Shown: piece by piece, positions 1-64,000 of the stretch
How the letters are laid out: every line of letters starts with the position of its first letter
How positions within the stretch are numbered: the stretch's first letter is position 1
Source of the DNA: Sulfitobacter donghicola DSW-25 = KCTC 12864 = JCM 14565
Lineage (GTDB): Bacteria; Pseudomonadota; Alphaproteobacteria; Rhodobacterales; Rhodobacteraceae
NCBI RefSeq assembly: GCF_000622405.1
Contig: NZ_JASF01000005.1
Location: 1,922,001-1,986,000, forward strand
DNA length: 64,000 bases
Direction: 5' to 3'
Notes under the pieces: generated by a model
What the model saw: only the letters and a program-made list of their open reading frames with translations
The model's database searches: none
Told to the model about the DNA's origin: nothing
Position numbers and translations under genes: made by a program

Positions 1-1156
1 TGTCGCGGTCCTGCACTTGCTCCAGCAATGAATCCAAATGCGCCGCGACCTGACCAATCTCACCGACCGCAGCAAGATTTCCGTTCCGCGCTGATAGATC
101 GCCACTCTCGACGCGTTGCATGATTTTGGTCATGGCCTCCAACGGCGAGAAAATGCTTTTGGCCAAGCTCAGAAACAGCGGAACCGATATGAACAAGACG
201 CCAATGAAGGCGGCCAGCATCCATAGAATTGCGTCTCTCTTGGCGGCCGTAAACGGCTCTTCTAGGAACCCGACATACAGCATCCCAACACGGGCATCAA
301 AACTGTCACGGATCGGCAGATAACCCGAAACGTACCAGTCATTCACCACAAACGCAGGGGCAAGCCATGTTGTCCCTTTTTCAAGAACCGTGTGGCGCAC
401 ATCGGCCGAAACCCGTGTTCCCAAAGCACGGATGTCTTCGAACAGGCGCACATTTGTCGAGACACGAACATCTTCCAGAAACAAGGTGGCGGTTCCCTGA
501 CCTGAGCCGCCAGTCACAGCGTTTAGATAGACAAGATCATTGATCGTATCGATAAAGCTCAAGTTGCGGTTTAACAAAATGCCGCCAACAACCACGCCCT
601 TTTGATGTTCTAGGGTTACGGGGCTTGCGGAATGTACAATCATACCACGCCCCTCAGTTGTGCGGCTGGTTGGCACTGCCGCTTCGGTCGCGATCAGATC
701 GATACTGGCCCGTTTGGCAAGCCCTAGGTCTATTCTCCTAAGGTCCTCTGGCGTGAATATATCAATCGCGGTGGAAGGGTTGCCCTGAATTGCGGATTTG
801 ATCACTGGCCAATGAACGTCATCCGCATCCTTTTGGGCAGGCTGAAAATATAAAAAATCCATCCCCAGCTCCACCCGTTTACGTTCCAGATAAGACAGCC
901 GCGCTGAGAGGGGTTGGGTCAATACATGTGCAAAATCCTCAGCGTCAGCGACGCTGCTTAGGTCTTTGCCAGTCGAAACCATGATGCGGGATAGGTATTG
1001 CTCGGCAACACGCAGGTCGCTTTCGACTTTTGAAATCAACAGTTTGTCGTATTCCGCTGTCCAGCGGGAAAACCCCAAAAGCAACAATAGCGGCATCAGC
1101 AACGTCAAAGGCAAAAGCGCCATGAGCAAAAGTCTGAAACGAACGGATGTTTTCAT
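1..1156 (-). CDS. Cache-HAMP transmembrane sensor, N-terminal part (partial)
   Basis: Open frame on the minus strand from an ATG at 1156 through the left edge without a stop, about 385 residues. Residues ~7-25 form a first membrane segment. A ~280-residue extracytoplasmic region follows that resembles a Cache-type ligand-binding domain. A second membrane segment lies at ~309-330, then a HAMP-like linker (FSPLEAMTKI...VESGDLSARN) up to the cut. The output domain (histidine kinase, chemotaxis or cyclic-di-GMP) lies outside the window and cannot be named. The gene diverges from rpsM. Family level is fairly sure; ligand and output are unknown. Confidence 0.8.
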   Translation of the reverse strand, partial: MKTSVRFRLLLMALLPLTLLMPLLLLLGFSRWTAEYDKLLISKVESDLRVAEQYLSRIMVSTGKDLSSVADAEDFAHVLTQPLSARLSYLERKRVELGMDFLYFQPAQKDADDVHWPVIKSAIQGNPSTAIDIFTPEDLRRIDLGLAKRASIDLIATEAAVPTSRTTEGRGMIVHSASPVTLEHQKGVVVGGILLNRNLSFIDTINDLVYLNAVTGGSGQGTATLFLEDVRVSTNVRLFEDIRALGTRVSADVRHTVLEKGTTWLAPAFVVNDWYVSGYLPIRDSFDARVGMLYVGFLEEPFTAAKRDAILWMLAAFIGVLFISVPLFLSLAKSIFSPLEAMTKIMQRVESGDLSARNGNLAAVGEIGQVAAHLDSLLEQVQDRD

Positions 1157-1327
1157 GGCCACAGCTTAGTTGATGATTGTCAGGCAGGTAAAGCAGCCAT
1201 ATCTTGAAAGGCGTTGCTGCACTGGCTAAACGCCGTGTCATGGTGTGTTTCGCCCTGTTTGTTCGCTGCTGAATTCGGCTTTGGCAAGAATACTCGCCTT
1301 GCGTGAATGTTTTGCGGGTCATAGGGG

Positions 1328-1356
1328 TTGACCCATCTGGCTATCCCTCCTAAACA
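1328..1356 (+). promoter_or_regulatory. Candidate sigma-70 promoter of the rpsM operon
   Basis: TTGACC at 1328-1333 and TAAACA at 1351-1356 are separated by 17 bases. The site lies between the divergent sensor gene and rpsM, where a promoter is needed because no adk or secY reads into rpsM from the left. The -10 hexamer is weak. A short dyad (GTTCC/GGAAC, 1362-1376) falls at the expected transcription start. Confidence 0.35.
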
Positions 1357-1419
1357 GCGCCGTTCCCTAACGGAACAGGACCGAGTCGCTCTTGGTTCGA
1401 CCACCTCGATATGACTTAG

Positions 1420-1478
1420 GCGCGGTACTTTTTAGTCCGCGCTTACGTTGTGAAAAAAGGGTCTGGAATGACGGACCC
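1420..1478 (+). promoter_or_regulatory. rpsM leader with two RNA hairpins
   Basis: Two stem-loops stand in the leader. The first is GCGCGG(T)ACT/AGTCCGCGC (1420-1442) with a four-base T loop and one bulged base. The second is GGGTC/GACCC (1459-1463 with 1474-1478), which ends just before the AAGGA ribosome binding site. Hairpins this close to the start could control ribosome access, as in autoregulated ribosomal protein leaders. That role is inferred, not shown. Confidence 0.35.
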
Positions 1479-1500
1479 GCAACGAAAAGGAATTGCACAC

Positions 1501-1869
1501 GTGGCACGTATTGCCGGCGTAAATATCCCGACTGCAAAGCGGGTTCCAATCGCCCTCACATATATCACCGGTATCGGCACAACTTCCGCAGAGAAAATCT
1601 GTGAAGCAGTAGGCATCGAAATGACGCGCCGCGTCAACGAGCTGTCCGACACCGAAGTTGTTAAAATTCGCGAACACATCGACGAAAACTACACCGTCGA
1701 AGGTGACTTGCGTCGCGACACACAGATGAACATCAAACGTTTGATGGATCTGGGTTGCTACCGTGGCCTGCGCCACCGTCGTAACTTGCCTGTACGCGGC
1801 CAGCGTACACACACAAACGCTCGCACACGCAAAGGCCCTGCAAAGGCCATTGCCGGTAAGAAGAAATAA
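1501..1869 (+). CDS. rpsM: 30S ribosomal protein S13
   Basis: Small-subunit head protein that contacts the P-site tRNA and bridges to the 50S subunit. The product is 122 residues, the normal S13 length, when read from the GTG at 1501 ([10 protein letters not shown]). An in-frame ATG at 1450 would add 17 non-conserved residues and lacks the AAGGA found nine bases before the GTG, so the GTG is preferred. The C-terminus is the usual basic tail ([12 protein letters not shown]). First gene of an rpsM-rpsK-rpoA-rplQ run. The usual upstream partner adk is absent here, replaced by a divergent sensor gene. Confidence 0.97.
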
Positions 1870-1884
1870 GGGAGGGCATAGATA

Positions 1885-2274
1885 ATGGCACGCGAAGCAA
1901 AACGCACCAAAAAGAAGGTCTCCAAGAACATCGCCGCAGGTGTGGCGCATGTGAACTCTTCTTTCAACAACACAAAAATCCTCATCTCGGATGTACAGGG
2001 CAACGCGATTTCGTGGTCCTCCGCAGGTACCATGGGCTTCAAAGGGTCGCGTAAATCGACACCTTATGCTGCTCAGATGGCTGCCGAAGATGCAGGCAAA
2101 AAAGCACAAGATCACGGCGTAAAAACGCTGGAAGTCGAAGTGCAGGGACCTGGTTCCGGTCGTGAAAGCGCATTGCGCGCTCTGGCCGCTGCTGGTTTCA
2201 ACATCACATCGATCCGTGACGTGACGCCAATGGCGCACAACGGCTGCCGCCCACCAAAGCGTCGCCGCGTTTAA
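1885..2274 (+). CDS. rpsK: 30S ribosomal protein S11
   Basis: Platform protein of the small subunit. The product is 129 residues with the family core ([27 protein letters not shown]) and the conserved C-terminal segment [18 protein letters not shown]. It lies 15 bases after rpsM with a GGGAGGG ribosome binding site, so the two are cotranscribed. A strong hairpin separates it from rpoA. Confidence 0.98.
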
Positions 2275-2292
2275 TCGATCTGCTTTCTACTT

Positions 2293-2331
2293 GGGTCCGT
2301 GTTATTTTACACGGACCCATTACGATTTTTT
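2293..2331 (+). terminator. Hairpin between rpsK and rpoA, attenuator-like
   Basis: A perfect 10-bp stem (GGGTCCGTGT/ACACGGACCC) with a six-base loop is followed after seven bases by a run of six T. It looks like a leaky terminator or mRNA-processing hairpin that could set the ratio of ribosomal proteins to RNA polymerase alpha. The stem shares GGGTC/GACCC with the rpsM leader hairpin. Confidence 0.5.
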
Positions 2332-2390
2332 GAAACCTCGGGAGTTTGCCCCGGTTGGACATACGGGCGTAAACAGGAATGGAGGGACAT

Positions 2391-3407
2391 ATGATCCATA
2401 AAAATTGGGCCGAGCTCATCAAGCCAACACAGCTTGACGTAAAACCCGGCAATGATCCTGCACGTCAGGCTACCGTAATTGCAGAACCGCTTGAGCGTGG
2501 TTTTGGTCTTACGATGGGTAACGCGCTGCGTCGCGTTCTGATGAGCTCGCTTCAGGGCGCGGCGATCACATCCGTACAAATTGACAATGTTTTGCACGAA
2601 TTCTCCAGCGTTGCTGGCGTTCGTGAAGACGTAACCGACATCATCTTGAACCTCAAAGGTGTCTCCATCCGCATGGAAGTCGAAGGGCCAAAGCGTCTGT
2701 CGATCTCCGCGAAAGGCCCTGGCGTTGTGACGGCTGGCGACATCAGCGAATCTGCTGGTATCGAAATCCTGAACCGCGATCACGTGATCTGCCACCTCGA
2801 CGATGGTGCAGACATCTACATGGAGCTGATGGTTAACACTGGCAAAGGCTATGTGTCTGCGGACAAGAACAAGCCAGAAGACGCGCCAATCGGTCTGATC
2901 CCGATCGATGCGATCTACTCGCCTGTGAAAAAAGTAAGCTATGATGTTCAGCCGACCCGCGAAGGTCAGGTTCTGGATTATGACAAGCTGACCATGAAAG
3001 TCGAAACCGACGGCTCCCTGACACCTGACGATGCCGTGGCATTCGCTGCGCGTATCCTTCAGGACCAGCTGGGCATCTTCGTCAACTTCGACGAGCCTGA
3101 ATCAGCATCCCGTCAGGACGACGACGATGGTCTCGAGTTCAACCCGCTTCTGCTCAAGAAAGTGGACGAGCTGGAACTGTCCGTACGTTCGGCAAACTGC
3201 CTAAAGAACGACAACATCGTTTACATCGGCGATCTGATCCAGAAAACCGAAGCAGAAATGCTGCGCACCCCGAACTTTGGCCGCAAATCTTTGAACGAGA
3301 TCAAAGAAGTGTTGTCAGGCATGGGTCTGCACCTTGGCATGGACGTCGAAGACTGGCCACCGGACAACATCGAAGATCTGGCCAAGAAGTTCGAAGACAA
3401 CTTCTAA
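2391..3407 (+). CDS. rpoA: DNA-directed RNA polymerase subunit alpha
   Basis: Alpha subunit nucleates RNA polymerase assembly and contacts upstream promoter DNA and activators. The start MIHKNWAEL at 2391 follows a GGAGGG site; the in-frame ATG at 2379 overlaps that site and is rejected. Product 338 residues: N-terminal dimerisation domain to ~230 ([19 protein letters not shown]), an acidic linker (RQDDDDG) and the C-terminal domain ([29 protein letters not shown]). Confidence 0.98.
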
Positions 3408-3442
3408 AGCCAAAAGCATTCGTCCGGTGTACGGACGGTGTA

Positions 3443-3488
3443 CAGGGGGTGCACAGTGTGTGCCCCCTGAAAATCGGGCAAAACGCCC
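3443..3488 (+). promoter_or_regulatory. Hairpins in the rpoA-rplQ spacer
   Basis: The 160-base spacer holds a stem CAGGGGG/CCCCCTG extended inward by mixed pairs (3443-3469) and a small GGGC/GCCC stem (3476-3488). Neither is followed by a T run, so they are more likely mRNA-stability or processing elements than terminators. Confidence 0.3.
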
Positions 3489-3567
3489 CAAGGAGAGTTG
3501 ACGCTACGCACGTCAGCCAGACAAAGCAAAACCGCTCGTAGAGAGCACCATATTTGGAGATAGAACT

Positions 3568-3984
3568 ATGCGTCACGCACGTGGATACCGCCGTCTTAAC
3601 CGCACACATGAGCACCGCAAGGCGCTCTGGGCCAACATGGCCGGCTCGCTGATCGAGCATGAGCAGATCAAGACAACCTTGCCAAAAGCAAAAGAATTGC
3701 GCCCGATCATCGAAAAGATGATCACACTCGCCAAACGTGGCGATCTGCACGCCCGCCGTCAGGCCCGCGCACGCCTTAAAGAAGACCAGTATGTCACAAA
3801 ATTGTTCGACATCCTTGGGCCACGCTACAAAGACCGCCAAGGTGGTTACGTTCGTGTTCTGAAAGCGGGCTTCCGCTATGGTGACATGGCGCCAATGGCG
3901 ATCATCGAATTTGTGGACCGCGACCGCGACGCCAAAGGCGCCGCAGACAAGGCCCGCGTTGCAGCTGAAGAAGCCGCAGAATAA
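3568..3984 (+). CDS. rplQ: 50S ribosomal protein L17
   Basis: Large-subunit protein near the exit tunnel. Product 138 residues, starting [20 protein letters not shown], the canonical L17 N-terminus, and ending in an acidic alanine-rich tail ([13 protein letters not shown]) common in alphaproteobacteria. TTTGGAG lies upstream of the start. Last gene of the ribosomal run; a strong terminator follows. Confidence 0.97.
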
Positions 3985-4007
3985 AATTCCTCACATTTGT
4001 GAGCCGG

Positions 4008-4040
4008 AAAGCCCTGCCATTTGGCGGGGCTTTTTGTTTT
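4008..4040 (+). terminator. Rho-independent terminator after rplQ
   Basis: Stem AAAGCCCTGCC/GGCGGGGCTTT with a four-base loop, ending in TTTTTGTTTT. It closes the ribosomal-protein/rpoA unit before the Deg protease gene. Confidence 0.85.
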
Positions 4041-4114
4041 GTCACACGGTGTTTTGTTGGTTGGATTGGATGCAACGGTTGCATGAACCGTTTCGGGCGC
4101 TCATATCTGAGGGT

Positions 4115-5491
4115 ATGAAATATATTGTTTTGATCCTCACGCTGCTTGCCGCGCCTCTTAGCGCCCAGCAGGTTCCGCAATCCTCTGCTGAAATGCAGCT
4201 TAGCTTTGTGCCCGTTGTTAAACAGGCGGCCCCAGCTGTGGTAAACATCTATGCTAAGGTTGTGCGCGAAGTCCGTCGCACCCCCCTGCAATCGGATCCC
4301 TTTTTCGAACGCTTCTTTCGTGATCCACAGGAGGGTCGCAAACCGAGGGTGCAAAATTCATTAGGGTCTGGCGTGATCCTTTCAGCGGATGGCTTGGTGG
4401 TGAGCAACTATCACGTCGTGGGAATGGCGACAGATATTCGCGTTGTTTTGAATGATCGTCGCGAGTTTACAGCCAAGGTATTGTTAGGGGATGAAGCCAG
4501 CGATTTGGCGATCCTAAAGATAGATGCCCCCGATCCGCTGCCGTTTCTGGAATTGCGCCAAAGCGACAGCGTAGAAGTGGGCGAATTGGCTTTGGCCATC
4601 GGGAACCCTTTTGGTGTTGGCCAAACCGTAAGCAGCGGTATTGTGTCTGGCCTTGCGAGGTCCGGTGGCTCTGGCGGCCAAGGGCACGGCTATTTCATTC
4701 AAACCGATGCTCCTATTAATCCCGGGAATTCTGGCGGCGCTTTGGTTGATATGGCTGGGCGGTTGATAGGGGTGAATACGTCTATTTTGACCCGCTCTGG
4801 TGGCTCAAATGGGATTGGGTTTGCTATTCCAGCAGATTTGGTCGCCGAATTTGTCTCCCAGTCGGAAATGGGGCACTCTGATTTTGGTCGCCCTTGGGCG
4901 GGGATTAGCGGGCAGTCATTAGATGCGGATATGGCCGCGACCTTGGGGTTTGATCGCTCTGGCGGGATTATCATCTCGGGTCTGCATCCTGTTAGTCCGT
5001 TTCGACAGGCAGGTTTGACCGTTGGCGATGTGATCCTGAGTGTTGGCGGCCAGACGGTGAATACGCCATCTGAAATGATCTACCGAATGAGCGTAGCTGG
5101 CCTAGAAGCGAAAGCGGATGTCGTCTTTAGCAGGCAAGGAGAAGAGGCACATACACAGGTTGACCTTATTGCCGCCCCCGAAGAGCCTGCGCGCGATCAA
5201 TACGAATTACCTGAACGAAGCCTGTTTCCGGGTTTGATTTTGACGCGAATTAACCCTGCGGTTTTGTCTGAATTGAACCTACCGCTAGAGGCTAAAGGCG
5301 TTGCTGTGGTTCAAACGGGCCCATATGCGGCGCGTGCGGGGTTGCGTGCTGGCGATGTTCTGTCTTCGATCAATGATGAAGTGCTTGATCACCCAGAGGC
5401 CGCGGCAGAGCTGCTTTCTGGGAAACAGCGCAGCATTTCGATGGTGGTTCAACGCGGAGACCGACGCATTTCCATGCGTTTCAGGGGGTAG
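4115..5491 (+). CDS. Deg/HtrA-family periplasmic serine protease
   Basis: Periplasmic protein quality-control protease of the Do family, 458 residues. Residues 1-17 (MKYIVLILTLLAAPLSA) are a signal peptide, which fixes the start at 4115; the frame stays open upstream but that stretch runs through the rplQ terminator. The catalytic triad is visible: H100 (VVSNYHVV), D130 (SDLAIL) and S206 (NPGNSGGAL). Two PDZ domains follow, at ~255-345 and ~370-455. The stop lies two bases before rarA, so the two genes are probably cotranscribed. Confidence 0.93.
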   Translation: MKYIVLILTLLAAPLSAQQVPQSSAEMQLSFVPVVKQAAPAVVNIYAKVVREVRRTPLQSDPFFERFFRDPQEGRKPRVQNSLGSGVILSADGLVVSNYHVVGMATDIRVVLNDRREFTAKVLLGDEASDLAILKIDAPDPLPFLELRQSDSVEVGELALAIGNPFGVGQTVSSGIVSGLARSGGSGGQGHGYFIQTDAPINPGNSGGALVDMAGRLIGVNTSILTRSGGSNGIGFAIPADLVAEFVSQSEMGHSDFGRPWAGISGQSLDADMAATLGFDRSGGIIISGLHPVSPFRQAGLTVGDVILSVGGQTVNTPSEMIYRMSVAGLEAKADVVFSRQGEEAHTQVDLIAAPEEPARDQYELPERSLFPGLILTRINPAVLSELNLPLEAKGVAVVQTGPYAARAGLRAGDVLSSINDEVLDHPEAAAELLSGKQRSISMVVQRGDRRISMRFRG

Positions 5492-5493
5492 GG

Positions 5494-6804
5494 ATGGCTG
5501 ATCTGTTTGGGGCTTCTGCAGCTTCAGTACCCGATGGGGCCCACCGTCCTTTGGCAGACCGTCTGCGGCCGACCAAACTGGGTGAGGTGATTGGCCAGCG
5601 GCAGGTTTTGGGGCCAGAGGGGCCGCTCACCGTGATGCTGGGGGCGGGTGCCTTAAGTTCGTTGGTGTTTTGGGGGCCTCCTGGGGTTGGGAAAACCACC
5701 ATCGCGCGGTTGCTGGCCGATGAAACTGACCTGCATTTTGTTCAGATCAGCGCGATCTTCAGCGGCGTACCGGAATTGCGCAAAGTCTTTGATGCGGCCA
5801 AGATCAGGCGCCAAAACGGGCAGGGCACGTTGTTGTTCGTGGATGAAATCCACCGTTTTAACAAAGCACAGCAAGACGGGTTTCTGCCCCACATGGAAGA
5901 CGGCACGATCCTGCTGGTTGGCGCCACCACAGAGAACCCGAGTTTTGAGCTGAACCGAGCGGTTCTGAGCCGTGCACAAGTGCTGGTGCTTGAACGGCTC
6001 GATGCGGATGATCTGGAAAATTTGGCCCGTCGGGCCGAAGAGGAATTGGAGGTCAAGCTCCCTCTTGATCCGTCGGCGCGGCAGGCTTTGCTGGATATGG
6101 CCGATGGTGACGGGCGGGCATTGTTGAACCTGATCGAACAGGTTGCCGCGTGGACCGTGGATCAGCCCCTAGACAGCGCGGCCCTTGGCAAGCGGCTTAG
6201 TAAACGCGCCGCCCAATATGATAAGGGTGGGGACGAGCATTACAACTTGATCTCGGCGCTGCATAAATCCGTGCGGGGCAGCGACCCTGATGCGGCGGTT
6301 TATTGGTTTGCACGCATGTTGGAAGGGGGCGAAGACCCGCGTTACCTCGCACGCCGTATCGTGCGTATGGCTGTTGAGGATATTGGCCTTGCCGATCCTC
6401 AGGCGCAGGCGGTTTGTTTGCAATGCTGGGATACATACGAACGTCTCGGTTCTCCTGAGGGGGAGCTGGCCCTGTCCCAAGCTGTGATCTATCTGGCGCT
6501 CGCGCCCAAGAGCAATGCAAACTATGTGGCCTACAAAGGGGCGCGGCGCGCGGCCAAGGCGACAGGTTCAGCGCCACCACCGAAACATATCCTGAATGCG
6601 CCGACGGCCTTGATGAAAGATCAGGGGTATGGCGCGGGCTATGCCTATGACCATGACGCCGAAGACGGGTTTTCGGGGCAGAACTATTTCCCTGATGAAA
6701 TGGAGCGCCCCTCACTTTACCAGCCCGTCGAACGCGGGTTTGAGCGGGATTTGAAAAAGCGTCTGGACTACTTCGCCAAGCTGCGTACCCAGCGAGAGAG
6801 TTGA
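5494..6804 (+). CDS. rarA: Replication-associated recombination protein A (AAA ATPase)
   Basis: AAA+ ATPase of the RarA/MgsA/WRNIP1 family, acting at stalled replication forks. Product 436 residues. Walker A is GPPGVGKT (61-68) and Walker B is LLFVDEIH (113-120). Sensor region GATTENPSFE, the C-terminal tetramerisation region and a PDxMExPxxYxP-like stretch also match the family. It starts two bases after the protease stop. Confidence 0.95.
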   Translation: MADLFGASAASVPDGAHRPLADRLRPTKLGEVIGQRQVLGPEGPLTVMLGAGALSSLVFWGPPGVGKTTIARLLADETDLHFVQISAIFSGVPELRKVFDAAKIRRQNGQGTLLFVDEIHRFNKAQQDGFLPHMEDGTILLVGATTENPSFELNRAVLSRAQVLVLERLDADDLENLARRAEEELEVKLPLDPSARQALLDMADGDGRALLNLIEQVAAWTVDQPLDSAALGKRLSKRAAQYDKGGDEHYNLISALHKSVRGSDPDAAVYWFARMLEGGEDPRYLARRIVRMAVEDIGLADPQAQAVCLQCWDTYERLGSPEGELALSQAVIYLALAPKSNANYVAYKGARRAAKATGSAPPPKHILNAPTALMKDQGYGAGYAYDHDAEDGFSGQNYFPDEMERPSLYQPVERGFERDLKKRLDYFAKLRTQRES

Positions 6805-6835
6805 CTCCGACGCCTTTGCAGGCGATTGCAGGCGC

Positions 6836-7216
6836 ATGATTTCAACTATGTCTCTTGTCGCCTTGGGCGGCGCTATCGGTGCAGCAATGCGCTTTCTCGT
6901 TGGGGTTGGGGTTATGCGCCTCAGCGGTCCTGCGGAATTTCCGATGGCGATCATCACCGTAAACGTCATCGGGTCCTTCCTGATGGGGGTCTTTGTGGTG
7001 GCTGCGGCGCACAAAGGGCTGAACCACCTTAGCCCCTTTGTGATGACAGGTATTCTGGGTGGCTTTACCACCTTCTCAGCGTTTTCGCTTGAGACGGTGA
7101 CGCTGATCGAACGGGGGCAAATTGCCCATGCTGGGGCCTATATGGCCTTGTCGGTTGGGCTGAGTATTGGTGGATTAATGTTAGGGCTATGGATAGCCAG
7201 AGGGGTATTCGCATGA
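6836..7216 (+). CDS. crcB: Fluoride channel CrcB/Fluc
   Basis: Small inner-membrane fluoride exporter, 126 residues with four hydrophobic segments. The pore Asn (N43 in TVNVIGSF) and the GGFTTFSAFS motif (75-84) are present. ATG at 6848 is an alternative start. There is no room for a fluoride riboswitch in the 31-base gap from rarA. The stop overlaps the start of the next gene as ATGA, showing translational coupling. Confidence 0.93.
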   Translation: MISTMSLVALGGAIGAAMRFLVGVGVMRLSGPAEFPMAIITVNVIGSFLMGVFVVAAAHKGLNHLSPFVMTGILGGFTTFSAFSLETVTLIERGQIAHAGAYMALSVGLSIGGLMLGLWIARGVFA

Positions 7217-8262
7217 GCCGCGTACAAACACTTACCGTTGAAGAGGGTGACGGAGATCAGCGTCTGGACCGTTGGTTCAAACGTGTCTTTCCGCATGTGC
7301 CGCAGGGGCGTATCGAAAAGATGTGCCGCAAGGGTGAAATCCGTGTGGATGGCGGCCGCGTAAAGGGATCGACACGGTTGGAGGTTGGCCAGCAGGTCCG
7401 CATCCCACCGCTGCCAACAGGTGAGGCACCTCCGCCGCCAAAACGCACAACAGTGACCGAGGCCGAGGCCAAGATGATCCGCGCTAGCGTGATCTACCGC
7501 GATGATCACGTGATTGCATTGAATAAGCCGCCAGGTTTGCCTGTGCAGGGTGGATCAGGGCAGGGCGATCGTCATGTTGACGCCCTATCCGAGGCGCTGA
7601 TGTTTGAGCTGGATGAAAAGCCGCGATTGGTGCACCGTTTGGATAAAGACACCTCTGGCGTATTGGTTTTGGCGCGCACGCGCGAAGCGGCCAAAGCGCT
7701 GACAGCAAACTTTCGTCACCGCGAGACCCGCAAAATCTATTGGGCTGCTGTCGCAGGTGCGCCGCATCCGCGCAACGGCACGATCAAATTCGGTTTGGTC
7801 AAAGCAGGCGGGCATGGCGCACGCGGTGAAGGCGAGAAAATGTATGCGGTCCATCCGCGTGATGTGGATGATACTGAGGGCGCAAAACGCGCCACCACCG
7901 ATTATTCTTTGTTAGAGCAGGTCGGCACGCGCGCCTCATGGATGGCGCTAAGCCCTGTGACAGGGCGCACGCACCAGCTGCGTGTGCATATGGCCGAGAT
8001 CGGACATCCGATTATTGGCGATGGCAAGTATGGCGGCTCGGGTCAGGAAAACATGGGCGATGGATGGGGCGCGCAACTGGGGGGTGATATCTCGAAAAAG
8101 CTGCACCTGCATGCCCGCAGCCTGACGATCCAGCACCCTGCGACCAAAGCGATGCTTAATCTTGTGGCACCGCTTCCCGACCATATGCAGCGCACATGGG
8201 ATACCTTCGCGTGGCAGACAAAGTTCGCTCCTGATGATCCGTTTGGAGAGACATGGGGATGA
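7213..8262 (+). CDS. RluC/RluD-family 23S rRNA pseudouridine synthase
   Basis: Converts specific uridines of 23S rRNA to pseudouridine. Product 349 residues: an S4 RNA-binding domain at ~15-65 and a catalytic domain with the motif HRLDKDTSG (141-149, catalytic Asp144) and the GRTHQLRVH segment. ATG at 7213 gives an ATGA overlap with crcB and matches the family start; the longer in-frame start adds eight residues encoded inside crcB. RluC is the most likely subtype, but RluC and RluD cannot be separated by eye. Confidence 0.92.
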   Translation: MSRVQTLTVEEGDGDQRLDRWFKRVFPHVPQGRIEKMCRKGEIRVDGGRVKGSTRLEVGQQVRIPPLPTGEAPPPPKRTTVTEAEAKMIRASVIYRDDHVIALNKPPGLPVQGGSGQGDRHVDALSEALMFELDEKPRLVHRLDKDTSGVLVLARTREAAKALTANFRHRETRKIYWAAVAGAPHPRNGTIKFGLVKAGGHGARGEGEKMYAVHPRDVDDTEGAKRATTDYSLLEQVGTRASWMALSPVTGRTHQLRVHMAEIGHPIIGDGKYGGSGQENMGDGWGAQLGGDISKKLHLHARSLTIQHPATKAMLNLVAPLPDHMQRTWDTFAWQTKFAPDDPFGETWG

Positions 8263-8939
8263 GCGACAAGCCACTGCGATTGGTGATCTTTGATGTTGAT
8301 GGCACGTTGGTTGACAGTCAGGCGCATATTTTGGGCGCTATGCACGCGGCATTTGCGGATGAGGGGCTAGAAACGCCTCAACGCAGCGATGTGTTGGGTG
8401 TGGTTGGTCTGTCTTTGGATGTGCTCATGCCGCGCCTTGCCCCAGATGCGGATCAGGCGGCACACGCCCGATTGGTACAAGGGTATAAAGACGCCTATAT
8501 GGCCATCAGGGCCGAGCAAACCAGCGCGGTTTCATCTCCATTCTACCCCGGTGCACGCGAAACACTGGAAGCGTTGCACGCCCAGCCCGAAGTTCTGCTA
8601 GGGGTGGCGACGGGCAAGTCCCGCAGAGGGCTGGACAAGCTGATCGAAGGCCACGGGTTGGAGGGCATGTTTGTGACGCAGCAGGTTGCAGATTTTCACC
8701 CGTCCAAACCAAGCCCAGCGATGCTATTAGAAGCATTGAAGGAAACCGGCATTGAAGCTTCGGATGCTGTGATGATTGGCGACACTAGCTTTGACATGGA
8801 AATGGCGCGGGCCGCTGGGATCGCTGGGGTTGGCGTAAGTTGGGGCTATCACCCGCGCGAAAATCTATCTGCGGCGCGGACGGTGATTGATAGCTTTCAG
8901 GCGCTTCCTTCGGTGTTAGACGAAATCTGGAAAGGTTGA
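8259..8939 (+). CDS. HAD-family phosphatase, phosphoglycolate phosphatase-like
   Basis: Haloacid dehalogenase hydrolase of about 226 residues. The nucleophile motif FDVDGTLVD (Asp12, Asp14), the GVATGKSRRG motif II and MIGDTSFDMEMA motif IV are all present, so it should be active. The start at 8259 gives an ATGA overlap with the upstream gene and ten bases to GGAG; ATG at 8253 is a weaker alternative. The Gph-like sequence suggests a small phosphoester substrate, which position alone does not identify. Confidence 0.9.
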   Translation: MSDKPLRLVIFDVDGTLVDSQAHILGAMHAAFADEGLETPQRSDVLGVVGLSLDVLMPRLAPDADQAAHARLVQGYKDAYMAIRAEQTSAVSSPFYPGARETLEALHAQPEVLLGVATGKSRRGLDKLIEGHGLEGMFVTQQVADFHPSKPSPAMLLEALKETGIEASDAVMIGDTSFDMEMARAAGIAGVGVSWGYHPRENLSAARTVIDSFQALPSVLDEIWKG

Positions 8940-8942
8940 ATA

Positions 8943-9659
8943 ATGAGCGAGTGGAAAGCGAAACGCTTTTGGAAAATGGCAACGGTAGCAGAACGCGACG
9001 GCGGCTTTGCGGTTGAGCTGGACGGGCGCAGCGTAAAGACGCCCGCGAAACAGGTTCTTCAGGTTCCGACACGTGCCATGGCCGAGGCGATTGCATTGGA
9101 ATGGGATGCCCAAGAGGACGCGATCAACCCCAACACGATGCCTGTTACCAAAACGGCGAATGCTGCGATTGATAAGGTGACGATCCAACATGAAGAAGTG
9201 GCCGAGATGTTGGCGGCTTACGGTGACAGCGACCTTTTGTGTTACCGCGCTGATTCGCCCGAAGAGTTGATTGCGCGGCAGGCCGAACAGTGGGATCCGA
9301 TGCTGGATTGGGCGGCAGAACATCTTGATGCGCGGCTCGAAACACGGACAGGTGTTGTGCACGCCCCTCAAGAGAAAACCGCGATCGAGGCGTTGCGCCA
9401 ACGTACACATGCGTTAGACCCGTTTGAGCTGGCTGCCTTTCACGATCTGGTGAGCTTGTCCGGTTCGCTTGTACTGGGATTTGCGGCTGCCATGGGCGCG
9501 CGAAGTGCAGAAGAATTGTGGGGCATCTCTAGGTTGGATGAAATCTGGCAAGAAGAGCAATGGGGCGAAGATGATGACGCAACAGCGCTTGCCGAGATAA
9601 AGCGCGAGGCATTTTTGCACGCCAAGCGAATGTTCGATCTGGCACAGCGAGTTTCCTAA
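8943..9659 (+). CDS. ATP12 family F1-ATPase assembly chaperone
   Basis: Chaperone for the alpha subunit of F1-ATP synthase, a family shared by alphaproteobacteria and mitochondria. Product 238 residues with the characteristic N-terminal region (KRFWKMATV, LDGRSVKTPAK) and the WDAQ, NPNTMPVTK segments. It begins three bases after the HAD stop and ends the gene run that started at the protease. Confidence 0.93.
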   Translation: MSEWKAKRFWKMATVAERDGGFAVELDGRSVKTPAKQVLQVPTRAMAEAIALEWDAQEDAINPNTMPVTKTANAAIDKVTIQHEEVAEMLAAYGDSDLLCYRADSPEELIARQAEQWDPMLDWAAEHLDARLETRTGVVHAPQEKTAIEALRQRTHALDPFELAAFHDLVSLSGSLVLGFAAAMGARSAEELWGISRLDEIWQEEQWGEDDDATALAEIKREAFLHAKRMFDLAQRVS

Positions 9660-9850
9660 AAATTAACCTTACCTTAGGTCAAACGGGAGGGTGTCATAGC
9701 TTTCTAAGCTGTCAGCCCTTGACCTTGGGGCGGGAATCCGCTCACAGTCGTTGGCACTCTGTGAGACATTCTTCGGAGTATCACCGCCGGCGTGCAACGT
9801 GCCGGTACTATCCGCCCAAAAAAGTGGTGGAAAATCAGGAAGAGGTAAAA

Positions 9851-10867
9851 ATGAAAAAATCAATTATTCTTGGCGCGCTGACCGTAGCTGGCCTGTCTGC
9901 TGGTATGGCAGCCGCTGGTACGCTTGACGACGTCAAAGCGCGCGGCACGCTGAACTGTGGTGTTTCCACAGGTCTGATCGGCTTTGCTGCGCCTGATGCG
10001 AATGGCGAATGGGTTGGCTTTGACGTATCTGTATGTCGCGCTGTTGCTGCGGCTGTTTTGGGCGATGCGACAGCTGTTGAATTCGTTCCTACAACAGGTA
10101 AAACACGCTTTACCGCGTTGGCGTCCGGCGAAATCGACATGCTGGCACGTAACACCACATGGACATTCTCCCGTGATGTTGACCTTAAGTTCGACTTCAT
10201 TGGCGTGAACTACTATGACGGCCAAGGCTTTATGGCTCCGAAAGAGCTGGGCGTTTCGTCCGCAAAAGATCTTGATGGCGCAACAGTTTGCATCCAGACG
10301 GGTACAACAACCGAGCTGAACCTTGCTGACTTCTTCCGCGTCAACAACATCAGCTATGAGCCAGTGCCAATCGAAACAAACGCAGAAGCACAACAGCAGT
10401 ACCTTGCTGGCGCTTGCGACGTTTTCACAACTGACGCATCCGGTCTTGCTGCAACACGTGCCGCATTCGAAGATCCCAGCGCGCACGTTCTGTTGCCAGA
10501 AATCGTATCCAAAGAGCCACTCGGCCCGCTGGTACGTCACGGCGACAACGAGTGGGGCGATGTTGTTCGCTGGACTCTGAACGCTTTGATCACCGCTGAA
10601 GAGCTGGGTGTTTCCTCTGCGAACGTTTCCGAAATGGCTGGTTCCACAAACAACCCAGAAGTAGCACGTCTGCTTGGTACCGAAGGTACATTGGGTGAAA
10701 TGCTGGGTCTTGACGCGGATGCATTCAAGCGCGCGATCGAAACTCAAGGTAACTACGGTGAAATCTTTGCTAAAAACATCGGCGAAGACACACCAATCGG
10801 TCTGGCGCGTGGTTTGAACGCACAGTGGACAGACGGCGGCCTGCTGTACTCCCCACCATTCCGCTAA
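9851..10867 (+). CDS. aapJ: General L-amino acid ABC transporter, substrate-binding protein
   Basis: Periplasmic binding protein of the broad-range amino acid importer AapJQMP. Product 338 residues; signal peptide 1-21 (MKKSIILGALTVAGLSAGMAA) fixes the start at 9851 behind a GAGG site, although the frame is open further upstream. Family segments include LNCGVSTGLIGF, FDVSVCRAVAAAV and NEWGDVVRW. A long 5' region (9660-9850) should hold the operon promoter, but no convincing hexamer pair was seen. A strong hairpin separates it from the permease genes. Confidence 0.95.
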   Translation: MKKSIILGALTVAGLSAGMAAAGTLDDVKARGTLNCGVSTGLIGFAAPDANGEWVGFDVSVCRAVAAAVLGDATAVEFVPTTGKTRFTALASGEIDMLARNTTWTFSRDVDLKFDFIGVNYYDGQGFMAPKELGVSSAKDLDGATVCIQTGTTTELNLADFFRVNNISYEPVPIETNAEAQQQYLAGACDVFTTDASGLAATRAAFEDPSAHVLLPEIVSKEPLGPLVRHGDNEWGDVVRWTLNALITAEELGVSSANVSEMAGSTNNPEVARLLGTEGTLGEMLGLDADAFKRAIETQGNYGEIFAKNIGEDTPIGLARGLNAQWTDGGLLYSPPFR

Positions 10868-10878
10868 ATACTTGATGC

Positions 10879-10908
10879 CAAAGGGCGTGGGAATTCCCGC
10901 GCCCTTTG
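10879..10908 (+). promoter_or_regulatory. Intercistronic hairpin after aapJ
   Basis: Near-perfect 30-base palindrome: CAAAGGGCG on one side, CGCCCTTTG on the other, with GGGAATTCCC at the apex. No T run follows. It probably protects or processes the aapJ mRNA so that binding protein is made in excess over the permease. Confidence 0.55.
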
Positions 10909-10987
10909 TGCTTACTACCAAAAAATTGATCCGGTACTGACGTCAAAAGACGCGCCCAAGAAGCCGGAATTCACGGGGATTTCATTT

Positions 10988-12226
10988 ATGTCGACACTCT
11001 CGGACCCTCCAAAGGGCTCGTTCCAGCTATCTATGCTGTTGAACGATAGCCGGTATAGGTCAATGACGTTGCAAGCAATTGCCGCCATTCTCCTGGCATT
11101 GGCACTTGCCTATCTTTATTCCAACCTGATGGTAAACCTGCGCGAACAAGGGCTGGATATTTCCTTTGCGTTTCTTACCAACCCTGCAGGTTATGACATT
11201 AACCAAACCTTGGTTGATTATAATAGCCAGTCCAGCAACCTTCGTGCGGCGCTGGTCGGTATTTTAAATACGCTTCTTGTTGCTTTCCTCGCATGTATTA
11301 CCGCGACCATTCTTGGCGTTATCGCAGGGGTTTTACGCCTGTCCAATAACTGGCTCGTTAGTAAGCTCATGTCATTTTACGTTGAGATTTTCCGCAACAT
11401 CCCTGTTCTGATCTGGATCATCATCATCTTCACGATCATGACGGCACTCATGCCCAGCCCGCGGGCCTTTAAGGGCGACGAGCCTGCCGCCTCTATGTTG
11501 ATGGACCTTTTCGCCTTTACTAACCGTGGTGTTTATATCCCTGGTCCACAGTTTACGCGTGGATTTGGCGGCGCAGAGGGCAGTGGCCTTAACTTCTTGT
11601 TGGTTATTGCGGTCCTTGTCGGTTCATTCTTTGGAGCGCGTTATTTCACAAAGCGTGCAAATGCGATCCAAGAAGCAACCGGTGTGCGTCCGAATACGCT
11701 TTGGACCAACCTAGCGGTTTGGTTCGTCCCGGTTATTGTGCTGTGCCTGGCCCTTGGCCTCACTTGGGATATCCCCGAGCTGAAAGGCTTTAACTTTAAG
11801 GGTGGCATCAAGATCGGTGGCCCGTTGATCGCGCTTTGGTTTGCTTTGTCGATCTATACAGGTGCGTTTATCGCGGAAAATGTGCGCGCTGGCATTATGG
11901 CTGTTTCTAAAGGACAGACCGAAGCCGCTGCTGCATTGGGCATCCGTCCACGCGGCATCATGAGCCTTGTTGTCCTGCCTCAGGCGCTTCGCGTGATCAT
12001 TCCGCCGCTGATTTCACAGTATTTGAACATCACCAAAAACTCGTCCCTAGCGATTGCTGTTGGTTATGCTGACATCACCGCGACACTGGGGGGCATTACG
12101 CTGAACCAGACGGGCCGTGCGATTGAATGCGTTCTTTTGCTGATGCTGTTCTATCTTGTGATCTCGCTGCTGATCTCGGCATTTATGAACGTCTACAACA
12201 ACGCTATGAAGTTGAAGGAGCGCTAA
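10988..12226 (+). CDS. aapQ: General L-amino acid ABC transporter, permease AapQ
   Basis: Inner-membrane permease of the His/Glu/Gln/Arg/opine family, 412 residues, with several hydrophobic segments and the inner-membrane coupling motif EAAAALGIRPRGIM near 318. The large periplasmic insert (~150-260) is typical of AapQ. It pairs with AapM, which begins two bases after its stop (TAAGATG). Confidence 0.94.
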   Translation: MSTLSDPPKGSFQLSMLLNDSRYRSMTLQAIAAILLALALAYLYSNLMVNLREQGLDISFAFLTNPAGYDINQTLVDYNSQSSNLRAALVGILNTLLVAFLACITATILGVIAGVLRLSNNWLVSKLMSFYVEIFRNIPVLIWIIIIFTIMTALMPSPRAFKGDEPAASMLMDLFAFTNRGVYIPGPQFTRGFGGAEGSGLNFLLVIAVLVGSFFGARYFTKRANAIQEATGVRPNTLWTNLAVWFVPVIVLCLALGLTWDIPELKGFNFKGGIKIGGPLIALWFALSIYTGAFIAENVRAGIMAVSKGQTEAAAALGIRPRGIMSLVVLPQALRVIIPPLISQYLNITKNSSLAIAVGYADITATLGGITLNQTGRAIECVLLLMLFYLVISLLISAFMNVYNNAMKLKER

Positions 12227-12227
12227 G

Positions 12228-13520
12228 ATGAGTGACAATAACTCCATCGCCTTCGTGCGCGAAACCGAACTGCCCCAGATGCCTGCTCCGGCGAACGCAT
12301 CTGGACCTGTCAAATGGTTGCGCGACAACCTGTTTGCCACCATTCCGAATGGAATCCTGACGCTGGCCTCTTTTGTTGTGATCTATCTGATCCTCAAAAG
12401 TGCAGTGCCGTGGATTTTGAATGGTGTCTGGAATGCAGATAACCTAGCGGAATGTCGTGAAATCCTGCAGGGGACGTCTGGTGCGTGCTTTGCCGTTTTG
12501 ACCGAACGTTGGCCGCAGCTCATCTATGGGTTCAAATATCCTTCAACCGAATACTGGCGCCCCACATTGGCATTTGTCTTCATGCTGGTCGCGATTGCCC
12601 CTGTGTTGTTCTTTGACTTGCCGCGCAAGTTGTTGATCGTTACGGCGCTGTTCCCTTTTGTAGCCTTTTGGCTGATTTGGGGCGGCACAATCTGGACGCC
12701 GATCTTTGCTTTGCTTGGGTTTGTGGCCGCATATTTCGTCTATGCCCGCTTTGTCGCTCAGAACTTTGCTTTGGGTTTCTTTGGCGGGGTCGCTGCGGCG
12801 ATGATCGTTTGGTACATCTCTGGCTTCATCGTGTCGGCATTGGCACCAGAGGAGACACTCCTCTCTGCCGTTCCTTCACGTGATTTGGGTGGCTATATGC
12901 TCAACATGATGTTGGGTATTACCTGTGTGTCTTTGTCGATCCCACTGGGCATCGCATTGGCCTTGGGACGTCAAAGCACGATGCCGCTGATCAAATGGAT
13001 TTGTGTGATCTTCATCGAATTCATTCGCGGTGTGCCACTGATTACGCTGCTCTTCGTGGCGAGTGTGATGTTGGCCTATTTCTTCCCACCAGAAGCGACA
13101 GTTGACCTGTTCGTGCGGGTTGTGATCATGATCACGATCTTCTCCGCGGCATATATTGCCGAGGTGATCCGCGGTGGTTTGGCTGCTTTGCCAAAAGGCC
13201 AATACGAAGCTGCGGATAGCTTGGGGTTGGATTATGCGCAGGCCATGCGTCTGATCATTCTGCCACAAGCGCTGAAGATTTCGATCCCCGGGATCGTGAA
13301 CATTGCTGTTGGTCTGTTCAAGGATACAACACTGGTTTCCGTGATCTCGATGTTCGATATTCTCGGCATGATCCGTGGTCCTATTCTGGCTTCAACCGAT
13401 TGGAACGGCGTTTACTGGGAGCTCTTGGGCTTTGCCTGTGTTCTCTTCTTCGTCGTTTGTTACTCTATCTCTCAATACTCGCAGTGGCTGGAACGCCGTC
13501 TTGCGACAGATCACCGATAA
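12228..13520 (+). CDS. aapM: General L-amino acid ABC transporter, permease AapM
   Basis: Second permease subunit, 430 residues. Its C-terminal half carries the coupling motif EAADSLGLDYAQAM and RGVPLITLLF typical of the polar amino acid permease family. The N-terminal half has extra membrane helices as is usual in AapM. It forms the heterodimeric membrane channel with AapQ. Confidence 0.94.
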   Translation: MSDNNSIAFVRETELPQMPAPANASGPVKWLRDNLFATIPNGILTLASFVVIYLILKSAVPWILNGVWNADNLAECREILQGTSGACFAVLTERWPQLIYGFKYPSTEYWRPTLAFVFMLVAIAPVLFFDLPRKLLIVTALFPFVAFWLIWGGTIWTPIFALLGFVAAYFVYARFVAQNFALGFFGGVAAAMIVWYISGFIVSALAPEETLLSAVPSRDLGGYMLNMMLGITCVSLSIPLGIALALGRQSTMPLIKWICVIFIEFIRGVPLITLLFVASVMLAYFFPPEATVDLFVRVVIMITIFSAAYIAEVIRGGLAALPKGQYEAADSLGLDYAQAMRLIILPQALKISIPGIVNIAVGLFKDTTLVSVISMFDILGMIRGPILASTDWNGVYWELLGFACVLFFVVCYSISQYSQWLERRLATDHR

Positions 13521-13532
13521 GGAGGCCGGATC

Positions 13533-14297
13533 ATGGCTGATACAAAACTCAAAGTGTCCGACGAAGTCGCGATCTCGATCCAGCAGATGAACAAATGGTA
13601 CGGGACATTCCACGTGCTGCGCGACATCGACCTGACCGTTTATCAAGGCGAACGCATCGTTATCTGTGGGCCGTCAGGCTCGGGTAAATCCACGCTGATC
13701 CGCTGCATCAACGCATTGGAAGAGCACCAGAAAGGGTCGATCGAAGTGGATGGCACGTTGCTGTCCTCTGACCTCAAGAACATCGATAAGATCCGTTCAG
13801 AAGTGGGCATGTGCTTCCAGCACTTTAACCTCTTCCCGCATCTGAGCATTCTGGACAACCTGACATTGGCGCCGATCTGGGTTCGTAAAACACCCAAGAA
13901 AGAAGCCGAAGAAGTTGCGATGCACTATCTTGAGAAGGTGAAAATCCCTGATCAAGCGGATAAGTTCCCCGGCCAGCTGTCTGGTGGTCAACAGCAGCGT
14001 GTGGCGATTGCCCGTTCCTTGTGCATGAAGCCGCGGATCATGTTGTTTGATGAACCAACATCGGCGCTTGACCCTGAGATGATCAAGGAAGTTCTCGATA
14101 CGATGATCGAGCTTGCTGAAGAAGGCATGACAATGCTTTGCGTGACGCACGAGATGGGCTTTGCCCGTCAGGTTGCCAACCGCGTTATCTTTATGGACCA
14201 AGGGCAAATTGTTGAGCAGAACGAACCAGAAGCGTTCTTTAACAACCCACAAAGCCCGCGCACTCAGCTGTTCCTGAGCCAGATTCTGGGGCACTAA
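13533..14297 (+). CDS. aapP: General L-amino acid ABC transporter, ATPase
   Basis: ATP-hydrolysing subunit, 254 residues. Walker [10 protein letters not shown] (46-54), signature LSGGQQQR (149-156), Walker B IMLFDEP and the switch His in CVTHEMGF are all intact. A strong AAGGAGG site precedes the start. Last gene of the aap operon, followed by a terminator. Confidence 0.96.
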
Positions 14298-14322
14298 TTG
14301 CAACCACATTGATGTGTTGTTT

Positions 14323-14353
14323 AAAGGGCAGGGGGAAACCTCTGCCCTTATTT
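14323..14353. terminator. Bidirectional terminator between aapP and the sixA-like gene
   Basis: Stem AAGGGCAG/CTGCCCTT with further GG/CC pairs inside and A/T-rich flanks on both sides. It sits between convergent genes and overlaps the stop codon of the minus-strand phosphatase gene. Confidence 0.6.
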
Positions 14354-14842
14354 CATGAGATCTCTTGGAACTGTAAACTGCACCAGTTTTCCAGTTCCTT
14401 TGCGTAAATCCCGCCAATCCATGATGTCGAAATCAACGACAAGGGTCGCGCCTGTTGGGTATTTATAAAATCCCGAATGATCTGATGCCGTGGCCAGAAG
14501 CATCTCTGCCAGCATCGCAGTCCCGGGATTATGGGCGACCATCAGGATACAATCCTCAGAGCGCTGGTGAAGCGTACCTGCCATCACGTCAGGCTCTGCC
14601 AAATAGAGGCTTTTCAAAAAGGATGTGGGAGCATCGCCTAGTTTGAGACCGTCAAGCGTCTCACGGGTGCGCTTAGCATCCGAGCAAAGGATATGATCGG
14701 GTTGAAAGCCGTTTTTGCGTAGCCAGTCGCCCAATGCTGCGGCAGAAACGCGGCCCCGTTCATTGAGCGCGCGGCCATGGTCGGTCTGGTCCAGATCGGT
14801 CCAATCGGATTTGGCGTGGCGCATGAGGATCAGACGTTTCAT
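14348..14842 (-). CDS. SixA-type histidine phosphatase
   Basis: Member of the histidine phosphatase superfamily, 164 residues. The catalytic N-terminal motif is LILMRHAKSDW (RHA form rather than RHG, as in SixA). A second conserved region is CSDAKRTRET and the second catalytic His is in VAHNPG. SixA proteins dephosphorylate phosphohistidine of phosphorelay or phosphotransferase proteins; the partner here is unknown. Its ATG directly abuts the stop of the upstream Fe-S gene. Confidence 0.85.
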   Translation of the reverse strand: MKRLILMRHAKSDWTDLDQTDHGRALNERGRVSAAALGDWLRKNGFQPDHILCSDAKRTRETLDGLKLGDAPTSFLKSLYLAEPDVMAGTLHQRSEDCILMVAHNPGTAMLAEMLLATASDHSGFYKYPTGATLVVDFDIMDWRDLRKGTGKLVQFTVPRDLMK

Positions 14843-15529
14843 TTAGCTCCCCCTAAAGGCTTTCATGTGATAGGCATTTTGCGCCATCGGGCGGTTAAAC
14901 AATTGGCTGACAGGGCAGGCAAGGCGCGTTGCGCACCCCTGTGTCATACAATCCTGACCCTCTGAGCTGGCAATATGGCTTTTGCATTTGGGGACATCGT
15001 AGAAATGTGTGTCTGACAAAGCGCCAACAGGGCAGGCAGCCACACAGGGGCGATCCATACAGGTATCGCAGGGGTTTGTAGGCTGTTGGGCAGGTAAATT
15101 CAGGTGCCCACGAAAGACGATCCCCCCCCGATAAGAAATGAGCAATCCCGCGCGCGCATGCACCAACATGCCAACAGGGCTGTCAAAGGCTTCTCCGGTT
15201 TTTTTGGCCCAAGCGATAAAGGGCGCGAACGGCGGCCCGCCAAAGGGGTATACCACAGCCGCGCCGCCTGCTGCTTCCATAATCGGAGGTAGAATGCGCT
15301 GAGACCATCTGTCGATGGCATCTGGGGCACCGTCCGAATATTCTGGGCTCTGGGTGAAGTGGCTCCAAAAATGAGGGGCTGTACCGATCAGAACGATTGT
15401 CTGCTTTGGTTGGTCTGGATCGCTATGCGCACCGCCCATGGCCATTAAGCCATGGGGCGCTGCCAATGCATCTATTTTGTCCAACAACCTGTTGGCCTGT
15501 TTCGTAGGATCTATAGGTTGGCGTTTCAT
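14843..15529 (-). CDS. Ferredoxin-like Fe-S protein related to the C-terminal part of QueG
   Basis: Predicted iron-sulfur protein, 228 residues. Two cysteine clusters suggest two 4Fe-4S centres: C154, C157, C162, C166 ([14 protein letters not shown]) and C182, C194, C199, C205. The arrangement resembles epoxyqueuosine reductase, but the catalytic N-terminal half of QueG is not evident, so that activity should not be assumed. It overlaps argB by four bases (ATGA). Confidence 0.75.
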
Positions 15530-16389
15530 CCTGCTCGGATGATCGACCCTGCGCCATGCTCGGTAAAGAGCTCTAGCAGGCAGGCGTTTGGCGCGCGACC
15601 ATCCAGAATGACGCTGGCGCGGACACCAGCGTTGATCGCATCCAGCGCTGTCTGCGTCTTTGGGATCATTCCCCCCGCAATAGTGCCTTCGGCGGTTAGT
15701 TCTTTGATCTGTGTCGCTGTGAGATCGGTAAGGATCTCTCCGTCAGCGTCTTTTACGCCGGAAACATCAGTCAGCAGCAGCAGGCGGTCTGCTTTCAAAG
15801 CCGAGGCAATGGCGCCCGCAGCAGTGTCACCGTTGATGTTAAACGTTTCGCCCTGCATCCCCATGCCAAGTGGGGCGATGACGGGGATCAACTCCTTGTC
15901 AGCAAGATCAAGCAGTAGGTCGGGATTGACGGTTGTCGGCTTGCCCACAAGGCCCAAGGCGGGATCCTCGGCCTCGCAGATGATCAAACCGCTGTCTTTG
16001 CCAGAAACCCCAACGGCGCGGCCGCCTTGTTCGGAAATGGCCTGAACGATGCGCGCGTTGACCAGCCCTGACAGAACCATCTCAACAACTTCCATGGTGG
16101 CTGCGTCAGTGACCCGTTTGCCATTCACGAATTGGGATTCGATGTTTAGCCGATCCAGCATTTTGTTGATCATCGGGCCGCCGCCATGGACGATGACGGG
16201 GTTCACCCCAACTTGCCGCATCAAAACAACGTCGCGGGCGAATTCTTCCATGGCTTCGTCACTGCCCATGGCGTGACCGCCCAGCTTGATCACAACAGTC
16301 GCATCGTTATAGCGCTGCATGTATGGCAAAGCCTGTGAAAGAGTGGCGGCGGTTGTTGCCCAATCGCGGTTCATGTCTTGTGTTCTCAT
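15526..16389 (-). CDS. argB: Acetylglutamate kinase
   Basis: Phosphorylates N-acetylglutamate in arginine biosynthesis. From [10 protein letters not shown] the product is 287 residues, the usual alphaproteobacterial start; the frame allows ten more residues upstream. Motifs: [10 protein letters not shown] (phosphate binding), IVHGGGPMI, and [12 protein letters not shown] near the nucleotide site. It lies 36 bases after engB. Confidence 0.96.
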
Positions 16390-16425
16390 ATCTAATTTCC
16401 CGAGGTCTGACGGGATCATAAGCCC

Positions 16426-17076
16426 TTATTCGAGCGTGGCAATCACAGACCGTAAGGTCGGGATGCCCCAACCTTTTTCGGATGATGTTACGATGATTTC
16501 GGGATAGGCGGCTGGGTGCTTGCTCAGCGCGCCGCGCACTTGATCCAGTACCTTTTCACGCTCTTTCTCTTTGACCTTATCGGCCTTGGTTAGGACGGCC
16601 TGAAAGGTCACAGCGGAACTGTCGAGTAGGCTCATGATTTCGTCGTCTACCTTTTTCACCCCATGGCGCGCATCAATCAAAACAAAAGCGCGGCGCAGCG
16701 TTTGGCGCCCCTGCAAAAATTGCTTTAGCAAGCGCTGCCATTTTTCGACAACGGGAAGGGGGGCGTTGGCATAGCCGTACCCCGGAAGGTCAACGAGATA
16801 GAAATCCTCCCCAGCGGTGAAATAGTTAATCTCTTGCGTGCGGCCAGGGGTGTTGGAGGCACGGGCCAAGGCCTTCATCCCTGTGAGGGCGTTGATCAAA
16901 GTGGATTTGCCCACGTTGGAACGACCGGCAAAGCAAACCTCAAGCCGGTCTGCCTCGGGCAGGCCCGACATCGCAACGACACCTTTGACGAATTCGGTTT
17001 CGCCAGCAAACAGCAACCGCCCGCGTTCCAATGTTTGTGCATCTGGTTCTTCGGCCAATGGGAAGGGGAGTTGCAT
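16426..17076 (-). CDS. engB: Ribosome biogenesis GTP-binding protein EngB/YsxC
   Basis: GTPase needed for large-subunit assembly, 216 residues. G1 GRSNVGKS (51-58), G3 DLPGYGYA and G4 TKADK are present. The ATG at 17076 overlaps the upstream stop as TAATG; the longer in-frame start would extend into the MOSC gene. Neighbours yidC and rnpA to the right form the usual conserved group. Confidence 0.95.
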   Translation of the reverse strand: MQLPFPLAEEPDAQTLERGRLLFAGETEFVKGVVAMSGLPEADRLEVCFAGRSNVGKSTLINALTGMKALARASNTPGRTQEINYFTAGEDFYLVDLPGYGYANAPLPVVEKWQRLLKQFLQGRQTLRRAFVLIDARHGVKKVDDEIMSLLDSSAVTFQAVLTKADKVKEKEREKVLDQVRGALSKHPAAYPEIIVTSSEKGWGIPTLRSVIATLE

Positions 17077-17813
17077 TAGATAAGCTCCAATTTGTCGCCA
17101 AGGCGAATTTTGCCGCCGGTAATTACGCTGAAGCAAACACCAAAGTTCTGGTGGTCAAATCCCCTAAGGACAGACAACAGATCGTGGTCGCGTTCACCTG
17201 TTTTTGTGTTTGCCATAATGGACTTGCAGCGCTCAATGGTGGCATCAACTTGAACCGTAGCTTCACCCAGTTTGAGCGTCTTCCCGACAAAGTCAAATTC
17301 CATCCATGGTTCTGTGCCATCAAACCAGACGTTTCCGCGCCAGCGTTCTTGCGCCAAAGATGCATTAGCGGCCTGTTCTACCGCTAGGTGCGATGCCACA
17401 TTCATAAGCGAGATCGAAGGCACATCACTATCGGTATATCCGCGCGGGCCGATGCGCATGATTTGATCTGGTTGCGCGCGCTCGGGCGGGCAAAGCGGCG
17501 CGACCCAGTCCAGAAAAACCTCTGCGCCATGGTCAGGATGGAAGGTCAGATCAGGCCTGTCAGGATGGCGCAGCGTTAGCAATTCGCTGGTTTCATCGAG
17601 GCTGGCTGTGATGGCCTGAAGCTGCGGCATTGCCGCAGCACGGGTGAAGTTGACGCAGCGCGCCCATTCACCCGCCACGGCCTTTGCCCCTTTATGGGCA
17701 ACGGCCCATGTGCGGTCATAGGGCATTGAGGCGTCCGCGATTAGCGTCACCTCATCCAGTGCCTCCCGCCCGTGTGCCTTTAACGGATGGCGCCACAGGG
17801 CGGTGATCTGCAT
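17076..17813 (-). CDS. MOSC-domain protein
   Basis: About 245 residues. N-terminal MOSC beta-barrel (ITALWRHPLKAHGRE) and C-terminal MOSC domain with RWRGNVWFDG and the conserved Cys in ERCKSIM. The family handles activated sulfur or molybdenum-cofactor chemistry; the substrate is not determined. ATG at 17813 overlaps the yidC stop as TGATG; a GTG three bases upstream is an alternative. Linked by overlap to both neighbours. Confidence 0.87.
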   Translation of the reverse strand: MQITALWRHPLKAHGREALDEVTLIADASMPYDRTWAVAHKGAKAVAGEWARCVNFTRAAAMPQLQAITASLDETSELLTLRHPDRPDLTFHPDHGAEVFLDWVAPLCPPERAQPDQIMRIGPRGYTDSDVPSISLMNVASHLAVEQAANASLAQERWRGNVWFDGTEPWMEFDFVGKTLKLGEATVQVDATIERCKSIMANTKTGERDHDLLSVLRGFDHQNFGVCFSVITGGKIRLGDKLELI

Positions 17814-19639
17814 CACTTCTTAGGCTCGGCTTTTGCCTGACGGGAAAAGCTGCTTTTGATGTTGCCCAAGAGATCAGGTTTGTAACCTTGGCTACGCATG
17901 ATCAAATACTGCTGGGTAAAGGTGATCGTGTTGTTCGCAATCCAGTATACCACCAGACCCGAGGCAAAGCTGCCCAGCATGAACATGAAGACCCATGGCA
18001 TCCACGCAAAAATCATCTTTTGCGTTGGGTCTGTGGGCGCTGGGTTCAGCTTTTGCTGCAACCACATGGAGATACCCAGCAAGAGGGGCAAGATGCCGAT
18101 AAAGACCAGCGCCATGATGCTGCCCACCTCGGGCGCGCCCCATGGCAGCAACCCATAGAGGTTAAAGATGGTTGTTGGATCTGGTGCGCTAAGGTCTTGG
18201 AACGGACCAAAGAACGGCGCATGGCGCAACTCGATCGTAACGAAAATCACTTTGTACAATGAGAAGAAGATCGGGATCTGCAACAGGATCGGGAGACAAC
18301 CAGCAGCTGGGTTTACTTTTTCCTTTTTGTAGAGCTCCATCATGCCCTGCTGGACTTTCTGACGGTCATCGCCAGCTTCCTCTTTGAGCTTTTCCATTTT
18401 TGGCTGAAGCTCTTTCATCTTGGCCATGGAAACGTAGGATTTATACGCCAATGGGAAGAGCAGAGCCTTGATCAGCAAGGTCAGCGCAATGATGGAAATA
18501 CCCATGTTGCCGATCAAAAGGTTAAGCTGGTGCAACAGCCAGAAGATCGGTTTTGTCAGGAACGAGAACCAGCCCCAGTCGATCGAGTCGATGAAGTTGT
18601 AAACGCCTGCGTCTTCATAGGTTTTCAGAACTTCCCATTCTTTTGCACCTACAAAAAACTGCGTGGTGTTCGAGATCGTTTGCCCAGTGGCAACCGTTTG
18701 AACAGGGCTGACGGCTTCGGTTTGGTAAATGTCGCGGCGTTCGTCGTATTTGGCTACGGATTTAAATGCGGTCCCTTGGGTCGGGATCAAAACGCTCATC
18801 CAATAGTGGTCGGTAAATCCGATCCAGCCGTTTTCAGTGATGTTTTCTTCCAAGGTGCGCGCGCCAGCACGTTGGTTATATTCGAAATCGGGCATCTCAT
18901 CCCAGTTGATTTCCGAATACTCACCGTCGGTCATCGCAACAACGCCTTCATGAAGAATGAAGAAGTTTTTCAGATCCGTTGGCTCGCCATGGCGGGCAAG
19001 AACGGCGTAAGGCGCCATAGATGCCGCTGTTTCACCTGTGTTTTCAACCGATTGCGTGATGGTGAACATATACTCATCATCGACAGCGATCTTTTTGGAG
19101 AACACAAGGCCCGCGCCATTATCCCAGCTGAGCGTTACAGGGGTTTCAACGCTGAGCGTTTCACCCTCTGATAGCTGCCATTCGGTGTTCGGGCCAGGGA
19201 CGGAGGATGGATCAACGCCTGATGCTGCTGCCCACCCATGCAATGCGTATTGCGCGTTGTCTTCGTTTGCGGGGAAGAGGATTTCAACGACGGTTGCATC
19301 GTCTTCTAGCGAGGTCTGGTAATCGTTCAGCGACAGCTGGTCGATCCGCCCACCCAGTAACGAAAGCGAGCCGCTAAGGCGCTGAGTTTCGATTGCAACA
19401 CGCGGTGCGCTTTCCAATGCACTAGGTGCTGTTTCCGTGCTGGCCGTAGCAGCAGGTGCAGCCGAAGAGACATCGGCACTTGGCGTAGCAAGTGAGCCCT
19501 CGACCGGAGCTGATTGCGACGCGATTGTTCCGTCGATCGGTGTTTCAGGTTCTGGTGGTGGGAAAAGCACAAACCACACAAGGATCACAACAAAGCTAAG
19601 CGCTGTCGCAATGATTAAATTCTTGTTCTGATCGTCCAT
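17813..19639 (-). CDS. yidC: Membrane protein insertase YidC
   Basis: Inserts inner-membrane proteins alone or with SecYEG. Product 608 residues from MDDQNKNLII, the standard start. Membrane segment 1 at ~7-26, a large periplasmic beta domain (~60-350), then the conserved C-terminal insertase region (IFWLLHQLNLLIGNMGISII, MKELQPKMEKLKEE). A Pro/Ala/Ser-rich stretch (~30-75) follows the first helix. Confidence 0.96.
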   Translation of the reverse strand: MDDQNKNLIIATALSFVVILVWFVLFPPPEPETPIDGTIASQSAPVEGSLATPSADVSSAAPAATASTETAPSALESAPRVAIETQRLSGSLSLLGGRIDQLSLNDYQTSLEDDATVVEILFPANEDNAQYALHGWAAASGVDPSSVPGPNTEWQLSEGETLSVETPVTLSWDNGAGLVFSKKIAVDDEYMFTITQSVENTGETAASMAPYAVLARHGEPTDLKNFFILHEGVVAMTDGEYSEINWDEMPDFEYNQRAGARTLEENITENGWIGFTDHYWMSVLIPTQGTAFKSVAKYDERRDIYQTEAVSPVQTVATGQTISNTTQFFVGAKEWEVLKTYEDAGVYNFIDSIDWGWFSFLTKPIFWLLHQLNLLIGNMGISIIALTLLIKALLFPLAYKSYVSMAKMKELQPKMEKLKEEAGDDRQKVQQGMMELYKKEKVNPAAGCLPILLQIPIFFSLYKVIFVTIELRHAPFFGPFQDLSAPDPTTIFNLYGLLPWGAPEVGSIMALVFIGILPLLLGISMWLQQKLNPAPTDPTQKMIFAWMPWVFMFMLGSFASGLVVYWIANNTITFTQQYLIMRSQGYKPDLLGNIKSSFSRQAKAEPKK

Positions 19640-19757
19640 TGGCACCGCCACCTGATGTCTAAAAACTGTTCGGTCGGTACACAACGGGGAGGGCAAAAGG
19701 TCAAGCGGATTCGCGTAAACCTAGGCGAAAGCAGCCTATGTTTCGTCAGTTTTCCAG

Positions 19758-21314
19758 TTATTTCGGCCGCGTTTGCATGATTTGGGGAACCTCATCCAGT
19801 TTGGCGTTATGTGCTGCGATCCATTCCAATGTTTGATCGAACGGCATGGGGCGTGCGATACCAAAGCCCTGAACGTGACTGCAACCAAGCTGGGCCAGTA
19901 AAACGTGTTCTCCTACGGTTTCAACGCCTTCTGCTAAGGTTTCAACCTGTAGCCTTTCCGCCATGGTCAAAATGGCGCTGATCATTCTTTGCTGTTCGGG
20001 GTCGCGATCTGCTTTTGCGACAAAACTCCGGTCGATCTTTATTCGACTGACGGAGAACCGCCGAATAGATGCGATGGACGCATTTCCAGTGCCAAAGTCA
20101 TCTAGATCGATCCGACACCCAAGCGCCCCAAGAGCGTTAATATTGCGAGAGATCATATCATCGGGGGAATTTGCAACGACGGTCTCAAGCACTTCAACCG
20201 CTAGACGGTCTGGCGTTAACTCAAAGCGGTCCAGATCCCATTTGACCTTTTCAACCAATTTGGGGTTGCTCAAATCGGAACCCGCAAAATTCACGCCGAC
20301 CTGAGGGATTTCGACGCCTGCTGCATCCCATTTCTTAATGGCGCGAAAGCTGTGATAAATCATAATTTCTGCAAGGCGCTCAAGGGAGTTTGTAGCCTCG
20401 ATCGCTGGAAGGAATTGCGCCGGAGGGATCACGCCGCGGATGGGGTGTGTCCAACGGGCCAAGGCTTCAAAGCCTGTGATCTTACCAGTATCGGTGCAAA
20501 TCTGAGGCTGAAACCATGGCGTGATCTCACCTGACTCTAGCGCTGCTACAACGTCTTCGTGCAATTCGCGGCGTGCTTTTCGTTCTTGGTGCATCTCTTC
20601 TGAGTATGCACGGATGCTTGATGCGCCCCTTGATTGCGCGCTGTGTAGCGCAACGCAGGCTGCCTCTAGCCAATCTGCTGGATTACGATGGGGCGCCCGA
20701 TTGTGTTGGCAAAAGCCGATGCAGACATCGGTATAAATAACGGTTCCGTCTATTGATGTGGGTTCTTCAGCGGCGGTTTGCAGGCGGCCCGCCATTTGGA
20801 TGCATAGCTCTAGTGATAATTGACGGACGGGGGAAACGCAGACGGCAAAGCGTGCGTCGCCAATTTGGCCAATAAAATCATTGTCACGGATGACACCCGC
20901 AAGACGTTCACCCACACGGTGAACAACCATATCACCCGCGGCCTGACCAAAGCGAGCAACAAGGTCATTAAATCCCTCAATTTCAATCACATGGATGCAA
21001 GATTTTTGGCTGGTTTGCATTGTTTCAGCATAAACAGCTTCACAGCGTTTCGACATAGATTGACGGGTAAGGAGGCCATTTTCATGAAATGTGTCGTCGG
21101 AATCAGATCCCAAGTATCCCGTAAAACCACCGGAAAGAAGATAGGCTGCAGGAAGAACAGCAGCGAAAACCAATAATGCCCCTTCTCCGCCGAACCAGAA
21201 TGCGGCAAGGGAAATTGCGGGAATAAAGGCAAGCGCAGGTGGCCCTGTAAAAAGATTATAGAATCGCTGACGAAATTGCTTTGACTGATTTCTACTAATC
21301 TTAGCGTTCTGCAT
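19758..21314 (-). CDS. Membrane cyclic-di-GMP phosphodiesterase with degenerate GGDEF and EAL domains
   Basis: Product 518 residues from the ATG at 21314, which follows AGGAGG at ten bases; a longer start at 21344 has no ribosome binding site. Two hydrophobic segments (~26-63), a GGDEF-like domain in which the active motif reads IGDARF (151-156), then an EAL domain. EAL residues look intact: E283 (FEALAR), N342, DDFGTG (405-410), K426 and E462. It therefore probably degrades cyclic di-GMP and cannot synthesise it through the GGDEF domain. Confidence 0.9.
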   Translation of the reverse strand: MQNAKISRNQSKQFRQRFYNLFTGPPALAFIPAISLAAFWFGGEGALLVFAAVLPAAYLLSGGFTGYLGSDSDDTFHENGLLTRQSMSKRCEAVYAETMQTSQKSCIHVIEIEGFNDLVARFGQAAGDMVVHRVGERLAGVIRDNDFIGQIGDARFAVCVSPVRQLSLELCIQMAGRLQTAAEEPTSIDGTVIYTDVCIGFCQHNRAPHRNPADWLEAACVALHSAQSRGASSIRAYSEEMHQERKARRELHEDVVAALESGEITPWFQPQICTDTGKITGFEALARWTHPIRGVIPPAQFLPAIEATNSLERLAEIMIYHSFRAIKKWDAAGVEIPQVGVNFAGSDLSNPKLVEKVKWDLDRFELTPDRLAVEVLETVVANSPDDMISRNINALGALGCRIDLDDFGTGNASIASIRRFSVSRIKIDRSFVAKADRDPEQQRMISAILTMAERLQVETLAEGVETVGEHVLLAQLGCSHVQGFGIARPMPFDQTLEWIAAHNAKLDEVPQIMQTRPK

Positions 21315-21420
21315 CACAGGCGCCCCTCCTGATTTGGGCCGCATGTGCGACCTTACGGGGCTACCTTAGGTGGAAATAAATCAGCCTTAAGTTAACAAGG
21401 CGAAGCATTTTTTAGGTTGG

Positions 21421-22302
21421 TTACTTCAAATTTTCTATATTTCGACTCAATCCCGCGAAATCGAACAATCCAGAATCAAGAAGATGGGAAGGGCGCGCAT
21501 TTGTAAGGGCGCGGAACATAACCTGACGTCGGCCTGGGCTGTTCTTTTCCCAGCCATCCAGAATCGCTTTGACTTGCTGGCGTTGCAGGCCATCTTGGGA
21601 GCCGCAAAGATCACATGGAATGATCGGGTAGTTCATCGCGTTAGAGAACTTTTCACAATCTTCTTCAGCGACATGGGCGAGGGGGCGATAAACAAATAGA
21701 TCGCCTTCCTCATTCACCAACTTTGGCGGCATGGTCGCTAGTCGCCCGCCGTGAAAAAGATTCATGAAAAAGGTTTCAAGAATGTCGTCACGGTGATGGC
21801 CCAACACAACAGCAGAGCAACCTTCCTCGCGTGCAATGCGATAAAGATTGCCGCGCCTTAGGCGGGAACAAAGGGCGCAAAAGGTGCGACCCGCCGGCAC
21901 TTTGTCCATTACGATAGAGTAGGTATCCTGATATTCGATCCGGTGCTCTACCCCCATTTTCTCTAGGAACTCAGGTAAAACTGTCGCGGGAAACCCAGGC
22001 TGGCCTTGGTCGAGGTTGCAGGCCAACAGCTCAACCGGCAATAGGCCGCGCCATTTCAATTCGTGCAATACCGCCAGCAAGGTATAGCTGTCTTTACCGC
22101 CGGAAAGGCAGACCAACCATTTGGTGCCGGGTTCGATCATGCCGTATTGATCAATCGCCTCGCGGGTCTGGCGAACGATACGCTTGCGCAGCTTTTTGAA
22201 CGAAGTCGTTTGAGGCGCACCTTCAAAGAGGGCATGAATTTCTTTGGCTTGATCCAGCATGTTGCGATCCTTGGGCGGGGTTTCTTTTGGCAGCGGGTTC
22301 AT
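21421..22302 (-). CDS. ttcA: tRNA 2-thiocytidine biosynthesis protein TtcA
   Basis: Thiolates cytidine-32 of tRNA. Product 293 residues. PP-loop ATP motif SGGKDS (67-72), the Fe-S cluster cysteines C142/C145 (CALC) and C230 in PCDLC, and GHHRDD. It follows a conserved small membrane protein gene on the same strand. Confidence 0.93.
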
Positions 22303-22320
22303 CCTAGGCGCTGCACTGTG

Positions 22321-23031
22321 TCACTCAAAATGAGGCAGGGTTTGGCTCGAAAGAACGTTGCCGGTTTCCATATCAATGCGGGCGGCGTGGGTTTGGTTGG
22401 TTGTAGAATAGATAATGTCAAAGACGCCGTTACCTTGGGCTTGGGTCGCAAATATCATGCGGACCCCATTCAGGATCTTTTTGGGTTCGCTCCAGTCAGC
22501 TGTGGTGAGGTACAGGCTGCGCGTGTCCCGAGCGGAAAGGCGGGTGTCGTTATTGGTGTCTTCCTCGACGACTTCGATCAATTGACCGACAAATTTTGGG
22601 GTTCCCCCATTCGGTTCGGTCAGGATTTGCCGCGTTTCTAGAATGAGCCGATCCATTCCTTCAAACAGCCAGCGACTGCTTTGCGTGTTCATATTGACGA
22701 TGCGATAGTTAATTCTATTGCCGGTGCTGCTTTTGCTGATCCCGCTATAGGTAGAAATGTCTTGTTCTAGGAATAGAGGAACCGCGTAGATGTTTGCATT
22801 TCCGGATCGGGATAGGGCACCAAAGAACCTCTTTTTTTCTTGAGCCTGAACGGTTTCTTCTTCCGAGTCGTCAACGGGTGCAACAAGCGTATTCGTTGTG
22901 CGGGGTGAAAACAGATTTCGCGTTAGATCACGGCTCAGCTCTGACAATATCATGATCAGAGCGAAAAGCAGGCACAGGGCAATCGCCGCAGCGTTAAAGC
23001 GCCAAAGCCATTTGAAAAATCCAGTGTCCAT
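22321..23031 (-). CDS. Membrane-anchored conserved protein of unknown function
   Basis: About 236 residues; not assigned to a named family. Visible features: short cytoplasmic N-terminus, one membrane helix (~7-30), then a soluble domain that would lie in the periplasm, rich in beta-type sequence (YAVPLFLEQD, RWLFEGMDRLI, ARIDMETGNV). A GTG one codon upstream is an alternative start. It begins three bases after yidD and belongs to the rpmH-rnpA-yidD run. Confidence 0.75.
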   Translation of the reverse strand: MDTGFFKWLWRFNAAAIALCLLFALIMILSELSRDLTRNLFSPRTTNTLVAPVDDSEEETVQAQEKKRFFGALSRSGNANIYAVPLFLEQDISTYSGISKSSTGNRINYRIVNMNTQSSRWLFEGMDRLILETRQILTEPNGGTPKFVGQLIEVVEEDTNNDTRLSARDTRSLYLTTADWSEPKKILNGVRMIFATQAQGNGVFDIIYSTTNQTHAARIDMETGNVLSSQTLPHFE

Positions 23032-23034
23032 CAC

Positions 23035-23262
23035 TTAGTCCTTATCCGGTACAGGGTCATAGCCATCGCCACCCAAAGGATGGCAGCGCCCAATACGCCG
23101 CGCGGCAAGCAGGCTGCCCTTGAGGGGGCCGTGCTTTTCCAATGCTTCAAGAGCATAGGCCGAGCAGGTTGGTTGGTAGCGGCAATTGAACCCGACCCAA
23201 GGGCTGAAAACCAGACGGTAGAAGCGGATCGGAAGGGCGAGCAATTTTGCAAATAGGGTCAT
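23035..23262 (-). CDS. yidD: Membrane protein insertion efficiency factor YidD
   Basis: Small protein of 75 residues assisting YidC. Diagnostic pattern FNCRYQPTCSAYALEALEKHG and CHPLGGDGYDPVP. It overlaps rnpA by four bases (ATGA). Confidence 0.94.
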   Translation of the reverse strand: MTLFAKLLALPIRFYRLVFSPWVGFNCRYQPTCSAYALEALEKHGPLKGSLLAARRIGRCHPLGGDGYDPVPDKD

Positions 23263-23678
23263 TTGGTCGCCCCGTGCAAAATGCCCAGAGCTTTCTCCAT
23301 ATCCGACAATAGTTTGCTAAAGGGGAGGGCGGCAGTTGCAGTGTTGCGGCCGATCAGCACGTAATCATAACCCTGCTGTCCACCAGTAGGTAGAACAGCA
23401 CGGGCGACCTCGCGCAGGCGGCGCTTTGCTCGGTTTCGGGCAACGGCATTGCCCACCTTTTTTGAGCAGGTATAGCCGATCCGAATGCCTTCGGCCTCGT
23501 TTTCCTGTCTCTTGCGCATTTGCAGAACAAATCCAGCCATTGCCACACGTTTGCCGCGCGCGGCGCGTTGAAAATCACTGCGTTGCGTCAAAACGATGGG
23601 TTTTAGGCATGACAAAACCGCCGGAGACGCTGCCCCGTTGGCATTCGTGCCAATCAGGTCGGTCTCCGGCGGTGTCAT
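23259..23678 (-). CDS. rnpA: Ribonuclease P protein component
   Basis: Protein subunit of RNase P, 139 residues. The RNR motif is present in GNAVARNRAKRRLREV. The N-terminus is longer than in E. coli, as is common in Rhodobacteraceae; the exact start is not certain. Order rpmH-rnpA-yidD is conserved. Confidence 0.93.
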   Translation of the reverse strand: MTPPETDLIGTNANGAASPAVLSCLKPIVLTQRSDFQRAARGKRVAMAGFVLQMRKRQENEAEGIRIGYTCSKKVGNAVARNRAKRRLREVARAVLPTGGQQGYDYVLIGRNTATAALPFSKLLSDMEKALGILHGATK

Positions 23679-23699
23679 AACAATAGCCTTAAACGCGTA

Positions 23700-23834
23700 T
23701 TACGCGCTTAGTTCTTTGCGGCCTTGTGCGCGGCGCGCATTGATGATCTTGCGACCAGCTTTCGTTGCCATGCGTGCACGGAAACCGTGGCGGCGCTTGC
23801 GGACGAGGTTCGAGGGTTGATAGGTGCGTTTCAT
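23700..23834 (-). CDS. rpmH: 50S ribosomal protein L34
   Basis: 44 residues, [20 protein letters not shown] onward, the complete normal length. The frame is open upstream, but the start MKRTYQ is invariant in the family. The promoter should lie within 23835-24107, a gene-free stretch in which no firm hexamer pair was recognised. Confidence 0.97.
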
Positions 23835-24125
23835 CGCTCCGTCTCCATCTTGTGTCAGTTGCGGCCAACGGATTCGCAGGCACACGTCAATTCAGACCCG
23901 TCCTTTAAGACGCCGATGCGCCCAAGTCAAACCCTGCAGTGGGGTTATTCGGGGTGATCTGCAATAAAACTTATGTTCTGAGACATGATTTGTTTCAGTG
24001 GGTGGCGTAAACACCTTAAAACGACGCATTTTCAACACGTGCGATCAACGACACGTGAGTTGGGTGTCATTCACCTGCCTCAAAGAGCATTTTGAGGTTA
24101 GCAGATAGTGAATAGGACCACTGAA

Positions 24126-24869
24126 ATGACGGATGCGAGCCAAGATATGAAACCGAAGTCCACAATTACCTCCTATATACCGCTCATCATAATCGGTGTC
24201 GTGGCCGTAATAGGGGCATTTGCATTGCGCGATTACCTTAGTTTCGAGGCGCTGCGAGACAACCGCGAAGCCCTCATCGGATTTCGTGACAATAATTTTG
24301 CTCTGACGGTTGCCGTGTTTATTCTGGTCTACGTGTTGATCGTGACCTTCTCCTTGCCGGGGGCGTTGATCGCAACATTGACGGGGGGGTTCTTGTTCGG
24401 GACGCTCTTTGGTTCGGCTGTGAATGTTGTGGGCGCAACTTTGGGGGCGATCCTGATCTTTTTGGCGGCGCGGTTCGGGCTTGGGGACAAGCTTAAGACG
24501 CGGATGGAGGCCTCGGAGGGGATGGTTTCGAAAATCAAGAAAGGTCTGGATGAGAACCAATGGTCGATGTTGTTCTTTATCCGTCTGGTGCCAGCAGTTC
24601 CGTTTTTTGTGGCTAATTTGATCCCTGCCTTTTTGGGGGTTCCGTTGAATCGGTTTGTGATTTCAACTTTCATCGGGATCATTCCGGGATCATTGGTATA
24701 TACGTCGGTGGGCGCTGGGCTGGGCGAAGTATTTGCGCGGGGCGAGACGCCGAATTTGGGGTTGATCTTTGAGCTTCACATTTTGTTGCCGATTTTGGGG
24801 CTATGTGCACTTTCTCTTATGCCCGTTGTTATTAAAGCCTTTGCAGGCAAGAAGGACCTTCTAAAATGA
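24126..24869 (+). CDS. TVP38/TMEM64 (VTT-domain) family membrane protein
   Basis: About 247 residues with several membrane helices and the VTT core (GFLFGTLFGSAVNVVGATLG, FIRLVPAVPFFVANLIPA). The ATG at 24126 has AGGA eight bases upstream; a GTG at 24108 would add six residues. The transport or lipid role is not known. It overlaps the following flavoprotein gene by four bases (ATGA); the pairing suggests a shared detoxification or membrane redox task, by inference only. Confidence 0.88.
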   Translation: MTDASQDMKPKSTITSYIPLIIIGVVAVIGAFALRDYLSFEALRDNREALIGFRDNNFALTVAVFILVYVLIVTFSLPGALIATLTGGFLFGTLFGSAVNVVGATLGAILIFLAARFGLGDKLKTRMEASEGMVSKIKKGLDENQWSMLFFIRLVPAVPFFVANLIPAFLGVPLNRFVISTFIGIIPGSLVYTSVGAGLGEVFARGETPNLGLIFELHILLPILGLCALSLMPVVIKAFAGKKDLLK

Positions 24870-26284
24870 AACGTATCAAGACGGATGTATTGGTTATCGG
24901 TGCTGGATCGGGCGGGTTGTCCGTTGCTGCGGGTGCTTCCCAGATGGGCGCGGATGTTGTTCTGCTAGAGGGCCATGAAATGGGGGGCGATTGCCTGAAC
25001 TTTGGCTGTGTCCCCTCCAAGGCGCTGATCGCCACGGGCAAAGCGGCTTATGGCCAGAAAAACAGTGAGCAATTTGGCGTTAGCAATGCGGCTGGTGTCA
25101 CTGATTATGCAGCGGCCAAGGATCATGTGGCTGATGTGGTTGCAACCATTGCGCCGATGGATAGTCAGGAGCGGTTTGAGGGATTTGGGATCACCGTTAT
25201 TCGCGAATACGGCTCGTTTATCTCGGCGACCGAAGTGCAAGCGGGGGATACAATTATTCAGGCGCGTCGGATTGTGATTTCGACGGGGTCTTCCCCGTTG
25301 GTGCCGCCGATCCCGGGGCTTGAGAATGTTCCTTATGAAACGAATGAGACCCTGTTTGAGCTGCGCGAGGCGCCAGAGCATTTGTTGGTGATTGGTGGCG
25401 GGCCGATTGGCATGGAGATGGCGCAGGCCCATATTCGGATGGGGTGCAAAGTGACCGTGATTGAAGGGGCCAAGGCGCTGGGCAAAGATGACCCTGAATT
25501 GGCCGAGGTTGTTCTGACTTCGTTGAAGGATGAAGGCGTTGAGATCGCTGAAGACGCTTTGGCCGCTGAAATCCGCGGGCAGGCTGGCGCGATTGAGGTC
25601 GAGACCAAGGATGGCCGCATCTTTAAGGGATCACATTTGCTGATGGCTGTTGGACGCCGCGCCAACGTTGACAAGCTGAACCTAGAGGCCGCGGGTATTG
25701 AGCCCACACGAACGGGTATCAAGGTAGATGACGGGCTGCGCACCACGAACAAGCGGGTTTATGCGATTGGCGATGTGGCAGGTGGCCTGCAATTTACCCA
25801 TGTCGCGGGGTATCATGCAGGGGTTATCATTCGTTCGATGTTGTTTGGTCTGCCTTCCAAGGCAAAAACGGCGCATATCCCTTGGGCGACATATACAGAC
25901 CCCGAGCTGTCTCAGGTTGGGTTGACCGAGGCGCAGGCCAAAGAGGAACATGGGGACGCTGTTGAGGTGGTTCGTTTCCACTTTAATCACAACGACCGCG
26001 CAATTGCCGAACGAAAGACAAAAGGGTTTATCAAAGTGATGGTCGTTAAAGGCCGCCCTGTTGGGGTTTCGATTGTCGGATATCAAGCAGGTGAGCTTAT
26101 CAATCTGTGGGCGCTGGCCTTGGCAAATAAAATGAAGATGAGCCAAATCGCAGCCATGGTCGCACCTTACCCCACAATTGGAGAGATTAATAAGCGTGCG
26201 GCCGGCGCGTATTTTAGCCCTCGTTTGTTTGAAAGTGACATGGTGAAACGTGTAGTCGGATTTGTTCAGCGGTTTATCCCGTGA
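24866..26284 (+). CDS. Pyridine nucleotide-disulfide oxidoreductase, MerA/Lpd-like
   Basis: FAD- and NAD(P)H-dependent reductase of 472 residues. FAD motif VLVIGAGSGGLSVA, redox-active cysteines C43 and C48 (GGDCLNFGCVPSK), NAD motif VIGGGPIGMEMA, second FAD region RVYAIGDVAGG and a C-terminal dimerisation domain. It lacks an N-terminal HMA domain and the C-terminal vicinal Cys pair of mercuric reductase, so it is not classed as MerA. Coupled to the TVP38 gene. Confidence 0.9.
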   Translation: MKRIKTDVLVIGAGSGGLSVAAGASQMGADVVLLEGHEMGGDCLNFGCVPSKALIATGKAAYGQKNSEQFGVSNAAGVTDYAAAKDHVADVVATIAPMDSQERFEGFGITVIREYGSFISATEVQAGDTIIQARRIVISTGSSPLVPPIPGLENVPYETNETLFELREAPEHLLVIGGGPIGMEMAQAHIRMGCKVTVIEGAKALGKDDPELAEVVLTSLKDEGVEIAEDALAAEIRGQAGAIEVETKDGRIFKGSHLLMAVGRRANVDKLNLEAAGIEPTRTGIKVDDGLRTTNKRVYAIGDVAGGLQFTHVAGYHAGVIIRSMLFGLPSKAKTAHIPWATYTDPELSQVGLTEAQAKEEHGDAVEVVRFHFNHNDRAIAERKTKGFIKVMVVKGRPVGVSIVGYQAGELINLWALALANKMKMSQIAAMVAPYPTIGEINKRAAGAYFSPRLFESDMVKRVVGFVQRFIP

Positions 26285-26341
26285 GCTGGTTGGCGCGCGT
26301 CTTTGACGACGCCCCACCCACCATCCCAAGGGGACGCGTAC

Positions 26342-27727
26342 ATGATTAACTCTCTTTCGGGGCGCTTGTTGGTTCTGACCACAATATTTGTGATGATTGC
26401 GGAAATTATGATTTTCGTTCCCTCCATCGCGCGGTTTCGTGAAGACTATATGTTGAACCGGCTGGAACGGGCGCAGATCGCGTCATTGACCCTGTTGGCC
26501 GATGACATGATCGATGCAGAGTTGGAAGCGGAGCTGTTGCTAAACGCCGAAGTTTTCAACGTTGTGTTACGGCGCGATGAAGTCCGACAGCTGGCTCTAA
26601 CCTCTCCAATGCCACAGCTGATATCAGAAACTGTCGATCTGCGGGATAATTCAGCGTTCATGCTGATCCGCGATGCTGGTCGGCGGCTTTTGACGCAAGA
26701 GAACGAAGTCATCCGCGTGATCGGAGCGCCAGTGCGTGACGCAGGCCTTTTGATTGAGGTCACGATGGAAACCGCCCCAATGCGTGCGGCGATGATCGAC
26801 TATGGCTTGCGCATTCTACTGCTGTCGGCCGTGATTTCCGTTATCACGGCATTTTTGTTGTTTGTCGCCATGCGGTTTCTTTTGGTGAAACCCATTAAAG
26901 GGGTCGTGAGCCACATGCAGCACTATGCTGCTGCCCCTGAAGATGCCCGTCGGGTTATCTCGCCCTCTGCAAGGGTTACTGAGGTGAGAGAAGCGGAAGA
27001 GGCGTTGAAATCCCTGCAGACCGAGCTGACAGGCGCGCTAAAGCAAAAAGAGCGCTTGGCGCAACTTGGCTCAGCGGTAAGTAAAATTAGCCATGATTTG
27101 AGAAATATCCTCACCTCGGCGCAATTGTTCACCGATCGGATCGAGATGTCGAAAGACCCCGTTGTGTCGCGTATGGCGCCAAAACTGGTCGGGTCGATTA
27201 CGCGTGCGGTTCACCTGTGCGAATCAACGCTAGCGTTTGGGCGCGCAGAAGAGCCGGGGCCCACATTGACAATGGTTGCGCTGGAAGAGGTGCTGAATGA
27301 CGTTCTGGATAGTGAACAGCTCGCGATTGGAGAGTTTGACCTCGCCTTGAAAGCGGATGTTCCTGAGGGCTTTGAGGTGCGCGCAGATCCAGAGCAGTTG
27401 TACCGCGTTATCAGTAACTTAATTCGTAATGCACGTCAGGCCATAATGGTTTCAGGCGCTTCCGGAGAGATTTGCGTCTCGGCTGCGGAGACAGCTGATA
27501 GATGGAACATCTCGCTGCGCGATACTGGACCGGGATTGCCACCCAAAGCGCAAGAACACTTGTTCTCACCTTTTCAGGGTTCCGTTCGGAAGGGAGGGAC
27601 AGGCTTAGGCTTGGCTATCTCGGCTGAACTAATGCGTGGCCATGGCGGTGATATCCAATTGGTTCAAACCAGTGCGGAGGGCACGGAATTCCTGATCACT
27701 TTGCCAAAAGGGGAAAGCGCAATTTAA
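26342..27727 (+). CDS. Sensor histidine kinase (orphan)
   Basis: Product 461 residues from MINSLSGRLL, with AGGGGA upstream; the longer start reads through the preceding intergene. Two membrane helices (~8-28 and ~157-180) bracket a ~125-residue periplasmic sensor, followed by a HAMP-like linker. Phospho-acceptor H251 (KISHDLRN), N363 (LIRNARQA), DTGPGLP (394-400) and GTGLGLA (419-425) indicate an active kinase. No response regulator is adjacent, so the partner is elsewhere. Confidence 0.92.
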   Translation: MINSLSGRLLVLTTIFVMIAEIMIFVPSIARFREDYMLNRLERAQIASLTLLADDMIDAELEAELLLNAEVFNVVLRRDEVRQLALTSPMPQLISETVDLRDNSAFMLIRDAGRRLLTQENEVIRVIGAPVRDAGLLIEVTMETAPMRAAMIDYGLRILLLSAVISVITAFLLFVAMRFLLVKPIKGVVSHMQHYAAAPEDARRVISPSARVTEVREAEEALKSLQTELTGALKQKERLAQLGSAVSKISHDLRNILTSAQLFTDRIEMSKDPVVSRMAPKLVGSITRAVHLCESTLAFGRAEEPGPTLTMVALEEVLNDVLDSEQLAIGEFDLALKADVPEGFEVRADPEQLYRVISNLIRNARQAIMVSGASGEICVSAAETADRWNISLRDTGPGLPPKAQEHLFSPFQGSVRKGGTGLGLAISAELMRGHGGDIQLVQTSAEGTEFLITLPKGESAI

Positions 27728-27805
27728 AGAATTTTGCGTTCTTTCGATTTTTGAGGAAGAAGAGGCTTGCATTGCCTGAGCGCTACTACTAAACCGCCTC
27801 TCAGT

Positions 27806-27882
27806 GGACCGATAGCTCAGCTGGATAGAGTACCTGACTACGAATCAGGGGGTCGGGGGTTCGAATCCTCCTCGGTCCGCCA
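27806..27882 (+). tRNA. tRNA-Arg (anticodon ACG)
   Basis: Complete cloverleaf including encoded CCA: acceptor GGACCGA/TCGGTCC, anticodon stem CCTGA/TCAGG with loop CTACGAA, anticodon ACG at 27840-27842, T loop TTCGAAT. Its 3' end is the left attachment site of the integrated element downstream. Confidence 0.97.
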
Positions 27883-27883
27883 C
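27869..27883 (+). repeat. Left attachment site (attL)
   Basis: TCCTCGGTCCGCCAC, covering the 3' acceptor strand and CCA of tRNA-Arg. Identical to the copy at the right end. Confidence 0.85.
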
Positions 27884-27936
27884 TGCCCTAATTCAAGTAT
27901 ATGATTTCAAACAGGAACGTTTGAAGTGTCGATATC

Positions 27937-27957
27937 TGATCCCCCACGTGATCCCCC
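27937..27957 (+). repeat. Left arm-type repeat pair (TGATCCCCC twice)
   Basis: Two direct copies of TGATCCCCC with starts 12 bases apart, about 55 bases inside the left end. The same pair with the same spacing and orientation occurs at the right end, which fits arm-type binding sites for the element's integrase. Confidence 0.6.
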
Positions 27958-28104
27958 TTGTTTCTTCGGAACTGGTCCGAACGCTTCGGGGGTTAGTGGT
28001 CTTTTCTTTAATGTTTTTGACGTCGAGGACGGAGAAGCAGACTTTTGCTGCGTCTGGTTCGAATTGCAGCAATAGACTGATAGCACTTTGATTGAAGCGG
28101 CGAG

Positions 28105-29625
28105 CTAAATCTCTACAGGCAATTCTCTTGCATCATTTTCAGCAAGACGTTCGGCAAGTTCCTTTCTCCTCGCCAGCGTCTCGTGAAACTCTTGCGCTTC
28201 AATGTCCGTGTGAAAATCCGCGTCAGGGGCCAAACGTTGCACAGCATCTTTGACCTCTGATAGCGTCACTCGAAAAAACTCTTTGCGCATATTTGCTGCG
28301 TTGATCCGTTGTTCGGAAAATTCAGCATGTAATGCCGCTTCAAGTGCTGGGGCCTCTTCTGAGTAAATCATCGCATGGGTATCGAACAAAAACGGTACTG
28401 AGGCATCACCTAGCTCACGAACACGATCAGATGGGTCAAGTCTTCTTGTTAAGCCGATCTTCACAACATCGTCGCCAAACGAGCCGATGTTCGAAATGAC
28501 GTAAACGAAACCGCTCTTGGTCTTTTCAGCCATCGCTCGCGCGCGTTCGGTTTTTGCGTGTGCCTCGGCCAAAAGTTGTTCCAGCTCTTCGACTTTGGCG
28601 CGATGGGTGTCTGAGGTAACAACCCCAATTTCAGAACGTGCTTTTTCCAAAAGTTGTTGGTAACGTTCTTCTTCTTTTTGTGCAGCTTTGGCTTCTTGAA
28701 GAAGACGCTTTTCTTCACGCTCTAGCCGAGAAGCCTCTGCGCGTTCATCGCGTTCGATCTTCAATTGTTCTCGATATTCATGCGTAAGGCGAAGTTCCCG
28801 TAACTTCACCCTCAAGTAGTTTTCAGAGATTATGACGTTGTTAGAAGTATTCAGTTTGTCGATAGCGTCACGCGCACGAACAATCCGCTTTTCCATCGCT
28901 TGTACGTTGTTCCAGCGCGTGTTTGCTATGGCTGCCTCACACTCATTGTTGAAAGCTCGTAAGGTTATGCGCACGGCGCGATTAATCATTGTCTCGCCCT
29001 TCTTCACGCTACCATCAACGGTCCATTCCTTAGTGCCAAAGACAGCCGTTTTGCGTTTAACCATGTCTTTTTGATCATCGCGGGTATCTTTGATCTCCGC
29101 TTTGAAAGTTTCGCTGTCACCAAAATCGAAATGGGGTTCGTAAACGCCAAGTTCTGCTAGGGCTAGCCTATCGTCGAATATCGCAAGTTCACCTCGAAGT
29201 CTGTCGTAAATGACTCGCTTTTCCTTATAGCTTTGTTGCAGTTGATGGATTTTGTCTTGTGCTGCACGTACCTCACCGTTCAGCTTGGAGACCTTTGACT
29301 GGGATTCATCAACTTGAGTTTGACCAAGAACAGTTAGCCTTTCTACTTCAGCTTCCGTATCAATAATTGCTGTATAGCGTTCTAATGCTTTAATATGCTC
29401 GGCCTGTGTCGTCTCAGTCTCTCTTTCGGCCTTAGCCCGTGCCTCGCGCAACCGCGAGGCGCAGTCCTCTTGAAGCTGGGCAATGTCCTGCTCTGCCTTT
29501 TGGGCAACCGCTAGTTCTTTCTTCTCGGCGCGGCGCAAACGAAAGAAGAAGAACGACGACAACAGCGCTAAGGCCAAAATGAGTATGGCAAATGCTACGG
29601 AGGTAAAATTCTGTGCTTGTTCCAT
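28105..29625 (-). CDS. SNIPE-like membrane-anchored DUF4041/GIY-YIG nuclease (phage-defence candidate)
   Basis: 506 residues. Residues 8-29 are a single N-terminal membrane helix with basic residues after it, placing the rest in the cytoplasm. Coiled coil ~32-150; DUF4041 domain ~145-310 (YEPHFDFGDSETF, WTVDGS, MINRAVRITLRAFNNECEAA); second coiled coil to ~368; C-terminal T5orf172-type GIY-YIG nuclease ~372-465. Nuclease residues seen: Y375 (FVYVI), KIG (389-391), R401, E429, H433, R440-N442 and EFF (449-451). In SNIPE the same arrangement cuts phage DNA during injection at the membrane. No strong ribosome binding site precedes the ATG. It is the cargo gene of the tRNA element. Defence activity in this host is inferred. 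Confidence 0.88.
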   Translation of the reverse strand: MEQAQNFTSVAFAILILALALLSSFFFFRLRRAEKKELAVAQKAEQDIAQLQEDCASRLREARAKAERETETTQAEHIKALERYTAIIDTEAEVERLTVLGQTQVDESQSKVSKLNGEVRAAQDKIHQLQQSYKEKRVIYDRLRGELAIFDDRLALAELGVYEPHFDFGDSETFKAEIKDTRDDQKDMVKRKTAVFGTKEWTVDGSVKKGETMINRAVRITLRAFNNECEAAIANTRWNNVQAMEKRIVRARDAIDKLNTSNNVIISENYLRVKLRELRLTHEYREQLKIERDERAEASRLEREEKRLLQEAKAAQKEEERYQQLLEKARSEIGVVTSDTHRAKVEELEQLLAEAHAKTERARAMAEKTKSGFVYVISNIGSFGDDVVKIGLTRRLDPSDRVRELGDASVPFLFDTHAMIYSEEAPALEAALHAEFSEQRINAANMRKEFFRVTLSEVKDAVQRLAPDADFHTDIEAQEFHETLARRKELAERLAENDARELPVEI

Positions 29626-29833
29626 GGCATGAGGAAAGCACTCTGGCTTTCATCATGCAACTACGGATAGTTGTTGTGGGGGGTGTTTAATTATTTTTTC
29701 ACCATTGCTCTCTTGCCGTTGATGTCTATTCGGGGCTGCACCGCAGCATCTATGAGGTGTGCGCAAGATCTGCTACGGGCCGAAAACTGGTAATTTCCCT
29801 TCATTCAGGGATTTCTATCCTACGTTGAGGAAA

Positions 29834-29867
29834 GGGCGGCGGGTGCAAAACTGCAATCCCGCCGCCC
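29834..29867 (-). terminator. GC-rich terminator after the DUF3987 gene
   Basis: Perfect 10-bp stem GGGCGGCGGG/CCCGCCGCCC with an inner TGCA/TGCA pairing. Read on the minus strand it ends in TTT, so it can stop replication-module transcription before the nuclease gene. The rest of the 273-base gap (29626-29899) holds no ORF that can be supported and should contain the nuclease promoter. Confidence 0.55.
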
Positions 29868-29873
29868 CATGCT

Positions 29874-29898
29874 GCTAATCCCGCTAATCTGCTAATCC
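29874..29898 (+). repeat. GCTAATC triplet repeat
   Basis: Three copies of GCTAATC/T at 8-9 base spacing, directly after the DUF3987 stop codon. The reverse complement of the same pattern occurs inside the integrase gene (33789-33812). Confidence 0.6.
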
Positions 29899-29899
29899 G

Positions 29900-31384
29900 T
29901 TAGACTGTTGGCCTAACGATCCGGTAAGCCTTCTTTCTGGCTTTCCCTCGCACCATTGTGTCCGGTTCTAGTGGTGCAAGCCAGCCTGCTTCGACAAGCG
30001 TGCCGATTGTTTTGTTCGCCGTTGGCCTTTCACGCAAGCTGTTAGGGCCAAGCTGCACCACTTCGCTAGGCAGGATCTCAGAGTGCTGCCACTTATCCAG
30101 CAACCAAACCCGCAAGAGTTCTGCTTTGGCTGTTTCTGCGGATATGATCGCCGCATCTTTCAGCCGCAAAGCTTCATTCAAGTGGAACTCTGCTAGATCC
30201 ACGGCGTGTGCCATTGTCTGGGCTTCTATCTGCTTTGCTTCGAGATCAGGCCAAAGCGTTAGAACTGCCGCGATCCTAGCCGCTTGTTCGGCTGTTTTTG
30301 AGGCATAGCCCGTTACACTAGAATATTTGCCGCCATCACCCATAGCGGTTTCAACTTGATCAGAGAATTGAATCAACACTTCACGGGCTTGTTCCGACAA
30401 TGGCAGAACACGGGGTGTGAGTGCGCGGGTGTGTTCATCCATAGGCAAAGGTGTTTTCAGGATGGATGTTAGACGGCTTGAGAAAGCGCCCAGCGCGGCT
30501 GGGTTCGAGCGAGTATTTGCATGTATCCTTGTTCCAATGGTGCTTGGGGGTTCGGTTATCAAGAAACGCGGTAAAAACCCTGTTTCCGCTGTCATAGGGT
30601 CGGCCATGAAGTCTCGCAACACAACTGGCTGCGCCATTAGGTGAATGGCAAGCCTGCGCCCATAAAGCACGCTAGACCCTTCGCCAGCGCGTGTGCGCTG
30701 AATGGGGTTGCCTTGCCATAGGTCATTAAGAGCCGCCAAGGTTTTCAGCCTTTGATCTTTAGACATAGCAAAGCCGCCAAGGAATTGCCCTCCTTCGTCC
30801 GAGAACAAGCCTAGGCTTGGTTGTCCCTCTGCAAGCTTGCGCACTAGCCCTTCATAGGTGGGTTCTGACACTGTGCGGTCTGTAGACGGTGGGGGCGTGG
30901 GTTCTGGTCCAAGTGCTTCTAGATCCGCTTGTGCCGCCGCCGCTTTGTCCTTCCCTTTGCCAGCTTCTTGAATACACTTTTTGTGCTGAGCTTCCCAAAT
31001 GGCTTTTGCGTTTTTGTATTGATCCACTTCAAGGCGCTGAGTGTCTGCTTGTTCTTGCTCAAAGATCCGCACAGCTTCCATCAAGGGCGCGTCACAACTT
31101 GATTTACGTTCACCTGAAAGTGCTATTGTGAGGCAGTAGAGTGATATTGCTCTGGGGCCGCCCAAGGTTTCGACATTGGCAAACCCCTGCACGCCTAGAG
31201 AGGCAATGGATATAGCGGATTGAGCGGCAATAGCGATAGGTGCTTGGCTTTGACCTTGCACCGCTTCTACCGCGTCTCTGAGCGGTCCCAATGCGTGAAT
31301 AGGATACGGTTCACCTTCGGGGATTTTTCGCAAAAGCGGTTGTGGCCCTTCGGCCTTGAATGGTGTTGGGGTGATTGCGTTCAT
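29900..31384 (-). CDS. DUF3987 (YfjI-type) protein of a mobile-element replication module
   Basis: 494 residues of the DUF3987 family, found on phages, satellites and integrative elements beside primases. Seen: a degenerate P-loop-like SGERKSS (90-96), a charged linker rich in Lys/Ala/Pro (~115-170), an acidic SDEGGQF segment, and a C-terminal winged-helix-like region (SEVVQLGPNSLRER). A helicase-like role in element replication is the usual proposal and is not proven. Overlaps the primase gene by four bases (ATGA). Confidence 0.85.
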   Translation of the reverse strand: MNAITPTPFKAEGPQPLLRKIPEGEPYPIHALGPLRDAVEAVQGQSQAPIAIAAQSAISIASLGVQGFANVETLGGPRAISLYCLTIALSGERKSSCDAPLMEAVRIFEQEQADTQRLEVDQYKNAKAIWEAQHKKCIQEAGKGKDKAAAAQADLEALGPEPTPPPSTDRTVSEPTYEGLVRKLAEGQPSLGLFSDEGGQFLGGFAMSKDQRLKTLAALNDLWQGNPIQRTRAGEGSSVLYGRRLAIHLMAQPVVLRDFMADPMTAETGFLPRFLITEPPSTIGTRIHANTRSNPAALGAFSSRLTSILKTPLPMDEHTRALTPRVLPLSEQAREVLIQFSDQVETAMGDGGKYSSVTGYASKTAEQAARIAAVLTLWPDLEAKQIEAQTMAHAVDLAEFHLNEALRLKDAAIISAETAKAELLRVWLLDKWQHSEILPSEVVQLGPNSLRERPTANKTIGTLVEAGWLAPLEPDTMVRGKARKKAYRIVRPTV

Positions 31385-32268
31385 GCTGCACCGCCTTTCA
31401 TGTTCAAATAATCATTCCAATCTTGTCCTCGTGGGGCGGGAAGTAGAGACACGTCCCAGCCCAGTGCGCTTGCCCTGTGTGCAAGTGCCTGTGCCGCCTT
31501 TAACCCTGCGCCGTTGTCGTCACTGTCAGAGGCTATGATCATCTTGTGGGGCAAGGCAGGAAGGGAGAGTGATTGCATCCCAGATGTGGAAAGCGCCGCC
31601 CAGATCATTGCTGGGCCATCCAGTAAGCCACTGGCAAGCGATAAGGCCGTTTCACTGCCTTCAGTGATAACCAATGGCCCAGCACCATCCGTTAGCCTCA
31701 CAGCGCCCCCTTTGCAGGTGCCTAGCATTGCCTTGTTCGGTGCAAGATCTGCCTTTGTGCCGCTCGCATCCAGATAGGTGCGATGCACGGCAAACGCTTC
31801 GGCCCCTTCGATCTTTGCCACCATTGCAGGAAGGCGCTGGGCGCTGTGGTGCCAGCACGCAGGATTGAACCGCAAAGTTGAGGGTAGGGCGCAAGTAATG
31901 CCCCGCCGCCGCAAGTACGTTTCCGCCAAAGTGCCAGCAATCGGCTGTGCGCTGTCCCAGATCCCCCGCGCTTGGTTGGCGCGTTGGACCAGCTTGGCTT
32001 TTTCCTGCCTGCGCCTTGTTGCCAGCTCAGCTGGATCAGGCGGGGTGTAGGTGCTGTGCCCTTCAATTAGCCCCATGCCTTTGAGTGCATCCACAATGTC
32101 CGAGAACTCACAGCCAGCGTGGCAATATGCCAAAAGGTGCCCCTGTGAGCCGTCAGAGATGCTTAGAGCGGGGGTATTAGTGTTGTGGTGCGCTGGACAA
32201 TAGGCGAGGCCGTAGCCCCCATGCCAGCGCCCCTTGAGGGCGGTTGTGATCTGCTTTGCATCGCTCAT
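31381..32268 (-). CDS. Primase-like protein with zinc finger and Toprim domain
   Basis: 295 residues from MSDAKQITTA; the in-frame start further upstream would run across the small ORF before it. Zinc-binding residues C24, H27, C49 and C53 (YCPAHH...YCHAGC) give a CHC2-type finger. The Toprim core shows E204 (VITEGSETAL) and D248/D250 (ASDSDDNGAG). Such proteins prime replication of phage and satellite genomes. Coupled by ATGA overlaps to the 52-residue ORF before it and DUF3987 after it. Confidence 0.88.
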   Translation of the reverse strand: MSDAKQITTALKGRWHGGYGLAYCPAHHNTNTPALSISDGSQGHLLAYCHAGCEFSDIVDALKGMGLIEGHSTYTPPDPAELATRRRQEKAKLVQRANQARGIWDSAQPIAGTLAETYLRRRGITCALPSTLRFNPACWHHSAQRLPAMVAKIEGAEAFAVHRTYLDASGTKADLAPNKAMLGTCKGGAVRLTDGAGPLVITEGSETALSLASGLLDGPAMIWAALSTSGMQSLSLPALPHKMIIASDSDDNGAGLKAAQALAHRASALGWDVSLLPAPRGQDWNDYLNMKGGAA

Positions 32269-32423
32269 TGTGCCGCCCCCATGATCGAGGGAGGAACAAG
32301 CATCGTTTGACGCTTGGTTTTGCTTTGTGCTAAGTAATTCTTGTTCGCCTGACACCATTGGCAAGAATTATGAGCTGGGAACTGTTGGCGCAGTTTCTGG
32401 CTCTTTTCTGTTTTATGCCCCAT
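32265..32423 (-). CDS. Small 52-residue ORF with a CxxC motif
   Basis: Starts MGHKTEKSQKLRQQF two bases after the AlpA stop (TGATCATG) and ends in an ATGA overlap with the primase start, so it fills the whole space between the two genes. Contains CQWC (a possible zinc or redox knuckle) and many Lys, Gln and Arg residues. No family is recognised; a nucleic-acid-binding accessory protein is plausible. Its existence rests on exact packing rather than similarity. Confidence 0.6.
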   Translation of the reverse strand: MGHKTEKSQKLRQQFPAHNSCQWCQANKNYLAQSKTKRQTMLVPPSIMGAAQ

Positions 32424-32425
32424 GA

Positions 32426-32611
32426 TCAAACCTCATTGCGAAGTTTGAGGCCATCAAGCCAAGCGGTGATATCAGCTTCACGCCATCCAACTGCACGCGG
32501 TCCCAGCTTCACAGCTTGGGGGAACGTGCCTTTAGACATAGCGGCATAGATTGTAGATCGGGAAAGCCCCGTTAGTGCCTCAACGGCTGGGCGTTTCAAG
32601 ATTTTCGTCAT
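32426..32611 (-). CDS. AlpA-family regulator/excisionase
   Basis: 61 residues. MerR-like helix-turn-helix of the AlpA type: LTGLSRSTIYAAMSKGTFP then GWREADITAWLD. The ATG has AAGGAG six bases upstream. AlpA proteins control integrase expression or act as excision factors. Heads the replication operon (AlpA, 52-residue ORF, primase, DUF3987). Confidence 0.9.
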   Translation of the reverse strand: MTKILKRPAVEALTGLSRSTIYAAMSKGTFPQAVKLGPRAVGWREADITAWLDGLKLRNEV

Positions 32612-32679
32612 GTTCAACTCCTTTTGCTTAGAACATGAACGAAAATTAGGGGGTCACAGCACTTGACGCATAAGGTGAG

Positions 32680-33390
32680 TTAGCCTTTTCCTAACTTTCC
32701 CCACTCAGAGGCATAGTAGATCTTTTTAACTGCATCGCCTTTGATTTTCCTGCGCCCCAAAGCAGTGTCAGATATTTCTGCAACTGCGTCACAGGCATTG
32801 ATTGAGTATTCTGTTGCATCATTCTTATAAATTGGAATGCCAGCATTATGTAAAAACTGAACAGTGTTGGCGATGGCCTTATGCATAATATCGGATTTTA
32901 AAACTTGGCGTTTTCTGGTTTTGGGCTTTTTGATCCCGCCGTTAGAAACTTGTCCAATCCAGCGTGATAAGAGCGGATGAAGGGTGAATGTCGTTTCATC
33001 ACTATATGGCATAGGCTCGCCGCCCAGCGCATGGCTGCAAAACAGTTTGACTTGATCAAAATAGTCGGGATCTTCAAAGGCTCGAAATATCATTTCCTGT
33101 GCCGCTGCCTCCGTGATCTTGGTCGTGCCACCTGTAGGCTCATTTCCCTTCGCTAGCGTGATCAAGTTGGTCATGGCAACGGGCTTCTCCCAAACATCAG
33201 GAATTGCCGCGCGTGCTTTTGCGTCATAAAGAAAATGTGACGCTGCGGCGGTCGCTACCACTTTTTCCCAATCGGCGCTTTCTGGGCTTTCACGTAAATC
33301 TTCGAGCATCTTGTGAAAAATCTTGGCACGCCTTGTTAATTCAAAATCTTGAGGGTGCGTCTGCTCTGTATATTGATCATTGTTGGTCAC
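32680..33390 (-). CDS. Element-encoded protein of unknown function
   Basis: 236 residues starting with GTG, sharing GTGA with the integrase stop, so it is translated with the integrase. No family recognised. The N-terminal two-thirds is mostly helical by composition; a basic segment (GGIKKPKTRKRQVLKSDIM) at ~153-171 could bind nucleic acid; the C-terminal part has a helix-turn-helix-like run (AVAEISDTALGRRKIKGDAVKKIY). Candidate roles are excision, control of the element or host takeover, none demonstrated. Confidence 0.75.
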   Translation of the reverse strand: MTNNDQYTEQTHPQDFELTRRAKIFHKMLEDLRESPESADWEKVVATAAASHFLYDAKARAAIPDVWEKPVAMTNLITLAKGNEPTGGTTKITEAAAQEMIFRAFEDPDYFDQVKLFCSHALGGEPMPYSDETTFTLHPLLSRWIGQVSNGGIKKPKTRKRQVLKSDIMHKAIANTVQFLHNAGIPIYKNDATEYSINACDAVAEISDTALGRRKIKGDAVKKIYYASEWGKLGKG

Positions 33391-34637
33391 AGCTTATTCC
33401 CCGCTAGGTAGCTGCCCCAATCATCCATCAACGCACGCCGCTTTTCAAACAGATCCGAGCGTGCATAAGCTGCCTCAGAGGCGTCTTTGATACCATGCGC
33501 AAGTGCAGCTTCGGCCACTTCGCGGGACGTGTCTGTCTTTTCCTGCACCCACGTTCGGAATGATGTTCTAAAGCCGTGAATATCAACGTCAAAGCCAAGT
33601 TCTTTCACAAGCTTCGAAAGCGTCATGTCAGACAACGGCTTGCTTTGCTTCGTCCCTGCAAACACAAGATCCCCGCCATCGCTCAGGTCTTTAGCTTCCC
33701 GCAAGATTTCCACGGCACGGGCACAAAGGGGAACGCGGTGTTCGCGCTTCATTTTCATGCGCTGGGCAGGAATGACCCATTCGGCCTGATTAGCAGGATT
33801 AGCGGAATTAGCAGGGGAGGGGTCGCCAAAACTGATTTCATCCCATACCGCTTCCCGCGCTTCGCCAGACCGGGCCGCTGTCAGGATCAAGAACTCAAGA
33901 GCCAGCTTTGTGGTTCGCCCAGCGCCAGAAGCTTTCACTACCTCAATGCAGGTGGCAACATCGCTATAGGGCAGTGCCTTGCGGTGCTTCACGGCTTTGG
34001 TTTGTTTGGGGAGGGCTTGGTCGATATTCTGCGCTGGATTGTCTTGCCGCCACCCTTGCGCAATTCCCCATTTCATAACCACGCCGATCCGTTGCCGCAC
34101 CCGCCGTGCCGTTTCCTGCTTGGTTAGCCAGATCGGTGTGAGTGCTGCCAGCACGTCCGCTGTGGTGATCTCACTCATTTTGTAATTCCCTAATGCGGGA
34201 AATGCGTAGGTTTCCAGAGTGCTGATAAACTGCGCCGCGTGCTTGGGGTTGGACCAGCTGGGCTTTTGCAGTTCATGCACCTTGTGAGCCGCCTCTTTGA
34301 AGGTCAGCACAGCTTGGCTCTCACGCTTTGCCCTAAGCGGGTCGCCCCCTGCGCGTGCCAGCTTGAGGTTTTGCAGCGCAGCTTCCCGCGCTTCGCTCAG
34401 GCTAACCAGATCGGCACTGCCTAGGCCCATTTCTGTGCGCTTGCTTCGAATTGTGATCCGCTGCACCCATTGCTTCGCGCCATTGGCCTTCACCTTGAGG
34501 AAAAGGCCGTTGCCATCAAAGTGCTTGCCAGCTTCGGTGACTGTGCGGACAAATGCGGCTGTCAGCGCCTTCTTAGGGGTTCGAATTCCTGTTGTAGTCA
34601 CGTATTGATCCCCCAAATGATCCCCCACTATTGGCAT
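33387..34637 (-). CDS. P4-type tyrosine integrase
   Basis: Site-specific recombinase of 416 residues. N-terminal arm-binding DUF4102-like domain (~20-105), core-binding domain, then catalytic R256 (TAARSGEAREA), H354-x-x-R357 (IHGFRTSFRTW), H381 (LAHGIKD) and Y391 (EAAYARSD). It sits next to the right end and should recombine the tRNA-Arg site. Several in-frame starts exist (34637, 34628, 34601); the right arm-type repeats overlap this region. An SPANSANPANQ insert (~274-284) is encoded by a 9-base tandem repeat. Confidence 0.94.
   Translation of the reverse strand: MPIVGDHLGDQYVTTTGIRTPKKALTAAFVRTVTEAGKHFDGNGLFLKVKANGAKQWVQRITIRSKRTEMGLGSADLVSLSEAREAALQNLKLARAGGDPLRAKRESQAVLTFKEAAHKVHELQKPSWSNPKHAAQFISTLETYAFPALGNYKMSEITTADVLAALTPIWLTKQETARRVRQRIGVVMKWGIAQGWRQDNPAQNIDQALPKQTKAVKHRKALPYSDVATCIEVVKASGAGRTTKLALEFLILTAARSGEAREAVWDEISFGDPSPANSANPANQAEWVIPAQRMKMKREHRVPLCARAVEILREAKDLSDGGDLVFAGTKQSKPLSDMTLSKLVKELGFDVDIHGFRTSFRTWVQEKTDTSREVAEAALAHGIKDASEAAYARSDLFEKRRALMDDWGSYLAGNKL
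33789..33812 (+). repeat. ATTAGC triplet repeat inside the integrase gene
   Basis: ATTAGC at 33789, 33798 and 33807, exact 9-base spacing, encoding the repeated Ala-Asn of the integrase insert. Reverse complement of the pattern after the DUF3987 gene. Confidence 0.6.
34606..34626 (+). repeat. Right arm-type repeat pair (TGATCCCCC twice)
   Basis: Two direct copies of TGATCCCCC, starts 12 bases apart, matching the pair inside the left end. They overlap the first codons or start region of the integrase gene, so integrase binding could also repress its own expression. Confidence 0.6.
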
Positions 34638-34747
34638 GAATACATCGGATTTGATAGGAAGTCACGGGAATTAAACGCCTATTGTTTCCATATTTTCAAG
34701 TACTTTAGCGGCGTTCGGTGGAGCAGGTGGGAATTTGAAATGGCGGA

Positions 34748-34762
34748 TCCTCGGTCCGCCAC
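34748..34762 (+). repeat. Right attachment site (attR)
   Basis: TCCTCGGTCCGCCAC, identical to the tRNA 3' end. Its right half also pairs with upstream TGGCGGA (34741-34747) to form a 7-bp inverted repeat with TCCGCCA. Confidence 0.85.
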
Positions 34763-34835
34763 GACAAATATCAAGAAAACTTGAAACTCCATATTTACGC
34801 GTAATTACCCCTCTAAAGGGTGCTTTTCTTACGGT

Positions 34836-35417
34836 ATGGGCCAATCTAACACCCAGAAATTGCTGCACAATCTGCGACACGGCAGGAGCAAAGCAGGGTG
34901 CGTTATATCTGTGATCAAAAGAGGAAATCAGTGGTGCCTGCGCCGCCGTGTGGCTGTGGAATTTCAACAGGTCGAATCCCGCTCCGAGGTCTGGATTAGT
35001 CTCAAAACGGATTCTCGGCGGCTTGCGTGTGAGAAAGCGCTAGCGGTTTGGAACGAACAGGTTGCTGCGTGGAAAGCCTGCCTGTCCGGTCATGATGACG
35101 ATGCAGTGAAGCACTTTGAGGTCGTTCAGGATTTAGCGTCGGCCAAGGGCGTGCGGTACATGTCCTTGGATCAGGTGGTGCAACTGGCGATCGACACCTT
35201 GCTGGACCGGATTGAGACAGGCGGGTTGACCGCCAATAGCGCGAACAAAGATCTCATCCATCTGGGTGAGGTTCTGAAAACCGTCAACAAAATGAAACGA
35301 CTGGGACTGGACCTGCCGCATGATGGGCTAGCGTTCAAAGAAGGCGAGAAGTCCGCGCCTCCGCTATTCAGCACTGGGCTGAAAAGCCCCGTCGCTTTCG
35401 AAAGGAAAGTGGCCTAA
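34836..35417 (+). pseudogene. Truncated DUF6538-type tyrosine integrase
   Basis: 193 residues matching only the N-terminal region of Rhodobacteraceae DUF6538 integrases: VIKRGNQWCLRRRV, EVWISLKTDSRRLA, VWNEQVAAWKACLSGHDDDAV, GVRYMSLDQVVQLA. No catalytic Arg, His or Tyr region follows; the frame ends in unrelated sequence. The first ~25 residues are also non-conserved. Best read as debris of an older element that used the same tRNA gene, left just outside the present right end. Confidence 0.7.
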
Positions 35418-35572
35418 ACGAGCGCTTGGGGCGGCACGAAAACGGCACAGGTCCATTCGTTGAGTTTGAGGGTCATTGATTGCACTAGAAAACATCGCAA
35501 AGTTCATACTCTTTTGCGGTCAGCTATCATCAACTACGTCATGGTGACGCGGCATCGCTGTCCAAGAAATTC

Positions 35573-36685
35573 TTAATCCGCGTCGAGGTGGGCGGGCCAA
35601 GTGACCAGATTTTGCATCTGCGGAGCACTGTGGTTCAGAGACATCGCACATTCAACACCAGGCATCACCGCGACATCGTACATTTCTTGAACATTGCCGT
35701 CGATGCGAAGCCAAGCGACTACTTCGCGCTTTTCCAAGTCAACAATTTGAACCCCACACCAAGGTTCGCTGTCGGCCTCTTTCAACATCCCGTCAAGTGC
35801 CAGACCCTCAAAACGTTTATACCTAGGTCGAGATAGGCCAATAAAAGCAAACCTATTGTGAAACGCCAAGCCTCTGACAAAGCCGGGGCAAAATATCTGA
35901 GGGGTGAAAGCATCTTCTGGTGACTTAGACAGGTCAATTATTCCGAGCTGTCCTGTGCCCGAATTTAATACCCATAGTTCACCTTGATGTACACGGGGTG
36001 AATGGGGCATCGAGAGCCCCTCGCAAATGACTTGATCGGTTTGTGTATTCAGGACGATGCCGCCATTGCGACGGCGATCCCTCCAGCCATCAATTGTGTC
36101 GGATTTACTGATTGCTGTCACATACTTCAGCGCGCCATCAACCATGGCCATGCCGTTCAGATGGCAGCGATCTTCGCTCACGATACGCGAAATGAATGGA
36201 GGCTTCCAAACAGTTTCAAAACTGTGCTTTGTTGAAGTTCGCGCAATGCAATTGAACCGCGTATTGACGAACACGATGTTGCCGTCGCGATCAACGGCTA
36301 CGTCATGTGCATCAAGAGGTCCCGTGGTGTGTGTCGTACGCGGCACGAAGCAATGATCAAACAGTTCCTCAGCGCGCTCATTCGCGTTCAGACAGTTTTC
36401 CAGCCGGTGGATTTGCGTTCCAGTCGCCAGATGCATGACCTTATCATCGACAAATAGGCCCATAGCTTTGCCAAATGGCTGGGTATTGATCATGATGCCA
36501 CCACGAGGGTTTCGCCCAATCAAATATAGCTGTCCAGTCTCGTATGAAGTTAGACAAATGGTGAGGTTTTGCGCTTCGAGGAACGTAAATAAATTGGGTG
36601 ATATTGAATATTCAGCTTCGACAGTTTTCTCGAATGGTTCATTTAGCAACGGTTTCGACCCACATTTAGAATTTAAACGAAACAC
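35573..36685 (-). CDS. TIGR03032-family protein of unknown function
   Basis: 370 residues resembling the TIGR03032 (DUF4915) family, a beta-propeller-like group. Seen: no signal peptide; repeated propeller-type strands (HDVAVDRDGNIVFVNT, HLNGMAMVDGALKYVTAI, SPRVHQGELWVLNSGTGQLG, FVRGLAFHNRFAFIGLSRPR). Its start lies 20 bases inside the end of the autotransporter gene on the same strand, so the two are translated together. The function of the family is not known; a link to export or modification of the autotransporter is inferred from overlap alone. Confidence 0.75.
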   Translation of the reverse strand: MFRLNSKCGSKPLLNEPFEKTVEAEYSISPNLFTFLEAQNLTICLTSYETGQLYLIGRNPRGGIMINTQPFGKAMGLFVDDKVMHLATGTQIHRLENCLNANERAEELFDHCFVPRTTHTTGPLDAHDVAVDRDGNIVFVNTRFNCIARTSTKHSFETVWKPPFISRIVSEDRCHLNGMAMVDGALKYVTAISKSDTIDGWRDRRRNGGIVLNTQTDQVICEGLSMPHSPRVHQGELWVLNSGTGQLGIIDLSKSPEDAFTPQIFCPGFVRGLAFHNRFAFIGLSRPRYKRFEGLALDGMLKEADSEPWCGVQIVDLEKREVVAWLRIDGNVQEMYDVAVMPGVECAMSLNHSAPQMQNLVTWPAHLDAD

Positions 36686-39600
36686 CTAGGCTCGCGCTTG
36701 TGGATTCGTCGTCTCCACCGTGAATGGTTCTTTGATGAGACACGCCACCCCATAGTTTAACGTTTTGTTTGGTTTCATATTCGAAACCTAAAGAGAGGGT
36801 CGCAAAATTATCGCCGAGAGCTGTATTGGCGATGCCTACACCCGACAAAGTGGTCGTTTCATCGCCGCCAAAAACATGTGAAAGCTGAGTGCCCGCCGTG
36901 AGGGTCATGACGCCCTTTCTGGTTTCTATCGTTCTGTTCAAATCAACACCCGCCGATACCGTGTGGCGATCAAAATCCAGATCAGAATATTGCTCTCCGT
37001 TAGAATCTACAAAACTTTTCAATGACGTCTGATCATAGCTGTAATGGATATTGGGGCGGATCATAAGGCCATTGGCGAGACGGAACTCCTTGCCAACTCC
37101 GATCGCCAAAAGTTGGGCATTGCCGTCAGTGGACCCCGTCGCGCCATTGACGTTTTCAGTATCCGTGTCCAGTTGGCTCCAAGATAGCTGCCCATCAACA
37201 AACAAGCCATTGTCGTAACTGACAGTTGCGCCAATCGAAAAACCGTAGCTGGTGACATCTATGCTCCCAAGTGAAGCGTTCGAACTGGATGATAGGGCAT
37301 GGTGTTCATCCGTATAATGGGCAGCAAAGGTGAATGTCGTTCGATCCCCTGCCGCCATATCCACACCCGCCTGCAAACCACTCAGCCGCCCGTCATCGAT
37401 AAGCGTACTCTCCATAGCTCTAACCTGAGCTGTGCTTTCGCGTTCGCTCCATGTCCCCAAGGTACGCACCCAAGCTTGGGGGGGGGCGACAGTGGACAGG
37501 AACGACATACGGTTTGCATCTTGGCTGATGGGGTAAGCACCCGTCCGCAAGCGCGGCAAAGTGCTCAGAAGCGCCCGCTGGCTTAGGACGTTGCTGTTCC
37601 CCAAACTAGCCGCAACGCCTGTTGCGACACTTAGACCTGAGGACTGAAGGAAGAAATCGTATCCATCGGATTGGTTTAGCGAATAGGTGAACGCCCCTGC
37701 CTCAATAGGTCCTGAGGATAAAGAAAAAGCGTCATTCATTGCCTGCCCGTGCACATCTACCAACAAAATTCCGTCATCGTTGCCTATGCTACGCGGCGCT
37801 CCGGTCAGAACCGTTGGCGCAATATCTAAAACTGTGGTTCCAGTTACATCACCTGACACAACCACCAGATCGGTGGCTTCGGTTTCATCCAGCGCAACAT
37901 CCAACGCAATGGTCCCGCCGCCGTTCAAATCGCCATCAATGGTAAGCTGGTCATCCGTTGAGCCGTTTTGCAACGAAACGAGCCCCGCGTTGGAAACGGT
38001 CCCCTCGATGAGGTTTGTGCCAGAAAAGCTAACCTTGCTGACAGCATCGATCAGCATTTGAGGAAAGCCTAGCGTTGCATCCGTCAAGGACAGTTCAGAG
38101 CCCTTCAGGACGGATAGCTTTTCAAAGTTGGTCGCGGTTGTCAGTTGTTGGTTAAAGTCACCAGAGTTGTTGCTGATTGAAACTGAATCGACGCCATCGC
38201 CACCATCAATCTGTGTAGCTGTAGCAATTTCTGCGAATGATCCGATGATGTTGAACACATCGTCACCAGCACCCAGATTGATATCACCTGCCGATACAAC
38301 GCCTTCAAGGTTGAAAATGGTACCTGTGGAGCCGTCCTCCAGCGCCATACCCTCACTTTGTAGCGCGCCTGTTTGTGCCACATTAATCGTTGCTTCACTT
38401 GCAGTGATGAGGTGATCAATGCCGCCTCGGACGGCGCCAGTGACGTTGATTACGGAACGTCCCGTTGTCTCTCCCGTGACGACAATCCCGCGAGAGGCGG
38501 TGACATCGACAACCGATATAGTCAGGTCTTCATCTCCGGTATGTGTCGCGTCAATGCCATTCCCAGTCGCCGCCGTTACCGAGCCGGTTGTGGTAATTTC
38601 CAGCGGTCCATAACCGCCATGATCCGCAGTAACACCGGCCGTTGCACCAATGACGTCCACGGCTTGGATATTCAAAGGTCCGCCAAAGGAAAAATCATAA
38701 AGGTATGGTTTTGTTACTCTGTCAGAATATTTGCTATAATAGCCGGATAACGTATCGCTATGAATTTCCGTTTTGACTGCTATTCCGGCATTGGCCTGAC
38801 CTTGCACAACTCCGGACGACGTGACGGTTATCGAACCACCTGTGCTTTGGGCCTCTATTCCGTTTGTTGCCCCTTCTACATCCGCCGCCGAAATGACTAG
38901 GTCACCTGCGCCCGCAAAAGGTATGCCGAATAAGTCATTTTGGGATTGCCCTTCGGCCGTCGCAGTTATTCCTGCACCTGTTGAGCCAATAACACGACCT
39001 GTTGCAGAAATGGTGTGTTCCTCGTCACCTCTTGAGAAAGATGAAATGCCATTTAGTCCTCCAGAAACATCAACCACATCGATTGCTAAACTACTATGAA
39101 CGCCTGAGGTTGCCGAAATCCCGTCATTTTGATCGCTGTGAACCGCGCCTGTGGTGGTGATGCTAAGGCCTCCTACTCCATCGTGATCTGCCAAAATTCC
39201 GTTTGATCCACCACTAACGTCTGTGGCTTGGATGGTCAGGCTTTTAGCGGCAAAGGTTCCCCCCCCGTAACTTAACGTCGTCTCGGTTCTTGTCCGAGCC
39301 TCAATACCATTGCCCACTATACCTTGCGTAGCACCAGAAGCCGTAATTGCGACGTGATCAGCTAACCCGTAAACAGCCAGATCAATTCCATTGTCGCCAC
39401 CTGTTACGGTTTGAACGTCAAGAGTGACTGAACCAACGTTAGTCGAGTTCCCCGAGGAAATACCTGATGCCGCTAAAACAGATACGCCGTTACCTTCGGT
39501 TGCGGAGATGTTTCCTGTCGATGTAATGCTAAGCTGGGCTGTGCTTTCGGGGTATCTATTAACGATTTGAACGGAAGATACGCCTGCATTTGTCCCAGAT

Positions 39601-39953
39601 ACGTCACCCGTTAACGTGATCGATTGACCACCATATCCAGTGTTGTTTGCATTTAATCCAACGTCAGCACCCGTGATGGAGCCGCTCCCAGTTTGCGTAA
39701 ACGCAATACCTTCACCCCCCGTTAACGCGAGTGCATCGCCAATTTGGGTTGCGATCTCAAAGTCCGGGGTTGTCGTGACGTTCAGTGGCGCACCGCTAAG
39801 AGCTTGGGTCGCGTCACTGGTATCGCTTGCACCTGCACAGACAAAATCACCCGAAGCAGTTATTGTGCAAGAGCCTGCATACACCGACCTGATATATCCC
39901 ATGCAAGAGGTTGCCAAAACCGTAGTCGCAAGGAAATGTCGGGATATTTTCAT
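36666..39953 (-). CDS. Type V autotransporter with beta-barrel domain
   Basis: 1095 residues. Signal peptide ~1-26 (ending SVYAGS). Passenger ~27-800 is built of repeated Gly/Ser/Thr/Val-rich turns such as NGISATSGV and GNGIDAT, typical of a beta-helix. The C-terminal ~270 residues form an outer-membrane barrel (WVRTLGTWSERES, RPNIHYSYDQTS) ending in the terminal Phe of GVSFKF. Four Cys lie within the first ~45 residues, two in the signal and two in TSCTI/DFVCA-type positions. Surface adhesin or biofilm role is likely. No catalytic motif was seen. Confidence 0.9.
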   Translation of the reverse strand: MKISRHFLATTVLATSCMGYIRSVYAGSCTITASGDFVCAGASDTSDATQALSGAPLNVTTTPDFEIATQIGDALALTGGEGIAFTQTGSGSITGADVGLNANNTGYGGQSITLTGDVSGTNAGVSSVQIVNRYPESTAQLSITSTGNISATEGNGVSVLAASGISSGNSTNVGSVTLDVQTVTGGDNGIDLAVYGLADHVAITASGATQGIVGNGIEARTRTETTLSYGGGTFAAKSLTIQATDVSGGSNGILADHDGVGGLSITTTGAVHSDQNDGISATSGVHSSLAIDVVDVSGGLNGISSFSRGDEEHTISATGRVIGSTGAGITATAEGQSQNDLFGIPFAGAGDLVISAADVEGATNGIEAQSTGGSITVTSSGVVQGQANAGIAVKTEIHSDTLSGYYSKYSDRVTKPYLYDFSFGGPLNIQAVDVIGATAGVTADHGGYGPLEITTTGSVTAATGNGIDATHTGDEDLTISVVDVTASRGIVVTGETTGRSVINVTGAVRGGIDHLITASEATINVAQTGALQSEGMALEDGSTGTIFNLEGVVSAGDINLGAGDDVFNIIGSFAEIATATQIDGGDGVDSVSISNNSGDFNQQLTTATNFEKLSVLKGSELSLTDATLGFPQMLIDAVSKVSFSGTNLIEGTVSNAGLVSLQNGSTDDQLTIDGDLNGGGTIALDVALDETEATDLVVVSGDVTGTTVLDIAPTVLTGAPRSIGNDDGILLVDVHGQAMNDAFSLSSGPIEAGAFTYSLNQSDGYDFFLQSSGLSVATGVAASLGNSNVLSQRALLSTLPRLRTGAYPISQDANRMSFLSTVAPPQAWVRTLGTWSERESTAQVRAMESTLIDDGRLSGLQAGVDMAAGDRTTFTFAAHYTDEHHALSSSSNASLGSIDVTSYGFSIGATVSYDNGLFVDGQLSWSQLDTDTENVNGATGSTDGNAQLLAIGVGKEFRLANGLMIRPNIHYSYDQTSLKSFVDSNGEQYSDLDFDRHTVSAGVDLNRTIETRKGVMTLTAGTQLSHVFGGDETTTLSGVGIANTALGDNFATLSLGFEYETKQNVKLWGGVSHQRTIHGGDDESTSASLGVSFKF

Positions 39954-40032
39954 TCAGCCAACACCTAAGTTCAACCTCATGCTACTCTTTGTAAGCCCAT
40001 TTCTATTCGGCTACAATACATTATCCCTTGTG

Positions 40033-40104
40033 ATCAGCGGCTCGGAATTCTGTTCGCACGACTATCAAAAGATCCTGCGTCAGCATGGGTTCGAAGTCTC
40101 GAAG
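40033..40104 (+). pseudogene. IS3-family transposase (OrfB) remnant
   Basis: A short plus-strand frame reads SEFCSHDYQKILRQHGFEVS, which matches the conserved OrfB segment of IS3-type transposases around the second catalytic Asp (normally SDRGSQ then CSHDYQ). Flanking catalytic residues are lost and no terminal repeats were found. The remaining bases of the 39954-40246 gap show nothing else. Confidence 0.5.
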
Positions 40105-40246
40105 ATTGGTGAGGATCTAATAGCTCTGCCTTTGCGACAGGTTCAGGCTTTCGCTAGGATGTAGCGAAGGCATGATTTAGCTGAGTAGCCTGTCGGGTTA
40201 TGGTGGGAAAACAACACCTTCACGCTGTTTGGGCGACAGGTTTACA

Positions 40247-41035
40247 TTAGTCTGGTATGGTGGGCGCGTAGCCATCGGTCGGTAGATCGCGTAGTTTCGC
40301 GAGCATGTCGATAAAACCTGCAACCTGAAGTTGGCAGGTAACCTCGCCTTTCTGTGCTGTAGCTAGATGGGCCTCACCGACGGTGCCAGATTCGTTCAAG
40401 TCTTTGGAAACCCAAGCAAGGTTAACGGGCCCAATCGGAGATATGGGCGCGGTTTCTGCTGTTGAGCGGAAATCTTTGGCCTGCTTCATGTCCACTAGAT
40501 GCGGTTTGAAATGCAACATCAATGAGGTTTCATAGTCGCCGCCATGTATGCCGAATTTGTTTTCCTGCTCGGAAAACATGTCTTTTGGTTTGCCAAAATT
40601 CCCCCATTGGCATTTCACGACCATCATGCCTGCTTGGACGCGCAGCTCACGGCCCAGAATGGAAATAAGATCCAGATTGCCGCCGTGGGAATTGACGATC
40701 ACCATCTTTTTGAGGCCCGCGCGTGCCACGGATAGCCCGATTTCGGTCCATGCATCCAGCGCGGTTTTTGCTGTATAGGTTAACGTTCCCTTAGCGTGGA
40801 TGTGTTCGTTGGATTTACCCACAGCCTGAACCGGTAGGATCAAAACCATGATGTCATCAGGAAGAGTTGCGCGCAGTTGGGCGAGCATTCCCTCGTTAAT
40901 GTAGGTATCCACGCCGACTGGCAAATGGGGCCCGTGTTGTTCAATTGCGGCGGTGGGCAGAATGGCGATGGTTTTTTCGGGATCGAAGTTTGAAAATTCT
41001 GTTGTCCGAAATTCTGACCAGTCTAGGCGTCTCAT
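40247..41035 (-). CDS. Creatininase-fold amidohydrolase
   Basis: 262 residues of the creatininase/ArfB family of metal-dependent amidases. Metal and active-site residues: E32, H34 (IEQHGPHLP), D43, H117 (NSHGGN) and E169 (HGGDYETS). The family opens cyclic amides or removes formyl groups; true creatinine use is not indicated. Last gene of a nine-gene operon, overlapping the oxygenase gene by four bases (ATGA). Confidence 0.88.
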   Translation of the reverse strand: MRRLDWSEFRTTEFSNFDPEKTIAILPTAAIEQHGPHLPVGVDTYINEGMLAQLRATLPDDIMVLILPVQAVGKSNEHIHAKGTLTYTAKTALDAWTEIGLSVARAGLKKMVIVNSHGGNLDLISILGRELRVQAGMMVVKCQWGNFGKPKDMFSEQENKFGIHGGDYETSLMLHFKPHLVDMKQAKDFRSTAETAPISPIGPVNLAWVSKDLNESGTVGEAHLATAQKGEVTCQLQVAGFIDMLAKLRDLPTDGYAPTIPD

Positions 41036-41958
41036 GATGTGGGCTCCGGTGTGTAGGTCGCATCAAGCCGAGATCGTAGGTATTCGGCTGCAGTGACAGG
41101 GGCGTATTTAGCAACCCCTGTGTCGGGGAGAGCTGCGATAACGCTATTCGGATTGGGATCGAGGAAAAAAGCGATTGAGCGGCGCGCCATTTTGGGCGGC
41201 AATACGCGGTGCGGCGTGGATACATAAAGGTCATTAGACCACCGCATCAGGCTATCCCCGATATTGACGATATAAGCATCCTCAATGTGGGGCACGTCCG
41301 TCCAGTTGCCACCGCGTGGCTTGACTTGTAGCCCCGCAACGCCATCTGTCATCAGCAGGGTGATAGAACCGTAATCGGTATGCGCTCCTGCACCGATCCC
41401 TTCGCCATCAGGCGCAGCGGGGTAGGAAAGCACACGCAGCGTCGCCATCGGTTCGGTGAAATGAGAGTCGAAATAGCGCTCTGGCAGGCCAAGGTCGAGT
41501 GCAATCGCGCTGTGCAATGCGCGTCCGAGATCAAGGGCATGCCTATAATAATCAAGCATCACATCCTTAAAACCTTCAAGGTCTGGCCAGACATTTACAC
41601 CGCGAAACGGCGCGCCGGCGATTACGGTTGGGTCATCAGCGGGCAAATCGAAACCAACATTGAAGGCCTCTTTGCGATCTTTTAGGCCCGAAGTCTCGTC
41701 GAGAGCTTCGCTGCCTTGTTGCGCCCATCCTCGATTGTGCGGGTTCTTGGATATCGCGACCTCGGCTTTCTTTGAGGTGGGCAGAGCAAAGAACTGGTCT
41801 GCCCTCTTATAGACATCCTCGATCAGAGCTTTCGGAATTCCATGGCCAGTGATCACGAAAAAACCAGTTTCTCTGCATGCTTTGCCTAGATCAGCAACAA
41901 AACCCTTCGGGTCATTGCCGCTTGTAAAGCGGCTCCAGTCTAAAACGGGAATATCCAT
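41032..41958 (-). CDS. Isopenicillin N synthase-like Fe(II) oxygenase
   Basis: 308 residues from MDIPVLDWSRF (AGGG upstream; a longer frame start is non-conserved). Non-haem iron dioxygenase: iron ligands H193, D195 (AHTDYGS) and H250 (TPHRVL), co-substrate residues R260-x-S type (RRSIAFF). The N-terminal DIOX_N region is present (GFFVITGHGI). Probably 2-oxoglutarate dependent; it would hydroxylate or demethylate the imported compound. Confidence 0.9.
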   Translation of the reverse strand: MDIPVLDWSRFTSGNDPKGFVADLGKACRETGFFVITGHGIPKALIEDVYKRADQFFALPTSKKAEVAISKNPHNRGWAQQGSEALDETSGLKDRKEAFNVGFDLPADDPTVIAGAPFRGVNVWPDLEGFKDVMLDYYRHALDLGRALHSAIALDLGLPERYFDSHFTEPMATLRVLSYPAAPDGEGIGAGAHTDYGSITLLMTDGVAGLQVKPRGGNWTDVPHIEDAYIVNIGDSLMRWSNDLYVSTPHRVLPPKMARRSIAFFLDPNPNSVIAALPDTGVAKYAPVTAAEYLRSRLDATYTPEPTS

Positions 41959-41974
41959 GTTAAGCCCTTTGAGA

Positions 41975-42574
41975 TTAGGAAGCGATGAGGTGATCAATAC
42001 GGGCTTTGACCCGTTCAAGGTGCGCTGCTCGGCTTTTGGGGGTCGAGCTATCCATTAAAAAATGGGCTGCGAAAGTTGTCTTGCATCGTTTGGCCAGCAA
42101 CAGGCGCACACCTCGCATAAGGGTTCGTTTGCCGGGGGCGCCGACAAAGAACGTGAGCCATCGTGAAGCACCGCAGGTGGTGAAAACGCCCAGTTTTGTG
42201 ATATGTGTCAGCCCGGGTTTGATGGTCCCGCCAAAGGTTTCAGGCATGATGAATGACACACCCGGCACCATGACGCGATCCAACCATCCCTTCAGCATCG
42301 CAGGCAGGCCGTACCACCATGTCGGATAGATGAATATCAACGTATCGCACCATTCAAGATCGCAGCAGTCGCGATCCACAAGGGAGCGGTTTTCCGGAAC
42401 GCTCTCGTATATCTCGTGATCGTGGGCTGACAGCCTTGGATCAAAGTCTTCAGCATATAAGTCGCGAAGCCGATATTCGATGCCTTCAGTGGTGAGGCGA
42501 TCAACGATTAAATCACGGATCGATGCATTGAACGAACTTTCGCGCGGGTGACTATAAACGACCAGAACTTTCAT
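41975..42574 (-). CDS. Flavodoxin-fold NAD(P)H oxidoreductase, copy 2
   Basis: 199 residues of the NQO1/MdaB-like flavodoxin fold. FMN/FAD region VVYSHPRESSFNASI and core LIFIYPTWWYGLPAMLKGWLDRV. Two bases separate it from its paralogue upstream. Likely supplies reduced flavin or reduces a ring intermediate for the pathway. Confidence 0.85.
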   Translation of the reverse strand: MKVLVVYSHPRESSFNASIRDLIVDRLTTEGIEYRLRDLYAEDFDPRLSAHDHEIYESVPENRSLVDRDCCDLEWCDTLIFIYPTWWYGLPAMLKGWLDRVMVPGVSFIMPETFGGTIKPGLTHITKLGVFTTCGASRWLTFFVGAPGKRTLMRGVRLLLAKRCKTTFAAHFLMDSSTPKSRAAHLERVKARIDHLIAS

Positions 42575-42576
42575 CG

Positions 42577-43176
42577 TTAAAAGGCCTGCATTTCACGGCG
42601 CACCCGTTCAAGATGAGCTGTGAGTTTGGCGTCGTTATTGCGGTTCATATCATAGAGCCCAATGTATTTTTTCTGCGGCATGCCACAGGCGTACCAAACG
42701 GCACGGGTGACGGTTTTACGGGGTGGATCAGCATTCATGATCGCACGCCAACGGGTTCCTCCGTAGGTCGTGCAGGCACAAAGTTTTTTGATATTCGTCA
42801 ATCCCGGACGGACCTTTCCATCCTCCAGTAGGAACGAAATACCAGGTAGGAAAACGCGATCAAGAAAGCCCTTGAGGATGGCGGGGTATCCGAAATTCCA
42901 GACGGGAAAGACCATGACAAGTGCATCGGCGGCCTTTATGCGATCAACGTAATCTTTGACCGGCGCGATGTTGTCTGGCTCCTCGTGATACCCGCGGCGC
43001 TCGCTTTCGGTTAGAACGGGTTGGAAGCCTTCCTTGTTGAGGTCGCAATCATCGACCTGCCATCCTGATTTGGTGAGAGTCTCTACCACGACGTCATGCA
43101 CGGCGGCGTTAAAACTTTCGGGGCAAGGATGGGCAAACAAAACCATCACGCGCCCCTTTGATGCCGTGGCGGTCAT
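42577..43176 (-). CDS. Flavodoxin-fold NAD(P)H oxidoreductase, copy 1
   Basis: 199 residues, paralogue of the next gene (LFAHPCPESFNAAV; MVFPVWNFGYPAILKGFLDR). The two copies differ in the active-site WWYG/WNFG loop and C-terminal half, so they may act on different substrates or as a heterodimer. Start overlaps the FAD oxidoreductase stop by four bases. Confidence 0.85.
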   Translation of the reverse strand: MTATASKGRVMVLFAHPCPESFNAAVHDVVVETLTKSGWQVDDCDLNKEGFQPVLTESERRGYHEEPDNIAPVKDYVDRIKAADALVMVFPVWNFGYPAILKGFLDRVFLPGISFLLEDGKVRPGLTNIKKLCACTTYGGTRWRAIMNADPPRKTVTRAVWYACGMPQKKYIGLYDMNRNNDAKLTAHLERVRREMQAF

Positions 43177-44579
43177 TCTGCGGCCTCTGGTTTGGGGCGG
43201 GTGTTCTTGTAAGAATACATATCTGCGTAGTCAAAATCGGGCTCATCCCACGCAATCATTTTGCCGGGGTTCAAAAGCCCCTTGGGGTCGGATTCACGTT
43301 TAAACGCGAGTTGGCGTTCATCGGCAGACTGCCTGCCGCCCTCTTCGAGAGTATAACGATGCGGGTTGAAGATCATGCAATCCATTGCCTCATGATCTGC
43401 AACCAGCTGATCCAGTTCGTCCTTATTCATAGGTTGCACGATGGGAAGCCCTGCAAAAGCAATCCCATCACCCTCGCGCATAAGTTCGAGGTGCATATGT
43501 AATTTTCCTTCGAAGGCTTCATAGGCCTCCATGACCTTTTCAAGGCCACCGACATAGCGAACCTGCAAGTATGTCAGACCTTTGTTGAATTTCATGGCGC
43601 GCAAGGTCGTATGGTTCCAGCCAAATTCATAGATTGGGCCGGGGTGGCGATCCCATGTAACGGCGTCTGATCGATAGATGACATCGCCGTCTTTGAACCG
43701 CTCCAGCAATGTCAGGAACCCATCGATATTATGCGGCGCAACAATAAGCCCTACGAGATGGTCGCTTTCGGTGACATGGGGTTTGACGCGTTGGAAATAG
43801 GAATGGGCGATAGGTGCGGCGTAGACGGATGCCAATTTGATCAACACGCCCGGTTCGGCAGTGATTGCACCCGCAAATTCGGTTGCGGTGCGGAAGGTGT
43901 CAAACCGCACAAAAACTTCGATCCATTCATAGGCGGGCGCAAGCGGCAATTCCAATTCGGTGATGATGCCATTCGTGCCATAGGCATGGGACACGCGGTG
44001 CAATTCTTCGCCCGTGAATTCCAGAACGCGCGGCTCCGCTTCCATGGTGACAACGCGCAGGCGTTTGATGTTGCCCAGATCGCGCAATGCGCCCCAATTG
44101 GCGGATCCGACGCCACCAGACCCACCAGCAATAAACCCACCGATCGTAGCTTGGGAGTAGGTGGAGGGGAACATGCGCAACTCTTGGCCGCTTTTTTCCT
44201 TTAACTCATCATCGAGTTCTTTGATGACGGCACCTGGTTCGACGACAACGAAACCAGCGCCGATTTCTTTGATTTTGTTCATTTTGGCAACGTGGATCAC
44301 ACAGCCACCAGCCAGCGGCATGGCTTGCCCGTAGTTGCCCGTTCCTCCGCCCCGCATGGTGACGGGAACATCATGGGCGTAGCAGACTTTGAGGATTTCG
44401 ATGATTTCGTCTTCGGATTTGGCGTTGATGACGAAATCCGCTTCAAGGTGGTCCATCGCGTCCTTTAGAACAGGAGAGTACCAGAAAAAGTCCCGCGATT
44501 TGTTGCGGATGGTGGCTGGGTTTTCCTCCATGTCTAGGTGGGAAAGTTTTGCTTTTGCTTCAGCGAAATTGGGGGGCAT
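43173..44579 (-). CDS. FAD-linked oxidoreductase (PCMH-type FAD domain)
   Basis: 468 residues. FAD-binding segment RGGGTGNYGQAMPLAGG (76-92) and GGFIAGGSGGVGS match the GlcD/D-lactate dehydrogenase-like family; the C-terminal LLNPGKMIAW is the usual family ending. It should oxidise a hydroxyl or amine on the pathway intermediate. Three bases separate it from the deaminase gene upstream. Confidence 0.87.
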   Translation of the reverse strand: MPPNFAEAKAKLSHLDMEENPATIRNKSRDFFWYSPVLKDAMDHLEADFVINAKSEDEIIEILKVCYAHDVPVTMRGGGTGNYGQAMPLAGGCVIHVAKMNKIKEIGAGFVVVEPGAVIKELDDELKEKSGQELRMFPSTYSQATIGGFIAGGSGGVGSANWGALRDLGNIKRLRVVTMEAEPRVLEFTGEELHRVSHAYGTNGIITELELPLAPAYEWIEVFVRFDTFRTATEFAGAITAEPGVLIKLASVYAAPIAHSYFQRVKPHVTESDHLVGLIVAPHNIDGFLTLLERFKDGDVIYRSDAVTWDRHPGPIYEFGWNHTTLRAMKFNKGLTYLQVRYVGGLEKVMEAYEAFEGKLHMHLELMREGDGIAFAGLPIVQPMNKDELDQLVADHEAMDCMIFNPHRYTLEEGGRQSADERQLAFKRESDPKGLLNPGKMIAWDEPDFDYADMYSYKNTRPKPEAAE

Positions 44580-44582
44580 GGA

Positions 44583-45857
44583 TTAGCTCACAATCGGGTC
44601 GAGTTCGGAATAAGAAGGTAATGTGCGATCAATCGGATCACCGTCACGCAGGACGATCCGGTCCGACTGGGGGCGGGCGAAAAACTCGGTCCACGTTCGC
44701 GCATTGCACAAGATGAGATCGGCAGAAGCACCAGCGGTTAGGCTTGGTACTTCAAACCCGCAAGCCTGCGCCGGATTGCTAACAAAGGCGGCAGGCCAAT
44801 CGGTTAAGCCATGGTCTAAATGACAAATCCGCGTGGCCTCGCGCATGACCTCGATCATATCGAGATCCCCGTAGGCATAGAACGGATCACGCGTGTTGTC
44901 AGATGCAAACGAGACATTAACACCAGCGGCCCTAAGTTCGTGGGCCATGGTCACACCGCGCCAGCGCGGGGTGCGGCCGGCCTCGCGATCTTGCAAATAC
45001 ATATTGCACATTGGCAGGGACACCACGAACAAGCCCGCCTTGGCGACCAATGCAATGATCTCGGCGGCGACGTCATCGGGCATAACTGAAATTGAACAGC
45101 AATGCCCAACTGTAACCTTGTTCTTGAACCCAAGCGCCAAGACGGTTTGGGCGATCGTGCGCAGGGTGTCGGATGTGGGGTCATTGGTTTCATCGACGTG
45201 GAAATCCACATCAAGGTTGTAAGCCTGCGCAAAATGGAAAAAGTCGTTCAGTCTCTCTTGTAGATCGGGCACCGGATAGGTCACAGCACCCAGCGTGTGC
45301 CCCCCGTCGGCGATGATTTTGGCCGTGTTGGGAAAATCGCCAGTATCGCGAAAAACCTGTTCGATCGCGACCAAACAGGAGGCCTGCAACTCGATCTTGC
45401 CCCGCCACTTTTCTCGCATTTTCTCAACGACAGCAAAGGATGACGAGGCTAGGCCATCGCCACTGTCAATATGGGTTCGGATGGCCTTGGTGCCATGCGC
45501 AAAAGCGCAGCGCAGGGCGAAATCCATCCGAGGCTCAACATCTTCGGCGGACCAATTTACATGGTCAGCACGCACTGTAGTTAAGGCGCCCGTGAAGGTG
45601 CCGTCGGGATTGGATGCGCGGGGCCAGATATGCCCTTTGTCCAAATGCGTGTGCATATCGACAAAACACGGCAGGGCCATTGCGCCTTTCATATCGATTA
45701 CAGTTTCGGCCGGTTGCCCAGCGTCCGTTGATGTAATCGCGCCATCTTTGATGGTTATATCTGTGGTAATCAGGTCACCCGTTTGGCCTAAAAAGCAGGC
45801 CGGAACCGTGACATTTCGAAGTTTCTTCGCGCCGCTGGGCAAAACGCAAAATTCCAT
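44583..45857 (-). CDS. Cytosine deaminase-like amidohydrolase
   Basis: 424 residues of the CodA/amidohydrolase superfamily. Metal ligands H69-x-H71 (DMHTHLDKG), H220 (DFHVDET, with catalytic E223), H252 (VGHCCS) and D320 (FASDNTRDPF), all as in cytosine deaminase. It would deaminate an aminopyrimidine-like or related ring. Its ATG overlaps the permease stop (TAATG), tying it to the importer. Confidence 0.9.
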   Translation of the reverse strand: MEFCVLPSGAKKLRNVTVPACFLGQTGDLITTDITIKDGAITSTDAGQPAETVIDMKGAMALPCFVDMHTHLDKGHIWPRASNPDGTFTGALTTVRADHVNWSAEDVEPRMDFALRCAFAHGTKAIRTHIDSGDGLASSSFAVVEKMREKWRGKIELQASCLVAIEQVFRDTGDFPNTAKIIADGGHTLGAVTYPVPDLQERLNDFFHFAQAYNLDVDFHVDETNDPTSDTLRTIAQTVLALGFKNKVTVGHCCSISVMPDDVAAEIIALVAKAGLFVVSLPMCNMYLQDREAGRTPRWRGVTMAHELRAAGVNVSFASDNTRDPFYAYGDLDMIEVMREATRICHLDHGLTDWPAAFVSNPAQACGFEVPSLTAGASADLILCNARTWTEFFARPQSDRIVLRDGDPIDRTLPSYSELDPIVS

Positions 45858-46711
45858 TAATTCTCCCGTTTGATGGCGCTTTCATGCCATTTGTGTAAAA
45901 GCGCGTGACTAAGAAGCGAAGCCAATGCAAATATGATGACCCCGGTAACAGCGATCAACAAAAGTGCTGCGAACATGCGCGGAATATTAAGGCGATAGCC
46001 CGCTTCGAGGATACGAAATGCGAGGCCTGAGCCAATGCCTCCCGTGCCGGCGACATATTCTGAAACCACAGCGCCGATCAAAGACAACCCCCCCGCAATA
46101 CGAAGCCCGCCGAGGAAATAAGGCAAGGCTGTTGGCAACTGCAAAAAACGCAGCCTCTGCCACCGTGTCGCACCGTAGATTTTATAAAGGTCGCGCAGGT
46201 TATGATCTGTAGAGTTTAATCCAAGCGTCGTGTTGGACAGGATCGGAAAAAACGCAACGATCCATGCGCAAAGCAGCAATCCTGCAAGGCGATTGTCCAC
46301 GTAAATAAAGATGAGCGGCGCAATGGCGACAACGGGTGTGACCTGTAGGATCACAGCAAAGGGATAAAACGCCATTTCAAAAAAGCGCGACTGTGTGAAC
46401 AAAACCGCAAGGCCGACACCCCCGGCAACAGCAACGCCAAGCGCCATTAGCGTAATTTTGACCGTTACCCAAAGAGCATCAGACAACATTGCCCAATCAT
46501 CAATGAGGGTCTGAATGACCAGTCCCGGACGCGGTAGGATATAATGGGGAATGCCGTTCCAGACGACGATCCGGTCCCAAATAGCGATTGCCAGAACCAA
46601 CATGATTACGGGCAGCGCCCATTTTGCGATGCTTTCACGGCGTTTGGCCTTGGCAAGTTGCTGTTCTTCGGCGTCAACAACGGGAGCGGATTGCATATCG
46701 GTAACGCTCAT
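45857..46711 (-). CDS. ABC transporter permease (SsuC/ThiX-like)
   Basis: 284 residues, six predicted helices and the coupling loop DLYKIYGATRWQRLRFLQLP. Belongs to the nitrate/taurine/thiamine-precursor permease family. Coupled by overlap to the ATPase gene before it and the deaminase after it. Confidence 0.92.
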   Translation of the reverse strand: MSVTDMQSAPVVDAEEQQLAKAKRRESIAKWALPVIMLVLAIAIWDRIVVWNGIPHYILPRPGLVIQTLIDDWAMLSDALWVTVKITLMALGVAVAGGVGLAVLFTQSRFFEMAFYPFAVILQVTPVVAIAPLIFIYVDNRLAGLLLCAWIVAFFPILSNTTLGLNSTDHNLRDLYKIYGATRWQRLRFLQLPTALPYFLGGLRIAGGLSLIGAVVSEYVAGTGGIGSGLAFRILEAGYRLNIPRMFAALLLIAVTGVIIFALASLLSHALLHKWHESAIKREN

Positions 46712-47514
46712 GCGGAGGCCCTTTCGCCGTGTTGGTTCATCGCGCCGTGCAGCGCATCAGAAGCTTTGCGGCAAAGCTCGGCATAATCTGCGGAGGTGCG
46801 GAATGCTTCGGTGCGCGGATAGGGGGCATCGACATTCACTTCGGCAGAGACCCGCCCCGGGCGCGCCGCCATCACGACAATACGGTCAGATAGGAACACC
46901 GATTCAAATACGGAATGGGTCACAAAAATAACGGTACATTTTAGTTTGTCGCGCAGCTTTAACAGATCGTTGTTGAGTTTGTGGCGGGTTATCTCATCAA
47001 GCGCGGCAAAGGGTTCGTCCATCAGGATCAGGCGTGGTTGCGTGACCAGCGCGCGGGCAATCGACACCCGCATTTTCATGCCGCCCGACAATTCACGAGG
47101 GTAGGATCTTTGAAAATTTTCCAGCCCCACCATTTTTAGCGCCCACATAATCTCGCCTCGCACTTCGGTCAGGGACTTTCCGCGCAAGCGGTGTGGTAAC
47201 CAGACGTTTTGTTCTACGGTCGCCCACGGCATCAATGTGGGTTCTTGGAAAACAACGCCCAGATCACCGTCGTTCAATCCGCCATTCCATGCGATCTGTC
47301 CGGAGGTCTGGCGCATTAGCCCCGCAATCAGGCGCAATGCTGTCGATTTTCCGCAGCCAGACGGGCCAAGGAGAGAAATGAAATCACCTTGATTTACGGT
47401 GAGGTTAAGGTCTTTGAGAGCTTGGACATTGCCATTGAAAACCTTGTCGATATTAGACATCGTTAACAGCTGGTTGCGCTGTCCCAGTGGCGGGATTGAT
47501 GAGGTATTGGACAT
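46708..47514 (-). CDS. ABC transporter ATPase (SsuB/ThiZ-like)
   Basis: 268 residues. Walker A GPSGCGKS (50-57), signature LSGGMKMR, Walker B LILMDEP and switch His in FVTHSVF. Energises the importer. Separated from the binding-protein gene by a hairpin. Confidence 0.93.
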   Translation of the reverse strand: MSNTSSIPPLGQRNQLLTMSNIDKVFNGNVQALKDLNLTVNQGDFISLLGPSGCGKSTALRLIAGLMRQTSGQIAWNGGLNDGDLGVVFQEPTLMPWATVEQNVWLPHRLRGKSLTEVRGEIMWALKMVGLENFQRSYPRELSGGMKMRVSIARALVTQPRLILMDEPFAALDEITRHKLNNDLLKLRDKLKCTVIFVTHSVFESVFLSDRIVVMAARPGRVSAEVNVDAPYPRTEAFRTSADYAELCRKASDALHGAMNQHGERASA

Positions 47515-47534
47515 CTCAAACTTTCATAAGCAGA

Positions 47535-47562
47535 GACAAGGGCGAGGGATGCCGCCCTTGTC
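47535..47562 (-). promoter_or_regulatory. Intercistronic hairpin after the NMT1-type binding protein
   Basis: Perfect 10-bp stem GACAAGGGCG/CGCCCTTGTC with an eight-base loop and no following T run. Probably raises binding-protein mRNA relative to the rest of the operon. Confidence 0.5.
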
Positions 47563-47580
47563 GTTCTGTTTTGGCAATAG

Positions 47581-48576
47581 TTACCGAAGGTCCATGCCGT
47601 ATTTGGCGTTGACGAATTCGGTTGTATAAGCCGCCGAGAAGTCCAGATCGCCTTCGATAACGCCGGCTTCGACCATTTTAGTATAGAAGTCCGTGATCTG
47701 CGCATCGGTCATCGCACCAATTCCCAGCTCAAGGGCATCTCCGCTATCCACGATCCCTTCAGACAACATCTTTGAGATCGCGAAATCGATCTTGTCCTGT
47801 GTCATGTCTGGATTGGCTTCCATGATCATCGCATTGGCGTCGGCGTTGTCATTGTAGAGGTAGTTATACCAACCCGCGATTGATCCTTCGACAAAACACT
47901 TAACCTGTTCGGGGTGTTCGGCGATGGTATCGGCCATGGTTTCGACTGTTGTGGCGTAAGTGGAATACCCTGCATCCGCGATCAAAAAGATATCGGGCAC
48001 GAAGCCTGCTTCTGTTTCGATCACATAAGGCTCAGAGGATAGGTAACCCTGCATTGCCGCGCCTTCGTCTGCAATGAAGGGGGCAGGGTTAAATGTATAG
48101 GGTTGTCGCTGTTCAGCGGTGAACCCGTATTGTGCGATCATCCATTGGTAGTAGGATGCATATCCGTTATCGCCGATGAGAAGGGTCAGATCTGTTAGAT
48201 CTTCGAATGTTTTAGCCTTGCCTGGATGTGCGATGATCACCTGCGGGTGTTTCTGGAAAGCGGCCATAACAGCAACCACCGGAATGCCCTCTTTGGCGGC
48301 GTTGAAAGCCTGCAATAGGTCGCCGCCCATGTGGTAATCGATGCGGCCTGCCAACATCAACGCGCGGTTATTGACCTGCGGGCCACCCGGAAGAATTGTG
48401 ACGTCTAGCCCGCATTCCGCATAGGTGCCGTCGGCGACAGATTGGTAAAATCCGCCGTGTTCGGCCTGCGCCAACCAGTTGGTGCCAAATGAAACAGGCG
48501 TAAGGTCCTGCGCCATCGCGGTGGTCGCGCATATTGCGGTGAGGGACGCAAAAGTTAGGGATTGCTTGAGGGTCAT
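47581..48576 (-). CDS. NMT1/THI5-type ABC substrate-binding protein
   Basis: 331 residues, signal peptide 1-22 (MTLKQSLTFA...TTAMA). Matches the NMT1/THI5/SsuA-like family (GTNWLAQAEHGGFYQ, GRIDYHMGGDLLQAF) that binds thiamine pyrimidines, riboflavin, sulfonates or similar small molecules. First gene of the nine-gene operon, so its ligand is probably the substrate of the enzymes that follow. CAGGAGA precedes the start. Confidence 0.9.
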   Translation of the reverse strand: MTLKQSLTFASLTAICATTAMAQDLTPVSFGTNWLAQAEHGGFYQSVADGTYAECGLDVTILPGGPQVNNRALMLAGRIDYHMGGDLLQAFNAAKEGIPVVAVMAAFQKHPQVIIAHPGKAKTFEDLTDLTLLIGDNGYASYYQWMIAQYGFTAEQRQPYTFNPAPFIADEGAAMQGYLSSEPYVIETEAGFVPDIFLIADAGYSTYATTVETMADTIAEHPEQVKCFVEGSIAGWYNYLYNDNADANAMIMEANPDMTQDKIDFAISKMLSEGIVDSGDALELGIGAMTDAQITDFYTKMVEAGVIEGDLDFSAAYTTEFVNAKYGMDLR

Positions 48577-48708
48577 GAAAATCTCCTGAGGTGAACTCCG
48601 CAGACGATTCTAATCGGGGTTTTTGAATTGGGGGCAGGGTAGATGTTGAAATTCCATGAACTCCTGCGCGATTTAGCCTATCAAATGGGCGTCCCGCTCT
48701 CCGCTGCT

Positions 48709-48727
48709 TGTAAACTAAGCGCTTACA
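48709..48727. promoter_or_regulatory. Operator-like dyad between the catabolic operon and ridA
   Basis: TGTAA and TTACA in inverted orientation flank a perfect 10-base palindrome TAAGCGCTTA (48716-48725). Location in the divergent promoter region fits a binding site for a dimeric regulator (GntR or LacI type). No regulator gene is in the cluster. Nothing else is recognised in this 250-base gap. Confidence 0.4.
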
Positions 48728-48826
48728 GACTTATTTGGCCGAAATTTAGGTGCGCATTATGTGTGGATTGACCCGTTATGGCATGCAGGGGTGACTCGAA
48801 ATTCCTTTTGTGCAGGTCTCCCGTTC

Positions 48827-49222
48827 ATGGCAACAGCTCTCAACCCCATCGGAATCGCGCCGCCATTTGGCGACTATAATCATGGGATCAAAACGGCGCG
48901 GTTGGGCCATCTGGTTGTCACGTCAGGGCAGCTTGGGCTTGCCCCAGACGGAACTTGTGCTGTTGAAGTGCGCCAACAAGCAGAGCAGTGTTTTGCCAAT
49001 ATTGACGCAATTCTGACTGAGGCGGGTTGTGGTCGCGGCGATATCGTTCGCCTTAGCGCATTTGTTACAGATCGCGCTTTCTTTGCTGATTATATGGCCG
49101 TGCGCGATGAGTGGCTGGCGGGATGTGCGGTTAAGCCTGCATCCACGCTGATCATCGTGAGCGGATTCACCCGAGAGGAGTTCAAGGTCGAAGTGGAAGC
49201 GACTGCGGTAATGCAAGGGTGA
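48827..49222 (+). CDS. RidA family reactive enamine/imine deaminase
   Basis: 131 residues from MATALNPIGI; the longer frame is not conserved. RidA core: VTSGQLGLAPDG, QAEQCFANIDAILTEAG, and the C-terminal FKVEVEATAVM. RidA hydrolyses reactive imines produced by deaminases and flavin oxidases, which fits the divergent operon. The start at 48827 is chosen by family length. Confidence 0.88.
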   Translation: MATALNPIGIAPPFGDYNHGIKTARLGHLVVTSGQLGLAPDGTCAVEVRQQAEQCFANIDAILTEAGCGRGDIVRLSAFVTDRAFFADYMAVRDEWLAGCAVKPASTLIIVSGFTREEFKVEVEATAVMQG

Positions 49223-49392
49223 TCAAATAGTATCGCCGCGCTCTTTGCTTGGGCGGCAAAGGGTTCGATTGCTCTGTATGATGCTCGCCTTCTTTAATTG
49301 CTTGCTTATTAGGCGGGTCTAGGTCGGGTAGCGATAAAATTGGGCATTCTGGCGCGCTTGCGGCTGTCGTGGCTGTGCCTTGGTGGTTTCAC

Positions 49393-50004
49393 ATGCGTGA
49401 ACCTGCCTATTCAGAAGCTGTGCGCACTGATTTGAAAATACTAGTGGTTGAACCCGACCAAGCGAAAGCAAGCGAGATTTTGGACGCGCTGATGGAGGGT
49501 GGCTGGAGCCAAGTCACGGTGATTGCCTCGGCTGCGGATCTTGAGAAAACGCTTGCGCAGCAAAATCCGGATATTGTTCTTGTTAACCTTGCCAACCCTG
49601 ATCGCGATACGCTGGAACATCTTGGCACAGTGACGAATGCGCATAATCGACCGGTTGCGATGTTTGTCGATCATACGGATGAGGTGATGACGCAGGCGGC
49701 TATCTCTGCGGGGGTTAGCGCCTATGTTGTTAATGGATTGCAAAAAGACCGGATCAAACCCGTACTTGAAACGGCCATCGCGCGGTTCAAGATGATTGCG
49801 AAAATGCATTCGGAACTGGATGCAGCAAAGCAGGCACTTGCTGATCGTAAAACCATAGATCGGGCAAAGGGGCTTTTGATTGCCGCGCGCAATATTTCCG
49901 AAGATGAAGCCTATACCCTTTTGCGTAAAACCGCGATGGATCAGGGGCGGAAAGTGATCGATGTTGCGACGGCTCTGGTAACGGCGGCGGACCTATTGCA
50001 ATGA
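49393..50004 (+). CDS. nasT: Nitrate/nitrite antiterminator NasT (ANTAR)
   Basis: 203 residues: receiver-like domain (~13-130) followed by an ANTAR RNA-binding domain (~140-200, KTIDRAKGLLIAARNISEDEAYTLLRKTA). The usual phospho-acceptor Asp is replaced by Asn65 (IVLVNLAN), consistent with control by NasS binding rather than phosphorylation. A GTG at 49369 would add eight residues. Overlaps nasS (ATGA). Its RNA target is likely the leader before nrtA. Confidence 0.92.
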   Translation: MREPAYSEAVRTDLKILVVEPDQAKASEILDALMEGGWSQVTVIASAADLEKTLAQQNPDIVLVNLANPDRDTLEHLGTVTNAHNRPVAMFVDHTDEVMTQAAISAGVSAYVVNGLQKDRIKPVLETAIARFKMIAKMHSELDAAKQALADRKTIDRAKGLLIAARNISEDEAYTLLRKTAMDQGRKVIDVATALVTAADLLQ

Positions 50005-51179
50005 CACTTACACCTGTTTCTTGTGGCTACCTTCCGCTGGTTGATTGTGCGCCGTTGATTATCGCAAAGGAATTAAAGTTTGCAGCCCAAGAGGGGCTTG
50101 ACCTTTGTTTGGTGAAGCAGCCTTCGTGGTCGGCCCTGCGGGATATGCTTGCCCTCGGGCATGTCGATTTTGCGCATATGCTTTCCCCGATGCCCGTTGC
50201 TATGACGCTTGGGGTTGGGGCAATGCCTGCCCAAATCGATGCGCTGATGGTTTTGTCGGTGAATGGTACGGTTATTGGCGCGTCAGAAAACCTGAGCCGC
50301 AAAATGCAGGCCTCTGGGTGGGTAAACAGTTTTGATAATCCTCGGGCTACATCAAAGGCCTTGTTTGAGGTGGCGTCCCAAACCTTGCGGATTGGCGTGC
50401 CTTTTCCGTTTTCCATGCATCGAATGTTGCTTGAGACATGGCTGTCGGATGCGCCTGAGTTTTCTGCCGACCGGATCGAGATCGTCACAGTGCCACCATC
50501 CAAAATGGCGGATGCGGTAAGAGATGGAACGCTGGACATGTTTTGTGTGGGTGAGCCTTGGGGTTCAGTCGCTGTTCAGCAAAGTGATGCGACGCTGATC
50601 TTGCCGGGATCTAGTATCTGGGAATTTGCCCCAGAGAAAGTTTTAGGCGTTCGGCATGGCTGGGCGGGGAAGAACCCTGAGCTGTGCCATGCTATGATCC
50701 GTGCTATATATAAGGCGGCAAATTGGCTGGATAAGCCAGAAAGCACACCTTTGGCCGCCGAAATTCTTGCGCGCAGTCACCATTTGGATTTGCCTGATCA
50801 TGCGATTGACCCCGCGCTTAGCGGTCGGATCGTGACAAGGCAGGGTCACCCCGCCCAGCAATCAGAGCGGTTTTTGCGCTTTCATAAAAACGCGGCCAAT
50901 TTCCCATGGCGCAGCCAAGCCTGCTGGATTGCGGATATTCTAGCGCGCTGGCATGGGCTTGATCAAAGCGTGGCCCGCAAGGCGGCCTGCGCGACGTTTC
51001 GCAGTGATATATACAGAGAAGCTTTGGCGCCGATCGGTGCGGGGATTCCCGCGGCTTCCGAGAAAGTCGAGGGCGAAATGTTGCGGGAAACAGCTGTCGC
51101 TTCGACCAAAGGCGAGATGATTCTTGGCCCAGACCGGTTTTTTAATGGCGCGATTTTCGACTTTGGCGGGGGCAGATAG
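50001..51179 (+). CDS. nasS: Nitrate/nitrite sensor NasS
   Basis: 392 residues, related to the nitrate-binding proteins NrtA/CmpA but without a signal peptide, so cytoplasmic. Starts MTLTPVSCGYLPLVDCAPL. In known NasST systems NasS holds NasT inactive until nitrate or nitrite binds. The overlap with nasT keeps the two at matched levels. Confidence 0.92.
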   Translation: MTLTPVSCGYLPLVDCAPLIIAKELKFAAQEGLDLCLVKQPSWSALRDMLALGHVDFAHMLSPMPVAMTLGVGAMPAQIDALMVLSVNGTVIGASENLSRKMQASGWVNSFDNPRATSKALFEVASQTLRIGVPFPFSMHRMLLETWLSDAPEFSADRIEIVTVPPSKMADAVRDGTLDMFCVGEPWGSVAVQQSDATLILPGSSIWEFAPEKVLGVRHGWAGKNPELCHAMIRAIYKAANWLDKPESTPLAAEILARSHHLDLPDHAIDPALSGRIVTRQGHPAQQSERFLRFHKNAANFPWRSQACWIADILARWHGLDQSVARKAACATFRSDIYREALAPIGAGIPAASEKVEGEMLRETAVASTKGEMILGPDRFFNGAIFDFGGGR

Positions 51180-51278
51180 CCACAAATTTAGGCAAATGCC
51201 GCTTTGCGGCGAAAAAATGCTGCGTCCGCAAGGGGTGCCACTGGAGCAGAGCCATTAACAAGGCCAAGATAACCTACA

Positions 51279-51392
51279 AGGCAAAGATGCCTGATCCGGC
51301 TGACGATGCTGTCAGCTAACGAATAGAAGAGCAAAGCCGCTCGATTGTGCATGCACCTCCTCCCGCATGTTGCAGTCTTGCGGCTTTTTGCG
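51279..51392 (+). promoter_or_regulatory. NasT-responsive leader RNA with terminator
   Basis: Hairpin P1 AGGC/GCCT with hexaloop AAAGAT (51279-51292) has A at loop position 1 and G at 4, the ANTAR recognition rule. Six bases on, hairpin P2 GCTGAC/GTCAGC (51299-51316) has hexaloop GATGCT with G at 4 but G at 1. Then a terminator stem AAAGCCGC/GCGGCTTT (51333-51340 with 51380-51387) ends in T. NasT binding should prevent termination and allow nrtA transcription. An extra GCCGC/GCGGC hairpin lies at 51198-51210. Confidence 0.7.
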
Positions 51393-51412
51393 TTTCCACA
51401 GGGAAAGAAAAA

Positions 51413-52780
51413 ATGAAAAAACTAAAATGGCTTATCGCCTCTACAGTCTTTTGCGCCAGCCCCATCATGGCGGATGTTCTGGACCTTGAAAAAGACGAAC
51501 TGACATTCGGCTTTATCAAACTGACAGATATGGCGCCTTTGGCTGTTGCGTATGAGAATGGGTATTTCGAAGATGAAGGCCTGTTTGTAACGCTGGAAGC
51601 ACAAGCGAACTGGAAAGTTCTGCTGGATGGTGTGATTGATGGTCAGCTGGACGGCGCGCATATGCTTGCGGGTCAGCCTTTGGCGGCTACCATCGGTTAC
51701 GGGACCGAAGCCCACATTATCACGCCTTTCTCGATGGATCTGAACGGTAACGGTATCACGGTTTCCAATGATATTTGGGAGCAGATGAAGCCGAACGTTC
51801 CAAAGATGGACGATGGCCGCCCACAACACCCGATCAGCGCCGAAGCGCTAAAACCGGTTGTTGAAAAATACAAAGATGACGGTGTTCCGTTTAACATGGG
51901 CATGGTTTTCCCTGTTTCTACGCACAACTACGAGCTGCGCTATTGGTTGGCCGCTGGCGGGATCGAGCCGGGTTATTATTCGCCCGAGGATGTGACCGGC
52001 CAGATCGGCGCCGATGTTTTCCTTAGTGTAACACCTCCGCCGCAGATGCCTTCCACAATGGAAGCTGGCACCATCTTTGGGTATTGCGTTGGTGAGCCTT
52101 GGAACCAGCAGGCCGTGTTCAAAGGCATCGGTGTGCCAGTTGTAACCGATTATGAGCTTTGGAAAAACAACCCAGAGAAAGTATTCGGCATCTCGGCTGA
52201 GTTCGCGGAGGAAAACCCGAACACAACGATCGCTTTGACCAAGGCGCTGATCCGCGCTGCGATCTGGTTGGATGAAAACGACAACGCCAACCGCGAAGCG
52301 GCTGTGGAAATGCTGGCACGTTCCGAATATGTGGGTGCGGACGCCGAAGTTATCGCCAACTCGATGACAGGGACGTTCGAATACGAAAAAGGCGACGTGC
52401 GTGAAGTGCCCGACTTTAACGTGTTCTTCCGCTATAACGCGACATACCCGTTCTATTCCGACGCGATCTGGTATCTCTCCCAGATGCGCCGTTGGGGGCA
52501 AATTGCCGAGCCAAAGTCTGATGAGTGGTTCATTGACACGGCTAAATCGGTTTACCGCCCAGACATCTACCTGAATGCGGCACGTATGCTGGTTGATGAT
52601 GGCATGGCAAACGAAGCGGACTTCCCTTGGGATAGTGACGGTTTCAAAGCGCCAACACCTGCCGAAGATATCATCGACGGCATCCCTTACGATGGCCGCA
52701 CGCCTAACGCTTACCTCGACAGCCTGCCGATTGGCCTGAAAGGCGAACAAATCGTCTCGGGTTCCGAAATCAAAGGCTAA
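51413..52780 (+). CDS. nrtA: Nitrate ABC transporter substrate-binding protein
   Basis: 455 residues, signal peptide ~1-20 ([20 protein letters not shown]), which fixes the start; the longer frame overlaps the terminator. CmpA/NrtA family: [48 protein letters not shown]. Binds nitrate or nitrite in the periplasm. First gene after the NasT-controlled leader. Confidence 0.93.
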
Positions 52781-52788
52781 AACCCTTG

Positions 52789-52811
52789 CCCATCCCGCAT
52801 TGCGGGGTGGG
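52789..52811 (+). promoter_or_regulatory. Intercistronic hairpin after nrtA
   Basis: Stem CCCATCCCGC/GCGGGGTGGG with one G-T pair and a three-base loop; no T run. Third case in this window of a hairpin directly after a binding-protein gene. Confidence 0.5.
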
Positions 52812-52850
52812 TACCTCCCTTTTCAATTCCTCTAGATCACAGGTTTCAAC

Positions 52851-53924
52851 ATGACCGCCATCGACCCAGAAACACTTGAATCAGAAGCCCGCCGCGCCCG
52901 CCTGTTCACGCGGATTAACAAAGCCGATGCATGGTTTCAGGTGCTGGGGCTGGCGTGGCTCACACCGATACTCAAAGCTGCTGCAGGTGATAACCCGCGT
53001 GCGCAAATGTCAGAAATCTGGCGCCTGTTAGGTGTGCCTTTGCTGGCCATTTTGGTTTTCCTTGGCGCATGGGCGACCTTGGCGCCAAAGGTTCAAACAT
53101 CGCTGGGGGCGATCCCTGGTCCAGCCCAAGTTTGGGAGCAGGCGATCAATTTGAACGCCGATGCGGTGCGGGAACGCGAGAAAGAAGCGGCGTTTTATGT
53201 GCGTCAGGATGAGCGCAACGCCAAGCTGATTGCCGAAGGCAAAGAAGATAAGGTAAAACAGCGGATCTATACGGGTAAGCCGACCTATTACCAACAGATC
53301 TGGACGTCGATCACGACCGTTTTCTTTGGCTTTTTGATTGGTTCCATCATTGCGATCCCTCTGGGTATTCTCGCGGGTCTGTCGGCCACGGCCAATGCGG
53401 CGATCAACCCGATTATCCAGATTTTCAAACCGGTCAGCCCGCTGGCATGGTTGCCGATTGTGACGATGGTTGTTTCGGCTGTTTATGCCACCAATGACGG
53501 TATGTTCACCAAGTCGTTTCTTGTGTCGGCCATCACTGTAACGCTTTGTTCTCTATGGCCAACGCTGATTAACACAGCCCTTGGTGTGTCCTCGATTGAT
53601 AAAGATCTGGTCAGCGTTTCCAAAGTTCTCAAGATGAGCACCTATTCTAAGATTACCAAACTGGTTTTGCCATCCGCTTTGCCTTTGATCTTTACCGGTT
53701 TGCGCCTGTCTTTGGGTGTTGGCTGGATGGTTCTGATTGCGGCGGAAATGCTGGCGCAGAACCCGGGCCTTGGGAAGTTTGTCTGGGATGAATTCCAGAA
53801 CGGTTCTTCGCAATCCCTCGCTAAAATCATGGTCGCGGTCTTTACCATCGGCATCATCGGCTTCCTTTTGGATCGCGTGATGTTTGCGCTGCAATCCATG
53901 TTCACCTTCACAGAGAACAGGTAA
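52851..53924 (+). CDS. nrtB: Nitrate ABC transporter permease
   Basis: 357 residues, longer than cyanobacterial NrtB because of a charged N-terminal region (~1-60) and a hydrophilic loop (~100-140, rich in Lys/Glu) before the transmembrane core. Coupling loop SKVLKMSTYSKITKLVLPSALP. Six bases separate it from the ATPase gene. Confidence 0.92.
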   Translation: MTAIDPETLESEARRARLFTRINKADAWFQVLGLAWLTPILKAAAGDNPRAQMSEIWRLLGVPLLAILVFLGAWATLAPKVQTSLGAIPGPAQVWEQAINLNADAVREREKEAAFYVRQDERNAKLIAEGKEDKVKQRIYTGKPTYYQQIWTSITTVFFGFLIGSIIAIPLGILAGLSATANAAINPIIQIFKPVSPLAWLPIVTMVVSAVYATNDGMFTKSFLVSAITVTLCSLWPTLINTALGVSSIDKDLVSVSKVLKMSTYSKITKLVLPSALPLIFTGLRLSLGVGWMVLIAAEMLAQNPGLGKFVWDEFQNGSSQSLAKIMVAVFTIGIIGFLLDRVMFALQSMFTFTENR

Positions 53925-53930
53925 TCCGAC

Positions 53931-55607
53931 ATGAGCATTCTCAAGTTCGAAAACGTCTCCAAAGGTTTTGGCCAAGGCACGGCCCGCAACGAGGTCCTGA
54001 AAGATATCAACCTAGATATCAAAGAGGGTGAGTTCGTCGCGATCCTTGGGTTCTCGGGGACAGGTAAATCAACGCTGATGAACCTGATCGCCGGCCTTGA
54101 AACGCCAGATACAGGCAGCGTTACCTTCAAAGGTGCACCAATTGCCGGCCCTGGCCCCGAGCGGGGTTTGGTTTTCCAAAGCTATTCCTTGATGCCTTGG
54201 CTTACTGTTGGTGGAAATGTGGGCCTTGCCGTTGATGCGGTATTCCCCAAGTTGTCAAAAGACGAACGTCAGGCCAAGATCGACCACTATGTCGGCATGG
54301 TTGGCCTGTCGCACGCGACATCGCGCCGCCCATCCGAATTGTCTGGCGGGATGCGCCAGCGGGTATCGGTTGCGCGGGCGCTGGCGATGAACCCAGAGAT
54401 GCTTTTGCTGGATGAGCCGCTCAGCGCGTTAGACGCTCTGACCCGCGCCAATCTAGCGGATGAAATCCTTGATATTTGGGAGACAGACAAAAAGACCTGT
54501 ATCCTGATCACCAATGATGTGGACGAGGCAATCCTGTTGGCGGACCGCATTATCCCGCTGAACCCTGATGGGACATTGGCCGATCCAGTAACGGTAAACA
54601 TCCCGCGCCCGCGTGACCGCGCAGCGATGAACAACGACGAAACGTTCAAGGCTTTGCGGATCAAGGTCACCAACTACCTTATGGATGTTGGTATCGCGGC
54701 CAAGGTCGAAGACACCCGCATGTTGCCAGACGTGACGCCGATCCACTCGGTCCCTGCGGCGGTCGTCAAAGCACAAGAAGGGGGCATCGAAGAGCGCTAC
54801 CTGACCTTCTCTCAGCTTCACAAAGTTTACCCGACCCCAAAAGGGCCGCTGACCGTTGTCGAAGACTTTGACCTGAAGGTGAAAAAGGGTGAATTCATCA
54901 GCCTCATCGGTCACTCGGGTTGTGGTAAATCCACGGTTCTGACTATGGCTGCTGGCCTGAACCCGATTAGCAAAGGCGCGATCAAGCTGGATGGCTGGAG
55001 CGTCGAGGGCGCGGATCCTGAGCGCGCCGTTGTGTTTCAATCGCCCAACTTGTTCCCATGGCTCACAGCCAAGGAAAACGTGGCGATTGGTGTGGATAAG
55101 GTTTACCCAAAAGCGTCGCAGGCAGAACGTCAGGACGTCATCGAATATTACCTTGAACGGGTAGGGCTGGCCGACAGCATGGATAAGGAGGCCAGCTCCA
55201 TGTCTAACGGGATGAAGCAGCGCGTGGGCATCGCGCGGGCCTTTGCTTTGTCCCCAAAACTTTTGCTGCTGGATGAACCCTTCGGGATGCTTGACAGCCT
55301 CACCCGTTGGGAGCTGCAGGAAGTGCTGATGGAGGTTTGGTCGCGGACCAAAGTGACCGCTGTCTGTGTAACCCATGATGTGGACGAGGCGATCCTATTG
55401 GCTGACCGCGTTGTCATGATGACAAACGGGCCACAAGCAACGATCGGCAAAATCACTGATGTAAAACTGCCCCGCCCGCGTACCCGCAAGGCGCTGCTGG
55501 AGCATCCTGATTATTACACCTACCGCGCCGAGGTTCTGGATTTCCTTGAAGAGTACGAGCATGGCGCAAAACCCAAACCGAAACCCAGCAAGATTGCGGC
55601 GGAGTAA
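53931..55607 (+). CDS. nrtCD: Tandem ABC ATPase of the nitrate transporter
   Basis: 558 residues with two ATPase modules in one chain. Module 1: Walker A GFSGTGKS (40-47), intact signature LSGGMRQR (137-144), Walker B LLLDEP, but the switch His is Asn195 (LITNDVDEA). Module 2: Walker A GHSGCGKS (327-334), signature degenerate SMSNGMKQR (422-430), switch His intact (CVTHDVDEA). Combined in a dimer this gives one full and one degenerate ATP site. It replaces the separate NrtC and NrtD of cyanobacteria; no NrtA-like regulatory domain is attached. Confidence 0.9.
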
Positions 55608-55610
55608 GAC

Positions 55611-58040
55611 ATGACCCAGAAATTGATTGTAATTGGTGCGGGCATGGCCTCTGGCCGTGTGCTGGAACACCTGAACGACGCCGAGGCTGATTTTGATGTC
55701 ACGTTGTTCAATAGCGAGCCACGCGGCAACTATAACCGGATCATGTTGTCGCCTGTTTTGTCGGGTGAAAAAACCTACGAAGAAATCGTTACGCATGATG
55801 ATGCGTGGTACGCTGAAAACAAAGTGACTTGCCGGTTCGGGGAAACGATCGCTTCGATTGATCGCGTTGCTAAAACGGTTACGGCTGCGAATGGCGATGT
55901 CTTGCCCTATGATAAACTGCTGTTCGGCACAGGCTCTAACCCGTTTATGATCCCGCTGCCCGGTCACGATCTGGAAGGCGTGATTGCCTACCGTGACCTC
56001 GAAGATACCCAGCGGATGATGGACCTTGGGCCTGACAACTCTTGTGTTGTGATTGGTGGTGGTTTGTTGGGGCTTGAGGCCGCCGCGGGGATGGCTGCGC
56101 GCGGCGTCAACGTGACGGTTGTGCATATCATGGGCCACCTGATGGAACGCCAGCTGGACGAGGCGGCAGGCTATCTGCTGCGCAAGGCACTGGTGGACAA
56201 GGGCATCACAGTTAAATGTTCGGCCAACTCCAAGGAAATCTTGGGCGAGAATGGCAAGGTCAAGGCGCTGTTGCTGGATGATGGCACAGAGCTGCCCTGT
56301 GATCTGTTGGTTATGGCCGTAGGCATCCGTCCCAATGTTGCGCTGGCCCAAGAGGCGGGTCTAGCCGTGGGCAAGGGCATTCATGTCGACGATCAGATGA
56401 ACACGTCTGACACCGATATTCTGGCAGTTGGCGAATGTGTGGAACACGACGGGGCGATCTTTGGCCTTGTTGCGCCGCTGTATGATCAGGCCAAAGTTGT
56501 CGCTAAAACCCTAATGGGTGAAGAGGCGCAATTCGTTCAAAAAGAACTGTCGACCAAGTTGAAGGTCACGGGTTGTGATCTGTTCAGCGCGGGCGATTTT
56601 GCTGAAAGCGAAGGGCGCGAAGATATTGTGTTCCGTGATCCTGCACGTGGCGTTTATCGCCGTTTGGTGCTGGAGGGCGATGTGGTGATTGGCGCGGTCA
56701 TGTATGGTGACACGGCAGACAGCAACTGGTTCTTCGGGCTGATCCGCGACAAGACAGATATCTCTGATATGCGCGAAACGCTGATCTTTGGACCTGCCTA
56801 TCAGGGGGGTGCCCCCTCGGACCCGCTCTCAGCCGTTGCAGCCTTACCGCGTGATGCGGAAATCTGTGGGTGTAACGGCATTTGCAAAGGAGAGATCGAG
56901 GACGCGATCGCCGCAGGCTCTACGGACCTAGCAGGGATCAAAGCAACAACCAAGGCAAGCGCCTCTTGCGGGACATGTACAGGGTTGGTCGAGCAGGTCT
57001 TGGCCGTCACATTGGGAGATGATTTCGTCATCCCCGCCGCAGCCAGCGTCTGTGGTTGCACCGACATGACCCACGAAGACGTGCGCCGCATGATCAAAAG
57101 CCAAGAGCTGAAATCAATGCCAGCGGTTTGGCAGGAATGCGGGTGGAAAACATCCTGCGGCTGCCACGTGTGCCGCCCTGCACTGAACTTTTATCTGCTG
57201 GCTGACTGGCCAGAAGAGTATCAGGATGATCCGCAGTCGCGTTTTGTCAATGAACGTAAACACGCCAACATCCAAAAGGATGGTACCTTTAGCGTTGTGC
57301 CACGCATGTGGGGCGGGATCACCACGCCAGACGAGCTGCGCGCGATTGCGGATGCTGCCGATAAGTTCGACGTGCCAACGGTAAAAGTGACAGGTGGGCA
57401 GCGGATTGATCTATTGGGCGTTAAGGGTGAAGATTTACCCGCGATCTGGGATGATCTGAACAAGGCGGGGATGGTTTCTGGACACGCTTATTCAAAAGGT
57501 CTGCGTACGGTGAAAACCTGTGTTGGGACCGACCATTGCCGTTTCGGAACCCAAGACAGCACAGGCCTTGGTATTCAATTGGAAAAAATCCTGTGGGGGT
57601 CGTGGACGCCGCATAAGCTCAAGTTGGGCGTGTCTGGTTGTCCGCGCAACTGTGCCGAGGCGACCTGTAAGGATATCGGCATCGTCTGTGTGGACAGCGG
57701 TTACCAGATTAGCATCGGTGGCGCTGCGGGCATGGACGTGCGCGAGACCGTGCTGCTGTGTCAGGTGCCAACCGAAGCGGAAGTCATCGAGGTGGTCAAA
57801 GCCGTCACACAGTCCTATCGCGAAAACGCCAAATACCTTGATCGCATCTACAAGTGGATGGACAAGGTTGGATTGGAATGGATTCAGGAGCAGATGGCTG
57901 ACCTTGAAACCCGTGCGGCACTTGCTGCCCGTTTTGACCTTTCTCAATCTATCTATCGCAAAGACCCATGGGCCGAACATGTGGCGGAATCTGCGCCATA
58001 TGAACCTTTGGCTGATCTTACATTGGAGGCCGCAGAATGA
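55611..58040 (+). CDS. nirB: Assimilatory nitrite reductase large subunit
   Basis: 809 residues. FAD/NAD(P)H domains (~1-300, LIVIGAGMASGR and VIGGGLLGLEAAAG), BFD-type [2Fe-2S] region (CGCNGICKG, SCGTCTG) and a siroheme/4Fe-4S half with VGTDHCRFG and SGCPRNCAEATCKD. Reduces nitrite to ammonium with NirD. Three bases after nrtCD, so transport and reduction are one unit. Confidence 0.96.
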   Translation: MTQKLIVIGAGMASGRVLEHLNDAEADFDVTLFNSEPRGNYNRIMLSPVLSGEKTYEEIVTHDDAWYAENKVTCRFGETIASIDRVAKTVTAANGDVLPYDKLLFGTGSNPFMIPLPGHDLEGVIAYRDLEDTQRMMDLGPDNSCVVIGGGLLGLEAAAGMAARGVNVTVVHIMGHLMERQLDEAAGYLLRKALVDKGITVKCSANSKEILGENGKVKALLLDDGTELPCDLLVMAVGIRPNVALAQEAGLAVGKGIHVDDQMNTSDTDILAVGECVEHDGAIFGLVAPLYDQAKVVAKTLMGEEAQFVQKELSTKLKVTGCDLFSAGDFAESEGREDIVFRDPARGVYRRLVLEGDVVIGAVMYGDTADSNWFFGLIRDKTDISDMRETLIFGPAYQGGAPSDPLSAVAALPRDAEICGCNGICKGEIEDAIAAGSTDLAGIKATTKASASCGTCTGLVEQVLAVTLGDDFVIPAAASVCGCTDMTHEDVRRMIKSQELKSMPAVWQECGWKTSCGCHVCRPALNFYLLADWPEEYQDDPQSRFVNERKHANIQKDGTFSVVPRMWGGITTPDELRAIADAADKFDVPTVKVTGGQRIDLLGVKGEDLPAIWDDLNKAGMVSGHAYSKGLRTVKTCVGTDHCRFGTQDSTGLGIQLEKILWGSWTPHKLKLGVSGCPRNCAEATCKDIGIVCVDSGYQISIGGAAGMDVRETVLLCQVPTEAEVIEVVKAVTQSYRENAKYLDRIYKWMDKVGLEWIQEQMADLETRAALAARFDLSQSIYRKDPWAEHVAESAPYEPLADLTLEAAE

Positions 58041-58372
58041 GCGACTGGATCAATATCGCCGCGCTGGATGCAGTGCCACAACGCGGGGCACGGCTGATCA
58101 AAACAGCGCATGGCTGTGTCGCAGTGTTCCGTACATCAGAAGACAAGGTCTTTGCCCTCGACAATGCCTGCCCCCACAAGAAAGGGCCGTTGGCAGACGG
58201 GATTGTTCATGGCTCAGAGGTGACCTGCCCGTTGCACAATTGGGTGATCTCGCTGGAAACCGGCAAAGCGCAGGGGGCGGATGAAGGCCAAGTGGCAACC
58301 TATCCTGCACGCGTCGAAGACGGGTGCATCCTGCTGGATGTGGCGTTTCTAAAACAAAGGGCCGTCGCATGA
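58037..58372 (+). CDS. nirD: Nitrite reductase small subunit NirD (Rieske type)
   Basis: 111 residues with Rieske ligands CPHKK and CPLHNW at ~45 and ~64. Partner of NirB. Overlaps both nirB and nasA by four bases. Confidence 0.94.
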   Translation: MSDWINIAALDAVPQRGARLIKTAHGCVAVFRTSEDKVFALDNACPHKKGPLADGIVHGSEVTCPLHNWVISLETGKAQGADEGQVATYPARVEDGCILLDVAFLKQRAVA

Positions 58373-60948
58373 GCCTGACCAAAACAGTTTGCCCATATTG
58401 TGGTGTTGGCTGTGGTCTGCTGGCAGGGCCAGATGGTACGATCAAAGGCGATCCGGATCACCCTGCGAATTTCGGGCGTCTTTGTTCAAAAGGGGCGGCG
58501 TTGGGGGAAACGATCGGCCTTGAAGGCCGTCTCTTAACGCCAAAAGTCGCTGGGCGCGATGCTGCTTGGGACGATGCGCTAGACTTGGTTGCGCAAAAAT
58601 TCGGCGATGCAATTCGCGATCATGGGCCTGATAGCGTGGCAATTTATGCTTCGGGGCAGATCCTTACCGAAGACTATTATGTCGCCAACAAGCTTATGAA
58701 AGGCTTTGTCGGGTCCGCAAATATCGACACGAATTCGCGCCTTTGCATGGCCTCCTCTGTGGCAGGGCACAAGCGCGCCTTTGGTACCGATACTGTGCCA
58801 GCAATTTATGAAGACCTTGAGCAGGCCGATCTTATCGTTCTGGTTGGCTCAAACCTTGCGTGGTGTCACCCAGTATTGCACCAAAGAATTTCGGCGGCCA
58901 AGGCGGCACGCCCTGCGCTGAAAATTGTGAATGTTGATCCGCGCAAGACGGCAACAACAGGTTTGGCCGACCAGCATTTGCGCATTCTTCCAGATGGTGA
59001 CGCGGCGCTTTTCAACGGCCTCCTTGCTCATTTGGCCGATACTGATGCCCTTGATCACGACTATCTGAAACATCATGTAAACGGGCACAGCGAAGCAGTT
59101 GAACAGGCGCGTTTGACCAACCCGCTGGATAGTGGCCTCTCACAAGAGGAACTCGACAGTTTCTTTGCACTATGGGCTGGAACAGAGAAGGTTGTGACAG
59201 TCTATTCGCAAGGCGTGAACCAATCCGGTTTTGGAACCGACAAGGTGAACGCGATCCTCAACTGCCATCTTGCAACGGGCCGCATCGGCAAGCCTGGGTG
59301 CAGCCCATTTTCGGTGACTGGGCAACCCAATGCCATGGGCGGGCGCGAAGTTGGCGGATTGGCCAATATCCTTGCCAATCACCTCGACATTGAAAATCCT
59401 GATCACCGCGCAAGCGTTCAAGCCTTTTGGCAAAGCCCGACGATCGCTTCAGAGGCGGGGCTAAAGGCGGTTGACCTGTTTCAAGCCTGCGCAAGTGGCA
59501 AGATCAAAGCGCTATGGGTGATCTCAACAAACCCTGCTGTCAGCTTGCCGGACGCTGATGGTGTCGCAGAGGCGATTAAGGCCGTGCCGTTTGTTGCCGT
59601 ATCTGAAATCAACGCGCGGACCGATACTGGCGATCTCGCTGATGTTTTGCTCCCTGCGGCGGGGTGGGGTGAGAAAAACGGAACGGTTACCAACTCCGAG
59701 CGTCGGATGTCGCGCCAACGTGCGTTCATGCCTGCACCCGGTGAGACACGGCCAGATTGGTTGATCATCAGCCAAGTTGCCAGCCGAATGGGGTGGGGGG
59801 ATGCGTTCAGCTATTCATCCCCTGCCGAAGTTTTTGCCGAGTTTGTCGCGCTGTCAAAAGCCACGCGCGAGTTTGAGCGCGACCTCGATCTGAGCGGTTT
59901 TGAAGAAATCGACTATGACAACCTCATCCCCACCCAGTGGCCCAAAAACGGGCAGAGGTTCTTTGCGGACGGGAAATTTTTCCACGCCGATGGAAAAGCA
60001 AAGATGTTGCCCATTCGCGCGCCTCAACCTCAGCAACGGGGTACGTTTACGTTTAATACCGGACGCAACCGCGATCAGTGGCATACTATGTCACGCAGCG
60101 GCAAAGCGCCCCGCCTTGGGGCGCATTTGGCTGAGCCTTACGCGGAAATCCATCCCGATGATGCGGCACGCCTTTCGGTAGGCGAGGGCGATCTTGTCAC
60201 TTTGAGCAACCAATATGGCACATCTGTCTTACGTGCTTTGATCACCGATCGTACAGCAAAACAGCAAGTGTTTGCCCCAATGCACTGGACGCGGCAACAA
60301 AGCAGCGCGAGTTGGATTAACAACCTCGCCGCACCCGTGGTCGACCCTGTTTCGGGGCAACCTGCCTCCAAGATGAGCCAAGTCACGGTAAAGAAATACT
60401 CTGCAAGCTGGTATGGTTTCGCAGCCTCGCTGGATCCGATCCAGCCCCAAGGTGATTATGCTGCGGTCGCGCGCACATTGACGGGGTGGCAGGGCGAGTT
60501 TGCGGGGCTTACCCCGCCAGCTGATTGGGAAGAGCTGGTGCGCAGCTTGCTATCCTTGGAAACGGGCAATGCGTCACTCATGCGGGATGAAAGCACCCAA
60601 CAGACGCGTGTGGCGTTTCATGACGGAGAAAAGCTGGTCGGATTGTTTTATGCCGCTTCAGAGCCTGTGACGCTGGCACGGGCCTATGCGGTGTCTCTCA
60701 TCGGGACAGACACTTCGGCCCTACAGGCGCTTGCGGGGCGCAGCGGTGCGGATCAAGTAGACCCCGGAGCAACGGTTTGTGCGTGTCTCAATGTGGGCAT
60801 CAACACCCTGCGCGAAGCGATTGCAGCGGGTGCTGGGAGCATTGAAGCTTTGGGCACGGCCACCTGTGCAGGCACAAGTTGCGGGTCTTGCAAACCTGAA
60901 TTGGCGCGTTTGTTGGATGAGGCCCGTATTCCGATGGCAGCAGAATGA
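58369..60948 (+). CDS. nasA: Assimilatory nitrate reductase catalytic subunit
   Basis: 859 residues. N-terminal 4Fe-4S ligands C8, C11, C15 and C39 (CPYCGVGC...LCSKG), molybdopterin domains with the SRLCMASSVAGHK segment carrying the likely Mo-ligand Cys, and a C-terminal [2Fe-2S] BFD-like domain (CACLNVGI, CAGTSCGSC) that replaces a separate electron-transfer subunit. The start gives ATGA with nirD; the longer frame is read inside nirD. Confidence 0.96.
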   Translation: MSLTKTVCPYCGVGCGLLAGPDGTIKGDPDHPANFGRLCSKGAALGETIGLEGRLLTPKVAGRDAAWDDALDLVAQKFGDAIRDHGPDSVAIYASGQILTEDYYVANKLMKGFVGSANIDTNSRLCMASSVAGHKRAFGTDTVPAIYEDLEQADLIVLVGSNLAWCHPVLHQRISAAKAARPALKIVNVDPRKTATTGLADQHLRILPDGDAALFNGLLAHLADTDALDHDYLKHHVNGHSEAVEQARLTNPLDSGLSQEELDSFFALWAGTEKVVTVYSQGVNQSGFGTDKVNAILNCHLATGRIGKPGCSPFSVTGQPNAMGGREVGGLANILANHLDIENPDHRASVQAFWQSPTIASEAGLKAVDLFQACASGKIKALWVISTNPAVSLPDADGVAEAIKAVPFVAVSEINARTDTGDLADVLLPAAGWGEKNGTVTNSERRMSRQRAFMPAPGETRPDWLIISQVASRMGWGDAFSYSSPAEVFAEFVALSKATREFERDLDLSGFEEIDYDNLIPTQWPKNGQRFFADGKFFHADGKAKMLPIRAPQPQQRGTFTFNTGRNRDQWHTMSRSGKAPRLGAHLAEPYAEIHPDDAARLSVGEGDLVTLSNQYGTSVLRALITDRTAKQQVFAPMHWTRQQSSASWINNLAAPVVDPVSGQPASKMSQVTVKKYSASWYGFAASLDPIQPQGDYAAVARTLTGWQGEFAGLTPPADWEELVRSLLSLETGNASLMRDESTQQTRVAFHDGEKLVGLFYAASEPVTLARAYAVSLIGTDTSALQALAGRSGADQVDPGATVCACLNVGINTLREAIAAGAGSIEALGTATCAGTSCGSCKPELARLLDEARIPMAAE

Positions 60949-61886
60949 CCCTCGCGCCTTTTGTCCGGATCGTTGCCCAAGGCAAAGGGCGTGCGCGTAG
61001 CTTAACGCAGGGCGAAGCCACAGAGGCCATGGGCCTCATCCTTGCCGATAAAGCTGATCCAGAAGCTGTTGGCGCGCTTTTGATGGTGATGCGGCTCCGC
61101 GGCGAGACAGATGAGGAAATTGCCGGATTTACTGCGGCTCTGCGCGAGTCGATTGCGCCGCTGCCCAAAGCCGACCTAGATTGGCCTTGTTATGCCGCTG
61201 GCCGCACGCGCGGTGCGCCTCTCTTTTTGTTGGCGGCCAAGGTGGTTGCCTTGGCAGGGTATACTGTGGTGATGCACGGTTGGAACTCTCACCAAAGTGC
61301 CTCGGCCGATTTGCGTGCTGCGATAAAGGAGGTCGGGCTAGAAGGCGGTGGCCTGACGTATAGGCCCCTCGAAACACTAAGCCCCGCTGCTTTTGGCTTG
61401 CTCAGATTGCGTGAGGTGCTGGGCCTTCGCAGTTGCATAAATACGGTTCTTCGCATGTGGAACCCCACGGCGGCTTTGGCTTCGGTGCAGGGGGTGTTTC
61501 ACCCCAGTTACCGCGGCCTCCAATCACGTGCTGCGGCTCTTTTGGGGGACAGGAATCTGACTGTCATCAAAGGGGGCGGGGGCGAGTTTGAATGCAACCC
61601 AGCAAAAGACGCTTTTGTATTTGGGCTACGCAATGGTGTCGAGCTGAACGAGGTTTTCCCTGCGCGGATACAGGAAACACGGCGCTTACATGAGCCCGAA
61701 AAGGCAGTTGATCTGGCTGCCCTTTGGGCTGGATTCCAAACAGACAGTTTTGCCGAGGTCACGGTTATTTCAACGGCGGCACTGGCGCTTTGGACGCTTG
61801 GGGCTGAAGAAACCCCGATAGCAGCGGCCACGCTGGCATCCGAAATCTGGCACAACCGTCATGTCCACGCGAGGAGAGCAGGATGA
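60945..61886 (+). CDS. TrpD2/YbiB-type nucleic acid-binding phosphoribosyltransferase-like protein
   Basis: 313 residues of the glycosyltransferase family 3 fold related to anthranilate phosphoribosyltransferase (TrpD). The N-terminal helical domain (QGEATEAMGLILADK, RLRGETDEEIAGF) is clear, but the phosphoribosyl-diphosphate loop GTGGD of true TrpD is absent, so TrpD activity is unlikely. YbiB/TrpD2 proteins bind nucleic acid. Commonly found inside alphaproteobacterial nas operons; its task there is not known. Overlaps nasA and cysG by four bases. Confidence 0.8.
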   Translation: MTLAPFVRIVAQGKGRARSLTQGEATEAMGLILADKADPEAVGALLMVMRLRGETDEEIAGFTAALRESIAPLPKADLDWPCYAAGRTRGAPLFLLAAKVVALAGYTVVMHGWNSHQSASADLRAAIKEVGLEGGGLTYRPLETLSPAAFGLLRLREVLGLRSCINTVLRMWNPTAALASVQGVFHPSYRGLQSRAAALLGDRNLTVIKGGGGEFECNPAKDAFVFGLRNGVELNEVFPARIQETRRLHEPEKAVDLAALWAGFQTDSFAEVTVISTAALALWTLGAEETPIAAATLASEIWHNRHVHARRAG

Positions 61887-63298
61887 AAACCTTCCCGATG
61901 TTTTTACAGATGCAGGGCCGCCGCGTTGTTATTGCCGGAGGAGGGGAGCAGGCCGCGCAGAAATGCCGTTTGATCCTAAAAACGGAAGCCGAAATCACCG
62001 TGCTTGCGCCCTCTCTTGAGCCTGAGCTGGCGGATCTGCACAAACAAGGAAAGCTGAACTGGCAGGCGGGGCCCATTTGCGCGGCTGACTTTTCTAATGC
62101 CGCTCTTGTGTTTATCGCAACGGGGTGTCCTGCGACAGACGCAAGCTTGCACAGTTTGGCCAAAACCGCTGGTGCAACCGTGAATGTGGTTGACCAGCCT
62201 CAGCTTTGTGATGCTCTGACCCCCTCCATCGTTGACCGCTCTCCGGTGGTTGTTGCCATCGGCACAGAAGGCACAGCACCTGTTCTAGCGCGCCAGATCA
62301 AGACCCGCCTCGAAGAGGCGCTAGAACCACGTTTGGGCGATTTGGCCGCACTGGCTGGCCGGTTGAGGGATCGCGCAGCGATGCGGCTTGGTCCCCGTGC
62401 GCGCCGCGATCTATGGCGTTGGGTGTTTGCAGGGCCCGCCCGAGAGGCCCACGCACGCGGCAGCGAACGTCAGGCGGCCCAGATGATCAAACAGGCCATC
62501 GATACGGGCGAAATTGGCACTGATCAACAGGGGGCTGTTGCGTTGGTTGGCGCTGGGCCCGGCTCTAAGGATTTGATCACTTTGCGCGGTGTTCAAAGGC
62601 TGCAAGAGGCGGATATCATCTTTTACGATCGTTTGATCGACCCCGAAATTCTTGACCTTGCACGCCGCGATGCCGAGCGGGTTTATGTTGGCAAGGCCCC
62701 AGGATGCCACCATTGGCCGCAAGATAAAATTTCTGGTGTTCTGGTTGCTGCTGCGCGTCAGGGTAAGCGGGTTGTCCGTTTGAAATGCGGTGATCCAGGT
62801 GTTTTTGCACGCGGCTCCGAAGAGGCCGACGCGCTGAACGCCGCTGGTATCGAATATGAAATCGTCCCAGGTGTGACAGCGGCCAGCGCAGCCTCTGCCT
62901 CGCTGGGTGGTTTCCTTACCGAACGTGGGACATGCGACACGCTTGTGCTGTCGACGGGGTATTCAGAGAGCCAGACGGCAAACCTTGATTGGATCAACGC
63001 GTTGCGTCCGGGAACCCGTGTGGCCATTTATATGGGTGTTGGATCTGCGGCCAAGATCGCAGATGCGCTTGTTGCTGCTGGACTAGAAGATGTGATCTCA
63101 ATTGATATTGTGTCACGCGCGCAGCAGAAAGATCAGGTAATTTCCAGATGTGATGCATCCAGTTTGGTTGAAACGATCCAATCTGATGCGATCTTGAATC
63201 CAGCCATCTTGTTTCTGACGTGGCCGCAAAATGTGACAAAGGCAGATGCGACGACAGATAAGCCATTGCTGGGACAGCTGGGCGGCGCAACTGCGTAA
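61883..63298 (+). CDS. cysG: Siroheme synthase CysG
   Basis: 471 residues in two parts: precorrin-2 dehydrogenase/ferrochelatase (~1-145, VVIAGGGEQAAQK) and uroporphyrinogen-III methyltransferase (~215-460, VGAGPGSKDLITLRG, RLKCGDPGVFARG, PGVTAASAAS). Makes the siroheme used by NirB. Last gene of the nas operon. Confidence 0.95.
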   Translation: MKTFPMFLQMQGRRVVIAGGGEQAAQKCRLILKTEAEITVLAPSLEPELADLHKQGKLNWQAGPICAADFSNAALVFIATGCPATDASLHSLAKTAGATVNVVDQPQLCDALTPSIVDRSPVVVAIGTEGTAPVLARQIKTRLEEALEPRLGDLAALAGRLRDRAAMRLGPRARRDLWRWVFAGPAREAHARGSERQAAQMIKQAIDTGEIGTDQQGAVALVGAGPGSKDLITLRGVQRLQEADIIFYDRLIDPEILDLARRDAERVYVGKAPGCHHWPQDKISGVLVAAARQGKRVVRLKCGDPGVFARGSEEADALNAAGIEYEIVPGVTAASAASASLGGFLTERGTCDTLVLSTGYSESQTANLDWINALRPGTRVAIYMGVGSAAKIADALVAAGLEDVISIDIVSRAQQKDQVISRCDASSLVETIQSDAILNPAILFLTWPQNVTKADATTDKPLLGQLGGATA

Positions 63299-63374
63299 GA
63301 TAAAAGCTAAGGTAAGCGGTGAAATGGAAAGCGGCCCGCTGACGCGCGAACCGAACGGATTTCGCCTTAGCGGG

Positions 63375-64000
63375 TCATTCGTTCGTCCACTGTACCTTCA
63401 AACTGTCGCTGGGTGGTTTCGTGCTAAGGATTTGGGAAATCTCATCCAGTTGCAGCCGGTGGGAAACAAGGCGATCGATGTCAGGGGCCAAGCCAGCGAT
63501 GACATCAAGGGATCTTGGGATGTTATGGTTCAGGGAATGCGATCCTGCGAGGGTCAGCTGCCTGCGAAACACCTCAAATGGCGCTACGTCGATTTGCGCA
63601 TCTGAAGGGCACACCCCAAAGAAAAGCCCCTTACCACCGTTTGCCATATAGTTGGTCAAGCCAGAGGCAACCGCCTGCAGGCCTGTGGCTTCGACCACCA
63701 AATCCGCGCGGTGGTGCCAGCCTTGCAGGGCATCCGACCCTGCCGCGATGGCGTCAAATCCAAAGCTGGAGGCGAGTTCAAGGCGGTTTTCCGATATGTC
63801 GACGAACACGACATTGGCGACGCCTTCAGCCTTCAATGCCATTCCCATCAACAGGCCCATCGGGCCAGCACCGAAAATCAGCGCCTCTTCCATCCACGGG
63901 GCATGCACGGCATCAATGCCGTTCAACACACAGCCCATAGGTTCGGCAAGGGCAGCCTGAAGGTAGCTCATTTTGCCAATCGGATGCACAGCCGAGGCTT
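63375..64000 (-). CDS. Zinc-type medium-chain alcohol dehydrogenase, C-terminal part (partial)
   Basis: Reads off the right edge with no start in view; about 208 residues visible. NAD-binding Rossmann motif IFGAGPMGLLMG, PEP-like AEPMGCVLNG and the C-terminal catalytic-domain return (FEVFRRQLTLAGSHSLNHN) match sorbitol/threonine-dehydrogenase-like enzymes. The zinc ligands of the N-terminal part lie outside the window. Substrate unknown. Confidence 0.85.
   Translation of the reverse strand, partial: ASAVHPIGKMSYLQAALAEPMGCVLNGIDAVHAPWMEEALIFGAGPMGLLMGMALKAEGVANVVFVDISENRLELASSFGFDAIAAGSDALQGWHHRADLVVEATGLQAVASGLTNYMANGGKGLFFGVCPSDAQIDVAPFEVFRRQLTLAGSHSLNHNIPRSLDVIAGLAPDIDRLVSHRLQLDEISQILSTKPPSDSLKVQWTNE

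Follow-up and report, generated by a model that had tools for sequence, protein, structure and literature searches.

A SNIPE-family protein as predicted cargo of a PICMI-like element at a tRNA-Arg gene in Sulfitobacter donghicola

Here, we report that an open reading frame of Sulfitobacter donghicola DSW-25 encodes, by its sequence, a member of the SNIPE family, and that it appears to be the cargo of a 6,879-bp (6.9-kb) integrative element at a tRNA-Arg gene, a placement supported by the repeated ends and the gene content of the element. The reading that we favor, and consider likely, is that this nuclease cuts entering phage DNA without ManYZ, that it is the cargo of a PICMI-like tRNA-Arg element, and that it protects both the host and the island. 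What is new here is the carrier element and the absence of a ManYZ match; the SNIPE protein itself belongs to a known, widespread family. All positions are those of the window, i.e., the whole 64,000-nucleotide stretch of DNA that was analyzed, unless another locus is named. The features are as follows.

27806–27882, plus strand: tRNA-Arg (ACG), the integration target
27869–27883, plus strand: att repeat on the tRNA side, 15 bp, TCCTCGGTCCGCCAC, at the 3' end of tRNA-Arg
27937–27957, plus strand: possible integrase arm-type site, one of the TGATCCCCC pair (direct repeat D10)
28105–29625, minus strand: SNIPE homologue ORF, 506 aa, ATG start; N-terminal hydrophobic helix at about residues 10–30, long coiled coil, DUF4041, T5orf172
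29900–31384, minus strand: DUF3987 replication protein (helicase/primase), 494 aa; PF13148, E 2.6e-91; phrog_2373, DNA helicase
31381–32364, minus strand: Toprim primase with DUF7146, TTG start; the true start is possibly internal
32426–32617, minus strand: AlpA-type excisionase/regulator, 63 aa; Phage_AlpA PF05930, E 2.9e-20; phrog_66
32680–33390, minus strand: 236-aa protein, GTG start; no Pfam or PHROG match; overlaps the integrase stop by 4 nt (GTGA)
33387–34637, minus strand: tyrosine integrase, 416 aa; Arm-DNA-bind_3, Phage_int_M, Phage_integrase
34606–34626, plus strand: possible integrase arm-type site, the other of the TGATCCCCC pair, 90% identical to 27937–27957
34748–34762, plus strand: att repeat on the integrase side, the same 15 bases, TCCTCGGTCCGCCAC

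The SNIPE homologue and its conserved residues

An earlier note on this DNA had placed the ORF at exactly 28105–29625, here assigned to the minus strand, and had read its product as SNIPE-like. That identity stands: the PADLOC model PD-Lambda-1 (PDLC03977) covers residues 13–494 of the 506 (E 4.7e-161), i.e., it is near full-length, and the protein shares 43.8% identity over 491 aa with an Escherichia coli protein of 500 aa (L080). PD-Lambda-1 is the former name of SNIPE. A second PADLOC model, PDC-S57, matches more weakly (2.7e-19) and only in the nuclease part, phrog_1847, of unknown function, matches residues 12–490 (E 5.7e-135), and the NCBIfam search returned nothing at E <= 0.01. The DUF4041 and T5orf172/GIY-YIG domains that had been claimed were recovered by HMM search in Pfam, at residues 222–274 (E 2.6e-18) and 372–465 (E 3.3e-16), respectively, together with MUG113 at residues 388–464 (E 6.6e-16). 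The proposed single N-terminal membrane helix is predicted by a hydropathy scan; the best 19-residue window starts at residue 10 with a mean of 2.73. Such a window of at least 1.6 lies within the first 100 residues of 113 of the 120 listed homologues, our own included, and the SNIPE paper reports an N-terminal membrane helix in 59% of SNIPE homologues and two in 7% (PMC13190303). Taken by its sequence features, the SNIPE homologue is a probable membrane-anchored DNA-cutting protein.

The long coiled coils of the earlier note appear as long charged helices in the translation and as very long helices at residues 2–85 and 90–150 in an AlphaFold2 model built on a 33-row alignment (mean pLDDT 76.1, pTM 0.42), in which a helical middle region and a C-terminal part of mixed alpha/beta structure follow. 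This predicted model agrees with the elongated layout of SNIPE and adds no independent proof. Foldseek against the PDB listed 161 matches to the model at E <= 10 and none at E <= 0.001; the seventh in the list was Slx1-Slx4 (E 1.4), and Slx1 is a GIY-YIG protein. Searching the PDB with the single sequence gave no match at E <= 1, and a profile of 33 homologues gave four weak ones. Three of these four are to the P22 head-completion/tail-needle protein, in the N-terminal coiled coil (E 0.11–0.13), and are not significant. Tail-needle-like N-termini are described for some SNIPE homologues (PMC13190303).

The SNIPE paper names nine residues, E223, N250, L253, W257, E264, K305, I308, T319, and E414 (PMC13190303). 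L080, which comes from a set of five E. coli DUF4041 proteins, carries every one of the nine at these very numbers, so we took it as the SNIPE reference or a near twin. Its alignment with the window protein pairs E414 with E429, W257 with R279, and I308 with L326, so that E429, picked for mutation in the earlier note, falls on the residue whose exchange (E414A) abolished SNIPE defence (PMC13190303). Both key residues of that note, Y375 and E429, are present and, like K389 and G391, unchanged throughout two alignments (27 and 33 proteins), each hand-picked from the 120 listed homologues and each including the window protein. The arginine at the W257 site is a state frequent among SNIPE homologues, and W257R strengthened the defence of E. 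coli SNIPE against Bas14–18, one clade of phages (PMC13190303). Conservation across the aligned homologues is strong in the DUF4041 region. Over 19 close homologues (P0002–P0020), mean identity to the window protein is 66.0% for residues 1–130 versus 92.3% for the remainder. This divergence seems in line with the view of the SNIPE N-terminus as a changing adapter (PMC13190303).

The likeness to E. coli SNIPE (PMC13190303) thus comprises the hydrophobic N-terminal helix, the coiled coil, DUF4041, the C-terminal GIY-YIG domain and E429 at the site of E414; the differences are the arginine at the W257 site and a genome without a ManYZ match. The carriers differ as well: the window gene lies on a tRNA element with AlpA and DUF3987, whereas L080 adjoins rusA, ybcO, and ninE. 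These three we take to be lambdoid prophage genes. Three further E. coli DUF4041 proteins, of a prophage type (L079, L081, and L082), are likewise element cargo, flanked by a CI repressor gene on one side and a phage integrase on the other; their surroundings are phage genes, whereas the window gene is part of a six-gene island, and these proteins are 558 aa long with a strong match limited to residues 215–498 of the window protein.

The family is common. Of 8,000 candidates scored in a protein search, 5,090 were kept at E <= 0.001; at the DNA level, 288 of 5,426 E. coli genomes show a match, and 34 phage records match at the protein level, the best being an E. coli phage protein annotated PD-lambda-1 (49.6% identical over residues 106–487). 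The tree of the SNIPE paper already contains alphaproteobacteria (PMC13190303), and PD-Lambda-1 is reported from plasmids and from an unclassified genomic region of Vibrio (PMC12824646). We therefore regard the window protein as an ordinary member. Its nearest relatives among the genome loci are in Ruegeria and Shimia. SNIPE is sparse in the genus, with matches at E <= 1e-50 in two of 62 genomes, our own included; the second protein is 62% identical, aligned over residues 89–503.

A tRNA-Arg element resembling PICMIs

Two exact copies of TCCTCGGTCCGCCAC lie 6,879 bp apart, and no third exact copy of this 15-bp repeat occurs on the plus strand of the window. All genes between them are on the minus strand, in the order integrase (PF00589, E 1.6e-9, above the Pfam cut-off), 236-aa gene, AlpA, Toprim primase, DUF3987, and SNIPE beside the tRNA; the Toprim primase gene overlaps the DUF3987 gene by ATGA. 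The TGATCCCCC repeats near both ends of the element are possible integrase arm-type sites. The att repeat and the integrase, AlpA, Toprim, and DUF3987 genes bear out the small tRNA element that had been suspected as the carrier of SNIPE. Scanning of the element proteins against Pfam and PHROGs found no capsid, terminase, capsid-remodelling or packaging-redirecting genes; P4-like satellites and PICIs carry genes of the latter two kinds. Just outside the integrase-side att repeat there is a 193-aa ORF (34836–35417, plus strand) with DUF6538 (E 1.8e-8), a domain found at the N-terminus of other integrases; this ORF is possibly the remnant of an earlier insertion.

PICMIs are described as satellites of virulent vibriophages, about 6 kb long and without capsid genes, which carry int, an overlapping iolg, alpA, and a DUF3987 primase, and whose hotspot for defence genes lies between the primase and the target gene fis (PMC10803314). 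The window element has in common with them short direct repeats, int, a gene overlapping by 4 nt, alpA, a DUF3987 primase, cargo between primase and target gene and the lack of capsid genes; its 236-aa gene holds the position of iolg, and its 6.9 kb compare with 6.1 kb for PICMI115 and an average of 6.7 kb in Vibrionaceae (PMC10803314). Three of the four genes mandatory in the final search model of the PICMI paper (PMC10803314) have counterparts here in the same Pfam families (PF00589, PF05930, and PF13148, with either PF05930 or PF12728 counting as AlpA); fis has none, as Pfam found no Fis domain among ten proteins in and around the element. The target is tRNA-Arg in place of fis and the host is not one of the Vibrionaceae, while the window element has a Toprim primase and the word toprim does not occur in the main text of the PICMI paper (PMC10803314). 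That paper reports complete PICMIs in Vibrio only, with incomplete PICMI-like variants elsewhere, and SNIPE is not among the defence systems that it lists for PICMIs (RM I and II, retron II, DRT class II, and Paris I) (PMC10803314). Because it is integrated at tRNA-Arg instead of fis, we call the window element PICMI-like and not a PICMI, a likeness of gene order and Pfam families. The 4-nt overlap was considered as a diagnostic and rejected: it occurs in seven of 15 element regions with an integrase match versus 12 of 46 gene pairs of the window (adjacent same-strand pairs from a hand-picked gene list, two of the 12 overlaps being within the element), and it is a weak point of the likeness, as window pairs have it too.

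VEIMEs and Tycheposons, presumed to travel inside viral particles, share with the window element that they are marine, small and integrative, and are likened to it here by name alone. Both are named as marine satellites or transposon-like islands in PMC11389934. Among the matches listed from the open-licence literature there was neither SNIPE on a satellite nor a PICMI-like element in Rhodobacterales, which is weak evidence. A search for close relatives of the DUF3987 protein found none in viral contigs, and phage records hold three weak relatives. The tape-measure family PF10145 has no match in the genome itself, so that no resident siphovirus-type helper is indicated.

Related elements, their cargo and the insertion site

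Of 295 genomes of the family, 35 contain a match to the DUF3987 protein (E <= 1e-20, our own included). Twenty of the 38 listed matches were fetched, mostly the stronger ones and with our own among them, and six of these 20 regions end at contig ends. A second copy of at least 14 bases of the tRNA 3' end was found for nine of 15 tRNA genes in these regions, our own included, each on the outer side of the integrase match and within about 0.7 kb of it; the target genes are tRNA-Ser, Arg, Leu, and Thr. Between DUF3987 and the tRNA lie 0.3 to 5.7 kb, with ORFs that differ from element to element. SNIPE occurs in one of the 20 regions, namely the window's own, with the six truncated regions counted in. 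The idea of a cargo slot full of known defence genes was not upheld: 10 of the 45 ORFs in eight other tRNA-bounded regions were scanned and none matched PADLOC, for which reason we claim no general defence role for the slot. One of the 10 is a CoiA-type nuclease. It is carried by the closest sister element among the fetched regions (L134, 9734–12172; DUF3987 77% identical), which also has a 394-aa ORF that matched neither Pfam nor PADLOC and a small ORF that at its start resembles a GIY-YIG nuclease by eye, although Pfam shows none; the ORFs of this element are possible undescribed cargo.

Seen from the side of SNIPE, a general tie to DUF3987 elements found no support: in a scan of 77 SNIPE loci, of which many have short flanks, the DUF3987 profile matched in no locus. 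Integrase, Toprim or AlpA profiles match in eight of the 77, with an integrase profile that misses at least one integrase-like ORF (L009), and of the 16 tRNA genes in these loci only the one in L009 has a second copy of its 3' end. There, in Ruegeria marisrubri, about 0.8 kb separates the SNIPE ORF (7263–9224, 653 aa if read from its first possible start) from tRNA-Gln, the 3' region of which recurs as a 28-base copy 6.3 kb away (3731–10095). Between the repeats there are a porin-like ORF and one that resembles an integrase (PF00589, 25.8 bits, slightly below the cut-off). This locus may be a further tRNA element carrying SNIPE next to the tRNA. Elsewhere, in an uncultured Ruegeria (L001, 9617–12718), an 87%-identical SNIPE adjoins ORFs for a UvrD-like helicase and an SMC/AAA-type ATPase, a pairing reminiscent of Gabija-type defence islands, and the SNIPE of L002 adjoins a DprA-type gene.

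For the insertion site itself, 58 congener genomes were searched and 16 regions fetched. A histidine kinase followed by tRNA-Arg is present in all 16, and none has a match to SNIPE, DUF3987, Toprim, AlpA, or the 236-aa protein (tblastn, E <= 1e-5). One of them (L164) carries a different integrase at the same tRNA-Arg together with another occurrence of the 15-bp repeat, from which it follows that this tRNA-Arg is a used insertion site; it is the only case of a second 3'-end copy (at least 14 bases) among 19 tRNA genes in the congener regions without the element. Its integrase is followed by an overlapping gene (by 13 nt, counted from the first possible start; element at 4473–10689) and then by an HTH_17 protein. 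No matching empty site was seen, the three right-flank proteins having no tblastn match in the 16 regions.

Phage entry, competing readings and meaning

The earlier note had cautioned that the sugar transporter near which SNIPE acts cannot be assumed here, and the caution was justified: EII-Sor (PF03609) and EIID-AGA (PF03613), i.e., the ManY- and ManZ-type domains, have no match in the genome (99.92% complete), while both match the E. coli control genome, so the ManYZ used by lambda is not the partner. SNIPE defence without ManYZ is described as mostly weak, against most siphoviruses tested, and as probably acting via the tape measure protein (PMC13190303). We envisage that DUF4041 would bind DNA and, when a siphovirus injects, probably its tape measure protein, and that the GIY-YIG domain, with E429, would then cut the incoming phage DNA; sensing may rely on the tape-measure contact alone or on another inner-membrane partner read by the fast-changing N-terminal part. 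The 6.9-kb carrier is built like a PICMI satellite, with its cargo slot beside the target gene, and the most likely use of SNIPE would be that the island guards the host, hence itself, against phages other than a helper, in whose particles the element would move. There is a GTA_TIM domain gene in the genome (G000:C5:140711-141604 (L171), E 2.0e-148), a domain that matches Caulobacter only among 14 control genomes and that we take to be a hallmark of RcGTA-like gene transfer agents; the genome probably has such an agent, which raises the question of whether SNIPE tolerates DNA delivered by gene transfer agent particles.

The strongest competitor of this reading, which we hold to be quite possible though below an even chance, is that the carrier is an ordinary integrative island, moved by a gene transfer agent, transformation or generalised transduction, with SNIPE as a resident defence. 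It would explain the lack of close DUF3987 relatives in viral contigs, of capsid or terminase matches among the scanned element proteins and of a PF10145 tape measure in the genome, together with the GTA_TIM gene and SNIPE homologues in unrelated contexts such as L001 and L002; it sits less well with the report that int, alpA, iolg, and primase are needed for excision or replication of PICMI115 after phage infection (PMC10803314), and we infer that a replication module would be of little use to a merely integrating island. A rather doubtful but not negligible alternative concerns the target: SNIPE may sense a different entry route, e.g., a roseobacter inner-membrane protein or the tail of a gene transfer agent, and have little general activity against siphoviruses. 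The missing ManYZ match, the strong N-terminal divergence and the GTA_TIM gene speak for such a route, while the strong conservation of the DUF4041 region and the want of a candidate partner speak against it.

That the nuclease serves the element, in excision, concatemer processing or homing, and not defence, seems to us improbable. GIY-YIG proteins do include homing and junction nucleases, and the SNIPE gene is within the mobile element and shares its strand with the replication genes, but the hydrophobic N-terminal helix and the match to a tested defence protein argue otherwise, as do the 19 other regions with related replication genes and no SNIPE match and the close homologues that occur away from such elements. 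Even less credible is a silent or decayed remnant: no promoter-like site was found in the 274-bp gap upstream of the SNIPE gene, and the five such sites over 27700–34800 equal the shuffled expectation (mean 4.7), yet the frame is intact, the invariant residues are kept and 90% identical full-length copies exist elsewhere.

Returning to SNIPE as an entry-blocking cargo of a PICMI-like element, one may tentatively go further, to a picture that we consider rather unlikely as a whole but worth stating: genomes of this family (probably Rhodobacterales) may carry minimal PICMI-like satellites at several tRNA genes with exchangeable cargo beside the tRNA, and this SNIPE may exclude competing siphophages while letting pass the injection of the element's own helper. 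In that case the nuclease would have to distinguish between the injection machines of different phages. Injection, at which SNIPE acts, is the very step that a satellite needs in order to arrive. The window element, an island whose layout resembles that of the smallest phage parasites known, hints at PICMI-like satellites beyond the Vibrionaceae, and a SNIPE on such a satellite-like island, in a genome without ManYZ, offers a natural case of how this nuclease chooses the injections to cut.
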